From a bacterium (GTDB taxonomy: Bacteria; UBP15; UBA6099), in NCBI GenBank assembly GCA_029564595.1, contig JAKQPS010000049.1, positions 1 to 52,815 on the forward strand: a stretch of 52,815 nucleotides of DNA, read 5' to 3'. The translations under genes and the position numbers were made by a program. The notes beneath the pieces were generated by a model. It worked only from the letters and a program-made list of their open reading frames with translations, had not been told where the DNA came from and ran no database searches. The stretch's first letter is position 1, and every line of letters begins with the position of its first letter. Positions 1-52,815 of the stretch are shown piece by piece.

Positions 1-28
1 CGCTTTTGACATACTTTTTACTGGGCAT
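1..28 (-). CDS. Start of an unidentified gene running off the left edge
   Basis: On the minus strand an ATG at 28-26 follows a strong ribosome binding site (GGAGG) after a 9-nt spacer. Nine codons (MPSKKYVKS) are visible before the window ends. Too little remains to identify the protein. It lies 185 bases downstream of pntB on the same strand, so it may be read from the transhydrogenase transcript or from its own promoter. Confidence 0.4.
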
Positions 29-45
29 CTTTTTGTTCCTCCGTT

Positions 46-84
46 CCGATAGTTCTTGTTTCTGAACAACTCAAATTCTATCGG
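46..84. repeat. Inverted repeat upstream of the left-edge gene
   Basis: CCGATAG at 46-52 pairs perfectly with CTATCGG at 78-84, and TTGTT/AACAA pairs inside the loop. On the minus strand it lies between pntB and the ATG at 28, just upstream of that gene's ribosome binding site. It could be a leader structure or an operator; the sequence does not decide. Confidence 0.35.
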
Positions 85-120
85 TCTTTCTGGAACATCT
101 AGATGCCTTTTCTATTTTTC

Positions 121-142
121 TATTGGCGAATCCGGGTTAAAA
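121..142 (-). repeat. Copy of a short dispersed repeat end
   Basis: Read on the minus strand this stretch (TTTTAACCCGGATTCGCC then AATA) closely resembles the two inverted ends of the MITE-like element at 50543-50730. It lies between pntB and the left-edge gene and looks like a solitary end of the same repeat family. Confidence 0.35.
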
Positions 143-213
143 CGCTGAAATGTCTGAAGAAAGAACGTATGAAGCGGCCACCGTTTATTCGTCTGCTTAC
201 GCGTCGCGCTGGA

Positions 214-1644
214 TTATTTGAGTTCGGCGATGAGCGAGGCGAGGGTGGCTTTTGCGTCTCCGAAAAGAAGTATGGCGTTGGGGCGCTCATAGATCGGGTT
301 GGGGACTCCTGAATATCCGGGTTTGTCGTCGAAGTTGCAGACTATGACGCTGCGCGCGTCTCCGGCGTTGAGCACGGGCATGCCGGATATCGGCGTGCCT
401 TCCTTTTCCTTTGCCGCCGGGTTCACCACATCGCAAGCTCCGACGATAAGAGCGACGTCGGTCTCGGCGAACTCCGCGTTGATGTCGTCCATCTCGAATA
501 ATTTGTCGTAATCCACGTCCGCTTCCGCGAGGAGGACGTGCATGTGTCCGGGCATCCGGCCCGCGACGGGGTGGACGGCGTATTTGACTTCGGTTCCAGC
601 CTGTTCGAGCATGCCGGCGAGGGCGACGGTTTCAGACTGGGCTTGAGCGATGGCCATGCCGTAACCGGGGATGACGATAAGTTTTTTTGCGTCTCTGAGG
701 GCGTCTGCCGCGCGCGAATGCGGGTCGGCCTCAGGCTGTTCCGGTTGCGACACGTCAACCGGGGCGGAAGGCTCTGCAGTTGTTTCAGGCGAGGAGACAG
801 TCGCGGAGGATGAAGCGTGCGCTCGCGCGGGCGCTTTTCCTCCCGCGATTATGTTCATCAGGCTCCTGTTCATCGCGCGGCACATAACCATTGTGAGGAT
901 AAAACCCGAAGAGGCCACGACGGCTCCGCACGCGATGAGCAGACGGTTCTGGATGACTATGCCGCAGAAGGCGGCGGCCATGCCCGTGGCGGCGTTAAGG
1001 AAGGATATGAGAACAGGCATATCCGCCCCGCCGATGCGAATGGAGAACAACGCGCCGAATGCCAGAGAAAGAAAAGCCAGAGAGACGAGAGCGGACGTCG
1101 GGTCTCCGGGGGCGAACATGAGGGCTGCGGCGGCCGCGCACGCTGCGGAAAGAACCAGCAACGCGATATTGTGTCCGGGAATGACCGTCGGGGTTTGCCT
1201 GATTTTGCCCGCGAGTTTCAGGCTGGCGATCATGCTGCCGCTGAAAGTGGCGGCTCCGAGGGAGACGCTGACGGCGGCCGCAGCGGAGGCGACCGCGCCC
1301 GGAGCCGGCCCCGCGCCGGACATCTCGACTATCGCGACGAGCAGGGCCGCAAGCCCTCCCGCTCCGTTCTGGAACGCCACGAGCGAGGGAATCCGAGTCA
1401 TGTTGATATTTGCTGAAACGCGCCAAGCGGCAAGCGAGCTTGCCGCCAGAGCGAGCGCGGCGAGCGCCGCGTTCGAACTCAATATCGGGTTGCGGTACAG
1501 AGCGACCGCCACCGCGAAGAGCAGCGCCAGCGCCGCCATTGCGTTTCCGAACCGCGCGCCAGCCGGCGTCCTGAATCGCGATATCCCCGCTATAAGAACC
1601 AATATGATCGCGATGTCTACCGCAATGTTTGCCGCGTTGTTCAT
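214..1644 (-). CDS. pntB: NAD(P) transhydrogenase subunit beta
   Basis: Membrane and NADP(H)-binding subunit of proton-translocating transhydrogenase, which uses the proton gradient to drive hydride transfer from NADH to NADP+. The first ~260 residues are a run of hydrophobic segments. An Ala/Ser/Pro/Glu-rich linker follows (~265-310), then the soluble NADP domain. That domain starts with VIPGYGMAIAQAQ near residue 320 and includes HPVAGRMPGHMHVLLAEA, MDDINAEFAETD and a final LLFGDAKA, all PntB hallmarks. It is the last gene of pntAA-pntAB-pntB, 53 bases after pntAB. At 476 residues it is normal length. The NADPH it makes could serve biosynthesis, but the glutamate synthase here has no obvious NADPH subunit. 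Confidence 0.95.
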   Translation of the reverse strand: MNNAANIAVDIAIILVLIAGISRFRTPAGARFGNAMAALALLFAVAVALYRNPILSSNAALAALALAASSLAAWRVSANINMTRIPSLVAFQNGAGGLAALLVAIVEMSGAGPAPGAVASAAAAVSVSLGAATFSGSMIASLKLAGKIRQTPTVIPGHNIALLVLSAACAAAAALMFAPGDPTSALVSLAFLSLAFGALFSIRIGGADMPVLISFLNAATGMAAAFCGIVIQNRLLIACGAVVASSGFILTMVMCRAMNRSLMNIIAGGKAPARAHASSSATVSSPETTAEPSAPVDVSQPEQPEADPHSRAADALRDAKKLIVIPGYGMAIAQAQSETVALAGMLEQAGTEVKYAVHPVAGRMPGHMHVLLAEADVDYDKLFEMDDINAEFAETDVALIVGACDVVNPAAKEKEGTPISGMPVLNAGDARSVIVCNFDDKPGYSGVPNPIYERPNAILLFGDAKATLASLIAELK

Positions 1645-1697
1645 TATGTGCGAGCCTCTCCGTCCAAGCCGCGCGCGCGGCGCGCGGCTTGCGCAGA

Positions 1698-1976
1698 TTA
1701 TTGTTTTTTGAACATCTTCAGCATTCTGCCGGTTACTGTGAAGCCGCCGACGACATTGAAAGCCGCAAGCGCCACCGCCGCGGCGGCGAGAACTTTGTGC
1801 GGGGAGTCCAGCTTCGACGAGAACAGCAGTAGCGCCGCGATTATCGTTGACGCCGATATCGCGTTCGTCATGGACATCAAAGGAGTGTGCAGGCGCTGCG
1901 GGACTTTTGATATCATCGCGTATCCGATAGCGGACGACGCGGCGAACACAACAAGCATGACAAGAAGATCGCTCAT
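1698..1976 (-). CDS. pntAB: NAD(P) transhydrogenase alpha subunit, membrane part
   Basis: A 92-residue integral membrane protein with three hydrophobic helices, corresponding to the membrane portion that is fused to PntA in E. coli but separate in the three-subunit enzymes. VPQRLHTPLMSMTNAIS is the family signature, and FNVVGGFTVTGRMLKMFK follows at the C-terminus. With PntB it forms the proton channel. It sits 28 bases after pntAA and 53 before pntB, so co-transcription is very likely. Identity is secure from length, signature and neighbours. Confidence 0.95.
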   Translation of the reverse strand: MSDLLVMLVVFAASSAIGYAMISKVPQRLHTPLMSMTNAISASTIIAALLLFSSKLDSPHKVLAAAAVALAAFNVVGGFTVTGRMLKMFKKQ

Positions 1977-2004
1977 ATTAACGGCCTCCGCGGGCGATCT
2001 CGGC

Positions 2005-3165
2005 TCAGGAGATTTCCATTGCTTTCAACGCGCCCCGATGGTGTATTTTTCCGTTCATCGTCACAAGCGTTTCCCTGACTATGTCGTCTTCCAAGTCGGG
2101 GTTTCCGATGCCGTTCTTATATAGATTCTTCACGTATTCGAGCAGGTTGTTGGAGTACAGCCAACTGGCGTGGACGGGCACTGAGCCGGGGATGTTCTGC
2201 ACGCCTGAGATGAGAGCTTTATGTCTGAGGATTTCTTTGCCGGGTTCGGTGAGGGCGCAGTTGCCGCCCTGATCGATGGAGACATCTACGATGACAGAGC
2301 CGGGGGCCATATTGATTATCATTTGCTCGGTGATAAGAGTGGGGGCGACCTCGCCGGGGACGAGCGCGCTTAGGATTACTATGTCGGCTTCCTCCACGTG
2401 GGGGCGGATGGCATCGCGCTCTTTTTCCAGCCAGTCGGCCGGAAGGGCTTTTGCGTATCCGCCTTCGCCGAGGGCGATTTCCTCCGGGGCGTCGAAACCG
2501 GCGATTTTCGCGCCGACGCTCGCGGCGTTTTCTCTGGCGTCTTTGCGGATGTCGACGGCCTTGACGGAAGCGCCGAGGCGTTTTGCGGTGGCCACCGCCT
2601 GAAGGCCGACCACGCCGCAACCGACTATCAGGCACTTGGCCGGCTTCACCACGCCTATAGCCGTGCCGATCATGGGTATGAATTTCGGGAAATGACAGGC
2701 GGCCATTATGACCGCTTTGTATCCTGTGATCGTGCTCATTGAAGTCAGGGCGTCCATGCGTTGAGCGCGGGAGGTGCGAGGCACGCCGTCCATAGTGAAG
2801 GAAGTTATGTTCCTGTCTCGCAGCGTTCGTATCATGGCGTGGTGGGCCGGGTTTGCCGGATGGAGAAAAGTGACGAGAGTGGAGCCTTCGCGGAGCATTT
2901 CGGATTCGTCGCGGCCCGTCTCCTCGCAGCGGCAGGGCTGTTTGACCTTCAGGACGATGTCCGCGCGCGAGTAAAGCTCATCCGGGCCTGAGACGATTTC
3001 GGCTCCCGCCTGACGGTATTCGTCGTCGTAATGCAAAGCGCCGTCGCCCGCGCCGGATTCGACCAGAGCCTTGAATCCCAGCCCGATGTATTTCGCGACC
3101 GCGTCGGGCAGAGCCGCCACTCTGTTTTCATGACTGAGGATTTCACGGGGAATGCCGATTACCAT
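2005..3165 (-). CDS. pntAA: NAD(P) transhydrogenase alpha subunit, NAD-binding part
   Basis: A 386-residue soluble NAD(H)-binding subunit of the alanine dehydrogenase/PntA family. It begins MVIGIPREILSHENRVA, typical of PntA. The Rossmann motif CLIVGCGVVGLQAVATAKRL appears mid-protein and QGGNCALTEPG later. I chose the ATG at 3165 because GGGAGG lies just upstream; an upstream in-frame extension would add 17 arginine-rich residues with no ribosome binding site. First gene of the pnt operon. A -10-like TATAAT on the minus strand at 3290-3285 and a hairpin at 3209-3233 lie in its leader. Confidence 0.94.
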   Translation of the reverse strand: MVIGIPREILSHENRVAALPDAVAKYIGLGFKALVESGAGDGALHYDDEYRQAGAEIVSGPDELYSRADIVLKVKQPCRCEETGRDESEMLREGSTLVTFLHPANPAHHAMIRTLRDRNITSFTMDGVPRTSRAQRMDALTSMSTITGYKAVIMAACHFPKFIPMIGTAIGVVKPAKCLIVGCGVVGLQAVATAKRLGASVKAVDIRKDARENAASVGAKIAGFDAPEEIALGEGGYAKALPADWLEKERDAIRPHVEEADIVILSALVPGEVAPTLITEQMIINMAPGSVIVDVSIDQGGNCALTEPGKEILRHKALISGVQNIPGSVPVHASWLYSNNLLEYVKNLYKNGIGNPDLEDDIVRETLVTMNGKIHHRGALKAMEIS

Positions 3166-3208
3166 GGTGCGCCTCCCGCAGAGTTGTAGTGGCCGGGGTC
3201 TCCGGTCT

Positions 3209-3233
3209 GCCCGCATCGGTGAAAACTGCGGGC
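3209..3233 (-). repeat. Hairpin repeat in the pnt leader (copy 1)
   Basis: A perfect 7-bp stem (GCCCGCA/TGCGGGC) with an 11-nt loop lies 44 bases upstream of pntAA. Read on the minus strand it matches the hairpin at 44810-44834 at about 21 of 25 positions, including much of the loop. This points to a dispersed REP-like repeat rather than an ordinary leader structure. Confidence 0.5.
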
Positions 3234-3284
3234 TTATTCCGCTTCCGGCGACACCGGTTTCGTTCCTTTTATACCCGTTCTAGA

Positions 3285-3290
3285 ATTATA
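3285..3290 (-). promoter_or_regulatory. Candidate -10 box for the pnt operon
   Basis: TATAAT on the minus strand, about 120 bases before pntAA. No good -35 hexamer is found at 16-18 bases, so this is only a candidate. Confidence 0.25.
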
Positions 3291-3301
3291 TAACCCGAAA
3301 A

Positions 3302-3325
3302 CGAAAAGAGCCAGAAAAACTGGCG
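3302..3325 (-). terminator. Candidate intrinsic terminator after the hydrolase
   Basis: On the minus strand GCCAG-TTTTT-CTGGC (5-bp stem) is followed by TCTTTTCGTTTTC. It lies about 65 bases beyond the hydrolase stop and would separate that unit from the pnt operon. The stem is short, so strength is uncertain. Confidence 0.4.
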
Positions 3326-3389
3326 GAAACGTCTGGATAACGCATGAATGAAAGCGGATTTTGCCGGAAAGCGCGGTCGGAGCGCTCGG

Positions 3390-4394
3390 TCACTTCAGGC
3401 CGAACTGCTCGGCGAACCATTTTTTGACGAGCGACTGCGTTTTTGCCACCGGGGGGATGTGCGCGACATCGCCGTCGCAAGTGAACCACTGGATGTATTT
3501 CGGCGAGCGCGCCGCCGCGAAAAGCGTTTCTGCGGTCTTCTTGGGGACGTATTTGTCGTTCGAGCAGTTGATCATCAGCAACGGATTCGGGGCCATCCTA
3601 TGAATGAAAGCCGCCGGCTCGACCGCGCGCATCGCGTATGCGAATTCGGACAGGGGTTTCCCAGAAGCGCGGTAATGCTCTCTGACCGCCGCGATGGAAG
3701 ACACGCCGCTTGTGGCGGTCATCTCAAGCCAGTCGCCGCCGCCAACTATCAGGACGGCGGTGTGCACTCTTTCGTCGACACCGGCGAGAACGCCGCCGAT
3801 GAAGCTGCCCATGCTGGTTCCGATGTAACCGATTCTCTGCATATCGATGTCGCCGCGAGAGGCCAGATAGTCGATGGCCCGGCTCAGGTCGATGATGGTC
3901 TGCTTGAACGCGCGCGCGTCGCTCTCGGCGTCCGGCGAAAGGATGTCCTTGCCGGGTTTCTTGCGGTCTCCGTGATATTCTGCGTCAATCGAGAAAACGG
4001 CGATGCCGGATGGAGCCAGAGATGTCGCAAACATGGCTCCCATTGACTTGTCGCCGTTGTAACCATGCTGAACGAGCACGCAGGGAATTTTCTTGTCAGA
4101 TTTCTTCGGCAAATGAAGTATGCCGGGCACGCGCGCCCCGTTCGCCCCGTTGTAATCGACGCGCCGGGCGATGTATGCGGGATACTCTGCGGGAGCTCCC
4201 AGAGTCGCGTTGAGCGGGGCCGTCCTGTCATATTTATAAGCCTTGAGAAGCTCGGCCACTTTTTCTTCCGGAAAAGGAACGGAATATCCGGCTGGGGAGG
4301 CCGCATGAGCGGACGAAGCCGCAATCATCGCCGCCGCGAAGGCGGCCAACATTGTTCTTTTCAACGTAATCCGTTCAAGCAAAAATTTGGACAT
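3390..4394 (-). CDS. Secreted alpha/beta hydrolase (esterase-like)
   Basis: A 334-residue exported serine hydrolase of the dienelactone hydrolase/acetyl xylan esterase type. The N-terminus has a signal peptide with hydrophobic core LAAFAAAMIAAS and a likely cleavage site after AHA. The oxyanion region is VLVQHGYNG. The nucleophile elbow is GTSMGS (Ser194), the acid lies in NDKYVP and the histidine in VAHIPP. The ATG at 4394 is preceded by GGAGG at 6 bases; longer in-frame forms start without such a site. It lies 23 bases after the epimerase gene, so the two are probably co-transcribed. Substrate is unknown; ester-linked acetyl groups on polysaccharide are one guess given the neighbour. Confidence 0.85.
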   Translation of the reverse strand: MSKFLLERITLKRTMLAAFAAAMIAASSAHAASPAGYSVPFPEEKVAELLKAYKYDRTAPLNATLGAPAEYPAYIARRVDYNGANGARVPGILHLPKKSDKKIPCVLVQHGYNGDKSMGAMFATSLAPSGIAVFSIDAEYHGDRKKPGKDILSPDAESDARAFKQTIIDLSRAIDYLASRGDIDMQRIGYIGTSMGSFIGGVLAGVDERVHTAVLIVGGGDWLEMTATSGVSSIAAVREHYRASGKPLSEFAYAMRAVEPAAFIHRMAPNPLLMINCSNDKYVPKKTAETLFAAARSPKYIQWFTCDGDVAHIPPVAKTQSLVKKWFAEQFGLK

Positions 4395-4417
4395 GATATG
4401 CCTCCGCGCCGTGTTTT

Positions 4418-5410
4418 CTATGAGTGCCATACGGTCTCGCCGCGTTCGAATACGCCTGACAACCATTCGCGTGTAAGCGCCAGACCGCGCGGAAGCGTCG
4501 TCGCGGGTTTCCAACCCAGAACCCGTTTTGCCGCCGCCGCGTTCCCGCAAAGTTTCATTATCTCGCTCTGCGGATGTATATGTTTGACCAGCTTGATTTT
4601 CGAGCCTGTTTTAACCGGAGCGGTGTCGATAGCCAGCCGCGCTAGGGTGTTTACCGAAACATCCCTGCCTGTGGCCGCGTTCAGCACAAGCCCTTCGGCG
4701 GCTTTCGACATGGACGCCTTCAACACGAAATCCGCGCAGTCCGCCACATAGAGCAGGTCGCGGGTTTGTTTTCCCGTTCCGTATATATTGAGATTTTCGC
4801 CTTTCAACTGGCGAGACAGGAAGATAGAGACCACGCCGCCTTCGCCGCTTGCTTTCTGACGGGGGCCGTATGTGTTGAACGGCCTCATTATGACGACCGG
4901 CATCCCGTATGCGTGATGGTAGGACATTGCGAGGTGTTCGGCCGCGAGTTTTGCTCCCGCGTAAGGCGACTTCGGGACAACGGGATGTCTTTCGGATATG
5001 CGCGAAGCCGCGCCGGCCTGATCATAGACCATGCAGGTGCTCATGAAAGCGAATCCCGCATGCGCCCTGCGGCAGCATTCGAGCAGGTTGAAAGCCCCGC
5101 GCACGTCCGCGTCGAACGTCCGCACCGGGTTGAATATGCTGTCCTGCACGATTACCTGCGCCGCCAGATGCACGCACATATGCGGCTTTATCTTGTCGAT
5201 GTATGCGGCGGTTTCCTTTGCTTTCGCGATATCGAGTTTCTTGACATCCGCCAGCCTCGGCTCGTTGCGGAACTCTTCGAGATTCTGTTTCAGCCCGTTC
5301 GAGAAATCATCCAGAACGAACACCTGATGTTTCGTGTCGTCGAGGAACGCTTTGACTGTCCAGCTTCCTATGAAGCCGGCCCCTCCGGTGACAAGTATCC
5401 TTTTCGCCAT
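4418..5410 (-). CDS. NAD-dependent nucleotide-sugar epimerase/dehydratase
   Basis: Extended short-chain dehydrogenase of the UDP-glucose 4-epimerase / dTDP-glucose 4,6-dehydratase family, 330 residues. It opens with the Rossmann motif ILVTGGAGFIGS. The catalytic region has STCMVYD and YAGAK (YxxxK), followed by MRPFNTYGPRQ typical of the family. The exact sugar cannot be read from sequence. The ATG at 5410 has GAGGA 9 bases upstream; an in-frame TTG at 5419 is less likely. A good promoter lies at 5448-5476. First gene of a two-gene unit with the secreted hydrolase. Confidence 0.88.
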   Translation of the reverse strand: MAKRILVTGGAGFIGSWTVKAFLDDTKHQVFVLDDFSNGLKQNLEEFRNEPRLADVKKLDIAKAKETAAYIDKIKPHMCVHLAAQVIVQDSIFNPVRTFDADVRGAFNLLECCRRAHAGFAFMSTCMVYDQAGAASRISERHPVVPKSPYAGAKLAAEHLAMSYHHAYGMPVVIMRPFNTYGPRQKASGEGGVVSIFLSRQLKGENLNIYGTGKQTRDLLYVADCADFVLKASMSKAAEGLVLNAATGRDVSVNTLARLAIDTAPVKTGSKIKLVKHIHPQSEIMKLCGNAAAAKRVLGWKPATTLPRGLALTREWLSGVFERGETVWHS

Positions 5411-5447
5411 TCTGCGCAATCCTCAAAATCCAATGATTGAAGCCATA

Positions 5448-5476
5448 TATATATTACATCGGCATGAATAAATCAA
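5448..5476 (-). promoter_or_regulatory. Promoter of the epimerase-hydrolase unit
   Basis: Minus strand: TTGATT at 5476-5471, a 17-base spacer, then TATATA at 5453-5448. This is about 38 bases before the epimerase ATG. Sigma-70-like. Confidence 0.5.
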
Positions 5477-5730
5477 CAAAATCGGATTTACCGTCGAAGA
5501 CGCTCCCAAGCCGAAAAAAAACGAGAAAATTTGTTATTCAGACGTTGCGACAACTGAACGTCTGGGGGAGCGGTAGTATAAAAAAACAACTACAAAAAGC
5601 AGAAAAACCGTATTTCGCAGTTTCTTTTGTGAATTTAAGCAATTGTTTCTTTGCAATAATCGCCAATAATAGCAACGATGGAAGAATGGCCCCTAATTTC
5701 TCGGTATTTCTATGAATATCTCTCTATAAC

Positions 5731-5758
5731 TTGTGCTATTAAGTATTAATAATATAAA
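5731..5758 (+). promoter_or_regulatory. Promoter of the lpxA operon
   Basis: TTGTGC at 5731-5736, a 16-base spacer, then TATAAA at 5753-5758, 22 bases before the lpxA ATG. Sigma-70-like. Confidence 0.45.
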
Positions 5759-5780
5759 TACAATAAGGATACTATTCATT

Positions 5781-6596
5781 ATGGGTACGTCTATTGATAA
5801 ATACTCGCGCGTGGATTCCGGGGCTGAACTGGGAGACGGGGTTGTCGTCGGGGCGTTCGCGATAGTCGAAGGCGGAGTGGTAATCGGGGAAGGCTCGAAG
5901 ATACATCCGCAGGCGGTTATCCGGCGCGGGACGAAGATGGGGAAGGGATGCGAAGTTCATTCCGGAGCTGTTCTCGGCGGAGAGCCGCAGGACACCAAGT
6001 TCAAAGGCGAGGAAAGTTTTCTTGAGATAGGGGACAACACGGTGGTGCGCGAGCACGCGACATTGCACCGTGCGAGCGGAGAGGGATGCGTGACGCGCGT
6101 CGGCTCCGGGTGCATGTTGATGGCGGGCACGCACGTGGGGCACAACGGGAAAGTGGGAGACAGAGTGGTGATGGCGAATCTGGCGACTTTGGGCGGATTC
6201 GTGGAGGTTGGGGAAAACGCGTTCGTCGGGGGCATGGCCGGGGCGCATCAGTTCGTGAGGATAGGCGCGTACGTGATGGCGGGCGGTGGCTCGGTGATAC
6301 TCGAAGACATCCCGCCGTACATGATGGTGACGGGCGGATACAGGCCGCCGGTGTGCGGGCTGAACAGGATAGGCCTGATGAGGGCCGGGTTCAGCGAGGA
6401 AGCCCGGAAGGCGATTCATAAAGCATATAGAATATTATATAGAGAAGCCGAATCGACGCAGGAAGCAGTGGCTCTGATGAAGGAGCGGCTCGGCGGTTCG
6501 GCGGAAGTTCAAAAACTGGTCGCGTTTCTCGAAGCGGGGACAGGCAGGGGTTTTGCCTCGTGCCGAAGACGCGACTGCGGGGAGACGCGGTCATGA
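5781..6596 (+). CDS. lpxA: UDP-N-acetylglucosamine O-acyltransferase (lipid A step 1)
   Basis: First enzyme of lipid A synthesis; it moves a 3-hydroxyacyl chain from ACP onto UDP-GlcNAc in the cytoplasm. The 271 residues show left-handed beta-helix hexapeptide repeats, then a helical C-terminus (MRAGFSEEARKAIHKAYRI). The catalytic histidine aligns as His121 in THVGHN (E. coli His125); the motifs GGMAGAHQF and DIPPYMMVTG are present. E. coli His144 is Phe140 here, and the second arginine of the E. coli RRGFS motif is Ala, while the chain-length glycine (E. coli Gly173) is kept as Gly169. The ATG at 5781 follows AAGGAT. Its stop overlaps the next start (ATGA). Confidence 0.93.
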   Translation: MGTSIDKYSRVDSGAELGDGVVVGAFAIVEGGVVIGEGSKIHPQAVIRRGTKMGKGCEVHSGAVLGGEPQDTKFKGEESFLEIGDNTVVREHATLHRASGEGCVTRVGSGCMLMAGTHVGHNGKVGDRVVMANLATLGGFVEVGENAFVGGMAGAHQFVRIGAYVMAGGGSVILEDIPPYMMVTGGYRPPVCGLNRIGLMRAGFSEEARKAIHKAYRILYREAESTQEAVALMKERLGGSAEVQKLVAFLEAGTGRGFASCRRRDCGETRS

Positions 6597-7588
6597 GATT
6601 AGGCGTAATCGGCGTCGGCAAGATGGGGATAAATCACGTCAAGATATTCAGCCAGATGCGGGATGTCAGTCTGGTCGGGATAGCTGACGTCAACGAGACG
6701 ATGGTCAAAGATGTCGCGGGCGAATACGGAACCACTCCGTACGTCGACTACCGCGATCTGCTTGATCAGAACTTGGACGCGGTGAGCATAGTCGTGCCTA
6801 CGACTCTGCACAGGCGGGTGGCGGTGGACTCTCTGAACGCGGGCTGCCACGTGCTGGTGGAGAAACCGGTGGCGGCGACTCTGGAAGAAGGCAAGGAGAT
6901 GATCGCTCTTGCCCGAAAGCTGAACAAGAAACTGCTTGTCGGGCACGTCGAGCGGTTCAACCCGGCGGTGGGGATTCTCAAAGAGCTTATAGACGACGGG
7001 GTGCTGGGCAACATCGTTTCGGTGTCGTCCAAGCGGGTAGGCCCGTACTGTCCGAGGATAACCGACTGCGGGATAATACTGGACCTGTCGCCGCACGACA
7101 TAGACGTTATTTCGTACCTGTACAATGACCGTGTGCGCGAGGTCTATTCCGTGGCTGGCGCGACGTTCCACTCTCAGGAAGACCACGCGATGCTGATGTT
7201 GAAGTTCAGGCGCGGAAACGCGGGGGTCATAGAGACAAGCTGGCTTCCGCCGCACAGGGTGCGCCGTCTCAACGTGGTGGGCGACTCCGGCGTGGCCACT
7301 CTCGATTTCATCGAGCAGAAAGTAATGGTGTACGACAAGAACTGGGCGCGGGAGGCGAACGTGGACCGCAAGGAGCCTCTGCGCAACGAGTTGAGATATT
7401 TCGTTAATCTCATAGCCAACAACGAACAGCCGTTCGTCAGCGGAGAGGACAGCCTGCACGCGCTGTCGGTGGCGCTGACCGCCATCGAGTCTTACAAGTC
7501 CGGCCGGGTGCTGAGAGTGCCGTTGCCGGACATAGCGGAGACCGAAACGGGCAAAGTGGTGAATCCGTTCCGGGTGGTCGGCGGTTGA
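6593..7588 (+). CDS. Gfo/Idh/MocA-family oxidoreductase in the lipid A operon
   Basis: NAD(P)-dependent sugar oxidoreductase, 331 residues. The Rossmann fold begins MRLGVIGVGKMGINH, and the family catalytic EKPVA motif lies near residue 95. The ATG at 6593 overlaps the lpxA stop (ATGA), implying translational coupling, and GGGGAGA lies just upstream. Genes of this family commonly sit between lpxA and lpxB in deltaproteobacteria. In Leptospira and Acidithiobacillus a relative, GnnA, oxidises the 3-OH of UDP-GlcNAc on the way to diamino-sugar lipid A. No GnnB-type aminotransferase is in this window, so a GnnA role is only a possibility. Confidence 0.85.
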   Translation: MRLGVIGVGKMGINHVKIFSQMRDVSLVGIADVNETMVKDVAGEYGTTPYVDYRDLLDQNLDAVSIVVPTTLHRRVAVDSLNAGCHVLVEKPVAATLEEGKEMIALARKLNKKLLVGHVERFNPAVGILKELIDDGVLGNIVSVSSKRVGPYCPRITDCGIILDLSPHDIDVISYLYNDRVREVYSVAGATFHSQEDHAMLMLKFRRGNAGVIETSWLPPHRVRRLNVVGDSGVATLDFIEQKVMVYDKNWAREANVDRKEPLRNELRYFVNLIANNEQPFVSGEDSLHALSVALTAIESYKSGRVLRVPLPDIAETETGKVVNPFRVVGG

Positions 7589-7642
7589 CCCGCGCGGGTC
7601 GGTTTCCGGCATATCCGGCGTTAAAACAGAAACGCTCCGCCG

Positions 7643-7676
7643 CGGGTCCCGCAAGATATTGACGGGGCCCGTTTTT
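7643..7676 (+). terminator. Terminator-like hairpin before lpxB
   Basis: CGGGTCCC (7643-7650) and GGGGCCCG (7664-7671) can pair along 8 bases with one mismatch or wobble, and TTTTT follows at once. It lies inside the operon, 21 bases before the lpxB start, so it may act as an attenuator. A perfect 14-base palindrome, GACCCGCGCGGGTC, also overlaps the preceding stop at 7587-7600. Confidence 0.45.
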
Positions 7677-7697
7677 ATTGCGCGGGGGCGGCGGCAG

Positions 7698-8861
7698 ATG
7701 ACTAAAAAGATATTTATGATAGCGGGCGAAGTGTCGGGCGACGTGAACGCTTCGCATCTGGCGCGCGCCATGCGCAGGCTGGATCCGTCGCTGGAATTCG
7801 TGGGCATAGGCGGGGGCAACATGAGGGACGCGGGCGTGAGGCTGCTCGCAGACAGCACGACATGGGGCAGTATCGGCTTCTTCGAGGGGTTTGTGAAGGG
7901 GCTGGTCATCTATCCCGTCGCCCGGCGGGTCAAGGCGATGTTCGAGTCGGAAAAACCCGACTTGTTTATCCCTGTGGACTACAGGGTGTTCAACATGAGG
8001 GCGGCGCGCATCGCAAAAAGCCTCGGAATCCCAGTGGTGTATTTTTTCGCTCCCGTTAGCTGGTTCGGTTCCGGCGGGAAGAGATTTAAGGCGCTGGCCG
8101 AGACGGTCGACCTTTCGCTGTTGGCGCTGCCGATGTCGCTTGAAGACTACAAGGCGGCGGGGGCGCGTCACGAATACATAGGGCATCCGCTGGTGGACGC
8201 CGCGAAGCCTTCCATGACACGCGAGCAGGCGCGCGAGTTCTTCGGGGTGGAGCCGGACGCCCCTCTGGTCGGGCTTATGCCCGGAAGCCGGGGGCAGGAA
8301 GTAAAGCGGCTCATGCCGGTGTTCGCGCGGGCGGCGGAAATCGTGGCGGCCCGCGTTCCGGGCGCGCGTTTTATCGCCTTCCGCGCGGCTCCGCAACTAG
8401 ACGCTGTGATCCACAAACACATCCGGAACGCTCCCGTCGATGTTGCTTCCGAGCGGGTGTACGATTTTATGAACGCCTGCGACGTTCTGGCGCTCTGCTC
8501 CGGGACGGCCACCCACGAGGCCGCGCTGATGGGAAAACCGATGATTATCTCCTATAAGCTTCATCCGGTCACCGCGTGGATCGCGCGCCGGACGGTGAAC
8601 CCGCCTATGATCGGCCTGCCGAATATAATCGCCGGGGAATTCGTGGTTCCGGAGCTTGTGCAGGAGCAGTGCGTCCCGGAGCGCGTCGCGGAGAAAATCG
8701 TCGAGATATTATCATCGCCGGAAATAAGGAATAGAATGACAACTCAACTCAAGCTGGTGGCCGACAAGCTCGGCTTGCCGGGCGTGTTGGACAGGGCGGC
8801 GAGGCTCGCCGCCGATGTGGCCGGCATCGCGGGCGCACGGACCGGCGGGGGATCGGACTGA
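7698..8861 (+). CDS. lpxB: Lipid-A-disaccharide synthase
   Basis: GT19 glycosyltransferase that condenses UDP-diacylglucosamine with lipid X to make the tetraacyl disaccharide of lipid A at the inner membrane. The 387 residues start MTKKIFMIAGEVSGD, the family signature. Also visible are GLMPGSRGQEVKRLMPVF and CDVLALCSGTATHEAALMGK, the donor-binding core. The central acceptor region reads IPVDYRVFNMR, a variant of the usual DFN segment. I chose the ATG at 7698; an in-frame TTG at 7659 would start inside the hairpin. It ends three bases before the MsbA-like gene. Confidence 0.93.
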   Translation: MTKKIFMIAGEVSGDVNASHLARAMRRLDPSLEFVGIGGGNMRDAGVRLLADSTTWGSIGFFEGFVKGLVIYPVARRVKAMFESEKPDLFIPVDYRVFNMRAARIAKSLGIPVVYFFAPVSWFGSGGKRFKALAETVDLSLLALPMSLEDYKAAGARHEYIGHPLVDAAKPSMTREQAREFFGVEPDAPLVGLMPGSRGQEVKRLMPVFARAAEIVAARVPGARFIAFRAAPQLDAVIHKHIRNAPVDVASERVYDFMNACDVLALCSGTATHEAALMGKPMIISYKLHPVTAWIARRTVNPPMIGLPNIIAGEFVVPELVQEQCVPERVAEKIVEILSSPEIRNRMTTQLKLVADKLGLPGVLDRAARLAADVAGIAGARTGGGSD

Positions 8862-8864
8862 TAT

Positions 8865-10694
8865 ATGCTCAGAGAATTATTGCTCACTGAAAAAAAACCG
8901 GTGACGGACACCTCCCGCAAAGCGGGCAAACGTCTTATGTCCCAGACATGGATGCACAAGAAACCTGTCCTTGTGGGCATAGTCTGCTCGGTTATCGCCA
9001 CCGCGCTTTACAGTTCAACCCCTCTTTTCATCAAGCTCATTATCGACGCGATCGAAAATCGGGACCTTAAAAAGTCAGGATTGATAGCGTCGCTCATAGT
9101 AGTCGTGTTCGCCGTCAGGTGGTTGATAGCGTATCTTAACAGCTACATGATAACTCTCGGCGGAATGAGGCTGGTGGAAGACCTGCGCAATATGGCGTAC
9201 TCGAAGATACAGTCGATGTCATTCGGATTCTTCGAGAAGAGGCAGGCGGGCGAACTGATGTCCAGAATCCAAAACGACACCGGCGTTGTGCAAATGTTCG
9301 TGACTTCAGGGATAAGCGAGATGGTGCGGGTTCCGATAGGGGTGATCGCCGCGCTCTCCATCGTCATCTATCTGAGCGCTACGCTGACCATTCTCTCTCT
9401 GTTGCTTCTTCCTCTGATAGCCGTCGTGATATCTGTGGGCGGCAAGCGGATGAAGAAACACAGCCTGCTCCTTCAGGAGAAGGTGGCTGACTTCAACGCG
9501 AGCATCTACGAAACCATCGGACTTATTCATGTCGTCAAAATGTTTTCTATGGAAGACCACGAGATTCGCAAGTACGCAAAAGAGAACCGGGACACCGTCA
9601 ACGCGACCATGAGGCAGGTCAAGGTGAGAGCGTCTTACTCTCCTATGGTAGAGTTTCTGGGAGCCGCCTGTTTGGCGATAATGCTATATATCGGCGCGTA
9701 TTTCATCGTCCACGACATTCATGACCCGATAACCGGCAAGTTGCTCACTCTCGGATCGGTCATGGCTTTGTTCGTGGGGCTTCAGCAGATTTTTACTCAA
9801 ATAAATCATGTCAATTCTCTGAATCTCACGCTGCAACACGCGTTCGCGGCGGCTGAGAGGATTTACGAAGTAATTGATATGCCCGTAGACATCGAGGACA
9901 AGCCGGACGCGATAGATATGCCGGAGATAAAAGGCGACATCTCTTTGGAGGACGTCAGCTTCCACTACAAACCCGGCGAGCCTGTGCTCCACGGATTGAA
10001 TCTGAGAATCGAGCCGGGATCGGTGGTGGCGCTGGTCGGGCCGAGCGGTTCTGGCAAAAGCACAATCGCCAAGCTTCTTCCACGCTTCTACGACGTGACT
10101 GAAGGACGGATAACTATCGAGGGCGTTGATATCAGGGACGCAAAGATCGTCTCGTACAGAAAGCATATCGGCATCGTGCCGCAGGAGACTCTGCTGTTCA
10201 GGGACACCATAAAGAACAACATCGCGTACGGCAGGATGGGGGCGTCGGATGAAGAGATAATGAACGCCGCCACCGCAGCTTACGCTCACGATTTCATAAT
10301 GGAAATGCCGGACGGATACGACACGATGGTGGGCGAGAGGGGGATCACTCTCAGCGGCGGGCAAAGACAGCGCATTGCCATCGCCAGAGCAATCCTCATG
10401 AACCCCAAGATTCTCATCCTCGACGAAGCCACCTCCAGCGTCGACAATATTTCAGAGGTCTACATACAGCGCGCTCTTGAGAAACTCATGAAAACGCGAA
10501 CAACTATCGTAATCGCGCACCGCCTGACCACTATCAGAAACGCTGACAGGATCGCGGTGCTGGAAGCCGGAAGGATCGTGGAGCTTGGCAAGCACGACGA
10601 ACTGTACGAGGCTGGCGGGGCGTACAGGAGGTTGTACGATCTGACGCTGGAGGCTTCCGGGGTCGCTGAAAACGAACCGCCGATGGAGGCATAG
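8865..10694 (+). CDS. msbA: MsbA-like ABC exporter (lipid A flippase)
   Basis: Half-size ABC exporter, 609 residues, expected to dimerise and flip lipid A-core across the inner membrane. Residues ~30-320 form the six-helix transmembrane domain. The nucleotide-binding domain has Walker A GPSGSGKST near 392, signature LSGGQRQRIAIARA, Walker B ILILDEATSSVD with its catalytic glutamate, and the switch histidine in IVIAHRLTT. The start is 3 bases past the lpxB stop, and kdsB follows after 2 bases. Family assignment is certain. The lipid A substrate is inferred from the operon; other multidrug/lipid exporters of this type look the same. Confidence 0.9.
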   Translation: MLRELLLTEKKPVTDTSRKAGKRLMSQTWMHKKPVLVGIVCSVIATALYSSTPLFIKLIIDAIENRDLKKSGLIASLIVVVFAVRWLIAYLNSYMITLGGMRLVEDLRNMAYSKIQSMSFGFFEKRQAGELMSRIQNDTGVVQMFVTSGISEMVRVPIGVIAALSIVIYLSATLTILSLLLLPLIAVVISVGGKRMKKHSLLLQEKVADFNASIYETIGLIHVVKMFSMEDHEIRKYAKENRDTVNATMRQVKVRASYSPMVEFLGAACLAIMLYIGAYFIVHDIHDPITGKLLTLGSVMALFVGLQQIFTQINHVNSLNLTLQHAFAAAERIYEVIDMPVDIEDKPDAIDMPEIKGDISLEDVSFHYKPGEPVLHGLNLRIEPGSVVALVGPSGSGKSTIAKLLPRFYDVTEGRITIEGVDIRDAKIVSYRKHIGIVPQETLLFRDTIKNNIAYGRMGASDEEIMNAATAAYAHDFIMEMPDGYDTMVGERGITLSGGQRQRIAIARAILMNPKILILDEATSSVDNISEVYIQRALEKLMKTRTTIVIAHRLTTIRNADRIAVLEAGRIVELGKHDELYEAGGAYRRLYDLTLEASGVAENEPPMEA

Positions 10695-10696
10695 AG

Positions 10697-11434
10697 ATGA
10701 CCGCCGCAAATGTCCTTGGCGTGATACCCGCAAGATATGGCTCGACGCGGTTCCCCGGCAAACCGTTGCATATCATTGCGGGAAAGCCGCTTATACAGTG
10801 GGTGTGCGAGCGCGCCGCCGCCGCCAAACTTCTTGACTTAGTCGTGGTGGCCACGGACGACGAGCGCATCTTTCAAGCTGTCCTCTCCTTCGGCGGCCGC
10901 GCCCTGATGACCCGCCCCGACCACCCCACCGGCACGGACAGAATCGCCGAAGTGGCGGCGGGGATAGACTGCCGCCTTGTCGTCAATATTCAAGGAGACG
11001 AGCCTCTTATAGAACCCGCCCTCATCGACCGCGCCGTCTCTCATTTCTCTTCTCTTCCTGGTTTCAGGTTCGGCAGCGCTATGACCCCGCTATCAAGCGA
11101 GGACGACATCAACAACCCCAACATTGTGAAAGTGGCCGCAGCGTCAGACGGGCGCGCTCTGTACTTCTCCCGCTCGCCCATACCTTACCGCCGCGCGAAA
11201 ACATCTCTTCCCGTGTACCAGCATATCGGATTCTACGTCTACAGCCGGGAATTCCTTCTGGCGTTCCCGAAGATGCCGCCCTCTCCTCTGGAACAAGCCG
11301 AATGTCTCGAACAACTCCGCGCGCTTGAAAATGGCATTAGGATTGACATGATAGAGACCGACTACCGGGGCGCCGGGGTGGACACCCCAGAAGACGCCGC
11401 CCGCGTGGGAAAAATTCTATTGCCTCGCGACTGA
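10697..11434 (+). CDS. kdsB: CMP-KDO synthetase
   Basis: 3-deoxy-manno-octulosonate cytidylyltransferase; it activates KDO with CTP for addition to lipid A. The 245 residues match the family length. IPARYGSTRFPGKPL is the nucleotide-binding N-terminus, HPTGTDRIAEV and NIQGDEPLI are family motifs, and YFSRSPIPY and QHIGFYVY follow as in other KdsB proteins. Last gene of the lpxA-oxidoreductase-lpxB-msbA-kdsB run, 2 bases after the transporter. It converges with the STAS gene 57 bases on; no clear terminator is seen between them. Confidence 0.95.
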   Translation: MTAANVLGVIPARYGSTRFPGKPLHIIAGKPLIQWVCERAAAAKLLDLVVVATDDERIFQAVLSFGGRALMTRPDHPTGTDRIAEVAAGIDCRLVVNIQGDEPLIEPALIDRAVSHFSSLPGFRFGSAMTPLSSEDDINNPNIVKVAAASDGRALYFSRSPIPYRRAKTSLPVYQHIGFYVYSREFLLAFPKMPPSPLEQAECLEQLRALENGIRIDMIETDYRGAGVDTPEDAARVGKILLPRD

Positions 11435-11491
11435 TTGTATCCCGGATTTTTCGATAGCGCGGAGAAACGGGTCGATTTTAGAATCCCAAAA

Positions 11492-11890
11492 TCAAGCGCA
11501 GTTTAAAGACACGGTGGGTCGGGATCGGATGGACGCCGGCTCGGAGGTTTTCTGCGAGGATAGGCTGGTTTTTGCGGCGGCTTTCTTTTCGCGGATTACG
11601 AATTTTTCGGGCAGAAACGCGCTGATCAAAGGCTCGATTCCCGGATTCACTCTGAAGACGGCCGCTTTGATGCTTTTCTTGTTGCAGTGCTCGATTACGG
11701 AAATCAGCGCGCCTAATCCTGCGGAATCTATAAAAGTCACTTGAGACAAATCAATTAATATAGGGCGCGGATCCAATGCGGTTATGTGATGAATCTTGTC
11801 CACAAAATCGTGCTCCGATTCCCAGATAAGTTCTCCGGAGAGCGCCAGCGCGATAGCCGAAGGGGCGTTGTTCTGTTTCATCGTGAGCAT
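11492..11890 (-). CDS. STAS-domain anti-anti-sigma factor-like protein
   Basis: A 132-residue STAS protein of the SpoIIAA/RsbV type. LIDLSQVTFIDSAGLGALI carries the conserved DSxGL motif with the serine that partner kinases phosphorylate. The C-terminal ~35 residues are Ser/Lys-rich and probably disordered. I chose the ATG at 11890 because GGAG lies 9 bases upstream; ATGs at 11896 and 11881 are alternatives. No anti-sigma kinase or phosphatase is adjacent, so its partners must be elsewhere. The upstream TPR gene is on the same strand but over 200 bases away. Confidence 0.85.
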   Translation of the reverse strand: MLTMKQNNAPSAIALALSGELIWESEHDFVDKIHHITALDPRPILIDLSQVTFIDSAGLGALISVIEHCNKKSIKAAVFRVNPGIEPLISAFLPEKFVIREKKAAAKTSLSSQKTSEPASIRSRPTVSLNCA

Positions 11891-12113
11891 TTTCATCAAC
11901 TCCGCGTGTTTGTGACTTTTGCTACATCTTATTAATACCAAATTCGGACAATCTCAAACATTGTTTTTTATCTTGTGCTGGCGGGGCGATACGGGAAAAC
12001 GAAAAACGACGGGTTTCCCGAGGAAATTAGGGTTGGCGATGACGCGATGTTGTTCAACTTGTTTCACACTATGAGAAAATATGATTTCTCAAGAAGTAAA
12101 TCGGGGGAGTGTT

Positions 12114-13412
12114 TTAGGATGTGCGTTTTTGTTTTGCGATTTCGGCGCGAAGTCGTTCGATGGCGTGGTTGACCTCTTCGAAGCGGTCGGCGTCTTCGTA
12201 AGCGTTGTAGAGATATGCCGCTTCCTCGAGATTGCGGAGAGCCAGATGAAGAAGTCCGCGCTCGGAATTTGCTTTTGCGGAAAGGACAAGCAGAGAGCCG
12301 AGGAGCCGGAACTGCTCGGCTGAATGAACGCGGTCCATGCAGGAGAGGAGTTCGAGGAAAAAATCGCCCCAACGCCCGCATTCGACACAGACGTCGAACA
12401 ACTCGTAAAGCAGGGTTATGCGGGAATCGAGGTTGTCATCCTCGCGGGCGACTGCGATGGCGGAGGCAAGGCTGTCGAAAGCGTCGCTGTTGCGGCCCAA
12501 GCCGCTGAGGACGCGCGAGCGATGGAAGAAGGCGGCGGCGCGGGTGGCCGGATTGCCTCCGTTGGCGGAGATTTCCAGCGAGCGTTCAAGGCCGCAGAGG
12601 GCTTGGTCGAGGTCGCCCATCTGAGCGCGGGCGATAGCGGCTCCCAGAGCGATATCTGCGGCGAGAGTCTTGTCCGGCGCGCCTTCGCGCAGATAGTCGT
12701 CTGCCATCTGAAAACAACGAAGAGCCTCATCTGATTGTTTGAGTTCGAGGAATGCGCCGCCAAGCTGGATGCGTATTGCGGCGAGTCTGGACAGGTCGTT
12801 GTCCGCGCGCGCGAGCGTCTCGCACAGGAGGTAGTATTCGGTGGCGCTGTCGTGTTCGCCGCGCCGAGTGAGGAGAGCGCCAAGTTCGAATAGAACCTGC
12901 TGTTGAAGTTTGGGGTCCGGCGAGCCGTTTTCGATGGCGCGCTCTTCAAGCTTGAGCCAGATTTTTTCCGCAGACGACCAGTCCGAGACGGCTATCGCCA
13001 GACGCGTCGCCGCTCTAGCGGTGTCGACGGACTGACGCCAGAAGTCCGGCCTGTACTGTTCTCGGGCTTCATTCAGCAGTTTTTCAATACCCAGATGGGC
13101 CAGAGCCTGAAAAATTTCTTTCGCAGGCGCTTGTATATCGTGGTCTTCGACAAGGTTTCGGATTAAGTCATAGTTCGAGTCAGGCGCGTGAATGAAAGAG
13201 TCGAACAGGGGCGCGTTTGCCGGGGCTTTGAGCGCTTTTCGTATCGGCTCCAACAGAGGCGATCTGGCGCCACGGCTCGTGGTACCATGCTCTTCCATGA
13301 GCTTCCTTCGCGCCTCAATAAAGTTCAGCACTTTTCCTTCGCCGTTGTTGCCGTTTGAATTTTCCATCATCCAGACCATTTCCCGGTTGCCCCGAAGCCT
13401 GTTGTCGTTCAT
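12114..13412 (-). CDS. TPR-repeat protein of unknown function
   Basis: A 432-residue, all-helical, apparently cytoplasmic protein with no signal peptide. From about residue 120 on it is built of degenerate tetratricopeptide-like helix pairs: WSSAEKIWLKLEERA, HDSATEYYLLCETLA, SDEALRCFQMADDYL, LDQALCGLERSLEIS, LHLALRNLEEAAYLY. The N-terminal ~110 residues resemble nothing I recognise. Such proteins are scaffolds or regulators. The start is uncertain: ATGs at 13412, 13379, 13370 and 13367 are in frame, none with a convincing ribosome binding site. Confidence 0.7.
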   Translation of the reverse strand: MNDNRLRGNREMVWMMENSNGNNGEGKVLNFIEARRKLMEEHGTTSRGARSPLLEPIRKALKAPANAPLFDSFIHAPDSNYDLIRNLVEDHDIQAPAKEIFQALAHLGIEKLLNEAREQYRPDFWRQSVDTARAATRLAIAVSDWSSAEKIWLKLEERAIENGSPDPKLQQQVLFELGALLTRRGEHDSATEYYLLCETLARADNDLSRLAAIRIQLGGAFLELKQSDEALRCFQMADDYLREGAPDKTLAADIALGAAIARAQMGDLDQALCGLERSLEISANGGNPATRAAAFFHRSRVLSGLGRNSDAFDSLASAIAVAREDDNLDSRITLLYELFDVCVECGRWGDFFLELLSCMDRVHSAEQFRLLGSLLVLSAKANSERGLLHLALRNLEEAAYLYNAYEDADRFEEVNHAIERLRAEIAKQKRTS

Positions 13413-13754
13413 CTTGTTGCGCCGCGCCGCGAGGTGAGTGTTTTGAATTCAATAAGTTAGCATTGACCGGGCGATTTGTCCACAGTGAAAGGCAATTTGT
13501 CTGGGCAGGGCAAGGGAGCTTGTTCTTTGAAAAGGTATGTGAGAAAGAGAAACCGACAGGCTGCCGGCGCAATTGCCGCAGAAAGCCCGCGAGCCTGAGT
13601 CGAGTTTTTTGACCTCGGAGTTTTTTATTGACGGAGTTGGGTTCACAGATTGTAAAATAGAGCGGAACAGCGATATTGCGATATGGCAAATACTCCACAA
13701 AATAAAATTTCTGAATGTTGGAGATAGGCAGAATAGAGAGCTGATGAATCGGAA

Positions 13755-14046
13755 ACGGCAAGAATTGTCATCAGAGAGAGTGAAAAGAAATCTGCAAACG
13801 AAAATAGCGCCGATAATAATGCCGTATAATAGCGAGCTGATAGGCGCTTTAACAAACAATAGAAAACAGATAGCGGCAATAATGCGAGTGTTGACGGCAA
13901 AAAAAAATGAATAACGGGATATGTGCCGTTGATATTGCCGTACACAGCCAATAAAACGGCAACAATACCGTATTTAGCGACAATGCAGTGAGGGGTAACG
14001 GCATCGATTGCCTATTAACGGCATAAAATGACAAAGAAGTTGCCGT
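13755..14046. promoter_or_regulatory. Phased array of TGCCGT sites upstream of glnA
   Basis: Eleven hexamers matching TGCCGT or its complement (two with one mismatch) begin at 13755, 13820, 13873, 13894, 13924, 13936, 13956, 13966, 13998, 14018 and 14041, on both strands. From 13873 on, neighbouring centres are 21, 30, 12, 20, 10, 32, 20 and 23 bases apart, close to whole helical turns. Flanks are AT-rich, often TTGCCGTWNAT. A twelfth site at 14227 lies just after the predicted transcription start. The pattern fits cooperative binding of an unknown regulator of nitrogen genes. Confidence 0.5.
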
Positions 14047-14176
14047 ATATTGTTGTGATAATCGACATGGCCTGAGGGATTAAAGAATGTCGGTTTTTCT
14101 TGCGAGCGGGAGGAAGCCGCGTAAAAAACATTTAATATAAGGGATATATCATGTGGAAAAATTCTTTTGAAAATTC

Positions 14177-14205
14177 TTGACAAAGCCTATTTTGCGCATT
14201 ATGCT
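14177..14205 (+). promoter_or_regulatory. Promoter of glnA
   Basis: TTGACA (14177-14182, perfect -35), a 17-base spacer, then TATGCT (14200-14205). Near-consensus sigma-70 promoter. The predicted start near 14212 gives a leader of about 150 bases with a TGCCGT site at 14227. I saw no sigma-54 promoter. Confidence 0.65.
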
Positions 14206-14361
14206 TGGGGTGAATAGGCAAGGAGTTGCCGTTAAAGTCTAAGAAATGGCCAAGCCGGAGTAAATAGTAAAATAAAAGCAAAAGGCGTGAAAAAGGCCAA
14301 AAGGGTGGATTTATAAATTTCAATAAAAGGATTTTTAAAAAACCACAAGGGGGGTATGGAT

Positions 14362-15696
14362 ATGTCGGAAGCTCTAACTAAGAAAGATGTAATGAAGATC
14401 TGCAAGGAAAAGGATGTCAGCTTCATACGGCTCTGGTTTACCGATATCATGGGTCAGGTAAAGAGTTTTGCCATCACGAGGAACGAACTGGAGAACGCGC
14501 TGGAAAAAGGCATGGGGTTCGACGGTTCGTCGATCACCGGCTATCAGTCGATTGAGGAAAGCGACATGATAGCGATGCCGGATCCGGCGACCTTCAAGAT
14601 GGTTCCGTGGAGGCCGAAGGACAAGCCGGTGGGAAGAATGATATGCGACATTCTTACGCCGGACGGGAATCCGTATGAAGGGGATCCGAGATATGTGTTG
14701 AAAAGGGCTTTGGCGCGGATGAAAGAGGCGGGGTTCGACCACTTCTATATCGGTCCTGAGCTTGAATTCTTCTATTTAAAGAGTTCGGACTGCCCGCTGC
14801 CTTTGGACAAGGGCGGATATTTCGACCTGACGGATCTGGACGTGGCCAGCGACCTGAGGAGAGACACTGTCAACGCGCTCACCGAACTGGGCGTCACCAT
14901 CGAGTACAGCCACCACGAGGTCGCTCCCAGCCAGCACGAGATCGACATGCGGTATGACGACGCTCTGAAGATGGCCGACAACGTGATCACCTATCGCGTG
15001 ACGGTCAAGGAGATAGCGAGGATGCACGGCGTGTACGCCACTTTCATGCCCAAGCCGATATTCGGCGAGAACGGCAGCGGAATGCACGTCCACCAGTCTT
15101 TGTTTAAAGGAGAGAAGAATGCGTTCTTCGACGCCAAAGCTGAAGGCGGCCTGAGCGACACCGCCAAGAGGTTCGTATCCGGGCAGTTGAAGCATGCCAA
15201 GGAGATGATTCCTGTTCTGGCGCAGTGGGTTAACTCGTACAAGAGACTTGTTCCCGGGTATGAAGCGCCCGTTTACATCGCGTGGTCGCGCCGCAATCGC
15301 TCGGCTCTCATAAGAGTTCCTATGTACCACCCCGGAATGGAGAAGGCGACGCGGTGTGAACTGCGGTGTCCGGACCCGGCTTGCAACCCGTACTTGGCGT
15401 TCGCCGCGATGTTGAACGCGGGACTGGAAGGCATAGAGAAGAACTATGAATTTTCGCCGCAGATGGAGCAGAACCTTTATCACCTGAGCGACGACGAGAG
15501 AAAGGCGCTCGGCATTGAGTCGTTGCCTGACAACCTCGGCGCGGCTGTGGCGAATCTGGAGAACAGCGAGCTGATGCGCAAGGCGCTCGGCGACCATGTG
15601 TACTCGCGGTTCATTGCCCTGAAGAAGAAACAGTGGGACGAATACCGGATACAGGTTACGGACTACGAGTTGCGCAACCTGTTGCCGATTCTGTGA
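14362..15696 (+). CDS. glnA: Glutamine synthetase type I (alpha-like)
   Basis: ATP-dependent glutamate-ammonia ligase, 444 residues, first gene of the nitrogen block. Visible motifs are GFDGSSITGYQ near the N-terminus, the metal/glutamate site FGENGSGMHVHQSLF and the ATP/phosphate region SRRNRSALIRVP. The length and the region NLYHLSDDERKALGIESLP resemble GSI-alpha enzymes, which are not adenylylated, rather than the ~470-residue GSI-beta type with its NLYDLPPEE site. Control would then be by feedback or at transcription. I prefer the ATG at 14362, 7 bases after AAGGGGGG; the ATG at 14356 is too close to it. Confidence 0.95.
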   Translation: MSEALTKKDVMKICKEKDVSFIRLWFTDIMGQVKSFAITRNELENALEKGMGFDGSSITGYQSIEESDMIAMPDPATFKMVPWRPKDKPVGRMICDILTPDGNPYEGDPRYVLKRALARMKEAGFDHFYIGPELEFFYLKSSDCPLPLDKGGYFDLTDLDVASDLRRDTVNALTELGVTIEYSHHEVAPSQHEIDMRYDDALKMADNVITYRVTVKEIARMHGVYATFMPKPIFGENGSGMHVHQSLFKGEKNAFFDAKAEGGLSDTAKRFVSGQLKHAKEMIPVLAQWVNSYKRLVPGYEAPVYIAWSRRNRSALIRVPMYHPGMEKATRCELRCPDPACNPYLAFAAMLNAGLEGIEKNYEFSPQMEQNLYHLSDDERKALGIESLPDNLGAAVANLENSELMRKALGDHVYSRFIALKKKQWDEYRIQVTDYELRNLLPIL

Positions 15697-15733
15697 CGTT
15701 CGGGGAATTTGCTGAACAAGTTTAATGGATGGA

Positions 15734-15983
15734 CGGTCATAGCGGTGACCGCCTGATGGGTTCGGGGCCGGCGGCGAGACCATTGTCGTCGGCCCGACTC
15801 CATCGGGACCTTCAGAAGGGCCGGGGGTTGGCGGAAGACAACCCGCGGGCGTCTCGGCCCTCTTTTTATCATCCCGATGTTTCGTCCATCTTTCGTTCAT
15901 CCGAAACAAAACGCGCCGGGGGCGCGCCCGGCGCGGCGGTTGTGACTATTGCGAACCTATCCGGGCGGGACTCTAAACGAAAG
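15734..15983 (+). ncRNA. Structured 5' leader of amtB (candidate cis-regulatory RNA)
   Basis: The glnA-amtB gap can fold into successive structures. CGGTCA/TGACCG (15734-15739/15746-15751) has a 6-nt loop. CCTGATGG (15752-15759) pairs with CCATCGGG (15800-15807) around an inner GGGCCG/CGGCCC stem. A terminator-like hairpin follows at 15817-15867. GCGCCGGG/CCCGGCGC (15913-15934) is a perfect 8-bp stem. Finally CTTTCGTT (15890-15897) can pair with AACGAAAG (15976-15983), which covers the likely amtB ribosome binding site. It does not match any riboswitch I know, including the glutamine riboswitch core. Confidence 0.5.
15817..15867 (+). terminator. Intrinsic terminator/attenuator between glnA and amtB
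   Basis: AGGGCCG (15817-15823) pairs with CGGCCCT (15855-15861), and GGGTT/AACCC pairs inside. CTTTTT follows at 15862-15867. It can end the glnA transcript and, if antagonised by the upstream helices, gate read-through into amtB. Confidence 0.65.
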
Positions 15984-15993
15984 GTAGAGACCC

Positions 15994-17316
15994 ATGATTA
16001 CGGCAAAAAAGAAAATTATGACAATGGCGGCGGCGCTGCTTGCGGCTCTATGGCCGGCGGCGGCTCTGGCTCAGGAAGAGCAGCAGATTAGCGCGGGGGA
16101 CACGGCGTTCGTATTGACTTCCGCAGCGATGGTGCTCTTCATGACTGTGGGGCTTGGTTTCTTCTACGGCGGTCTTGTCAGAAGAAAGAACATCCTGTCG
16201 GTGCTGATGCAATGCATGTTCATGATGTGTTTGATCAGCGTCATTTGGGTGTTGTACGGGTATTCGCTGGCGTTCGGCCCCAGCGTGGGCGGTTTCATCG
16301 GCAGTCTGGACTGGGTCGGGCTGAAAGGCGTGGGGCTGGCTCCTTCGGACTCTTACGGCACAACGGTTCCGCATTTCGCTTTCATGACGTTTCAGGGTAT
16401 GTTCGCAATAATCACGCCCGCGCTTATAGTGGGCGCGTTCGCGGAGCGGATGCGCTTCGCGGGCTTTGTAGTGTTTTCTATTCTGTGGGTGACATTCATC
16501 TACGCGCCGGTTTGCCACTGGGTGTGGGGTTCCGGCGGTTTTCTTCTTGGGATGGGCGCGCTTGATTTTGCCGGCGGCACGGTCGTTCACATCAACGCCG
16601 GCATAGCGGCCGTTGTGACCGCAGTCGTGCTTGGAAAGCGCTCCGGGTATCCGGAGCGGACATCCTCTCCGCACCACATACCTTTCGTGGTGCTCGGAGC
16701 TGGGATTCTGTGGTTCGGATGGTTCGGGTTCAACGCCGGGAGCGCGCTTGGGGCAAACGGGTTGGCTGCCGGGGCGTTCGTGGCCACGAACACGGCGGCT
16801 GCCGCCGGGGGTTTGGCGTGGGCTGTCATTGAATGGATAAGAGACAAGAAACCGACCTCCATAGGCGTGGCGACGGGCGTTGTTGCAGGGTTGGTCGCCA
16901 TCACTCCGGCGGCGGGTTTCGTCGGCCCGGTGTCGGCGATTCTCATTGGGGCGGGTTCGAGCGTCATAGGCTTCATCGGCGTCGCGTTCCTGAAACCCAG
17001 ATTCGGATACGACGATTCGCTGGACGCGTTCGGCGTGCACGGTCTGGGAGGCATCTGGGGGGCGCTCGCCACAGGTCTGTTCGCCTCCACCGCGGTCAAT
17101 CCCAACGGAGCGGACGGGTTGTTCTTCGGCAACGCCGCTCAGTTCGGCATTCAGGCCGTCAGCGTGGCGGTCACAATCGTTTACGCCCTGATAGGCACTT
17201 TCATCATCTGCAAAGTCGTGGACGCGGTCATAGGGCTTCGCGTTTCGGCTGAAGAGGAGCGGATAGGGCTTGACCTGACACAACACCATGAGAGCGGCTA
17301 CACCGTTCTCGACTGA
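15994..17316 (+). CDS. amtB: Ammonium transporter
   Basis: Inner-membrane ammonium channel of the Amt/Rh family, 440 residues. A cleavable signal peptide (AALLAALWPAAALAQ) is followed by about 11 transmembrane helices. Pore features are visible: the Phe gate in MTFQGMFAIITPA, Trp in CHWVWG, and the twin pore histidines in GGTVVHINAG and GVHGLGGIWGA. It lies next to the P-II gene 18 bases downstream, the standard pairing in which P-II blocks the channel when nitrogen is ample. The start has only a weak ribosome binding site (AAAGG), part of a possible sequestering stem. Confidence 0.95.
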   Translation: MITAKKKIMTMAAALLAALWPAAALAQEEQQISAGDTAFVLTSAAMVLFMTVGLGFFYGGLVRRKNILSVLMQCMFMMCLISVIWVLYGYSLAFGPSVGGFIGSLDWVGLKGVGLAPSDSYGTTVPHFAFMTFQGMFAIITPALIVGAFAERMRFAGFVVFSILWVTFIYAPVCHWVWGSGGFLLGMGALDFAGGTVVHINAGIAAVVTAVVLGKRSGYPERTSSPHHIPFVVLGAGILWFGWFGFNAGSALGANGLAAGAFVATNTAAAAGGLAWAVIEWIRDKKPTSIGVATGVVAGLVAITPAAGFVGPVSAILIGAGSSVIGFIGVAFLKPRFGYDDSLDAFGVHGLGGIWGALATGLFASTAVNPNGADGLFFGNAAQFGIQAVSVAVTIVYALIGTFIICKVVDAVIGLRVSAEEERIGLDLTQHHESGYTVLD

Positions 17317-17334
17317 GGGGGGAGGACTTCGAGC

Positions 17335-17676
17335 ATGAAATACATTATTGCCATCATACAGCCGGACAGGCTTGAGGCGGTGCAGAAACTTCTGGGAGAG
17401 AAGCAGGTGAACCTGCTGACGGTGTCGCAGACGATGGGGCACGGAAGGCAGATGGGAATCACTAGGGTGTACAGAGGAAGACGGGAGGCCGGGGACCTGC
17501 TGAAGAAAATAAAACTTGAGATAGCGGTGAACGACGACTATCTGGACTCCACCGTGGACGCCATCAAGAAGGGCGCGCGGACGGGCGAGATAGGCGACGG
17601 GAAGATATTCATCTTCAATCTCGAGGATTGCGTGAGGATTAGGACCGGGGAGACCGGGAGCGTGGCGATAGGGTGA
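17335..17676 (+). CDS. glnK: P-II nitrogen regulatory protein
   Basis: Trimeric sensor of ATP/ADP and 2-oxoglutarate, 113 residues, expected to gate AmtB. Binding residues are kept: GRQ at 37-39, Lys58, TGEIGDGKIF (~83-92) and the RIRTGE arginines. The T-loop is altered. Aligned to E. coli GlnB, Tyr46 is kept (VYRG) but the uridylylated Tyr51 is Glu51 in RGRREAG, so control by uridylylation is not expected. The start has an excellent GGGAGGA site. Named glnK for its position after amtB. A strong hairpin follows its stop. Confidence 0.93.
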   Translation: MKYIIAIIQPDRLEAVQKLLGEKQVNLLTVSQTMGHGRQMGITRVYRGRREAGDLLKKIKLEIAVNDDYLDSTVDAIKKGARTGEIGDGKIFIFNLEDCVRIRTGETGSVAIG

Positions 17677-17684
17677 AACCGGGA

Positions 17685-17711
17685 GCGCGGGCGGCCTGCC
17701 GCCGCCCGCGC
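17685..17711 (+). terminator. Very strong hairpin after the P-II gene
   Basis: GCGCGGGCGGC and GCCGCCCGCGC form a perfect 11-bp stem with loop CTGCC. Only CTTTCCC follows, so it is a poor intrinsic terminator and may instead be a processing or stability element that separates amtB-glnK from the glutamate synthase genes. Confidence 0.5.
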
Positions 17712-17750
17712 CTTTCCCATAAACACATTGGAAACGGCGGGCGGATATAA

Positions 17751-18149
17751 ATGAAAATCACGGCGTTTTGTTGTCACAACAGTTTGTACGGGGTAGGCGG
17801 CGCGGCAAAAATGACGAAGGCCGAGGTCCCCGGAGTTCACAAGGTGGAGATTCCGTGCAGCGGACGGCTCGAGCCTATCTACATCCTGAAAGAGTTCGAG
17901 AACGGAGCGGACGGGGTGGTTGTTGTGGCGTGCCCGGCCAAGATGTGCCAGTTGATACACGGAAGCGCGCGGATGGAAAAGAGAATCGAATACGCCAAGA
18001 AGCTGATAAGCGACGCGGGGATGGAGCCGGAAAGGCTGATGCTGTTCAGGCCTGAGCCGCCCACCGCGCCCCGTCTGGCGGAAATCATAGAAGAAGCGTC
18101 AGCCGGTTTTGCGGCCTTGGGGGCTTCGCCCCTTATGGCTGCGGTCTGA
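17751..18149 (+). CDS. MvhD/FrhD-like hydrogenase delta subunit (iron-sulfur electron carrier)
   Basis: A 132-residue protein of the methyl-viologen-reducing hydrogenase delta subunit family. Cysteines lie in ITAFCCH near the start, IPCSGRLEP, and VVACPAKMCQL, close to the family pattern. In methanogens MvhD passes electrons between hydrogenase and heterodisulfide reductase through a [2Fe-2S] cluster. Here it sits between the P-II gene and the split glutamate synthase, with no hydrogenase or HdrA in the window. I infer that it feeds electrons to the ferredoxin-like domains of the next two proteins; this is untested. It lies 27 bases before the next start. Confidence 0.8.
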   Translation: MKITAFCCHNSLYGVGGAAKMTKAEVPGVHKVEIPCSGRLEPIYILKEFENGADGVVVVACPAKMCQLIHGSARMEKRIEYAKKLISDAGMEPERLMLFRPEPPTAPRLAEIIEEASAGFAALGASPLMAAV

Positions 18150-18176
18150 GCGCGCGGAACAAAGGAGGCAACCGCT

Positions 18177-19574
18177 ATGCCCGGAAAGTATCACATAGAG
18201 ACGAAGGAAGTCCCGCCCAGATTCAACGCCGTCGGCAGGTTCGGGATCATCGACCTGTACGAGACGTGCGCGAGAGGATGCAGGAACTGCGTAAAGAAGA
18301 AATGCATATACGACATTCACAAAAAAGAATTTGATTTTGCGCATTCGCTGGATCGCCCGACGGAGTTCATGAACGAGTGCATGAACTGCCTGATGTGCGT
18401 GCAGAACTGCACGCGCGGCGCTCTCACGAGGACGCAGAACCCGGAGTACACGTGGCTGGGCAACGAATACTGGAAGCCGGCGATAATCGCGGGCATCTGG
18501 AAGATGGCGGCCACGGCCAAGCTGCCGGTTTCGGGAGCCGGTTACGGCGGCCCGTTCTCAGGCCCCGGCTTCGATTCCATGTGGACGGACATGAGCGAGA
18601 TTGTCCGCCCGACCCGCGACGGCATTCACGGTAGAGAGTACATATCGACCTCGGTCGATATCGGCGGGTTGCCGTCCAACCTTGAGTTCAGCCCCGGCGG
18701 CGAGTTGCTCGGAGAAGAATCTCCGGTCATAGAACTGCCCGTGCCGTTTATCCTCGAAGTCCCGCCGCTTGGACAGATATCGAAGAACGTGCTTGAAGCG
18801 ATGGCTCGCGCGGCGCGAGGCATGGACACCTTGTTCGCACTCGACGCGGAAGACGCCGAAGAGTTCGCCGCAGAGTTCGCAGGCTGGCTGGCCCCCCGGG
18901 TGAAAAACAGCGCGATAGAGAATCATGCCGCTCTCATTAAGTCCGTCAGGATGGTCTGTCTAGAGGACTCTCCTGACGCGCTGGACGCAGTCGCCTGCGT
19001 GAAAGCGATAAATCCCGGAGCCGTCGTGAGAATAAGGCTGGCTCTCGGAGACGGCGTTGAAGCGCGGGTGGTCGAGTTGGTGGAGGCGGGAGCCGAAGCG
19101 ATTCAACTCAGCGCCGACATAAACGGAGATATAGCGTATTCAGACGGGCGCGTGGAATTCATCAAGGACGCGTTCCGCCGGATTCACAGCTTGCTCGTGG
19201 ACAAATGCGTCAGAGACAGGGCGACGCTGATCGCCGACGGCGGCATAGCTATGGCCGAGCATCTTGCGAAGATAATCATCTGCGGGGCGGACTGCGCGTC
19301 TCTCGGAATTCCATTCCTCGTGGCGATGGAATGCAGGATGTGCGGGGCGTGTTCGCGGGGCGTCGAATGTCCGGTGAACATGAGCGAGGTTCCGCCAGAA
19401 GACGGCGCGTGGAGAGTGATGAATCTAGCGGCGGCATGGCGCAACCAGTTGCTTGAAGTTCTTGGCGCTATGGGGATACGCGAAGCGCGCCGCCTAAGAG
19501 GGGAATTCGGAAGAGCGATGTTCTGCGAAGATTTGGAGCGGGACACGTTTCAGAAAATATTTGCCGGAGCGTGA
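18177..19574 (+). CDS. Glutamate synthase FMN-domain paralogue, degenerate, with N-terminal iron-sulfur motifs
   Basis: A 465-residue relative of the next gene. Residues ~25-80 hold cysteine clusters (CARGCRNCVKKKC and CMNCLMCVQNC) that look ferredoxin-like. The barrel region keeps the late glutamate synthase features (GADCASLGIPFLVAMEC and CRMCGACSRGVECPVNMS). It lacks the middle catalytic parts seen in the next protein, such as the glycine-rich GGGMSFGSIS segment and the Lys-bearing ISAKVAAPSDVD segment. It is probably not a glutamate synthase itself but an electron-transfer or structural partner. The start has AAAGGAGG 8 bases upstream. Its exact role is unknown. Confidence 0.7.
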   Translation: MPGKYHIETKEVPPRFNAVGRFGIIDLYETCARGCRNCVKKKCIYDIHKKEFDFAHSLDRPTEFMNECMNCLMCVQNCTRGALTRTQNPEYTWLGNEYWKPAIIAGIWKMAATAKLPVSGAGYGGPFSGPGFDSMWTDMSEIVRPTRDGIHGREYISTSVDIGGLPSNLEFSPGGELLGEESPVIELPVPFILEVPPLGQISKNVLEAMARAARGMDTLFALDAEDAEEFAAEFAGWLAPRVKNSAIENHAALIKSVRMVCLEDSPDALDAVACVKAINPGAVVRIRLALGDGVEARVVELVEAGAEAIQLSADINGDIAYSDGRVEFIKDAFRRIHSLLVDKCVRDRATLIADGGIAMAEHLAKIIICGADCASLGIPFLVAMECRMCGACSRGVECPVNMSEVPPEDGAWRVMNLAAAWRNQLLEVLGAMGIREARRLRGEFGRAMFCEDLERDTFQKIFAGA

Positions 19575-19646
19575 AAGCGTCCGGCGGGCGGCGTCTGGGG
19601 GAGTCCCGCGCGCCGCTTGAACAATAAAAGAAGGAAGGTCGCCGCT

Positions 19647-21167
19647 ATGAGCATGACAATTGAAAACGAAATCGCCGCCGCGCCAGCGACGCGCGAGATC
19701 AAAACGGCCCCGAGCCGTTTCAGGAACCAGATCGGGGCGTATAAAATATTCAGGAGCGAGAACTGCATCGGCTGCGGAAAGTGCGCGTCTCTCTGCCCGC
19801 ACGGCGTGCACGAGCGTTTCGGCGACAGCGGCAAGATGGTTAGACCGAGGGATTACAGATGCCGTGGAGAGAGTTGCCGAAGCGAGGAATATTTCTGCAT
19901 AAACAAATGTCCCGTCGGCGCTCTCTCGCTGCGCAGAAATCCCGTGTACTCAACTCTTGGAGATCACAGGTGGACCGCGGACCTGATTCTCAGCACATGG
20001 GATCAGGCTGAAAATGGTCGGATTACGAACGAAACACTTGAATCCGAACTCGGCGCGTCAGGCGGCGGATTCGACAAGTTGAGATTCAGGTTCCCGGCGG
20101 TTCCGTCCGGCGTTGATCCATCCGATGTGGACACCTCTCTGGAACTCAACCGGCGCTCGGACGACCCGGCGGCGCATAAAATCAAAATTGACGTTCCGTG
20201 GTACGGCGGCGGCATGAGCTTCGGCTCGATAAGCGACAACATGATGGTGTCGCGCGCTCGCGCGGCTACCGCGTGGAACACCTTTACCTGCACCGGCGAG
20301 GGCGGATATCCCGAACTGCTTCGCCCTTACGACGACCACATAATCACGCAGATAGCCACCGGCCTGTTCGGCGTGCGCGAGGAGACCATCCAGCGCGTGA
20401 AGATCGCCGAATTCAAATACGCGCAGGGGGCCAAGCCCGGACTCGGCGGCCATTTGCTCGGCGACAAAAACACCGCCGACGTCGCCCGCATGAGAGAGGC
20501 TGTTCAGGGCACGGCTCTATTTTCCCCGTTCCCGTTCCACAGCGTTTACTCGATTGAAGACCACAAAAAACACGTGGACTGGATAAAGGCTATGAACCCG
20601 CGCGCGCTGATTTCGGCGAAAGTGGCCGCGCCGTCGGACGTGGACATGGTCGCGGTAGGCTGCTACTACGCGGGAGTGCATATTGTGCATGTGGACGGGA
20701 GCTACGGCGGCACGGGGGCGGCTCCGGACATCGCAAAGAAAAACATCGCGCTTCCCATCGAATACGCCATCACGCGCGTCCACAACTTCCTTGCCGACGA
20801 AGGCGTCAGGGACGAGATAACTCTCATCGCCAGCGGCGGGCTGCGCTCGGCGCACGACATCGCCAAGGCCATAGCCCTCGGAGCTGACGGCGTTGTGATT
20901 GGCACGAGCGACATGGTGGCGGTCGAGTGTATTAGATGCGGCAACTGCGAGAGCGGTCGCGGATGCGCAAGAGGCATCGCCAGCACCGACCGCGAACTCA
21001 AACATCTCATCGACGTCGATTATGCCACGCAGCGCCTTATCAATTTGTACAATTCGTATCGTGAACAGTTGGTCGGCATCATATCGCGGCTCGGTCTGAG
21101 ATCAGTCGCCGAATTGAGGGGGCGCACCGACCTGCTGATGCACCTAGACTACTCGAAGCCCGAATGA
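19647..21167 (+). CDS. gltB: Glutamate synthase, FMN synthase subunit (archaeal type)
   Basis: A 506-residue subunit that reduces 2-oxoglutarate plus ammonia to glutamate on FMN. An N-terminal ferredoxin-like part has CIGCGKCASLCPHG and CINKCPVGAL (residues ~38-95). The FMN barrel includes YGGGMSFGSISDN, CTGEGGYPE, GAKPGLGGHLLGDK, ISAKVAAPSDVDM and the glycine-rich VDGSYGGTGAAP. A C-terminal cysteine cluster, CIRCGNCESGRGCARG, matches the expected iron-sulfur site. The ATG at 19647 follows AAGGAAGG by 8 bases. The glutaminase and GXGXG domains are on the next gene, so the enzyme is split. No NADPH-binding GltD is present here. Confidence 0.9.
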   Translation: MSMTIENEIAAAPATREIKTAPSRFRNQIGAYKIFRSENCIGCGKCASLCPHGVHERFGDSGKMVRPRDYRCRGESCRSEEYFCINKCPVGALSLRRNPVYSTLGDHRWTADLILSTWDQAENGRITNETLESELGASGGGFDKLRFRFPAVPSGVDPSDVDTSLELNRRSDDPAAHKIKIDVPWYGGGMSFGSISDNMMVSRARAATAWNTFTCTGEGGYPELLRPYDDHIITQIATGLFGVREETIQRVKIAEFKYAQGAKPGLGGHLLGDKNTADVARMREAVQGTALFSPFPFHSVYSIEDHKKHVDWIKAMNPRALISAKVAAPSDVDMVAVGCYYAGVHIVHVDGSYGGTGAAPDIAKKNIALPIEYAITRVHNFLADEGVRDEITLIASGGLRSAHDIAKAIALGADGVVIGTSDMVAVECIRCGNCESGRGCARGIASTDRELKHLIDVDYATQRLINLYNSYREQLVGIISRLGLRSVAELRGRTDLLMHLDYSKPE

Positions 21168-21196
21168 ACCGGGCGGCATATAGAAAGGAAACCGCT

Positions 21197-23833
21197 ATGA
21201 GAAACGACAATGAAAACATGGCAGCAAGGATACTTGAGAGCAGGCGCGCTATTTCTGACGCGGCTCCTCGCCGGGAGGCGGACAAGGTGGAGGAGGAGGG
21301 CGGGTGCGGCGTAACCGGATTCGCTTGTTCGATACCTGTCGCCGGCCGCCACATACATGCTCCCTCTGTGCAGATGCACAACAGAGGCAACGGCAAAGGC
21401 GGGGGGATCGCCGCGGTCGGACTCTCTCCCGATCAACTCGGCGTCTCCCGCGATGTCCTCGACACTAACTATCTCCTGTTAATTGCCGCGATCGACCCGT
21501 CGTGCGTGGAATCTCTCGAAAACAAATACATCCGTCCAAATTTCGACATCGCTTCCGAGGGGACCATCGATTCGATTGCCGACTGGCGGGACATGCCTTC
21601 GCTTCTGGTTCAACCGCCTCAGGTGCGCAGATATTTCGTTAGAGTGAAGCCATCCGTGTTGAACGCCTTCGCCGTCGCCAACAACCTCGAATCGCTTGAA
21701 CGCGACAGGATAGAGGACGAGTTCATATACCAGAACTCATACCGGATAAACACCGAATACTACGCCGCCCTCGGAGAGAAACAGGCGTTCGTGCTCTCCC
21801 ACGGCAAGAACATGATGATATTGAAGATAGTCGGGTACGCCGAAGAAGCGGTCGAGTATTACAAGCTTAACGATTTTAATGCGCACGTATGGATCGCTCA
21901 CCAGAGATACCCCACCAGAGGGCGCGTGTGGCATCCCGCGGGCGCTCACCCCTTCATCGGCATGCACGAAGCCCTCGTTCACAACGGCGACTTCGCCAAT
22001 TACTTTTCCGTTTCCGAATACCTGAAACAGCGCAACATTCGCCCTCTGTTCCTGACGGACACCGAAGTGTCCGCTCTCGAGTTCGACTTGCTCAACAGGG
22101 TGTACCGCTATCCGCTTGAATACATAATCGAGTCGCTGGCCCCCACGACGGAGTCGGACTTTGATCTGCTGCCGCCTGCAAAACAAAAAATCTACCGCCG
22201 GATACAGGCGGCCCAGATACACGGCTCTCCGGACGGCCCGTGGTTCTTCATCATCGCTCGCAATCTCCTTGAAGGGAACGGGTTCCAACTCCTCGGAATC
22301 ACGGACACCGCTATGCTCCGCCCGCAGGTGTTCGCTATACACGACGGCGAAGTAAAGATCGGACTTGTATGTTCCGAGAAACAAGCTATCGACGCTACGC
22401 TACGCAGTCTCGCCTCCGAAGATTCAAGGGTGTGCCCGGTGGCGGACAAATACTGGAACGCGCGCGGCGGCAGCAGCGAGGACGGCGGCTCTTTCAGCTT
22501 CACGCTCACCGGAGACGCATCTTCGTCTCAGGGCATGACTCTGGTTTGCAGGGACAAATTCGGCAAGGAAGTCGCGCCGCCCGCAGGCAAAAAGCGGCTG
22601 GACATCAGCCTGCCCATCGGCTCCGAAAACGGCGACGGGATGACCACGGAATTCATTCGAGAAAAACTTCTCGCCGGCGACCCGGAAGCCCTCTCCGCGG
22701 CGATGATGGAGAGGATGCCGCGCTGCAACTACGACGCGGTCAGAAGTTTCGCGCAACTCGTCGCCGAACATTCGCGCATTTCCGACTCGGCGCGCTCCGC
22801 GGCGATTGAAACCCTCACGACGCTCAATGACATGCGGTATCCGACCGGCTCGAAAATGAGAAGCTCTGTCCTTCAGGTGGTTCAAGCCGCTTTGGATTCA
22901 GTTTTTAAAGCGGTTCCTCAGATAACAGGCTCAGGCGCGTCAAAACACAGGCTTATCGAGTTCGAAACGCGCGACTCGCTCAGAGGCCCGGCGTCGGGCG
23001 AAGACACCCTCGTTATCAACGCCGCGGGGTTCCAGCCAGAACTTGACGACAGGGACTCGAAAACAATCATCGACGCGTTCCGGCTCGGATGGCGGAAATT
23101 CATAGTGTTCAACTCGACAGGGCAGAGGTTCCACGGCGTGGGTTTAGGGCCGGACACCACAGGAGTTCGCATAGACTGCTACGGCAATGTCGGCGACTAT
23201 CTAGGCTCCGGCATGGACGGCCTAGAAATACGCGTCCACGGCGACGCTCAAGACCAGCTTTGCCAGATAGCAAAAAGCGGCAAACTGGCGGTTTACGGCA
23301 GCGTCGGACAGACATTTATGTACGGCGCGAAAGGCTCAGAGGCGTATATTATGGGCAACGCGGCGGGACGCCCCCTCATTAACGCGGTCGGAAAACCACG
23401 CGTGGTGATAAACGGCACGTGTCTGGACTACCTTGCAGAAAGCTTCATGGCCGGAGACCCGCTCAACGGCGGCGGATTCGCCATCGTCAACGGGCTGGAA
23501 TTCGATGACGACGGACGTCTTCGCCCGCTCGCGCGCCCGTATCCCGGCGGCAACCTGTTCTCCCTAGCTTCGGGCGGCGCCATCTATCTGCGCGACCCTC
23601 ATTCCGTCACTTCTTCCGAACAGCTCAACGGAGGAGTGTTCTTTAAATTCACGGAGGCGGACTGGGCCTTGATACTTCCATATCTGCGGGAAAACGAGCG
23701 CTTGTTCGGCGTCTCCATCGAACGCGACTTGCTAACCGTGAACGGCGTCTTGAAGTCGCCGCTGGAAGTTTACCGCAAAGTAGGCGCGGTCAACGTTAAG
23801 AAACTTGTCGCCGCCACCGGCGGGGTGGAATAA
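21197..23833 (+). CDS. Glutamate synthase glutaminase plus GXGXG-domain subunit
   Basis: An 878-residue fusion. The first half is a class II glutamine amidotransferase with Cys37 in EGGCGVTGF, HQRYPTRGRVWHPAGAHPF and HNGDFANYFS. The second half (~600-878) is the right-handed GXGXG helix of the glutamate synthase alpha subunit, with GNVGDYLGSGMDG, GSVGQTFMYGAKGSEAYIMG and NGGGFAIVNG. It supplies ammonia from glutamine to the FMN subunit. The nucleophile must become N-terminal, so removal of a 36-residue propeptide is implied. The ATG at 21197 follows AAAGGAAA. The 12 bases before it repeat the leader motif of the two previous genes (ending CCGCT or GCCGCT before ATG). Confidence 0.88.
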   Translation: MRNDNENMAARILESRRAISDAAPRREADKVEEEGGCGVTGFACSIPVAGRHIHAPSVQMHNRGNGKGGGIAAVGLSPDQLGVSRDVLDTNYLLLIAAIDPSCVESLENKYIRPNFDIASEGTIDSIADWRDMPSLLVQPPQVRRYFVRVKPSVLNAFAVANNLESLERDRIEDEFIYQNSYRINTEYYAALGEKQAFVLSHGKNMMILKIVGYAEEAVEYYKLNDFNAHVWIAHQRYPTRGRVWHPAGAHPFIGMHEALVHNGDFANYFSVSEYLKQRNIRPLFLTDTEVSALEFDLLNRVYRYPLEYIIESLAPTTESDFDLLPPAKQKIYRRIQAAQIHGSPDGPWFFIIARNLLEGNGFQLLGITDTAMLRPQVFAIHDGEVKIGLVCSEKQAIDATLRSLASEDSRVCPVADKYWNARGGSSEDGGSFSFTLTGDASSSQGMTLVCRDKFGKEVAPPAGKKRLDISLPIGSENGDGMTTEFIREKLLAGDPEALSAAMMERMPRCNYDAVRSFAQLVAEHSRISDSARSAAIETLTTLNDMRYPTGSKMRSSVLQVVQAALDSVFKAVPQITGSGASKHRLIEFETRDSLRGPASGEDTLVINAAGFQPELDDRDSKTIIDAFRLGWRKFIVFNSTGQRFHGVGLGPDTTGVRIDCYGNVGDYLGSGMDGLEIRVHGDAQDQLCQIAKSGKLAVYGSVGQTFMYGAKGSEAYIMGNAAGRPLINAVGKPRVVINGTCLDYLAESFMAGDPLNGGGFAIVNGLEFDDDGRLRPLARPYPGGNLFSLASGGAIYLRDPHSVTSSEQLNGGVFFKFTEADWALILPYLRENERLFGVSIERDLLTVNGVLKSPLEVYRKVGAVNVKKLVAATGGVE

Positions 23834-23879
23834 AATCGCGATTCGATGTTTGCGCGGATAAAAACGTCAAACGCGATTT
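23833..23879. terminator. Convergent hairpin after the glutamate synthase genes
   Basis: AAATCGC (23833-23839) pairs with GCGATTT (23873-23879), with GTTTG/CAAAC pairing inside. It lies between convergent genes. On the minus strand a TTTTATT run follows the stem; on the plus strand a T-run comes about 10 bases later. A bidirectional terminator is plausible. Confidence 0.4.
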
Positions 23880-24492
23880 AAAGCAATATTTTTTCCAATC
23901 TGATTTTATCGTATCTTTTGTCGTGGATGACAAATAGCGTTTTTCCATGCTTGGAGAACACGTGGGTGACAATCACCGGGTCGGCATGATTGCGCGCCGT
24001 GTCGAACAACACGCGGCCGTCGTTCCCATAAACTAAAGAGCCGGGTTTGATTGGTCTGTCTGCGACAAAAACATGCGTGTTTTTATATGGATTACTAAAA
24101 TTGACTTTGTCATTCCAGAAAAAACCGGCGATCAAAAAGCCATCGTTTTCTTTCAGATACTTAATAGACTCGATCCCGCACGGTCTAGCCACAGACACCG
24201 TCAGTTTGCCATCCTCAGGCACATAATAAACCCATTTTCCTTGAAGAACCCTGTGTATCTTCTCGACTTGCCCGGCGTAGTCGAATTCAATTCTGACGAA
24301 CAAGAATGCCACTAGACACGCGAGCGCGACGGCAGACGAAGCCAACCGAATTTTTGCGGATGAAAAAAAATGCTTATTGGCGGGCGGGCCGGCTTTGCTT
24401 GATCCGGTCGCTTCAGGTTCAGGCGAAGACTCATAAAGAACTGCGCTGTCGTTATTGTCGCTATTAGTGATTTTATTCCGGTTGCGTAACAT
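23878..24492 (-). CDS. Hypothetical single-pass membrane protein
   Basis: A 204-residue protein I do not recognise. Residues 1-45 are polar and acidic, one hydrophobic helix follows (LASSAVALACLVAFLFV, ~50-68), and the rest (~70-204) is a predicted extracytoplasmic domain rich in aromatic and beta-type residues, including GKWVYYVPEDGKL and FLIAGFFWND. No cysteine pair or enzyme motif stands out. It lies downstream of the histidine kinase on the same strand, 150 bases away, and converges on the glutamate synthase block. Base composition is lower in GC than its neighbours. Confidence 0.6.
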   Translation of the reverse strand: MLRNRNKITNSDNNDSAVLYESSPEPEATGSSKAGPPANKHFFSSAKIRLASSAVALACLVAFLFVRIEFDYAGQVEKIHRVLQGKWVYYVPEDGKLTVSVARPCGIESIKYLKENDGFLIAGFFWNDKVNFSNPYKNTHVFVADRPIKPGSLVYGNDGRVLFDTARNHADPVIVTHVFSKHGKTLFVIHDKRYDKIRLEKILL

Positions 24493-24642
24493 GTGAATCG
24501 CTGCTCCCCGTATGCTTCATCCAAGATGCTTTGGCGACCATCTCAATAATTGTAACAGCGGGAACATAAATCTGCCCTACAGTTATTTTACACAAGTCGA
24601 AAAAAATTTTAAAGTTTTTCGCAACAAGGGAATACGGATTGA

Positions 24643-26373
24643 TTACGCCGGAGGCGCCAGAGGAAGAACGATATCGAACTCCGCTCCCCCTCCGGGAGGC
24701 GATGCGACTTGAATCGAACCGTTGTGCCGCTCGATTATTTTGTATGTTATCGAAAGCCCCAGACCAACTCCGTCGCCTCTGGTCGTGAAGAAGGGGTCGA
24801 ATATTCTTTTTATGTTTTCGGGCTTCACGCCGGGGCCTGTGTCGCGGATTTTTATGAACGCAGTCGCGCCTTCAGAGCCTGTTGAGACATCAAGCGTTCC
24901 GTGTCCTTTCATGGCCTGCGCCGCGTTCAGCGCGATGTTCATAACCGCCTGAGTTATCTCTTTCTTTCCGCCCTTGATCAGCGGGGACTTTTGGGGCCTA
25001 GTTCGTTTCACTTCGGTGTGTTTCATCGTCTTATGGAAGCTCAGCATGCGGAGGGCCTCGTCCACCGCGTCGTCTGCGGCGAAAACCTGATCTTCCGCCG
25101 CTGCGGGCCTTGAGAATTCCAGAAGGTCTCTAATCGTCTGATCGATGAACCCTGCCTCTTGAGCGATGCGTTCCAGATAGTGGCTGATTTTTTCCGGCGG
25201 AGCCGTATTAATCAATTGAACATAGCCTAGTATGGCGGCTAGCGGGTTTCCGATTTCGTGGGCGACGCCGGCAGCAAGCTCTCCGACCGCCGCCAGTTTG
25301 CCGGATTCCACAAGCTGGTCCTGATTGATTTTTATCTCCTCGTCGCGCTGGGTCAAAGCCTCTGCCATCCTGTTGAAAGCTGTCGCAAGTTCTCGAAGCT
25401 CGTCAGGCCCGGAGGCGTCGAGCCGACGCCCGAAATCTCCCGCTTGTATCCTTTCCGCTCCGTAAATCAATTCGCTTATAGGCGACACGATACGGCGGGA
25501 GAGGCGGGCGCTCGCGAACGCGGAGACGGCCAGCGCGACTGCTGCTATGGCCGCTATCGCGGCAAGCCCCTGCTTCAGCGCTCTAGCAATCCTGTTTTTC
25601 GGGTACAGCGCGAGCAGGCGCGCCGGTTCCGTTCCCTCGCTCGGCATCTCCGAACTGTGAATGAGGTAAGATTTCGAAAGAGCCGAAGCAAGAGCCGGCT
25701 CCTGTCCTGAAGCGCGCGCGGTGGACGCGATTATCTCGCCCCGACGTTCTATCGCCAGATCGGCTTGCGTCATCTCTCTCACCGTCTCCACAAACCTGTC
25801 GTCCAGATGGAATCCGATGCGAACGAATCCTATGATTTCGCCGTCTTCGCCTTTCGTCGGAGCGATGGCGACAATGCCGAGGCCGCCGGGAAATACAGGC
25901 TCTATGCCGACGGCCGGCTCTCCGGATGTTGAGGCTCGATGGAACGCGGGGCTTAGAAAAAGAGGTTCGGAAAGCGCGGATGTTTCGAATTCGGGCGGGA
26001 GAGGCCGGCGGGATGCTCTAATCGTCGAAACTCCGTCCGCTCCGGCGACGGTTATGAAATCCGCTTCAATATTTTTCAGTTCCTTTTCTATTTCCGCCGA
26101 TATGCGCTCCTTGTCTCCGGCTGGAAGACCTGAGCGTATCTCGTAGTTCTGCGCAAGCAGGCGGGATGTGAGCGCCGCTCCTTCGAGGTTTCGGGATATG
26201 ACGCTGCTTGCCAGCAGAGCTGCGCGAGTCATGTCCTCTTCGGCGGCGGATTTAAGGTAGCGCGCGGCGAACACCGAGTACGCCGCGCCGAATATCAGCG
26301 ACGCGAACGCAAGCGTCAGCAGGTTCGACCTCATCAGCTTGCCGAACATCGTGGTTCGCTTAGTTTTCGACAT
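24643..26373 (-). CDS. Membrane sensor histidine kinase
   Basis: A 576-residue kinase. Two transmembrane helices (~15-35 and ~270-290) bracket a ~230-residue periplasmic sensor with a Cache-like look (VAGADGVSTIRASRRPL, GEIIGFVRIGF). A HAMP domain follows (RIVSPISELIYGAERIQAGDF). The H box is ELAAGVAHEIGNPLAAI with phosphoacceptor His372. Then come the N box (VMNIALNAAQAM), G1 (IRDTGPGVKP), F (FDPFFTTR) and G2 (GVGLGLSI). The start overlaps the end of the solute-binding lipoprotein gene by 14 bases. No response regulator is in the window. It is the last gene of the peptide-modification operon, so it may sense that operon's product; this is inference. Confidence 0.9.
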   Translation of the reverse strand: MSKTKRTTMFGKLMRSNLLTLAFASLIFGAAYSVFAARYLKSAAEEDMTRAALLASSVISRNLEGAALTSRLLAQNYEIRSGLPAGDKERISAEIEKELKNIEADFITVAGADGVSTIRASRRPLPPEFETSALSEPLFLSPAFHRASTSGEPAVGIEPVFPGGLGIVAIAPTKGEDGEIIGFVRIGFHLDDRFVETVREMTQADLAIERRGEIIASTARASGQEPALASALSKSYLIHSSEMPSEGTEPARLLALYPKNRIARALKQGLAAIAAIAAVALAVSAFASARLSRRIVSPISELIYGAERIQAGDFGRRLDASGPDELRELATAFNRMAEALTQRDEEIKINQDQLVESGKLAAVGELAAGVAHEIGNPLAAILGYVQLINTAPPEKISHYLERIAQEAGFIDQTIRDLLEFSRPAAAEDQVFAADDAVDEALRMLSFHKTMKHTEVKRTRPQKSPLIKGGKKEITQAVMNIALNAAQAMKGHGTLDVSTGSEGATAFIKIRDTGPGVKPENIKRIFDPFFTTRGDGVGLGLSITYKIIERHNGSIQVASPPGGGAEFDIVLPLAPPA

Positions 26374-26944
26374 GCGCCATGTGCAGTTGCGCGAATATGC
26401 CTGTCGAGTTCATGTGGGACAGGATTCTCGCGACCGCCTCCTTAAGCGATCCGTCGTCATCCATCACACAGATGTGTTTCCACCCCAGTTCCGGAGTGTA
26501 ATAATAAGGGATAAGATTATTTGATTCGCACCCGCTGTCGCCCTCGGGCAGGAAAACGATGTCGATTTCCGGGCCGGGGCGTTCGCCTTGATTAAGCAAT
26601 TCAATATTGGGTTTGATTTCCAGCATGAGGGCAATCTCGGCCGCAAGCTCTGGGATGAAGCCTCGCGGCGCGCTGATATCAGGGTCGAAATGGCAAAGCG
26701 CATTGTCGGGCGAAAAGACGACGGCGACACGAAGGACGCCCCTTTCGCGCGCCGCTTTTAGTCTGCCTGAGTCAGGCAGTCCGGCGGTCAGGCGTTTGGA
26801 AATCGTGTGTATGATTTCGCTTTGTATCGAGTCGGCGGAAGGAATCGGAGAAGCCGGGGCTGAGGCTCTGCGCGCGCCCGCGCACCCGGCGGCAATGAAG
26901 GCTGTTGCCGCCAACGCCGCTATCGCCCTGACTGCCCGCCTCAT
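26360..26944 (-). CDS. Short family 3 solute-binding-like lipoprotein
   Basis: A 194-residue lipoprotein: the signal ends in AFIAAGC with lipidated Cys21. The mature part begins like a family 3 amino-acid-binding protein (LKAARERGVLRVAVVF, then FIPELAAEIALML) and ends with a region resembling the closing lobe (LKEAVARILSHMNSTGIF). At ~170 mature residues it is shorter than the usual ~230, so one lobe is reduced. The ATG overlaps the TPR gene stop (ATGA), and its own end overlaps the kinase start. That coupling suggests a ligand-binding partner of the kinase rather than a transporter component; no permease is nearby. Confidence 0.75.
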   Translation of the reverse strand: MRRAVRAIAALAATAFIAAGCAGARRASAPASPIPSADSIQSEIIHTISKRLTAGLPDSGRLKAARERGVLRVAVVFSPDNALCHFDPDISAPRGFIPELAAEIALMLEIKPNIELLNQGERPGPEIDIVFLPEGDSGCESNNLIPYYYTPELGWKHICVMDDDGSLKEAVARILSHMNSTGIFAQLHMAHVEN

Positions 26945-28071
26945 GGTTGCCTCTCCAGTTGTTTGATTAGAAGCTGGAAACGAGCGTTCGAGCGAAGCCA
27001 GTTGAAATCCGCGTCGTTCTTCAGCCTGTTGAGCAACCCCGCCCGGCTCCAGACAGCGGCCTGTTCGAGGCTGTGTATCGCTTTCTGCTCCTGTTTTGTT
27101 GTCGCGTAAATCTCAGCCAGAGTAAACCAAGCGTCGTACGATTTGTCTATGGCGAGCGATTTCTCAAAATATGAAATCGCTTCGGGATACCTGAAGGATT
27201 CCTTGTGGACGACGCCGAGTTGGAATAAGTATTCCGGATTGCGGGGATCAAGGTTCGAGGCGGTCGATAGAGATTCGAGAGAAAGCTGCTTTTGTCTTTG
27301 GAGGTGAAGAGCGAGACCGAGGAGGAAATGGGCGCGCGGCTCTTTCGGGGCGGACGAGATGGCTTTTCTGAGGATCGCCGCCGCGTCCGAGAACAATGCT
27401 TTGTCCATCTGCGCCCTTGCAAGGGAGAGCGCAGGCTCTATGAAAGCGGGGTCGGCGGACATCGACTGCTGGAAGAAAGCTATCGCTTTTTCAGCCTCGT
27501 TCCGTTCGTAATGCCACATGCCTTTCCAGTGCGCGGCGGAGGCCGCCGAACTTGCCGTTCCGAGTAGAGCCGATTTGTCGTTCGGCAGTTTTCTGCCGAG
27601 AGCGGTTTCAAGCGTCCCGCGCAACGCTCCGCGCGCCGCTTCAATGTCGAACTCTTTCAGGGTGAACGATATGTCGCGCACAAGCCCAGTGTCGGGATTT
27701 ATTACCGAGCCGGTGAACTGGAAGCCGGAGCGGTCGCGCGACAGGGAACCGTCGACGATGAAAGAGGCTCCGGTGTGTTGCCGCAGCGCGTCGCGGGTCT
27801 CGAACGCCATTTCGCGTCTTCCCGCCGCCGCCCATCTGGATGCGAGCCTTTTGAGGGCGTCGCGGGGCATCGCGCGTTCTTTTGAATTCAGGGAAATCGC
27901 CCGAATTGTGTAGTCGGTGAGAGCGGGAGCCGCCCATTTTTCCGAAAAATCGCTCTCGACATCGAAATCGAACACTAGGGCGTCGAAGTCGCCGGAGTAG
28001 GCAAACGCGGGAGCGTGCGCCGCCAGTATCAGCAGGCACACCGCCGCTATTTTAAATAATCGACTCGACAT
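26941..28071 (-). CDS. Exported TPR protein
   Basis: A 376-residue protein with a signal peptide (FKIAAVCLLILAAHAPAFA). Residues ~25-170 form a domain resembling periplasmic proteins that build a value from a name and parameters (ASFIVDGSLSRDRSGFQFTG). From ~190 on, TPR units follow: EAEKAIAFFQQSMSADPAF, RAHFLLGLALHLQRQKQLS, PEYLFQLGVVHKESF and YPEAISYFEKSLAI. The ATG at 28071 overlaps the kinase-like gene upstream by 20 bases, and its stop overlaps the lipoprotein start (ATGA). Likely a periplasmic scaffold in the operon. The in-frame extension upstream is discarded because it lies deep in the previous gene. Confidence 0.75.
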   Translation of the reverse strand: MSSRLFKIAAVCLLILAAHAPAFAYSGDFDALVFDFDVESDFSEKWAAPALTDYTIRAISLNSKERAMPRDALKRLASRWAAAGRREMAFETRDALRQHTGASFIVDGSLSRDRSGFQFTGSVINPDTGLVRDISFTLKEFDIEAARGALRGTLETALGRKLPNDKSALLGTASSAASAAHWKGMWHYERNEAEKAIAFFQQSMSADPAFIEPALSLARAQMDKALFSDAAAILRKAISSAPKEPRAHFLLGLALHLQRQKQLSLESLSTASNLDPRNPEYLFQLGVVHKESFRYPEAISYFEKSLAIDKSYDAWFTLAEIYATTKQEQKAIHSLEQAAVWSRAGLLNRLKNDADFNWLRSNARFQLLIKQLERQP

Positions 28072-29005
28072 GTTCCATAACCGCGCGGCAACCGGATTCA
28101 GCGTCCGCTCCCAGTTCAAATTCAAAGGCGGGGGACTGCTCGGCGATGTCTCCGCTCATACGCATAAGTTCCTCGCACGCGCGCTCCGTCATCGGCATTC
28201 TGTGCAGCCTCATAAGCCTTACCGCCGCCTCCCTTGCTGATAATGGCCTGACTGCGGGGATTCCTTCCATTCCGGCGAGAAAATATACCGCCCGGATGGG
28301 CGATGGCAGCCCGGCTGCAGGCGGCGAGAGGAACTTTTCGTGCGGACTTGGCCTGAATCCTTTTTCTCCAAGAAGACTGATCTCATCCGTCGAAAGATCG
28401 GCGATTTCCACCGCTTCGCGACCGGGATAGACACAGACTGCGCCGCAATCGTTTTTCGCGGTGGCGCAGGCGTCGTCTGAAAGATATCTCGCTCCACGCG
28501 CGAGCGCGGCGCGCATAACGGTCGATTTCCCGCTGCCGTTGGGGCCGCAGAACATGACGGCTCCGTCTGCCCGCGCGGCAGAGGACGCATGAAAGAAGAA
28601 AACGCCGGCGCTCATCAACGTCAGGTAAATAAAATTGGAAGCCGCCGCGCAGACGATTTGAGTGACGCGGCTTTCCGGCGCGGGAGGGACATTGAATAAA
28701 GCCGCGCCGCTCTCAGGCTCCCATTCGAGAAACAACTGCATTCCGGGTTCCGGAATCGGAATAGGCGCGGCAATTGAATTCTGTTTAATTTTTCCGGGGT
28801 GGCTGTGATTGACGCTCAGGCGAAACAAATTTTTTTCGCTGTTTTTCGGCGGGGCGGCCATCGCGTTGTGCGCGTCGCCGTAGAAAGAAACAAAAAAAGT
28901 TTCCATGACGTCGGGGCGGTCGGTGTCTATAGCAAATCGGCTGCCGAAGAGGCTTATCTCATAGAATTTTCTGGACGCCGGCGACGCGTCCCTGATGTTG
29001 CTCAT
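28052..29005 (-). CDS. HprK-related kinase of the peptide-modification operon
   Basis: A 317-residue P-loop protein resembling the C-terminal half of HPr kinase/phosphorylase and the HprK-like kinases found in RiPP and polysaccharide clusters. The Walker A motif is CGPNGSGKST (Lys160), and YLSDDACA is the downstream acidic motif. In paeninodin-type lasso clusters a relative phosphorylates a serine of the precursor peptide. The ATG at 29005 is preferred over a TTG at 29038; neither has a good ribosome binding site. It starts 195 bases after the small peptide gene, with a possible promoter between, and overlaps the TPR gene by 20 bases. The peptide substrate is an inference from context. Confidence 0.75.
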   Translation of the reverse strand: MSNIRDASPASRKFYEISLFGSRFAIDTDRPDVMETFFVSFYGDAHNAMAAPPKNSEKNLFRLSVNHSHPGKIKQNSIAAPIPIPEPGMQLFLEWEPESGAALFNVPPAPESRVTQIVCAAASNFIYLTLMSAGVFFFHASSAARADGAVMFCGPNGSGKSTVMRAALARGARYLSDDACATAKNDCGAVCVYPGREAVEIADLSTDEISLLGEKGFRPSPHEKFLSPPAAGLPSPIRAVYFLAGMEGIPAVRPLSAREAAVRLMRLHRMPMTERACEELMRMSGDIAEQSPAFEFELGADAESGCRAVMEHVESII

Positions 29006-29109
29006 AGTTGGATAGCCCGGCCGCAGCCGGATTGTCAATTCCTTTCGCTCCGGTTTAGTCGATCTTGCGCGCTAATACTTAATCCGGAGATTTTGACAAA
29101 TTTGTTTTA

Positions 29110-29139
29110 ATTATAAGGCAGAAAACAGGGGCGGCACAA
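29110..29139 (-). promoter_or_regulatory. Possible internal promoter before the HprK-like gene
   Basis: Minus strand: TTGTGC (29139-29134), an 18-base spacer, then TATAAT (29115-29110), about 105 bases before the ATG at 29005. It would allow the kinase-TPR-lipoprotein-sensor genes to be read separately from the peptide genes. Confidence 0.35.
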
Positions 29140-29200
29140 CACAAAGGCGAGACGTTTCCGGCAAAGGGGCAAAACGGCGGCAGTAGGCGCGGATTCTATT

Positions 29201-29329
29201 TTACTTGTCCGCTTCGGCTTCCATTATCGCCTTGCACGATGGCCCGGTGTACACGTCCTTCACCGTTCCGTACTTCGTCAGCACGGGTTTGGAATAGGGT
29301 TTCTTGTTATCATTCTCATTCTTCTTCAT
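29201..29329 (-). CDS. Small RiPP-like precursor peptide (42 residues)
   Basis: A short gene inside the radical SAM/HprK gap. The ATG at 29329 overlaps the radical SAM gene by 14 bases and has GAGGTG 7 bases upstream, so it should be translationally coupled. The peptide starts with a charged MKKNENDNKK. It then shows Tyr12-x2-Pro15-x-Leu17-x3-Gly21, the leader motif by which PqqD-like proteins bind lasso-family precursors, with Thr28 next. The tail carries Ser31, a single Cys32 and Glu37, and ends in Lys. With a PqqD-like protein, a radical SAM/SPASM enzyme and an HprK-like kinase on the same transcript, it is the obvious substrate. The final modification is unknown. Confidence 0.75.
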   Translation of the reverse strand: MKKNENDNKKPYSKPVLTKYGTVKDVYTGPSCKAIMEAEADK

Positions 29330-30377
29330 GCTTGTTCACCTCTTTGTCGCCTAAGAATAACTCTATTATTCTACATATTTCTTTCGGAGCTTCAAACATA
29401 TTGCCGTGTTCGAGGAAGGCAAGACCGGGGCAGGGGCGGCAAGTGGGGAAGTGGCCGCAGCGGGAACACTCGAATTCCCCGATCTTAAGCTTCCTCAGCG
29501 CGTTGAACACGGCTGAATCATGCCACAGTTCGTCAAACGGGCGGTCTTTCACATTCCCGGCAGGCAGGTCCATGATTGAGCATGGAAGCAGGTTGCCTTT
29601 GGAATCTATATATCCTGACGTGCGGGCCATCGTACACCATGCGTCCAGCGTCTTGTCCGGAGAGAAGTCGTCCGGCTCGTGCGGGATGAAGTTCTCCGTG
29701 AAAGTTTCCCATGGACGGGGAAGTTTTTTGAGAAGCTCTTCAGAGAGTCTGCACTCAAGGGAGGACGTCTCCCCGTCTTTTCTGGGGGCGATTATCGAAT
29801 TGAACTGGTGGAATAAGCCGCGTTCCCGGCACAGTTCCTGAATCTGCGGCGCTTCCTCCTGATTCATCGTCATAAGAAGAGAAATCACTTCGACTCTGAA
29901 CCCCGCATCGGAGAGCATGTCTATGGCGCGGATGGTTTTGTCGAAACTTCCGGGCGAGCGGGTTACTGACTCGTGGGCCTTGGCGGTCGCTCCGTACAGG
30001 CTGACGGCCACAGCGCGGATTTTTTCTCTGCTACGGGCCAGAAAATCAACTGTATCCTGATCCAGCAGCGTTCCGTTGGTCTGCAGGGCGAGCCAAAAAT
30101 CGGAGCGGAGAAGAAGCTCTAGAATAACCATGATTTCAGGATGGCAGAGAAATTCACCGCCGGTGAGACTGACGCTGAAGACGCCTGCCGCGCTCATTCC
30201 GGGCAGAAGCCGCTCATAGTCCGCCGCAGTCATTTCTCCGGGGACATCCGAGCAGCCGCCCTGAATGCAATGCACGCAGTCAAGGTTGCAACGTCGGGTG
30301 ATCTCGAGTTGAATCCGCATGGGATTCGCCCGGCCAACCAGTTTTTTGTGAAGCGCGTGTCTGGGCAGTTGAAGCAA
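29316..30377 (-). CDS. Radical SAM/SPASM peptide-modifying enzyme
   Basis: A 353-residue radical SAM protein. Cys30, Cys34 and Cys37 (CNLDCVHC) bind the SAM cluster, and SLTGGEF is the SAM-binding GGE motif. The C-terminal SPASM domain has a Cys-x13-Gly-x4-Cys pair (from WCTM to LLPC), then CSRCGHFPTCRPC and a last Cys in EICR, enough for two auxiliary clusters. Such enzymes make thioether or carbon-carbon links in peptides or prune side chains. The start is a TTG at 30377, supported by GGAGG 8 bases upstream and adjacency to the PqqD-like gene; the next ATG (30320) would remove 19 residues. The peptide gene overlaps its 3' end. Confidence 0.9.
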   Translation of the reverse strand: MLQLPRHALHKKLVGRANPMRIQLEITRRCNLDCVHCIQGGCSDVPGEMTAADYERLLPGMSAAGVFSVSLTGGEFLCHPEIMVILELLLRSDFWLALQTNGTLLDQDTVDFLARSREKIRAVAVSLYGATAKAHESVTRSPGSFDKTIRAIDMLSDAGFRVEVISLLMTMNQEEAPQIQELCRERGLFHQFNSIIAPRKDGETSSLECRLSEELLKKLPRPWETFTENFIPHEPDDFSPDKTLDAWCTMARTSGYIDSKGNLLPCSIMDLPAGNVKDRPFDELWHDSAVFNALRKLKIGEFECSRCGHFPTCRPCPGLAFLEHGNMFEAPKEICRIIELFLGDKEVNKHEEE

Positions 30378-30380
30378 AAA

Positions 30381-30659
30381 TCAGCCCTCCGCGTCTCTGA
30401 CAATCAAACCTTCAGTTTCGAGGTCATTAAGCAGTTCGAGCGTGTCCGCAAGGGCAGTTTCGGCGTCCACATTGAAGCTTTCGGCCACGGCGGCCGCGAT
30501 TTGTCGCGCAGATGCCCCTCCGGATAAAATCTCCCAGATGAAAACGCCTACGTCCTTCAGGTCGTAGTACACTCCGCTCTTGATGTCCAGCAGAATCGCT
30601 TCTCCGTCGATTCTTCTTTCTATCAAACTAGCGCTTTTTTTAAAAACAACTTCGCCCAT
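30381..30659 (-). CDS. PqqD-like peptide recognition protein
   Basis: A 92-residue RiPP recognition element of the PqqD family. It shows the family run: RRIDGEAILLDIKSGVYYDL, then VGVFIWEILSGG, a helix with ETALADTLELLNDLE and the final GLIVRD. It should bind the leader of the 42-residue peptide and present it to the radical SAM enzyme. The ATG at 30659 is the first in frame; upstream candidates use TTG. Its stop lies 3 bases before the TTG start of the radical SAM gene. A TATAAT-like sequence on the minus strand at 30743-30738 may be its promoter, though I find no good -35. Confidence 0.85.
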   Translation of the reverse strand: MGEVVFKKSASLIERRIDGEAILLDIKSGVYYDLKDVGVFIWEILSGGASARQIAAAVAESFNVDAETALADTLELLNDLETEGLIVRDAEG

Positions 30660-30949
30660 CGGGACGCCTAGTTTCTTTGCGGGCCGGAGTTCTTGGCAAA
30701 AGTGGAACAAATGTGTTTCCGGCCGTCCGCAACCACAATTATATTTTAATGATATTTTAACGTCCTAAAGTAAAATTTTAAATTAAGAGGGCCAAATATT
30801 AGAAAAACAGCGGAAATTATATTAGAGAGCGCAATAGCTCCTGCATTTGATTTTTTTGGTTGAATTGAACACGACGCGCCGGTTATTGTATAATTCAGAT
30901 GCCGGATAATTAAAGATGCGATTAAACAAAGAAAAAAATGGTGAATGAT
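30660..30949. other. AT-rich divergent intergenic region
   Basis: It separates the minus-strand peptide operon from the plus-strand export gene. Besides the promoter candidates it shows no open frame with a ribosome binding site and no convincing hairpin. Confidence 0.5.
30865..30894 (+). promoter_or_regulatory. Promoter of the export gene
   Basis: TTGAAC (30865-30870), an 18-base spacer, then a perfect TATAAT (30889-30894), about 55 bases before the gene. Sigma-70-like. Confidence 0.55.
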
Positions 30950-31870
30950 ATGAGAGTGGCGAAAATTTCAGCGGCTCTGGCGGCAATGTTTATTTTGTCG
31001 ACGGTCGCCGGAATGGCGGCAAGCGTTGACACAAGGCAGATAGGTCAGGGAGACAGGCTGATGGTCCGAGTTCCCACCGAGCCTGCCATAAGCGGTGAAT
31101 ACACTATCGACGAAACAGGAAGATTTTTCTTTCCGATACTCGAGCATGGGCTTGATTTCGGCGCGATTGAAGTGGATGGCCTGACTCTCGACGAAGCAGA
31201 AGAGCTTGTGTCGAAACTGATGAGCAAATATTACGAATCGCCTGTCGTCAATATTGAGTTCGTGGCTTATGGAGTGCGACCGGGATATGCAGTTTCGGTT
31301 TTCGGCGCGGTGCAGGAACAAAACACCCACAGATACTTTGAGGGCATGAAGCTTCTGGATGTGCTGATTAAATCAAAACCGCTCCCTGACGCGGATATTT
31401 CCAAGCTGGCTCTTTTCAGGGGAGAAGACCCAGTCAGATATCTGGACATCAGAAAGATGATGGACGGAACGGACATGAGCGCCAACATCCCGATGCAGGC
31501 GGGCGACACGTTAATAGCGCCCTATACGCAGCCGGCAATGAAGATGAGGGTGATTGTTCTTGGAAAAGTGACCACGCCCGGGACGATGTTCGTTCCGGAA
31601 GGCACGCAGATTCTTGACCTTCTAGGCAGAGCCGGAGGAACAGTCGGCAGAGCGGCGATAGGGAGCACCTATATTATTCGCGTTGTGGACGGAGAACCGG
31701 TAATCATAAACTCAGATGTGAAATCGCTCATGAAATTCGGCGACCTGAAAGAAAATATCGTTCTAAAGGACGGCGATGTGGTCTTTGTCCCGGAGACTTC
31801 CAGAGTCGATATAGCAAAAGTCATTCAAAATCTTTCTCTTTTGAATTTAATCAAGTCAACGACAGACTGA
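30950..31870 (+). CDS. Wza-like polysaccharide export protein (SLBB)
   Basis: A 306-residue exported protein of the polysaccharide biosynthesis/export family. After a signal peptide (ISAALAAMFILSTVAGMAA) comes the PES domain: IGQGDRLMVRVPTEPAISGEYTI-type start, then LDEAEELVSKLMSKYYESP. Two SLBB-like segments follow (YAVSVFGAVQEQ and MRVIVLGKVTTPG...VPEGTQILDLL). There is no lipobox cysteine, unlike Wza. Such proteins form the outer-membrane or periplasmic part of a polysaccharide exporter, but no Wzc-like co-polymerase lies nearby. I prefer the ATG at 30950, which has GGTGA 5 bases upstream; the ATG at 30938 adds four residues. Confidence 0.8.
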   Translation: MRVAKISAALAAMFILSTVAGMAASVDTRQIGQGDRLMVRVPTEPAISGEYTIDETGRFFFPILEHGLDFGAIEVDGLTLDEAEELVSKLMSKYYESPVVNIEFVAYGVRPGYAVSVFGAVQEQNTHRYFEGMKLLDVLIKSKPLPDADISKLALFRGEDPVRYLDIRKMMDGTDMSANIPMQAGDTLIAPYTQPAMKMRVIVLGKVTTPGTMFVPEGTQILDLLGRAGGTVGRAAIGSTYIIRVVDGEPVIINSDVKSLMKFGDLKENIVLKDGDVVFVPETSRVDIAKVIQNLSLLNLIKSTTD

Positions 31871-31898
31871 CGGAGGCTGTGGGAAGCCGTATCAAGGG

Positions 31899-32294
31899 AT
31901 GAAAAAAGAAATAGCGGACAAAGCGAAAAAAAGAAAGCTCGCCAGAGAGAAGAACGAGCGGGCGAACCGCCGTTTATGGTCGTTGGTCTGCGCCGTCCTA
32001 ATTTCTTATATCACCGTTTATTTCGGGGCCTACCATTATAAAAACTATGTGGTCATGAACCGGAAACTAAGAGTCATAAAGACAGAACACACAATGAAAA
32101 CGGCTCGGATAAAGGAATTGAGGGAAGAAGCGCTCAGATTGCAGGACCCGGAGTATTTGAAGGGAATAGCTCGCAGGGAGTTGTACCTAATGGACACGAA
32201 GGAAGTGCCGATAAGGATAACGCCCGATGTGACGAAGGAGCCGAGCGCGCCGGAGTCAGCCGAAGAACCCGCGGAACAAAACAGAAAAAACTGA
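31899..32294 (+). CDS. DivIC/FtsB-like septum formation protein
   Basis: A 131-residue bitopic membrane protein. The N-terminal ~25 residues are strongly basic, then one transmembrane helix (SLVCAVLISYITVYFGAY), a coiled coil (~55-90) and the segment DPEYLKGIARRELYLMDTKEVPI, typical of the FtsB/DivIC family (the ARxxLxLxxxGE-like motif). A Glu/Pro-rich tail follows. These proteins link FtsL and the divisome. It precedes an S1-domain gene, as divIC precedes yabR in Bacillus. The ribosome binding site (AAGGG) is unusually close to the ATG. Confidence 0.75.
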   Translation: MKKEIADKAKKRKLAREKNERANRRLWSLVCAVLISYITVYFGAYHYKNYVVMNRKLRVIKTEHTMKTARIKELREEALRLQDPEYLKGIARRELYLMDTKEVPIRITPDVTKEPSAPESAEEPAEQNRKN

Positions 32295-32360
32295 GAAGGC
32301 GGGATTTGACGGCTCTCTTTGCGCGGTTTAACGCAGAAGCAGGGAGGCGACTGTCATCGC

Positions 32361-32813
32361 ATGGAGACCGAAGTCGGGTCTATTGTCGAAGGCGTTGTTG
32401 TCGAAGTTGTGAAGTACGGCGCGTTTGTGAAAATGCGCAACGGTAAAACAGGGCTTGTTCACATTTCCCAGATAAGCAATGAATTCGTTCGTGAGATAAC
32501 CGACCACATTTCTCCCGGCGTCCGCGTAATGGCGAAAATCGTCTCCATAGACGATAGAGGCAGGATTCAACTTTCTCTGAAAAACGTTCCTCAAGATGGT
32601 CTGTCCGAAGGCGATCAACAGGGCGAGCCGCCGGATGTTCAGCGCCGAGAGGTCAGGAGAACGCCTCCGCGCTATCAGGAATCGCGCGAGGAGGACTCTT
32701 TCGAAAGAAAACTAAAAATGTTCATGCGTCAGAGCGAAGACAGAATGGTCGACATAAAAAGAAACATTGAATCCAAGCGCGGCATAAAGAAAAAGAAGAA
32801 TAAAAACAAATAA
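32361..32813 (+). CDS. S1 RNA-binding domain protein (YabR-like)
   Basis: A 150-residue protein with one N-terminal S1 domain (residues ~3-72: VGSIVEGVVVEVVKYGAFVK, GLVHISQIS, MAKIVSIDDRGRIQLSLK). The tail is charged and ends in a lysine/asparagine run, probably disordered and RNA-binding. In Bacillus the homologous yabR gene follows divIC, and the same order occurs here, supporting the pairing. I use the ATG at 32361; GGGAGG lies about 13 bases upstream, farther than ideal. An in-frame TTG at 32319 is possible but less likely. Confidence 0.82.
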   Translation: METEVGSIVEGVVVEVVKYGAFVKMRNGKTGLVHISQISNEFVREITDHISPGVRVMAKIVSIDDRGRIQLSLKNVPQDGLSEGDQQGEPPDVQRREVRRTPPRYQESREEDSFERKLKMFMRQSEDRMVDIKRNIESKRGIKKKKNKNK

Positions 32814-32914
32814 CTGTCATCGGGAAAAACGAATAATTCATTAAGATTCGGGTTAAGCTTTTATATGGGCCAACGCGTTGTGTCCGCCCGAATAGCCGGA
32901 TTTTTTTATTTAAT

Positions 32915-32945
32915 TTGATATTGAATATAACAAATGAAGTATAAT
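32915..32945 (+). promoter_or_regulatory. Possible promoter of the lipase gene
   Basis: TATAAT at 32940-32945 with TTGATA at 32915-32920; the 19-base spacer is long. AT-rich surroundings and a position about 108 bases before the lipase start support it weakly. Confidence 0.35.
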
Positions 32946-33052
32946 TCTTTTCCGAACAGTTCCGATGTCGGCCGACGATTTATTTAGGCGTGCCGCGGCG
33001 GGCTGATTGAATCGAAACAACAACGTACAAACAACAAAACGCGGGGTGCGAG

Positions 33053-36000
33053 ATGAAAAGAAGAGCGGCAACCGGGATCGCGATAATCATAGCTCTGGCA
33101 ACAGTGTGCGCGCGCGCTGAGGCGGCGGGCATGTTGTCCTCTGAAAGCTCCAAGCAGCCGGTTGTGCTGGTTCACGGCTATTTCGGCTCGATAGCCGGCC
33201 AGACTTCGGTCGAGCTGTACTGGTCGTTCATATCAACGCGGCTAAAACTCGACGGATTCGACGTGTACAAGATAGCCCTGCCGGATGGGGCCATGGAGGA
33301 CATCCCGCGAAGCGCGGCGGTTCTTCGCGACTACATAGACGCGACGCTGGCCCGGACGGGCAAGTCGAAGGTGGATCTGGTCACGCACAGCGAGGGCGGT
33401 CTGATCTCCCGGTACTACATCAAGCATCTCGGAGGCGCGGGCAAGGTTGACGATCTGGTGACGATAGCCACTCCGCACAGGGGCACAAGCGTGGCGCATA
33501 TCGGCCCCGGCGAGGCCGCTCGCCAGATGGAGATTTACAGTTCCTTTCTTCGAGAGCTGAACACGCCGCCCACTCTGACCGGCGACATCGACTACACGGC
33601 GATTTTCAGCAATCACGACGAGATGGTGGTTCCGAACGAAAACGGTTTTTTCGCGGGCGCGGTAAACATGAACGTTAACCTGCTGGGTCACGGCGGAATA
33701 ATGTTCAATGAAGACGTCTATAAGATGACGCGCGGAGCGTTGAAGAACAACACCGGGGAGGGCCGCAGGGCCGTCCCGATTCAGATTGTGAAGTCGGCAA
33801 TGGTGACCAACAACCCGAACGTCACCCTGAGGCTCAAGAAGTTCAACCATTTCCACGACGACGAAGACATGCGTCAGATGAGGATAAGCAACAAGCAGTT
33901 CCTTCACGGCGCGGACTGGCATTCGTTCGCCGACACCAAGCAGTGGACGCTGGATGATTCCCGCGACGGCATGAAAGCCGTTTACGTCCAGTTCAGGCAC
34001 AGCGGCAATTTCCTTTTTCCAAAAGAATCTCCGACTTACGTTGACTATATCTTCCTAGACAGGGAAGCTCCGAAGGCGTCGATAACCGCTCTTCCCGATG
34101 TGACGCTTGAATCTTCGGCGACGATAGGCATAGACGCTTCGGACAATACGGACGACTACAAGAAGTTCAAGGTGTGGAACGCGCTGTTCGCTTACGGGAT
34201 GGAAGAGTTCGGCGTGAAGGAGATGATGGTCAGCGCGGACCCGTCGTTCGCGGGCGCGTCATGGCAGCCTTTCGCCAAGAGCGCGGTCGTCAACCTCGGC
34301 GCCGGCAGCGGCATGAAGACGGTTTATGTTAAAACGAGAGACGCCGCCGGCAACGTCAGCGCGGTGGCCACGGGCAACATCAGGGTCATTGACGTCAATG
34401 CTCCGGACATCGGCATGGTGTCCGAAGGAGCGAGGCAGCCGGTCGTGTTGGTGCACGGTCATTCAGGCTCGATACTCGGCGACCTGAGCGTGGCTGTTTA
34501 CTGGTCTTACATAGGCGGAAGGCTCAAGAGCGAGGGGTTCGACGTTACGGAGATAACGCTGGGCAACGCGGCGATGCAGGACATCAAAAAGAGCGCGCGC
34601 GAGCTTCGCGATTTCGTTGCCGCGACGGTGGCGAGGACCGGCTCCCCGAAGGTCGACTTGGTGGTTCACAGCGAGGGCGGTCTGGTGTCGAGATATTACA
34701 TCAGAGAGCTCGGCGGCGCGCAGTTCGTCGACGATCTGGTGACGATCAGCACCCCGCATAGGGGCACGACCGTAGCCCATGCGGGCATGGGACTGCTCGG
34801 CGAGGGAACTAGCCAGATGGAGGTTGCCAGCCCGTTCATTCAGGAGCTTAACTCCGGCGACACCCTGTTCGGCGGAGTCGAGTACACCGCGATGTTTAGC
34901 CATGCCGACGAGATCGTGCTCCCCGGCACGAACGGGTTCTTCGACGGCGCGGTGAACGTGAATTTCATGCTGCTCGGCCACGGCGGGATACTTTTCGCGC
35001 CGGAACCGTACAAAGTTCTGCGGTCCGCCATATCGTACAAATATTTGTTCTCGAAAGGACAGCGCCCGGTCGAGATAGTCGAGCCGGGGATGTCCACAAA
35101 CAAGAACACAGTGGAAGTCAGATTGAAACCCTGCAACCATTTTTCCCCGCAGGCTCCTGTGACGGAGATGATGGTGGCCACGAACGGGATGTTCCACGGA
35201 GCGGTGTCGTGGCGGCCGTTCTCGAATTCGGTGAATCTGGACATTTCGGGCAAGGACGGGGGGCTTCTGGGCGTCCATGTGAAATTCAGAGGGGCTGACG
35301 GCGTCGAGTCTCCTTCCTACGCTGACTATATAATAATCGACCGCGAGACTCCGACCGGAACGGTCTCGATCTCTGCGACGGACGCCGAAAAATCGACGAT
35401 GACGCTGAAGATTTCCGCGACTGACAACGCTGAAAAATACGGTTATTTCAAAGTGACCAATCTGCTCGAGGCCTATGGGATACTGGGCATAGGAGCAAGA
35501 GATATGCAGGTCTCGACGGATTCCGGGTTCGCCGGGGCGTCGTGGGAGCCTCTAGCAGGCTCGAAGACAGTGACGGTGAGCGCGGGCACAGGAGAAAAGA
35601 TGGCGTATGTCCGCTTCCGGGACGCCGCCGGAAACGTGTCTCAGACCCGTTCGGTGGCGACGCAGATGTTCAGCCCAATCAACGGATTCGTTGCCGCAGA
35701 GAAGGGCCGCGCCCCGGTGGTTTTCGTTCACGGCTACGGCGCGGTGGCGTCCGAACTGACCTCTAAAATCAACTGGCTCTACTACACGGAGCGGCTGAAA
35801 AAAGAAGGGTATTCGACGCATGTTATAGCGCTTGACGCGGCGGGGACGGGGGATGTTATCGCGAGCGCCGCAAAACTGAGGGATTTCGTGCAGGGCGTTC
35901 TCCGCGAAACCGGCGCGGATAAGGTTGACATTGTCGCCCACAGCGAGGGCGGTCTGGTCGCCCGATATTATATAAAGGAGCTTGGCGGAGTCGCTTCGGT

Positions 36001-37519
36001 CGACGACCTTGTGACGATATCCACCCCGCACAGGGGCACGGTTATCGCAGCAGTGGGGCCCGGCGAAGCGGCAAGGCAGATGACGGTATCCAGCGATTTC
36101 CTCGCCAGTCTCAACTCCGGCGACAGCGTTCCCGGAATGGTGGACTATACGGCGATTTTCTCCACGGACGACGGAGTGGTTGTCCCGGCTGAAAACGCGT
36201 TCTACGACGGCGCTATCAATGTCGTCAGGACGGGTCTTACGCATGCGACCATACTTCTGGACGACGGAGTGTATCAGGTTGTTAAGAGCGCTCTTGCGGT
36301 TGACACTGGGAGAGGGGACTCCGAGCTTCCCGTCAGAATAATAAAAAGCGGGATGGCGGCATCGTCGCCATACGTGTTGCTGAGCCTCAACTACTACAAC
36401 CATAACGCGCCGTTGCTTCCGGCGGGAGAAATGATGATATCCGGAGACCCGTCGTTCAGGGGCGCGGCATGGCAGCCGTTCTCGAATTCAGCCAACTGGA
36501 CGATAGACGGCGGGGACGGATTGAAGGCGGTTTACGTGAAATTCAGAGCTGCGCAGGGCGGGGTCGAGTCGCCCGCGTACGCGGACTACATCGTGATAGA
36601 CAGAACCGCTCCTTCAGGCTCGGCGGTTCTGCTGCCCGTGTCCGGCTCAGACGGCGATGTCGAGCTGGCTATAGCGGCTGCAGACAACTCAGACGTTTTT
36701 TCGCGCTTCAATATCGCCCGCCCGGATGTCTCCTACGGTATCCCCGATCTCGGAGTGACGGGCATGATGGTGTCCGACTCGCCGGATTTCGCGGGGGCGG
36801 CGTGGGAGTCGTTCTCCAGCAGAAAAACCCGCGCTCTGCCTGCCGGCGGCGCCGGGAAGGTTTATGTCAAACTGCACGACTCCGTAGGGAACGTAAGCGA
36901 AACTATAGTGGCGTCGAAGGCGGACGCCACGGCTGTGGCGGAAGCCGCAAGCCAAGCCGCGGACGCGGCGCGCGAGACTGCTCAGGAAATCGCAGACGCG
37001 GTTGATACCGTTATCACGGCAGCGGAATCCGAGATTGACTTGTCTCTCGTCAAAGGCTGGAACCTGATATATCTGCCCGAAGAGCTTCCGGAAGAATTTA
37101 AACGCGGACTGTCGGAGCTTATAGACTCCGGGGCCACGATGTTCGACATAAGCGACCGCGATTTCAGGAGTTCGTTGCAGGCGATGAACGCGCGCGGGGG
37201 CAGGGCGGTATGGGTGGAAGTCAGGAACCCGGCCGCCAAGCGGTTCGTGGCTAAAGCCTCTTCCTCTGCTAGAACTGTGATGCTGGACAGGGGCTGGAAC
37301 ATAATCGGAGTGTCCGGCGCGGCGTCGGCGGATCCTTCGGCTGTGACGATAACTTTCGGCGGGGAAACCATTTCGCTCGCGGACGCTGCGGCGAGGGGAA
37401 TCGTCGCCAAATCGATATTGGAGTTCGACGGCTCTGAGTACAAGCCGGCCGCCAGACTTCTCCCGCTCCGCGCCTATCTGCTGAGAGCGTACGACGGCTG
37501 TCTTTTGAACCTGCCCTGA
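33053..37519 (+). CDS. Giant secreted protein with three tandem lipase modules
   Basis: A 1488-residue exported protein. The signal peptide (GIAIIIALATVCARAEAAG) is followed by three copies of a ~425-residue unit. Each has a lipase-like alpha/beta hydrolase and a beta-rich module ending in a YADYI-IDRE-P type linker. Each hydrolase has a PVVLVHG-type oxyanion strand, an HSEGGL elbow (Ser113, Ser540, Ser964), ISTPHRGT, an Asp in HDEMV, ADEIV or DDGVV, and a His in GHGG or GLTHA, so all three triads look intact. After an Ala-rich helix (~1290), a ~190-residue C-terminal domain has two GWN(L/I)I motifs. Role: secreted lipase or esterase, perhaps surface-held. Triplication in one chain is unusual. 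Confidence 0.85.
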   Translation: MKRRAATGIAIIIALATVCARAEAAGMLSSESSKQPVVLVHGYFGSIAGQTSVELYWSFISTRLKLDGFDVYKIALPDGAMEDIPRSAAVLRDYIDATLARTGKSKVDLVTHSEGGLISRYYIKHLGGAGKVDDLVTIATPHRGTSVAHIGPGEAARQMEIYSSFLRELNTPPTLTGDIDYTAIFSNHDEMVVPNENGFFAGAVNMNVNLLGHGGIMFNEDVYKMTRGALKNNTGEGRRAVPIQIVKSAMVTNNPNVTLRLKKFNHFHDDEDMRQMRISNKQFLHGADWHSFADTKQWTLDDSRDGMKAVYVQFRHSGNFLFPKESPTYVDYIFLDREAPKASITALPDVTLESSATIGIDASDNTDDYKKFKVWNALFAYGMEEFGVKEMMVSADPSFAGASWQPFAKSAVVNLGAGSGMKTVYVKTRDAAGNVSAVATGNIRVIDVNAPDIGMVSEGARQPVVLVHGHSGSILGDLSVAVYWSYIGGRLKSEGFDVTEITLGNAAMQDIKKSARELRDFVAATVARTGSPKVDLVVHSEGGLVSRYYIRELGGAQFVDDLVTISTPHRGTTVAHAGMGLLGEGTSQMEVASPFIQELNSGDTLFGGVEYTAMFSHADEIVLPGTNGFFDGAVNVNFMLLGHGGILFAPEPYKVLRSAISYKYLFSKGQRPVEIVEPGMSTNKNTVEVRLKPCNHFSPQAPVTEMMVATNGMFHGAVSWRPFSNSVNLDISGKDGGLLGVHVKFRGADGVESPSYADYIIIDRETPTGTVSISATDAEKSTMTLKISATDNAEKYGYFKVTNLLEAYGILGIGARDMQVSTDSGFAGASWEPLAGSKTVTVSAGTGEKMAYVRFRDAAGNVSQTRSVATQMFSPINGFVAAEKGRAPVVFVHGYGAVASELTSKINWLYYTERLKKEGYSTHVIALDAAGTGDVIASAAKLRDFVQGVLRETGADKVDIVAHSEGGLVARYYIKELGGVASVDDLVTISTPHRGTVIAAVGPGEAARQMTVSSDFLASLNSGDSVPGMVDYTAIFSTDDGVVVPAENAFYDGAINVVRTGLTHATILLDDGVYQVVKSALAVDTGRGDSELPVRIIKSGMAASSPYVLLSLNYYNHNAPLLPAGEMMISGDPSFRGAAWQPFSNSANWTIDGGDGLKAVYVKFRAAQGGVESPAYADYIVIDRTAPSGSAVLLPVSGSDGDVELAIAAADNSDVFSRFNIARPDVSYGIPDLGVTGMMVSDSPDFAGAAWESFSSRKTRALPAGGAGKVYVKLHDSVGNVSETIVASKADATAVAEAASQAADAARETAQEIADAVDTVITAAESEIDLSLVKGWNLIYLPEELPEEFKRGLSELIDSGATMFDISDRDFRSSLQAMNARGGRAVWVEVRNPAAKRFVAKASSSARTVMLDRGWNIIGVSGAASADPSAVTITFGGETISLADAAARGIVAKSILEFDGSEYKPAARLLPLRAYLLRAYDGCLLNLP

Positions 37520-37605
37520 AGCTCGGCGGCGAAGCGCTCGCCGTTGTGAAAAATCGCTCCGGACACGCTTTGTTTGACGGCGATTCCGGATAAAAGGTTG
37601 ATCCT

Positions 37606-39477
37606 ATGAGAACAATACTTGCGGCAATAACGCTTGCGGCATTGGCGTGTTCGGCGGCGTTTGCCTCCGGCGGCGACCCAGCAAATAAAAAGGTAATCGA
37701 AGAAATAAGAATAACTCATGAATTGCTAAGAGGCCTCGAATACAAGTTCGAGCCGAAGGTGGAGATAGTCGGCGCGCGGGAGGCGGGCGCGCGGGCCGCA
37801 AGGCTGGCCGGACGGTATTTCCCGTTGGCGGCGGGGCCTGACGGAAAAGCCGCGCAGGCGGCATGGAAGTTCCTTCGGCTGATTCCCGAAGAGCGGGACT
37901 TGCAGTGCGCTATCGACGGATTCGCTCGCGCGGGCGCAAGGGCTTTCTACGACCCGGAAACCCGCTCGGTGGTTCTGGCAAGCGACTTAACCGCCCCCGG
38001 ATGGAATTCCCCTCTGATAGCCAAGACAATGGAAGTTCTCAAGGTCGAGGAGACTGAGTTCGCTCTGGCGCGCCAGTTCGCGCTAGCCCTGCTCGACTCA
38101 AACTTCGGAATATACGACAAACTCGCCGACCCGGCGATGCCGTCCGATATGAGGATGGCCGCGCTTGCGCTGCTGAACGGCGACGCCAACCTGATGCTGA
38201 TGGACTATATGCTGCGCAACTACGGGGTCAAATCGACCCTGTTGCCCAATGCTGAGGGCGTCGTTTCGCAGTTCATTCCGCTCGTGACGCACATACCGAA
38301 GGCGGAGCTTGAAGCCGCGCCGCAGGCCTTGGCGCGGGACGCCGCGTTTCCCCACACTGCGGGCGCGAAGTTCGCCGCCGTCCTTCGATCAACCGGGGCG
38401 GGGCCGCTGATGGACAGCGCTTACTTCTCGCTGCCGGTCAGTTCCGAGCAGATTCTTCATCCGGAAAAGTTCTTCGAGTCAAGAGACAACCCTGTGGGAG
38501 TGGAGACTCCGGAACTGTCCGCCGCGCTGCCCGAAGGCTCGGCGAAGATATACGAGGACACATTGGGCGAGTGGGGACTGCGCCGGTTGTTGGCGGCGTG
38601 GATGAAAGACGATTCCGAAGCGTCGAGCGCCGCTTCCGGCTGGGCGGGGGACAGGCTGCTCATATACGAACTGCCCGGCGGAGAGATAGCGGGCGCGTTC
38701 TTTACCGTGTGGGATTCCGCGCCGGACGCCGAACTGTTCGCCGGCGTGTTCAGGCGCGCCGCGCGCGCGGCTTTCGCCGCCGACGCGCATATCGAAGTAT
38801 CCTCCATCGGCAGGGACGCCGTCGCGGTTATCGTTCCGCGCGCGGATATGGCTCCCGAACTATCCGGGCTTGTCTGGCAGTCCGTCAAGATTCCCACCAG
38901 AACGCCTCCGCCCGAACTGCGGCAACCCGACCCTGAAGCCCTCATCACCCAGTTGAGCCAGTTCATGGGAATGTTCTCCAACACGAATGTCGCGATTCCC
39001 CCGGCGGGAGAGGATTGGCGGGTCGAGGGCGATGCGTTCATAAATGGAAAGCATAAGTACACTCTGCGCAGACCCGGCCCGGACTGGAATTTTCAGAGGT
39101 TGCATCTCGGCAACCAGTTCGTTTCCGAGTTTACCGCCGTCAACACCAAGAGCGTCGGCTCGAACTTTACCATTTTTACGTTCAACAAGTATGCCCCCGA
39201 AGAGCGGGAAAACCCCGTCGACCAGATGGTGGATTTCATGAAAGCGCAGATGCAGGGGTTCAAGCGGGTGGAGGAGAAAACCTCAATGGTCGCGGGTGTC
39301 CCGGCAAGGAGCGTGACTTTCACCGGCTCGATGTTTGTCCCTTTGAAAATAACTTACACAGAGGTTTTCGGTCCGGACTTCACTCACGTTATAACGTGGT
39401 GGGCGGTCAAGAACAACTACGACTCGCTGCTGCCCGAATACATGAAGTTCATGGAAACGTTCAGGTTTCTTGACTGA
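37606..39477 (+). CDS. Exported metallopeptidase-like protein with a lost zinc motif
   Basis: A 623-residue protein with a signal peptide (ILAAITLAALACSAAFA). Residues ~60-240 resemble exported proteins whose core reads HELxHALQDQ...EGDA. Here the aligned stretch reads ARQFALALLDSNF (~154-166) and LLNGDANLMLMDYML (~189-203), so the HExxH zinc ligands and the glutamate are gone while the frame is kept. The last ~190 residues include a domain with GKHKYTLRRPGPDW. It follows the giant lipase by 86 bases on the same strand. I infer a non-catalytic binding or chaperone-like role. The family link comes from memory of motifs, so it is moderate. Confidence 0.65.
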   Translation: MRTILAAITLAALACSAAFASGGDPANKKVIEEIRITHELLRGLEYKFEPKVEIVGAREAGARAARLAGRYFPLAAGPDGKAAQAAWKFLRLIPEERDLQCAIDGFARAGARAFYDPETRSVVLASDLTAPGWNSPLIAKTMEVLKVEETEFALARQFALALLDSNFGIYDKLADPAMPSDMRMAALALLNGDANLMLMDYMLRNYGVKSTLLPNAEGVVSQFIPLVTHIPKAELEAAPQALARDAAFPHTAGAKFAAVLRSTGAGPLMDSAYFSLPVSSEQILHPEKFFESRDNPVGVETPELSAALPEGSAKIYEDTLGEWGLRRLLAAWMKDDSEASSAASGWAGDRLLIYELPGGEIAGAFFTVWDSAPDAELFAGVFRRAARAAFAADAHIEVSSIGRDAVAVIVPRADMAPELSGLVWQSVKIPTRTPPPELRQPDPEALITQLSQFMGMFSNTNVAIPPAGEDWRVEGDAFINGKHKYTLRRPGPDWNFQRLHLGNQFVSEFTAVNTKSVGSNFTIFTFNKYAPEERENPVDQMVDFMKAQMQGFKRVEEKTSMVAGVPARSVTFTGSMFVPLKITYTEVFGPDFTHVITWWAVKNNYDSLLPEYMKFMETFRFLD

Positions 39478-40870
39478 AAGGCTCTTGAGCGCGTGAGCCG
39501 GTCGCGGAGTCGAGGGCGGATTCCAGAGTCGAGTGTTGAATGCCTTCGACCAACGCGCCCCTCGCCGTGCAGTTCACAAGATTGGCATTTCCCCGCATTT
39601 CGTATTTATAGTAGTCCTCGACAACGCGTTTGAAGAGATACAGAACGTCAGAAGTCGCCGCCGGGCAACCGTCTATGCCGGGAGTCTGCCTGAGTCTGCC
39701 GTGTCTTGAGATAGCTCCCTCAGCGCGGCTGCCGGAGGCGTGCGTGCGGTCGGGAGCGAAAGAGAAATCGCAACCTATCAGAAGGATGGGGTCTCCCCCC
39801 GTCTTATAAGCGAAATCGAGCGCCGCCATCAGAACGGTGCCAGAAAATCGAAGCCCACCTTTATGATGGATTTCGTCAATTTTTTTTTCGGTCTCGGAGA
39901 TCGACGAACACGCCGCAAACGAGCGCTCGACGCCGAACGTTGCCGCCACTTTCGGATTTGATGACGGAAAGAAAATCAGTTTCTCTTTTTCTATGTCCAG
40001 TCCGCTGAAGAATCCGAATGTCAACTCTTGCGGGTCTCCGCTTACAACAAAGTCTGGCCGCAATCCCGCAAGATGGAATGATGCGAGAGAGGAATCGACC
40101 GCGACTATCTCCGGTATCTCGGAGCGGCTTTTCAGGACGCCGAGGCTGATGTCCAGCGAAGGCCCGGCTCCCGCGACAATGACGGGTTTGCCCGCTCGCG
40201 TTCCGAACAGTTCAGCCACTCCGCGCGCCGCCTCGAAGATTTCCTTGTTAGCCTCGATGTTACGCTCTCTTTCCTCCGCCATTACCTCTTTGTTGGAGCC
40301 GGAAAGACGCAGGTATTCAAGTATGTCTCTCAGTTCGGCCGCGTCTTGCGGCAATGCGTCCACTGAGGGTTGATGAAGAAAAATTTCCATTTCGCTCGCC
40401 CCGTATATGCCTGACATTTCCTTGATCAATCTGCTCACAAGCGGCATAAGCTCCCGGCAACTCCCGGCGAGCAGTTTAAGTCTGGGATTAGACAGCAGGC
40501 TCGACATGTCGCGGGCGGAGAGCGCGGCGCGAAAAATCTCCGCCCCGGCTTCCACTGCGATTATCCTTTTTATGTCCGGCCTTTTTTCCAGAAGCGCTTC
40601 GATGTGATACCCCAGCCCGAACCCGAACACGAAAGCGAACCCGGAACCGCCGGGTTTCCTGATTTCAGCCCACCGGGAAGCGTCTTTCCTCGGACTATAC
40701 TTGCTATGGATATAAATCTCTTTTCCGGGAGCCGACACCTTGAGCGTCGGCGCGCCGGCATCGCGGCTCTCTTCTATTGAGGCGCGGATTTCATCGTCCG
40801 GTTCGGGAGGAAAATAAATATGCCCCGCCGTATCCAGCGCCGCCATGTTCGATTCGGTCCAATCCCGCAT
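39461..40870 (-). CDS. MptE-like / motility-associated factor (DUF115) protein
   Basis: A 469-residue protein of the 6-hydroxymethylpterin pyrophosphokinase MptE-like (Maf_flag10, DUF115) family. An N-terminal Rossmann-like part has FVFGFGLGYHIEAL. The core has PVIVAGAGPSLD, VAVDSSLASFHLAGLRPDFV, VSGDPQE and ILLIGCDFSFAP, all family motifs. Family members glycosylate flagellin with pseudaminic/legionaminic-type sugars or act on pterins. No flagellar genes are near, so the substrate is open. Its end overlaps the convergent peptidase-like gene by 17 bases. The start at 40870 is the better ATG; it lacks a clear ribosome binding site. Confidence 0.8.
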   Translation of the reverse strand: MRDWTESNMAALDTAGHIYFPPEPDDEIRASIEESRDAGAPTLKVSAPGKEIYIHSKYSPRKDASRWAEIRKPGGSGFAFVFGFGLGYHIEALLEKRPDIKRIIAVEAGAEIFRAALSARDMSSLLSNPRLKLLAGSCRELMPLVSRLIKEMSGIYGASEMEIFLHQPSVDALPQDAAELRDILEYLRLSGSNKEVMAEERERNIEANKEIFEAARGVAELFGTRAGKPVIVAGAGPSLDISLGVLKSRSEIPEIVAVDSSLASFHLAGLRPDFVVSGDPQELTFGFFSGLDIEKEKLIFFPSSNPKVAATFGVERSFAACSSISETEKKIDEIHHKGGLRFSGTVLMAALDFAYKTGGDPILLIGCDFSFAPDRTHASGSRAEGAISRHGRLRQTPGIDGCPAATSDVLYLFKRVVEDYYKYEMRGNANLVNCTARGALVEGIQHSTLESALDSATGSRAQEPFSQET

Positions 40871-40985
40871 GGCGCTATTATAAACCCGCCGGGACAAGGA
40901 TAGAACCACCGGGAAGCGAAAGACGCGCGCCGCCCGGAATTAATGTATAATTCGTAAACGCTGATGAGCGGGAGGCGCGACGAAG

Positions 40986-41816
40986 ATGAAGAGAGAAGAT
41001 TATTTCGAAAATAAAGGCGGCGGGCGGTTCAGATATGTCGAGCATGAGGTTGAAGGCGCTCGCGCGGTGGTAATGGGGACTCACGGGTTCGCCGAACATA
41101 TCGGAAGATACGACCATGTCGGGGCGTTTTTCAACTCGCGCGGCATGTCGTTTTATATGATGGACAACAGGGGACACGGGAAATCTCCCGGCGCGCGCGG
41201 GCACATCGACAGTTATGACCAGTACGTTGACGACCTTCACGGTTTCAGAACGCTCGTGGTCGAGGAGAAGTTGCGCGGCGCGCCCCTTTTCCTGCTCGGA
41301 CACTCCAACGGCTCCCTCATCACCGCCCGCTACTGCCTCAAGCACGCGGCGGGCGTTCGCGGCGTCGTCCTTTCCGGCATCCTCGCGCGCATGGCCATGA
41401 AGGTGAATCCGCTGAAACTGAAAACCGGCATGCTGCTCTCAAAGATAGTTCCGAAACTGGCAATCCCCGGAGAGATATCGCCGTCAGACGTCTGCCGCGA
41501 CAAAGAAGTCGTCCGGGAGTACGAGAACGACCCGTTGGTGTTCAAAGTGAACACACTCGGATTCGCCGCGCAGCTTATTTGGGCGATGGAAGACCTCAAC
41601 AAACGCGCGGGCGAATTCAAGCCGCCCGTGTTGTTCCAGCACGGCGGAGACGACCGCCTTTGCTCTCCTGAAGGCGCGCGCGCCTTCCACGACAATATCG
41701 CATCTACGGACAAACAATTCATCCTGTACCCCGGCCTTTACCACGAGATATACAACGAGTTCGAGAAAGACGAAATACTGGCCGCCGCCGCGGACTGGAT
41801 CGATAAGAGACTTTAA
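40986..41816 (+). CDS. Monoacylglycerol lipase / lysophospholipase
   Basis: A 276-residue cytoplasmic alpha/beta hydrolase of the lysophospholipase L2 / monoglyceride lipase type (Hydrolase_4). Signatures: THGFAEHIGRYDHV, DNRGHGKSPGARGHI, nucleophile elbow LLGHSNGS, acid in GGDDRLC, and histidine in GLYHEIYNE. The elbow is GHSNGS rather than the common GHSMGG, which should not harm the triad. GGGAGG lies upstream of the ATG. It is divergent from the MptE-like gene with about 115 bases between, and convergent with thpR. Confidence 0.87.
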   Translation: MKREDYFENKGGGRFRYVEHEVEGARAVVMGTHGFAEHIGRYDHVGAFFNSRGMSFYMMDNRGHGKSPGARGHIDSYDQYVDDLHGFRTLVVEEKLRGAPLFLLGHSNGSLITARYCLKHAAGVRGVVLSGILARMAMKVNPLKLKTGMLLSKIVPKLAIPGEISPSDVCRDKEVVREYENDPLVFKVNTLGFAAQLIWAMEDLNKRAGEFKPPVLFQHGGDDRLCSPEGARAFHDNIASTDKQFILYPGLYHEIYNEFEKDEILAAAADWIDKRL

Positions 41817-41895
41817 CCGCGATTGGCAATTCGTTATCTGCGTCCGCAAATTATTGATTTACGCCGGACAGTGTATATTTACGCGTCGGTTGCTG

Positions 41896-42447
41896 TTATT
41901 CCAGATCGAAGAAGGCCAGAGGGGTGTATTCCGCGCCGGAGGATTTAAGGTCGCTTTTATAGAATGAAACGCGCGCGGCCTCGAAATCCGGCATGGAGTG
42001 CGCGGGCAGGGAGGCCGGATCGAAACGGCAGGGGGTTCTGAAGCGGGCGAGGGTAAGGTGCGCGGTAAAGGGGCGGGATTCGGTTGGGAATCCGAGAGGA
42101 GCCAAAGCTGATGACAGGCCGGAAGCGAGCGCCCGGACGCTGTCGGCTCCCTTGTCGAGCCCTAGCCACAACACGCGCGCGCCGAGCGCGTTCGGGAAAA
42201 CTCCAGCCGCGTCGAAACAGGCGGAGAACTTTTTTGCCCGCGCCGCTCCTTGAGCGGCTTCGCGCACATCGTCAATCCTCGACGTTTCTATCTCGCCTAA
42301 AAATTTCAGAGTGAAATGAAATCCTTCCGGGCGGGTCCATCTGGCGGCGGGGAAGGAGTTTTTGACAACTCTCTGATATTTTGAAATGAGAGCTTTCGTG
42401 TTTGCTGGGATGTCTAGCGCTATGAATGCGCGGATAGTTTCGGTCAT
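41896..42447 (-). CDS. thpR: RNA 2',3'-cyclic phosphodiesterase (ThpR/LigT)
   Basis: A 183-residue 2H phosphoesterase that opens 2',3'-cyclic phosphates on RNA ends. The two catalytic HxT motifs are GFHFTLKFLGE (~43-53) and FTAHLTLARF (~127-136). It starts RAFIALDIP, typical of the family. The ATG at 42447 has TAGGAGA 9 bases upstream. It lies 52 bases after the Rel-like gene on the same strand and may be co-transcribed. No unusual residues are seen. Confidence 0.9.
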   Translation of the reverse strand: MTETIRAFIALDIPANTKALISKYQRVVKNSFPAARWTRPEGFHFTLKFLGEIETSRIDDVREAAQGAARAKKFSACFDAAGVFPNALGARVLWLGLDKGADSVRALASGLSSALAPLGFPTESRPFTAHLTLARFRTPCRFDPASLPAHSMPDFEAARVSFYKSDLKSSGAEYTPLAFFDLE

Positions 42448-42499
42448 GTGTCGGTCTCCTAGGTGTGTTTTTTGACTGCATCGATGAAAAAAATGTGGG

Positions 42500-44716
42500 T
42501 CATACGCGCTCGGCGACGGCGATTTCCTGCAGGCTGAGAAGTTCTTCGCAGATGTTCGCCGCGTGAGCCGCGTTGTACACGAGCGCCACGACTTCCATGA
42601 GTTGCAGATGGCGTCCGCTCGTGTTGACGTCGTTCGGATACATTATCTCCCCGCCGGATTTTTCGATGATGTTGAGTATCTGCCTTTGGATGTCCTTTGC
42701 GGGGAAGAACTTGATCTTGAATCTGGCGGGGAACTTCGACCCCGATGTGTCGCCCCATAGTGCGGGGGTTTTTCTGCCTAGGAATATGGGCCTGCTGCGT
42801 CTATTTCGGCAGTCTTTGCGGTGGACGACGGCTTTTTTCAGGCCGCCGTAGACGGCAATTTCGTCGCCGGGCAGAGGGGAGCATATTTCATCGAGATATA
42901 GCGAAGACCTCAAAGGTTTGTCGAATATGAAAGCGCCCGGGTCGGCCTCGCCGTCGTAAGCGGGGTGGCCGATGATACGGGGCGCTTTTTCGAAATCCTC
43001 CAGCCGGATTATTCGTTTGTAGAGGGTCCTTACCACTTCCAGAACGAACTGGAGGTTGATTTCTCCTCTGACGATGTTCAGATAGATGTCGTCGACTTCC
43101 CTTATCTCGAAATCGTCGGCTACCATCGAGAGCATCTGCTCCAAGTCTTCGATTCTGTTGGAAGGGCAGAGGCCGGCCTCATACGATTTTTGGAGAAGCG
43201 CGCGACGGCCTTCTTTCACCGCGTCCTCTCGAGTCAACGCCGCAAGCCGTTTCATTATCTCGTTTTTCGCATAGTCGGTCGAGACGCATTCGAGCCACTC
43301 GACCCTCGGCGTCGCGGCTTCGTCCGTTATGATTTCCAAATGCTCGAACCTGCCCGGCACATGGCACATCCCCACTTCTTTTTTATTTATAATGGCGGAC
43401 TTGAACGCGTTGCCGGTTCCCACGCTCATTTTGTACGCGTAGTCGAGCACGGTGGCGGACTCCGGAAGCACCAGCGCGCTGCCGTCAGAGGCGAACACGA
43501 AATTTTTCTTTTCTCTGAACAGGCGCAGATATCTGTCTATCTGTTTTTCCGCGTCCTCGCCCTCCGCAAGCCCGGATTGCTCGCCGATCATTCTCTGCAG
43601 GTCTTTTACGCGTTCTTCGAGGAATCCCGGATCGCGCAGAGAGCTTCCGGCGGCCAGAAGCGACACCACGCCCCGGCTGTTGGTCAGCCTCATCTCTTCC
43701 GTGAGGATGTTTATCGAGATTGCCGCGCCGCCGGGGCCTACCACGATGGTTTCTATTGAGCGCTTGAGGTCGCCGGAAGGGTGGTGCATCGTGTCGATGA
43801 ACCCATGCACCACTCCGCGCAATTCGGAGTCCCTAGAGAACGGGCTGAAGATTTTGTGGACGACGCCCAGAGCGCGGTAGGCGTCCGGGGTTTCCGCGGT
43901 TACGATTTCCAGATGCCCCGTTTTTAGGAGACTTTGAGGTTTCGCCGGGTCGGAAGCCAGCCTGCCGATGAAGTAGGGGGTATGCGGGACGCGCTCGAGC
44001 GCGTATTCCAAGCCGATGTCGTCGAGCGCGGCGCGAAGCTCGGTTTCGGCGGCCTCGAAGACAGCGTTCTCCTCCGGGGCCAGCCTTTCCATCATAAGAC
44101 CGGCGTCCTCGAATTCATCCGGTTCGAGATACATGAAGGCGGTTTCCCGCATCTCCTCCATCGCCTCGCGCATGCCGAGTCTTTCGGCCATGAGGATGAA
44201 TATCATCTGCGTTTCGACGCAGTTTTTAATCTGCTTGTAGGCGGGCAGCGCGTGTAGCGTGCTCATGTTGTGGAGCCTGTCTGCCATCTTTATGAGAGCC
44301 ACCCGGATGTCCTTGGCCACCGCCATGAAGATGCGCATGTAGTAGGCGTCGTCCTCGCTGAAAGTCTCCGGAAGCTCGTACTTCTTCAGTTTTGAGACGC
44401 CCTCGACGAGTTGCGCCACAGTGTCGCCGAAGATGGCGCGAAGCTGCAACTTGTGGATGTTGGGGTCTTCAATGGTGTCGTGCAGAATGCCCGCTGCGAC
44501 GGTCTCGCTATCCATGCGCCATTCGACCAACTGCGCGGCCACCGCCAGAGGATGAACGATCGCCGGCTCGCCGGACATGCGAAGGAAATCGAACCGCCTG
44601 TTGCTTTCGAGGGTGAATTCATACGCCTTGCGGATAGTCTCGAGACCGTCGTACTCCATGTACTGTCCGGCTTTGATGAGAATGCCGTCAAGGCTGTCCT
44701 TGAAAGCTACGGGCAT
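42500..44716 (-). CDS. RelA/SpoT-family protein: intact hydrolase, degenerate synthetase
   Basis: A 738-residue long RSH protein. The HD hydrolase domain (~25-200) has HPLAVAAQL, HDTIED (His79-Asp80) and ALIKMADRLHNMSTL, all intact. The synthetase region (~230-370) keeps only fragments (DAYRALGVVHKIFSPF, VVGPGG). It lacks the KDYIAxPKxNGYQSLH segment, and the EVQIRT catalytic strand is replaced by ISINILT. A TGS domain (LVLPESATVLDYAYKM), a middle region with DEICSPLPGDEIAVYGG, and a C-terminal ACT domain (FPARFKIKFFPAKD) follow. It should degrade but not make (p)ppGpp. The start has GGAGG 4-5 bases upstream. No intact synthetase is in the window. Confidence 0.85.
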   Translation of the reverse strand: MPVAFKDSLDGILIKAGQYMEYDGLETIRKAYEFTLESNRRFDFLRMSGEPAIVHPLAVAAQLVEWRMDSETVAAGILHDTIEDPNIHKLQLRAIFGDTVAQLVEGVSKLKKYELPETFSEDDAYYMRIFMAVAKDIRVALIKMADRLHNMSTLHALPAYKQIKNCVETQMIFILMAERLGMREAMEEMRETAFMYLEPDEFEDAGLMMERLAPEENAVFEAAETELRAALDDIGLEYALERVPHTPYFIGRLASDPAKPQSLLKTGHLEIVTAETPDAYRALGVVHKIFSPFSRDSELRGVVHGFIDTMHHPSGDLKRSIETIVVGPGGAAISINILTEEMRLTNSRGVVSLLAAGSSLRDPGFLEERVKDLQRMIGEQSGLAEGEDAEKQIDRYLRLFREKKNFVFASDGSALVLPESATVLDYAYKMSVGTGNAFKSAIINKKEVGMCHVPGRFEHLEIITDEAATPRVEWLECVSTDYAKNEIMKRLAALTREDAVKEGRRALLQKSYEAGLCPSNRIEDLEQMLSMVADDFEIREVDDIYLNIVRGEINLQFVLEVVRTLYKRIIRLEDFEKAPRIIGHPAYDGEADPGAFIFDKPLRSSLYLDEICSPLPGDEIAVYGGLKKAVVHRKDCRNRRSRPIFLGRKTPALWGDTSGSKFPARFKIKFFPAKDIQRQILNIIEKSGGEIMYPNDVNTSGRHLQLMEVVALVYNAAHAANICEELLSLQEIAVAERV

Positions 44717-44809
44717 GGACCCTCCGGCGCCGCGCGCGGCGTTGATATTATTCTAGCGCAAAAGCGCCTATGCCGGATTCTTCTGGTGAAAAATCCGGAG
44801 AATCGAATA

Positions 44810-44834
44810 GCCCGCATTGTTCGCCGATGCGGGT
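44810..44834 (+). repeat. Hairpin repeat (copy 2)
   Basis: CCCGCA/TGCGGG stem with an 11-nt loop, extended by a G-T pair. It matches the minus-strand hairpin at 3209-3233 at about 21 of 25 positions, and both are preceded by GAATA. TGTTTT follows on the plus strand. Dispersed REP-like repeat. Confidence 0.5.
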
Positions 44835-44908
44835 TGTTTTAATCGCTGAGCGGACTTGACGTCGAAGCTGCTAATAATGATCGCGCCAATATATAGATAT
44901 ATTTATTC

Positions 44909-44937
44909 TTGAATGAAGATGCGGAGTTTGATAGTAT
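44909..44937 (+). promoter_or_regulatory. Promoter of the nucleotidyltransferase gene
   Basis: TTGAAT (44909-44914), a 17-base spacer, then TAGTAT (44932-44937), about 50 bases before the gene. Confidence 0.45.
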
Positions 44938-44987
44938 TCCTGAGAAGCGGCCGGGCGGAAGTCAACGCGGGCCGCGGGGGCTGAAGG

Positions 44988-45746
44988 ATGGAAAAGACGG
45001 ACGCGCTTATTCTTGCGGGCGGCACGCTTAGCGAAGACCTGAAGAAATATAGTTCCGGGCATGACAATCGGGCCATGCTCAAGATCGGCGACAAGCGAAT
45101 GATCGAGTACGTCGTCGACGCGCTGCGCGGAACGCCGGAGATTGGCGAGATCGTCGTGGTGGGGTTGAAGCAGCCGCTGGAAGAAGTCCTCGGCGGCAGG
45201 GTGGACGCCGTTCTGGAGTCGAAGCCCGGAATGCTCGACAACCTGAAAATGGGAGTGGAAAGGTTCAAAAACAAAAAGAGAATGTTAGTGGCCACATGCG
45301 ATATACCGCTGGTGAAACCGGAGATGATCGAAGGGTTTCTTCGGGCTTGCAAAAAAGAGCAGGCTGATTTATACTACCCGATAGTAGAGAAAAAACTTAA
45401 CGATCAAAAATTTCCTGAGACTAAGCGGACGTATTTCCGCTTAAAGGAGGGCGTTTTCACCGGCGGCAATGTGTTTTTGCTCAATCCGGCGGCATTGCTC
45501 GAAAACTGGGGCTACATAGACAGGATACTCGCGGCTCGCAAGAAACCGTGGAAGATTGTGGGTATGTTGGGGTTCGGGTTCATTGTGGGTTTCCTGTTGC
45601 ACAGGCTGTCAATCCCGGTTATAGAGCAAAAAGTGGAGCGCATCACGGGCTGCAAAGGCAAGCCCGTCATGACGCAATACCCGGAAATAGGAGTGGACGT
45701 TGACAAAGAGAGCGATTACCTGCTGGTGAAAAAAGTCCTTGAGTGA
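44988..45746 (+). CDS. MobA-like nucleotidyltransferase
   Basis: A 252-residue NTP transferase (NTP_transf_3 type). It starts DALILAGGTLSEDLKKY, the nucleotide-binding loop, followed by MLKIGDKRMIEYVVDAL, and has the metal-binding CDIPLVKPEM and a late VDVDKESDYLLV. Relatives transfer NMP to molybdopterin, phosphosugars or phosphocholine. The bulky insert with a hydrophobic stretch (VGMLGFGFIVGFLLHRL, ~185-205) is seen in a subgroup of unknown substrate. No molybdenum cofactor genes are near, so I do not name it mobA. It precedes spoVG by 105 bases. Confidence 0.75.
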   Translation: MEKTDALILAGGTLSEDLKKYSSGHDNRAMLKIGDKRMIEYVVDALRGTPEIGEIVVVGLKQPLEEVLGGRVDAVLESKPGMLDNLKMGVERFKNKKRMLVATCDIPLVKPEMIEGFLRACKKEQADLYYPIVEKKLNDQKFPETKRTYFRLKEGVFTGGNVFLLNPAALLENWGYIDRILAARKKPWKIVGMLGFGFIVGFLLHRLSIPVIEQKVERITGCKGKPVMTQYPEIGVDVDKESDYLLVKKVLE

Positions 45747-45851
45747 GAAGTCGCGGAGATAAAAAACAGCGGCAACGGAAGGCGGCGACCGATTATAAAC
45801 CGCGCGTTGCGGGCGCGAGAAGGCCGCCAACTCATCAAGGGGTGATACCAG

Positions 45852-46151
45852 ATGGAAATCACGGAAGTTCGCATTCGCAGGCATCGCTCGGAGGATGGAA
45901 AGCTTAAAGCTTTCGCGTCGGTGGTCTTTGACGGGTCGTTCGTGGTTCACGACATGAAGATCATCGAAGGCGTGAGAGGGCTGTTCGTGGCGATGCCGAG
46001 CAGGAAGAGACCGGACGGATCTCACGAGGATATCGCCCATCCGGTGTGCAGGGACTTCAGGCAGAAGGTGCAGAACGCGCTCATCGATAAGTACCGCGAA
46101 GAGGAATGCGAAGCTCCCGAAGCCCTGTCCGAGCAGCGGGCGCAAGTCTGA
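45852..46151 (+). CDS. spoVG: SpoVG family RNA/DNA-binding regulator
   Basis: A 99-residue SpoVG protein. MEITEVRIRRH and LKAFASVVFDGSFVVHDMKIIEG are the family core, and GLFVAMPSRKRPDGSHEDIAHP is the signature region. In Firmicutes and spirochaetes SpoVG binds nucleic acid and tunes septation, virulence and sporulation genes; outside sporulators it is a general regulator. AAGGGGTGA lies before the ATG. It stands alone between the nucleotidyltransferase and tRNA-Gln, in a genome that also has lipid A genes. Confidence 0.93.
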   Translation: MEITEVRIRRHRSEDGKLKAFASVVFDGSFVVHDMKIIEGVRGLFVAMPSRKRPDGSHEDIAHPVCRDFRQKVQNALIDKYREEECEAPEALSEQRAQV

Positions 46152-46212
46152 CGAAGACGGCGACCCGCCAGCCGAAAATCTCCCGCCTCCGCCCGGAACC
46201 TCTCCGGACGGA

Positions 46213-46240
46213 TTGATTATCGCCGACGCGACATTATAAT
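46213..46240 (+). promoter_or_regulatory. Promoter of tRNA-Gln
   Basis: TTGATT (46213-46218), a 16-base spacer, then TATAAT (46235-46240), 11 bases before the tRNA 5' end. It may also serve hslVU. Confidence 0.55.
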
Positions 46241-46251
46241 TAAACTCGCTT

Positions 46252-46322
46252 TGGGGCGTAGCCAAGCGGCAAGGCACCGGGCTTTGGTCCCGGCATCGTA
46301 GGTTCGAATCCTGCCGCCCCAG
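46252..46322 (+). tRNA. tRNA-Gln (anticodon TTG)
   Basis: A 71-base cloverleaf. The acceptor stem is TGGGGCG/CGCCCCA with discriminator G, the anticodon stem CCGGG/CCCGG encloses loop CTTTGGT with anticodon TTG, and the T loop is GTTCGAATC. The 3' CCA is not encoded (TGG follows). The weak U-A first pair (TGGGGCG start) is typical of tRNA-Gln. It reads CAA and, by wobble, CAG. Confidence 0.95.
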
Positions 46323-46334
46323 TGGACATGGGCG

Positions 46335-46356
46335 CGCGGAGCCTGTCCGCTCCGCG
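46335..46356 (+). terminator. Hairpin after tRNA-Gln
   Basis: CGCGGAGC/GCTCCGCG, a perfect 8-bp stem with a 6-nt loop, 12 bases after the tRNA. No T-run follows, so it is more likely a processing signal or partial terminator between the tRNA and hslV. Confidence 0.35.
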
Positions 46357-46406
46357 ATCCCGCCCGGCGATTGCCCGGAGGCGAAAATTTGTCAGGCGGA
46401 AACGAT

Positions 46407-46943
46407 ATGACGAGCATGCACGGAACCACCGTCGTCGCGGTAAGGCGGGACGGAAAAGTCGCCTTCGCCGCCGACGGTCAAGTGTCAATCGGCAACCAGA
46501 TTATCAAGACGAAAGCGAAAAAAGTCAGAAGGATGGCGAACGGGGAAGTCGTAGCCGGCTTCGCCGGTTCGGTGGCCGACGCGCTGACGCTTTTCGAGAA
46601 GTTCGACGCCATGCTCGAAAAGTATCAGTCCAACCTGCCTCGCGCGGCTATGGAGTTCGCGCGCGAGTGGCGCACGGACAAATATCTGCGGCGGCTCGAA
46701 GCCATGCTTCTGGTGGCGGACAGAACCCACCTTCTCTTTCTGTCCGGCAACGGGGAAGTCATAGAGCCGGACGACGATGTCGCGTCTATAGGCTCCGGAG
46801 GCGCTCCCGCGCTGGCCGCCGCGCGCGCCCTTCTCAAACACACGGCTCTCTCCGCCGAGGAGATCGCACGCGAGGCGCTCACGGCCGCCTCCGAAATCTG
46901 CGTTTTCACAAATAACAACATCACAATCGAGACCCTCACATGA
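46407..46943 (+). CDS. hslV: ATP-dependent protease peptidase subunit HslV
   Basis: Proteasome-like threonine peptidase that forms a double hexamer capped by HslU. The 178 residues include [35 protein letters not shown] and [17 protein letters not shown], all HslV signatures. The catalytic threonine aligns as Thr7 (HGTTVVAV), so a six-residue propeptide must be removed, longer than the single Met of E. coli. I chose the ATG at 46407 because AGGCGGA lies 6 bases upstream; the ATG at 46416 would leave a three-residue propeptide. Its stop overlaps hslU (ATGA). Confidence 0.95.
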
Positions 46944-48388
46944 ATATCGAAAATCAAGACGAAGCGGTTGCGAGGCGGGATATGCTCGTGCCGGCCAGCC
47001 GGGACATTTCCGGCCCGGACCTTACCCCAACTCAAATTGTGGATTACTTGGACCGCTACATCATCGGCCAGAAACAGGCAAAAAGGGTGGTGGCGATAGC
47101 GTTGCGCAACCGCGCCCGGCGCGCCCGCGTCGAAGGCGAGTTGCAGGACGAGATAATCCCCAAGAACATCCTGATGATAGGCCCCACCGGAGTCGGCAAA
47201 ACCGAGATAGCTCGGCGGCTTTCAACTCTCATGAGCGCTCCGTTCATCAAAGTGGAAGCCACGAAATACACAGAGGTAGGATATGTCGGCAGGGACGTAG
47301 AGAGCATGGTGCGCGACCTTGTCGAGTCGGCCGTAAGGATGGTGAAGAACCGCAAGCGGGAGGCGGTCGAGGCCGCCGCCGAGGCGATGGCGGTAGAGAT
47401 AATAGTGGACGCGATGACGCACCATCGGCCCCGCCGCAGGCAGTTCCCAGCTCAGGAAGAGTTCGCCGCCGCCGAACAGGCTCTAGACGACGATTCCGAC
47501 CAGATATCCCGGCTCCGGGAGCGGCTCCGCAGAAAAATCTCAGCGGGAGAGATGGACGGAAACGAAATAGAGATAGAAGTTGCCGACTCGCAACCCAAGA
47601 TGGTGGAGATATTCTCCAACGCCGGGATAGAGGAGATGGGCGTGAACCTGCAGGACATGCTAGGCGGCCTTATGCCCTCGAAGAAGCGGAAGAGAAAGAC
47701 CACCGTCGCCGAGGCGAAAAAAATATTGACCGCCGCCGAAGCGGAGAAAATGATCGACATGGACGACGCCGCAGCAGAGGCTGTCAAGCTTGTGGAGCAG
47801 TCCGGGATTATTTTCATTGATGAGATTGATAAAATAGCGGGGCGGGAAAAATCAGGCTCAGGCCCGGACGTTTCCCGCGAAGGCGTGCAGAGGGACATTC
47901 TCCCCATCGTCGAGGGCAGCACGGTCAACACCAAGTACGGCCCGGTCAAGACGAATCACGTTCTTTTCATCGCCGCCGGCGCGTTTTCGCACAGCAAACC
48001 GTCGGACCTGATACCTGAACTTCAGGGCAGGTTTCCGTTAAGGGTGGAACTGGAAAATCTCTCGCGGGACGACTTCAAGCGGATACTGACCGAGCCAAAA
48101 AACGCTTTGATAAAGCAATATATCGCGCTTATGGAGTCCGACGGCGTAAATCTGACGTTCACCGAGGACGGGATAGACGAAATCGCAGACGCCGCTTCGA
48201 GGGTGAACAAACAGACCGAGAACATCGGTGCGCGACGCCTGCACACAATGCTAGAAAAAGTCCTCGAAGACATCTCATTCAACGCTCCCGACGTGGCGCA
48301 AGGGGATATGAAAATTGACAAAAATCACGTCCGGGAAACCCTAAAAGACATCATAGATGATGTTGACTTGAGCAGATATATACTGTAA
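46940..48388 (+). CDS. hslU: ATP-dependent protease ATPase subunit HslU
   Basis: AAA+ unfoldase of the HslUV protease, 482 residues. Motifs: [21 protein letters not shown] at the N-terminus, Walker [15 protein letters not shown], the pore loop [12 protein letters not shown], a charged I domain (~135-270), Walker [12 protein letters not shown], and sensor regions [10 protein letters not shown] and [12 protein letters not shown]. It ends DVDLSRYIL, the C-terminal tail that docks into HslV. The first ATG overlaps the hslV stop by 4 bases. Slightly longer than E. coli HslU (443), mainly at the N-terminus and in the I domain. Confidence 0.97.
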
Positions 48389-48417
48389 ATTTCTGTGCGG
48401 GAGAACAAACCGCCTGA

Positions 48418-49287
48418 ATGGATGACAGCAAAGCCGCAATTGTGCTTCGTCACATAGACAGGATGCCGAGCCTGTCGCCGACAGTGGCCAAGATACTTCA
48501 GGTCGCTAATGATCCCACATCTTCGGCCAACGACCTGAACAAAGTCATCTCTCTCGATCCGGTTCTCGCCGCAAAAGTTCTCAAACTTGTCAACTCCGCA
48601 TACTTCGGATTTTCAGAGCAGGTCACGTCCACTGTTCGCGCAATAGTTATGCTTGGGCTGAACACCATCAAGAACCTTGCGGTGAGCACTGCGGCGCTGG
48701 AAGCGATGGCAGGCAGCGCAAAGGGCGGGCTGGACATGGACGAATTCTGGCGGCATCTGCTCGCCACCGGCGTCTGCGCCAAACTCATCGCAAGAAAAAT
48801 CGGCATCCACAAGAATTTCCTCGAAGATTTTTTCCTCGGCGGCCTCATGCATGACATCGGCAAGGTTATCCTCAATAGGATTAACCCGGTCGGATACGGA
48901 AAAGTCATCGGCGCGGCGAGAGAAAAACAGAAACCGCTGTATCTTTTCGAGACCGCCGTCTTCGGAATCAACCACGGGGAGATAGGGCGGCTGCTCGGAG
49001 AGAAATGGGGCCTTCAGTCCCAGTTGATAGAGGCGATGAGCAAGCATCACTGTCTGGCTGAAGTCAAAGATGACAACAAGAAGCTTGTGTTCGCGGTGCA
49101 CATATCGAACAACTACTGCAAGAAACTTGAAGCCGGTTTCGGGGGGAATGCGTACGTGGAGAAGATAGCCCCTGAGATGTGGCGCGAAGTGGGCCTGACG
49201 GAAGACGCGCTGGCCGACATGGAAGGGTTCCTGATGGAGGGCGTCGAGCGCGCGTCGGTGTTTCTCCAGTCGTCGGACAAGAGCTGA
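48418..49287 (+). CDS. HDOD domain signalling protein
   Basis: A 289-residue HDOD protein. The N-terminal helices have MPSLSPTVAKILQVANDP and ISLDPVLAAKVLKLVNSAYFG. The core has GGLMHDIGKVILNRI, so His-Asp of the HD pair is kept, whereas many HDOD proteins have lost it. Such proteins act in stress, motility or c-di-GMP-linked signalling, usually without known enzyme activity. It starts 29 bases after hslU and may be co-transcribed; the ribosome binding site is weak. It lies 58 bases before the MBL-fold gene. Confidence 0.87.
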   Translation: MDDSKAAIVLRHIDRMPSLSPTVAKILQVANDPTSSANDLNKVISLDPVLAAKVLKLVNSAYFGFSEQVTSTVRAIVMLGLNTIKNLAVSTAALEAMAGSAKGGLDMDEFWRHLLATGVCAKLIARKIGIHKNFLEDFFLGGLMHDIGKVILNRINPVGYGKVIGAAREKQKPLYLFETAVFGINHGEIGRLLGEKWGLQSQLIEAMSKHHCLAEVKDDNKKLVFAVHISNNYCKKLEAGFGGNAYVEKIAPEMWREVGLTEDALADMEGFLMEGVERASVFLQSSDKS

Positions 49288-49345
49288 CGCCGGTAGCGCC
49301 GCAGGCGCGCGCGCAATCCGAAAATCACACACACGGAGCAACCTG

Positions 49346-50323
49346 ATGCTTGTAAGATTCTGGGGAGTGAGAGGTTCCATACCCACGCCGGGCCCGAAGA
49401 CGGTTAGAGTCGGCGGAAACACAGCTTGCGTGGAGATTCAGCCCGGCGGCGGACAGCTTTTTATCATGGACGCCGGCTCCGGCATCCGCGAACTCGGCCT
49501 CAACATGATGGGACGCGGCAACATCGGCAGAGTCGACGCCAAAATTTTCCTCTCCCACACCCACTGGGACCACATTCACGGCTGGCCTTTCTTCGTTCCA
49601 GCTTTCATCCCCGGCAACAAGTTCTGCTTCTACGGTCCCGTCAACTTCAACGAACGCTTGGAAGACATCGTGGCCGGGCAGATGAAATACTCTTATTTCC
49701 CGGTCAAGCTTGAGCACATGGCCGCAAAAATCGACTTCGTCGAATTGAAGGAGTCCACTTTCGAGGTGGACGGAGTTAAGATAACCGCGAAGTACCTCAA
49801 CCACCCGATATTGACGCTCGGCTACAGGTTCGAGTACGCCGGCAAAGTGGTCGTCACTGAGTTCGACACCGAGCCTTACACCAATGTGTTCAAGAAAAAA
49901 GACAAAGCGGAATCCGGCGGGGACGAAGTGGACGATTTTCTATTCGGCGGCGGCGGAGGCGGCGAGGAAGAAGGCGAGGAAGCCCACGCCGACCAAGTTG
50001 TCGACGACATGAACAGGCGCATAAAAGAATTCGCCCGGGACGCCGACCTGCTGATATTTGACGCCCAATACACCAAAGAAGAATACATGCCGCCCGCAGG
50101 CGGGATGAACAAAGTCGGCTGGGGCCATAGCACTCTCGACGACGCCGTCGAGACCGCCATCACAGCCAACGTTAAAAGAGTGGCGCTTTTCCATCACGAG
50201 CCGACCCGCGCGGACAACGCCGTCGACGAGATGGAAAACTACTGCAAAAAGCTCGTTGCCGAGAAGGGCAGGCCGGACATCCACATTTTCGCCGCCCACG
50301 AAGGCATGGAAGTAGACATCTGA
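49346..50323 (+). CDS. MBL-fold metal-dependent hydrolase
   Basis: A 325-residue metallo-beta-lactamase-fold protein of the group starting VRFWGVRGSIPTPGP. Metal ligands are visible: SHTHWDHIHG (~71-80), His in KYLNHPILTLGY, Asp in EFDTEP and Asp in LIFDAQY, plus a final His (FAAHEG). An insert at ~195-220 is Gly/Glu-rich (GGGGGGEEEGEEAH), probably a flexible loop. Relatives are phosphodiesterases (PhnP/CpdA-like) or RNase Z-like enzymes, and some are linked to response regulators. The substrate cannot be told. GGAG lies 9 bases before the ATG. Confidence 0.85.
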   Translation: MLVRFWGVRGSIPTPGPKTVRVGGNTACVEIQPGGGQLFIMDAGSGIRELGLNMMGRGNIGRVDAKIFLSHTHWDHIHGWPFFVPAFIPGNKFCFYGPVNFNERLEDIVAGQMKYSYFPVKLEHMAAKIDFVELKESTFEVDGVKITAKYLNHPILTLGYRFEYAGKVVVTEFDTEPYTNVFKKKDKAESGGDEVDDFLFGGGGGGEEEGEEAHADQVVDDMNRRIKEFARDADLLIFDAQYTKEEYMPPAGGMNKVGWGHSTLDDAVETAITANVKRVALFHHEPTRADNAVDEMENYCKKLVAEKGRPDIHIFAAHEGMEVDI

Positions 50324-50542
50324 TAGCTTTCACTGTCTGGCAAACGTAGTCACAGAAGCCATAGAAAAAAGACAATTAGCGCAACCCTGCTGTTTACTCC
50401 TCGCAAGCAAACCGGCATCGATTCAGAAAATAGAGCGCCCACCGCGAACAAGCCGCCCTGAATGCTTCTGTAACCCAAGCAGCCTTTACTTTGGAATGCG
50501 GCGATTAATGTATGGACGGAGACATAGGTGACACATTTTTTA
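50324..50542. other. Intergenic region, possible insertion sequence scar
   Basis: No gene. At about 50513-50536 the sequence ATGGACGGAGACATAGGTGA, followed by CACA, resembles the outer ends that flank some bacterial insertion sequences (from memory), but no transposase remains. The rest shows nothing recognisable. Confidence 0.3.
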
Positions 50543-50730
50543 TTTAACCCGAATCCGTCGTTAGGATTCGGGAGCGATTGTTCAGAGCGGATGAAATGCG
50601 AGGCGCAAGACGCGTTTTTGCAGTGAATAGAACAAATGGTTCATGAACAAAAAATGCGGCGGCAACGAAGCAGTTCGCTGCTATGAAAATCGCCCCGGTT
50701 CGTCGGCTCTATCGACGAATCCGGGTTTAA
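50543..50730. mobile_element. MITE-like element with inverted ends
   Basis: The left end TTTAACCCGAATCCGTCG and the complement of the right end (TTAAACCCGGATTCGTCG) are near-identical inverted repeats about 190 bases apart. Each end also folds alone: CCCGAATCC/GGATTCGGG (50548-50572) and TTCGTCG/CGACGAA (50699-50719). There is no coding frame between. A third copy of the end lies at 121-142. This looks like a non-autonomous miniature element. Confidence 0.45.
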
Positions 50731-50814
50731 TGATTCTACCCGCTTAAATGTGTGCCATGCAAAAGCTTTTTCCTTTGTGCATGTTGCTGTTATATCAAAT
50801 GCGAATGGGAGCTT

Positions 50815-50976
50815 TCATTTAATTCTTCGTATAAGCGAAAAAAAGGGGACTGGCATCGCGTCTCTCAGCGATGCCTGTACCCTCTTTTCACCACCCCCGC
50901 CGCCGCAGGAGGCTAGACAGCAGATGGCAAGCGCTGTTTCACACATCAGCAATGTCATTCTTGCGACTCTTCTCAT
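50815..50976 (-). pseudogene. Truncated copy of the TolB-like lipoprotein gene
   Basis: The ATG at 50976 starts a 53-residue frame. Its first ~24 residues (from MRRVARMTLL to the lipobox LASC and a Gly run) are nearly identical to the start of the full gene next door. After the glycines it turns into unrelated sequence and stops. It lies 8 bases after the stop of the full copy, just as the full copy lies after the stop of the copy at the window edge. A broken array member left by deletion or recombination. Confidence 0.7.
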
Positions 50977-50984
50977 TCCATCTC

Positions 50985-52760
50985 TCACGGCCCCGGGTGG
51001 TAGTCGATATTGGAACCCGAGATGCCGAAATTCAGATCATCGCTCCCGTCCGAGTACATCACGTGTATTTTTCCGTCCGCATTCTGGTAAAAAACAAACT
51101 GACCATCGTCTGTCATCACAAATGTGTTAATATCAGTAACTCCCTCTGGCACGGGCCATGCATAACTTCCGGTTCCGTTCGTGTTCATCACATATAGCGT
51201 TCCATCGCATCCTACGCATGAAGCGGTTGTGTACAGTATCCTTCCGTCGTATGTCCAATTAATAAAAGAATGTGTTTGATTATTGTTGGTTAGTTGCTGG
51301 TAATTGCTCCCGTCACGATCAATCAATCCAATTTCATTTCCGTCATAACTGACTTCCATGTTAAATAGAATCTCACTGCCATCCTTAGAATAATATGCAA
51401 AATATTTTTTGTATCCTGTTGTTATCTTTCTTGGGTTTGATCCGTTTTTGTCCATTTCGTACAATTGATATAGTCCGCCGTGTTTTTGAGCATATAAAAG
51501 ATATTCACCATCCGGCGACCAATCTCTGGATATGCCTTCTACCGAAAGTGATATTACATTGGTTCCATCTTCATCCATTTTAGCTATTATGAAAGTCTCC
51601 CCATCCCCGCTCGGATTCGTAGTGAATAGAATTTGATTACCGTCTGGCGACCAGTGCGGCCAGCCGTCACGATAACTATTATCTGTCAATCGTCTTAAAT
51701 CAGTTCCGTCAGCGTTCATGGTATAAACTTCAGAACCTGTATGATTCTGTTCGAGATTTGCGGTGAACGTTATTTTTCCTGCTATACGTATCATTTCAAT
51801 GGTTGTTACGTCTTCAGATTCAAGATATCCGTCTGACACAGTGATTCTGAATTTGTAAGTTCCTTCGGTGGAAGGAGTAAAATATGTAGATGATAGGCCG
51901 ACGTTCGATATTTCAGCAGCAGGCCCTGATACCAACTCCCATAAATAAGTCAAAGTATCGCCATTTGGGTCGTTGCTAGCAGAGCCATTTAGTATACATT
52001 CTCTATCATGCGCTGTATATTCGTTATAGACTCCGTTGAAGTAAGCTGTGTAATATGCTCCTATTATGCAATTTTTATCAGCGCCTGCGACAGCGACAGG
52101 CGCAGCATTGCCAATGGGATTCATTATTAATGTCACTTCCACGCTGCCATTTGTTTGAACCGTCGCTGTTTCTGTCGTCGATGTAAATCCGCTTTTTACC
52201 AGAGATATACTATGCTGCCCCGGCGATATATCCGTGAATGTGTACGTCAACCCTGCCGGAATTACGACGTTTGTTTCCTCATTGTCTATTACAACTTGTC
52301 CACCTGAAACATTTGCCCTCACCACCAATGTGCCCGCAGTGGAAGGCGACATAGTTACTCCATTGCTTCCTCCAACATGCGTCGCGCTTCCAGCAGTAAC
52401 AGTTATATTGATCTGTTTTGCACCATATCCACTTTTTGTCATGGACACAGCGCAACTGCCGACAGGAAGCGAAGATAATTTGAAATAACCGCTTGAATTT
52501 GTTGTCGTGATCTTAACAGTCGTCCCGCACGTCGCTCGTACGCTTGCCGCGACCAAGGGTTTGTATCCTGCCGGCGCTGCATCTGCCGTTCGAGTTGCCC
52601 TATCACTTCCAACGGCAACATATATATAGCCATCTGCTTCTCCGTACTGTAGTATCGGTGACACACCCCCGCCACCCCCGCCACCGCCACAGGAGGCTAG
52701 ACAGCAGATGGCAAGCGCTGTTTCACACATCAGCAATGTTATTCTTCCGATTCTTCTCAA
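50985..52760 (-). CDS. Lipoprotein with PEGA/carboxypeptidase-like, PKD and TolB-like propeller domains
   Basis: A 591-residue surface or periplasmic lipoprotein. The signal ends ICCLASC followed by eight glycines. Next are a CarboxypepD_reg-like module (~60-125: NSSGYFKLSSLPVGSCAVSM), a PEGA-like module (~140-210: TFTDISPGQHSISLVKSGF), a PKD/cadherin-like module (~215-325: NGSASNDPNGDTLTYLWEL) and a C-terminal beta propeller of TolB/WD40 type (DGWPHWSPDGNQILFTT, RDWSPDGEYLLY). The start is a TTG at 52760; an ATG at 52730 would spoil the signal peptide. GC content is clearly below its neighbours, which suggests transfer. Function probably binding. Confidence 0.8.
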   Translation of the reverse strand: MRRIGRITLLMCETALAICCLASCGGGGGGGGVSPILQYGEADGYIYVAVGSDRATRTADAAPAGYKPLVAASVRATCGTTVKITTTNSSGYFKLSSLPVGSCAVSMTKSGYGAKQINITVTAGSATHVGGSNGVTMSPSTAGTLVVRANVSGGQVVIDNEETNVVIPAGLTYTFTDISPGQHSISLVKSGFTSTTETATVQTNGSVEVTLIMNPIGNAAPVAVAGADKNCIIGAYYTAYFNGVYNEYTAHDRECILNGSASNDPNGDTLTYLWELVSGPAAEISNVGLSSTYFTPSTEGTYKFRITVSDGYLESEDVTTIEMIRIAGKITFTANLEQNHTGSEVYTMNADGTDLRRLTDNSYRDGWPHWSPDGNQILFTTNPSGDGETFIIAKMDEDGTNVISLSVEGISRDWSPDGEYLLYAQKHGGLYQLYEMDKNGSNPRKITTGYKKYFAYYSKDGSEILFNMEVSYDGNEIGLIDRDGSNYQQLTNNNQTHSFINWTYDGRILYTTASCVGCDGTLYVMNTNGTGSYAWPVPEGVTDINTFVMTDDGQFVFYQNADGKIHVMYSDGSDDLNFGISGSNIDYHPGP

Positions 52761-52780
52761 ACTCCCTCATTCCCTCTCTC

Positions 52781-52815
52781 TCACGGCCCGGGGTGGTAGT
52801 CGATGTTGCTTGCAC
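52781..52815 (-). CDS. C-terminal end of another TolB-like lipoprotein copy
   Basis: The last ten codons before a TGA at 52783-52781 read ASNIDYHPGP, nine of ten identical to the end of the full copy (GSNIDYHPGP). The gene continues beyond the window. It shows that the full copy belongs to a tandem array. Confidence 0.75.
   Translation of the reverse strand, partial: ASNIDYHPGP

Follow-up and report, generated by a model that had tools for sequence, protein, structure and literature searches.

A conserved locus in an uncultured bacterial order predicted to encode a phosphorylated, radical SAM-modified RiPP next to a sensor kinase module

What is made by an operon that combines a gene for a peptide of 42 amino acids with genes for a PqqD-like protein, a radical SAM/SPASM enzyme, an HprK-like kinase and a sensor histidine kinase, and do its two halves act together? 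We analyzed such a locus in a window of 52,815 nucleotides (the whole stretch of DNA under study) and compared it among seven genomes from four genera of its order, a UBP15-type uncultured lineage. Our main reading, to which we assign a probability of roughly 0.5, is that the locus directs production of a small phosphorylated, radical SAM-modified RiPP and shares its operon with a periplasmic sensing module. It appears to be of the phosphorylated lasso-leader RiPP kind, with an unusual mix of enzymes and a linkage to signaling genes.

Organization and conservation of the locus

All seven open reading frames (24643-30659, minus strand) lie at the coordinates given by a sequence-only reading of this DNA, and the gene spacings reported there were reproduced. 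The pqqD and radical SAM genes are 3 bases apart, while overlaps were found between the radical SAM and peptide genes (14 bases, 29316-29329), the hprK-like and TPR genes (20 bases, 28052-28071, counted from the ATG at 28071), the TPR and lipoprotein genes (4 bases) and the lipoprotein and histidine kinase genes (14 bases). The largest gap in the operon follows the peptide gene and measures about 160 to 195 bases, the value varying with the choice of hprK start (TTG 29038 or ATG 29005), so a separate transcript after the peptide gene is possible. Terminator and promoter scans returned more hits than shuffled sequences (10 versus 4.7 and 9 versus 2.1, respectively), yet these were non-specific. 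Hits in a sigma-54 promoter search were fewer than expected by chance, the interval from pqqD to the export gene contained none, and an Rfam scan of the window gave no match in the locus and a single match, a tRNA, elsewhere. Neither an exporter nor a peptidase was detected among the operon genes by Pfam search.

The seven-gene block is present in all seven genomes of the order; it is contiguous in five and split by contig ends alone in the other two. Most operon proteins are 37 to 55% identical between genera, and the kinase is 24 to 28% identical. Homologous loci without the small peptide or with a detached kinase half, which had been named as findings that would speak against a single system, were not seen for this locus in any of the seven genomes. 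The surrounding gene order (SLBB, DivIC, S1) is conserved as well, so part of the linkage could be inherited synteny. The divergent neighbor encodes an SLBB/Poly_export polysaccharide export protein (30938-31870, plus strand; Poly_export E = 1e-12, SLBB) and is kept in 7/7 genomes, with synteny in loci L003-L005, L039, L041 and L043. A second cassette adjoins polysaccharide-export genes in two genomes, and the main cassette likewise lies beside such genes. The loci of linear polyphosphorylated peptides (LPPs) and of paeninodin also often adjoin polysaccharide-export genes (PMC13381572).

A near-invariant precursor with a lasso-type leader

The 42-amino-acid peptide (29201-29329, minus strand) is almost certainly a RiPP precursor, with a leader comprising residues 1 to 28 and the core GPSCKAIMEAEADK (residues 29 to 42). 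Since 17 of the 20 nucleotide differences from the gene of genus g2 fall at third codon positions, and the full-length peptide was found in all seven genomes of the order and in none of 379 others, the open reading frame is real and its origin by chance can be ruled out. The leader harbors the motif Y12xxP15xL17, the RRE-binding motif of lasso-type leaders, with Tyr, Pro and Leu at positions -17, -14 and -12; Tyr12 is replaced by Phe in one of the seven sequences, and lasso leader models match the peptide below threshold. The penultimate leader residue (-2) is Tyr. In lasso peptide leaders, this residue is known as Thr or Ile.

Placement of the motif makes Gly29 core position +1, Ser31 +3 and Cys32 +4. 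The core is 14 residues long in all seven genomes, and G+1, P+2, S+3, C+4 and the terminal D+13 and K+14 are invariant; in two of the four genera, the core has no hydroxyl residue besides Ser31. A C-terminal Ser phosphosite as in paeninodin was ruled out, as the C-terminal residue is Lys. The near-invariance of the peptide suggests that it serves a fixed function in physiology, for instance as a signal or an envelope factor, and is not a variable antibiotic.

A short, near-invariant and undiversified precursor would also suit a redox-cofactor-like product excised from the peptide, comparable to PQQ or mycofactocin. The pairing of PqqD with a SPASM enzyme, the MftC model among the best matches and the missing dedicated exporter agree with such a product, but scores of the PQQ and mycofactocin models are far below their cut-offs, which led us to reject membership in either pathway. 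As the operon also has no associated dehydrogenase, and a peptide kinase and a lasso-type leader are foreign to PQQ and mycofactocin pathways, we regard a cofactor as very unlikely.

Enzymes predicted to modify the core

Pfam searches upheld the domain calls made earlier for the PqqD-like, radical SAM/SPASM, TPR and dCache/HAMP/HisKA/HATPase proteins. The PqqD-like protein (30381-30659, minus strand; PF05402, E = 4e-18) is a discrete RRE of the lasso B1 type, with lasso_PqqD_Bac as its top, sub-threshold NCBIfam match and TbiB1 as its nearest solved structure (E = 1e-8), followed by other lasso/PqqD-family chaperones. Motif and homology suggest that it would bind the leader at Y12xxP15xL17.

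The radical SAM/SPASM peptide maturase (29316-30377, minus strand; Radical_SAM E = 7e-23, SPASM E = 3e-8) is by its sequence features a canonical SPASM enzyme: its CxxxCxxC motif (C30, C34, C37) and seven SPASM cysteines (C248, C266, C304, C307, C313, C316, C335) are invariant in the order. The nearest solved structure is that of the sactisynthase SkfB (E = 7e-24). Sactipeptide and ranthipeptide maturases such as SkfB and CteB have the radical SAM core, the full SPASM cysteine set and Cys in the peptide core in common with the locus, whereas a separate lasso-type RRE, a peptide kinase and a single core Cys set the locus apart. We tentatively predict that the enzyme cross-links the 14-residue core, with Cys32 (+4) as the likeliest donor of a possible thioether toward the Asp41-Lys42 end. 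In two other genera, a B12-binding radical SAM enzyme encoded between the peptide and kinase genes may add a further group.

The HprK-like assignment of the next gene (28052-29038, minus strand) is supported by the predicted fold, whereas its sequence match is weak (TIGR04352, E = 7e-7, sub-threshold). An AlphaFold model (pLDDT 77, pTM 0.77) matched PEPCK (E = 2e-6) and HprK/P (E = 2e-4) structures in Foldseek, consistent with a predicted peptide serine kinase of HprK/PEPCK fold. The H-G-GxGKS-DD motif, H139-G154-G157-G159-K160-S161-D177-D178 (from ATG 29005), shows spacing identical to that of BsfK, a lasso kinase that phosphorylates core Ser3 of BsfA with strict choice of position and stimulation by an RRE (PMC10368454). 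Because the spacing is common to BsfA/BsfK, core Ser3 stands out as the specific phosphosite, and Ser31 (+3) is probably phosphorylated by the kinase together with the RRE. The leader motif, the invariant core, the complete catalytic motifs and the order-wide co-conservation together lend good support to modification of the peptide by RRE, radical SAM/SPASM enzyme and kinase.

Away from the locus, six of the seven genomes encode a stand-alone leader peptidase of the lasso-B2 type that is matched by Pfam (on contig C45 in genome G000), and in both genomes scored against the NCBIfam lasso B2 model it passed the cut-off (41 and 37 bits versus 33). This peptidase may well act in trans and would then cut the leader off after residue 28; a search of the order for C39 peptidases gave weak, scattered matches only. 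Together with the lasso-type leader and RRE, Gly1 and a Glu at core position 9 in genus g1, the B2 homologue could also indicate a degenerate or noncanonical lasso pathway with cyclase and protease in trans. This is highly improbable, because the acceptor Asp/Glu at core positions 7 to 9 is missing in three of the four genera (position 9 being Asn, Ala or Gly outside g1), neither the operon nor the surroundings of the B2 gene yielded a lasso cyclase, and a dedicated radical SAM enzyme is present instead. Lacking a linked cyclase and a conserved ring acceptor, the locus product is not expected to be a lasso peptide.

Comparison with described systems

Phosphorylated lasso peptides of the Bsf type from Bradymonas (BsfA/BsfB1/BsfB2/BsfK) share with the locus the YxxPxL motif at -17 to -12, Gly+1, Ser+3, a discrete RRE, an HprK-like kinase with equal catalytic motif and spacing, and a non-Ser C terminus (PMC10368454). 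In contrast to these, the operon contains neither cyclase C nor peptidase B2, has a radical SAM/SPASM enzyme where the cyclase stands, and encodes a peptide with Tyr at -2 and no conserved ring acceptor. LPPs have in common with the locus a discrete RRE, a YxxP leader, an HprK-like kinase for core Ser3, the absence of a cyclase and the frequent proximity of polysaccharide loci, but LPP cores are variable, and the SpI peptidase, NTP transferase and MsbA-like exporter of LPPs are absent among the operon genes (PMC13381572). The leader encoded here lacks the FET part of the LPP leader YxxPxVLxHQxIxFETxxS. LPPs have been reported from Bacillota alone, in a paper that does not mention radical SAM enzymes (PMC13381572).

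The SynChlorMet cassette (NCBIfam TIGR04248-04251) likewise combines a PqqD-like protein and SPASM enzymes with ScmC, which resembles the HprK-like proteins described here. The window gave weak matches to ScmD, ScmE and ScmF, and ScmC was weakly matched by the second cassette and by genome G005. Membership was rejected, as scores were far under the cut-off (ScmD 32 of 100 bits, ScmE 94 of 400 bits) and one SPASM enzyme is present, not two; the SynChlorMet models also include no peptide or signaling genes.

The RRE-Finder study noted about 300 discrete lasso-model RREs beside radical SAM enzymes and counted them among that model's false positives; no kinase is mentioned in its main text, and we found no precursor or signaling partner described there for this pairing (PMC7470986). 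Our literature search yielded nothing on SynChlorMet or on radical SAM, HPr kinase, PqqD and RiPP combined. The claim that the full gene set is undescribed holds in the literature searched, but phosphorylated lasso peptides and LPPs already display the logic of RRE, kinase and leader.

The linked sensor trio

The remaining genes encode three putative sensory proteins. The exported TPR protein (26941-28071, minus strand, with a possible alternative upstream TTG start at 28125) carries an N-terminal domain ahead of repeats that match Pfam TPR families and was confined to the order among 117 genomes searched. The lipoprotein (26360-26944, minus strand), in which the lipobox Cys21 is invariant, had been called SBP-like. 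It has no Pfam match, but its model (pLDDT 81) fits isolated domain 1 of TmArgBP (E = 9e-6, TM 0.71 of target), which narrows the call to a single lobe, domain 1, of an amino-acid-binding protein of family 3; a paralogue in genome G004 matches SBP_bac_3 (E = 8e-7). The dCache-HAMP sensor histidine kinase (24643-26373, minus strand; Pfam) is of the AtoS/ZraS type, these two being its best, sub-threshold NCBIfam matches.

Paralogous TPR-lipoprotein(-histidine kinase) modules without peptide genes occur in genomes G000, G004 and G005, one with an NtrC-type regulator alongside (G004, contig C15) and one adjoining glycosyltransferases (G005, contig C24). The signaling half is thus an independent module that need not read the peptide. 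It had been proposed that a linked lipoprotein-kinase pair senses a modified, perhaps phosphorylated, peptide or its target; the modification is well backed, while sensing of the peptide, plausible as it is, is rather doubtful.

These paralogues, the amino-acid-binding half domain and the wide gap between peptide and kinase genes would fit RiPP and sensor halves that are functionally separate and neighbors by inheritance, the sensor reading an unrelated envelope or amino-acid cue. We see an appreciable, though less than even, chance of this, given that in g1 the TPR gene shares 20 bases with the HprK-like gene of the RiPP half and that all seven genes are kept together across families despite low protein identity. 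If instead the RiPP and the periplasmic sensing module belong together, the three proteins of the sensor trio might detect the product or an envelope state that it affects and, speculatively, signal via an unlinked, probably NtrC-type regulator. The furthest-reaching version seems unlikely: a dedicated endogenous signal, in which the cell produces and releases a radical SAM-crosslinked 14-mer phosphorylated at Ser3 and reads it with a half-SBP lipoprotein, TPR protein and Cache histidine kinase of its own, so that RiPP and two-component system form one circuit governing envelope or polysaccharide functions in this lineage.

If true, the proposed pathway would show that recognition by lasso leader, RRE and kinase can serve as a platform for added radical SAM chemistry, and its product would carry two modifications on neighboring residues (Ser3 and Cys4). 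The predicted residues, S31 and C32, are concrete, and the invariant core and operonic sensor link provide a testable case for the role of phosphorylated RiPPs near polysaccharide loci. As a point against the pathway, a four-gene close relative from another phylum (genome G112, locus L074) keeps both the leader and the kinase but lacks Ser at +3.

Gene content and conservation of the locus

The sequence-only reading had described seven minus-strand genes, most of them overlapping or closely spaced, at 24643-30659, and we confirmed the genes and their overlaps at these positions. Domain searches bore out the claimed PqqD-like, radical SAM/SPASM, TPR and sensor kinase proteins, the last being a dCache-HAMP histidine kinase. 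The proposed HprK-like kinase gave a weak sequence match but is supported by its predicted structure (mean pLDDT 77), for which the best Foldseek matches were two proteins of a common fold, ATP-dependent PEPCK (E 2e-6) and HprK/P of L. casei (E 2e-4). The lipoprotein, previously called SBP-like, had no match in a Pfam search; its model (pLDDT 81) resembles the arginine-binding protein of T. maritima, specifically domain 1 in isolated form (TM 0.71 of target), and the lipoprotein corresponds to one half of a family-3 solute-binding protein.

The order was sampled by seven uncultured, MAG-based genomes (G000-G006) from four genera. Five genomes (G000-G003 and G005) hold all seven genes contiguously. 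In the other two, contig ends break the set: the TPR, lipoprotein and histidine kinase genes lie on a separate contig in G004 (C350), with the 4- and 14-base overlaps of the window, as do the lipoprotein and histidine kinase genes in G006 (C462). A divergent polysaccharide-export gene adjoins the locus in all seven. In G004 (end of locus L039) and G005 (L041, 6240-7754), a B12-binding radical SAM gene separates the peptide gene from the kinase gene; the window's genus, window included, has none there. Among 117 genomes, the TPR protein was limited to this order (at E 1e-25), and a search with the window's radical SAM protein found close relatives in UBP15-type MAGs.

Judging from its pattern of substitutions, the 42-residue peptide is encoded by a real gene. 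Differences within the genus fall mainly at third codon positions, as do 17 of the 20 differences from the next genus. A profile search recovered the full-length peptide in 7/7 genomes of the order and in none of 379 others, where only leader-like matches occurred. Invariant residues are K9, K10, K14, P15, L17, T18, Y20, G21, T22, K24, D25, V26, Y27, G29, P30, S31, C32, D41 and K42; position 12 is Phe instead of Tyr in one of the seven sequences, and every sequence has exactly 14 residues after position 28.

Predicted modification and leader removal

The closest structure to the PqqD-like protein is the lasso RRE TbiB1, followed by other lasso/PqqD-family chaperones; among NCBIfam models, too, those for lasso PqqD chaperones matched it best. 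The YxxPxL motif of the lasso precursor BsfA covers positions -17 to -12, and the RRE-assisted kinase BsfK phosphorylates Ser3 alone (PMC10368454), a residue also targeted by the kinases of linear polyphosphorylated peptides (LPPs) (PMC13381572). Setting Y12 at -17 puts the invariant Tyr27, Gly29, Ser31 and Cys32 at -2, +1, +3 and +4, so that Ser31 occupies the position of the BsfK and LPP kinase target. Furthermore, the BsfK motif H148-G163-G166-G168-K169-S170-D186-D187 recurs with identical spacing as H139-G154-G157-G159-K160-S161-D177-D178 in the window kinase.

A thioether at Cys32 would be our leading, tentative guess for the radical SAM product, because every radical SAM and SPASM cysteine is invariant and the enzyme is closest to SkfB. 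No leader peptidase gene is linked to the locus. A stand-alone homologue of the lasso leader peptidase B2 (PF13471 matches) is present in six of the seven genomes and exceeded the NCBIfam cut-off in both genomes tested; examples are L138 6606-7058, L139 6829-7236 and L140 1078-1494, and no lasso cyclase was seen near these genes. It is a candidate trans-acting leader peptidase, and its link to the peptide is suggestive only, since 40 of 117 genomes in a broader sample (the six included) match PF13471, mostly inside larger proteins.

Related cassettes

A second cassette, HprK-PqqD-radical SAM-peptide, was found in the window's genome, G000 (contig C139; L034 3367-5953), and in G003, G004 and G006 (L038, L040 and L044), in G003 and G004 beside SLBB/Wzz-type genes. 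Its peptide (...YSKPRIKSSSIKDTFLACGKCGSGPVEMFVCVVFPELS) has a conserved ACGKC and a core, LACGKC or ALACGKC plus a C-terminal Ser, unlike that of the window peptide. Outside the order, related HprK/PqqD/radical SAM sets (L110, L112-L117, L119, L122 and L123), several with FETxALACGK leaders akin to those of LPPs, possibly form a widespread radical-SAM branch of LPP-like RiPPs. In genomes G112 and G248, a lasso-type leader peptide lies beside a radical SAM gene, in G112 in the order PqqD-radical SAM-peptide-HprK. Since such sets exist and RRE-Finder placed about 300 lasso-type RREs next to radical SAM enzymes (PMC7470986), the core of the locus is a variation on a known type. Relative to the open-licence PMC literature, the new elements are the invariable peptide, its Ser3-Cys4 core and the link to a sensor.

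A third, closer radical SAM paralogue (34% identity) is encoded at L107 5496-6554 (G000 C88), with relatives in G001-G003, G005 and G006; the surrounding stretch gave no PqqD match.

The signalling half

Paralogous TPR-lipoprotein sets, partly with a histidine kinase and all without pqqD, peptide kinase or peptide, occur on G000 C5, G004 C15 and G005 C24 (modules at L141 6059-7879, L142 702-4404 and L144 1425-6532). In G004 a gene for a sigma-54 NtrC-type regulator comes after the set, and two modules adjoin B12-binding radical SAM genes. The TPR-lipoprotein-histidine kinase half is thus also a module in its own right, which predicts the type of output. The earlier proposal was that the lipoprotein-kinase pair senses the peptide or its target; these RiPP-free sets weaken the argument that the peptide has to be what the window's kinase detects. 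Beside one such module, L141 10094-13280 carries a tandem of three near-identical flagellin-like genes.

Other features of the window

At 33053-37519 the window encodes a 1488-residue protein with a signal-like N terminus and, in tandem, three alpha/beta hydrolase domains resembling lipases. Three consecutive genes at 18177-23833 carry glutamate synthase, ferredoxin, GXGXG and amidotransferase domains and make up a split glutamate-synthase-like operon.
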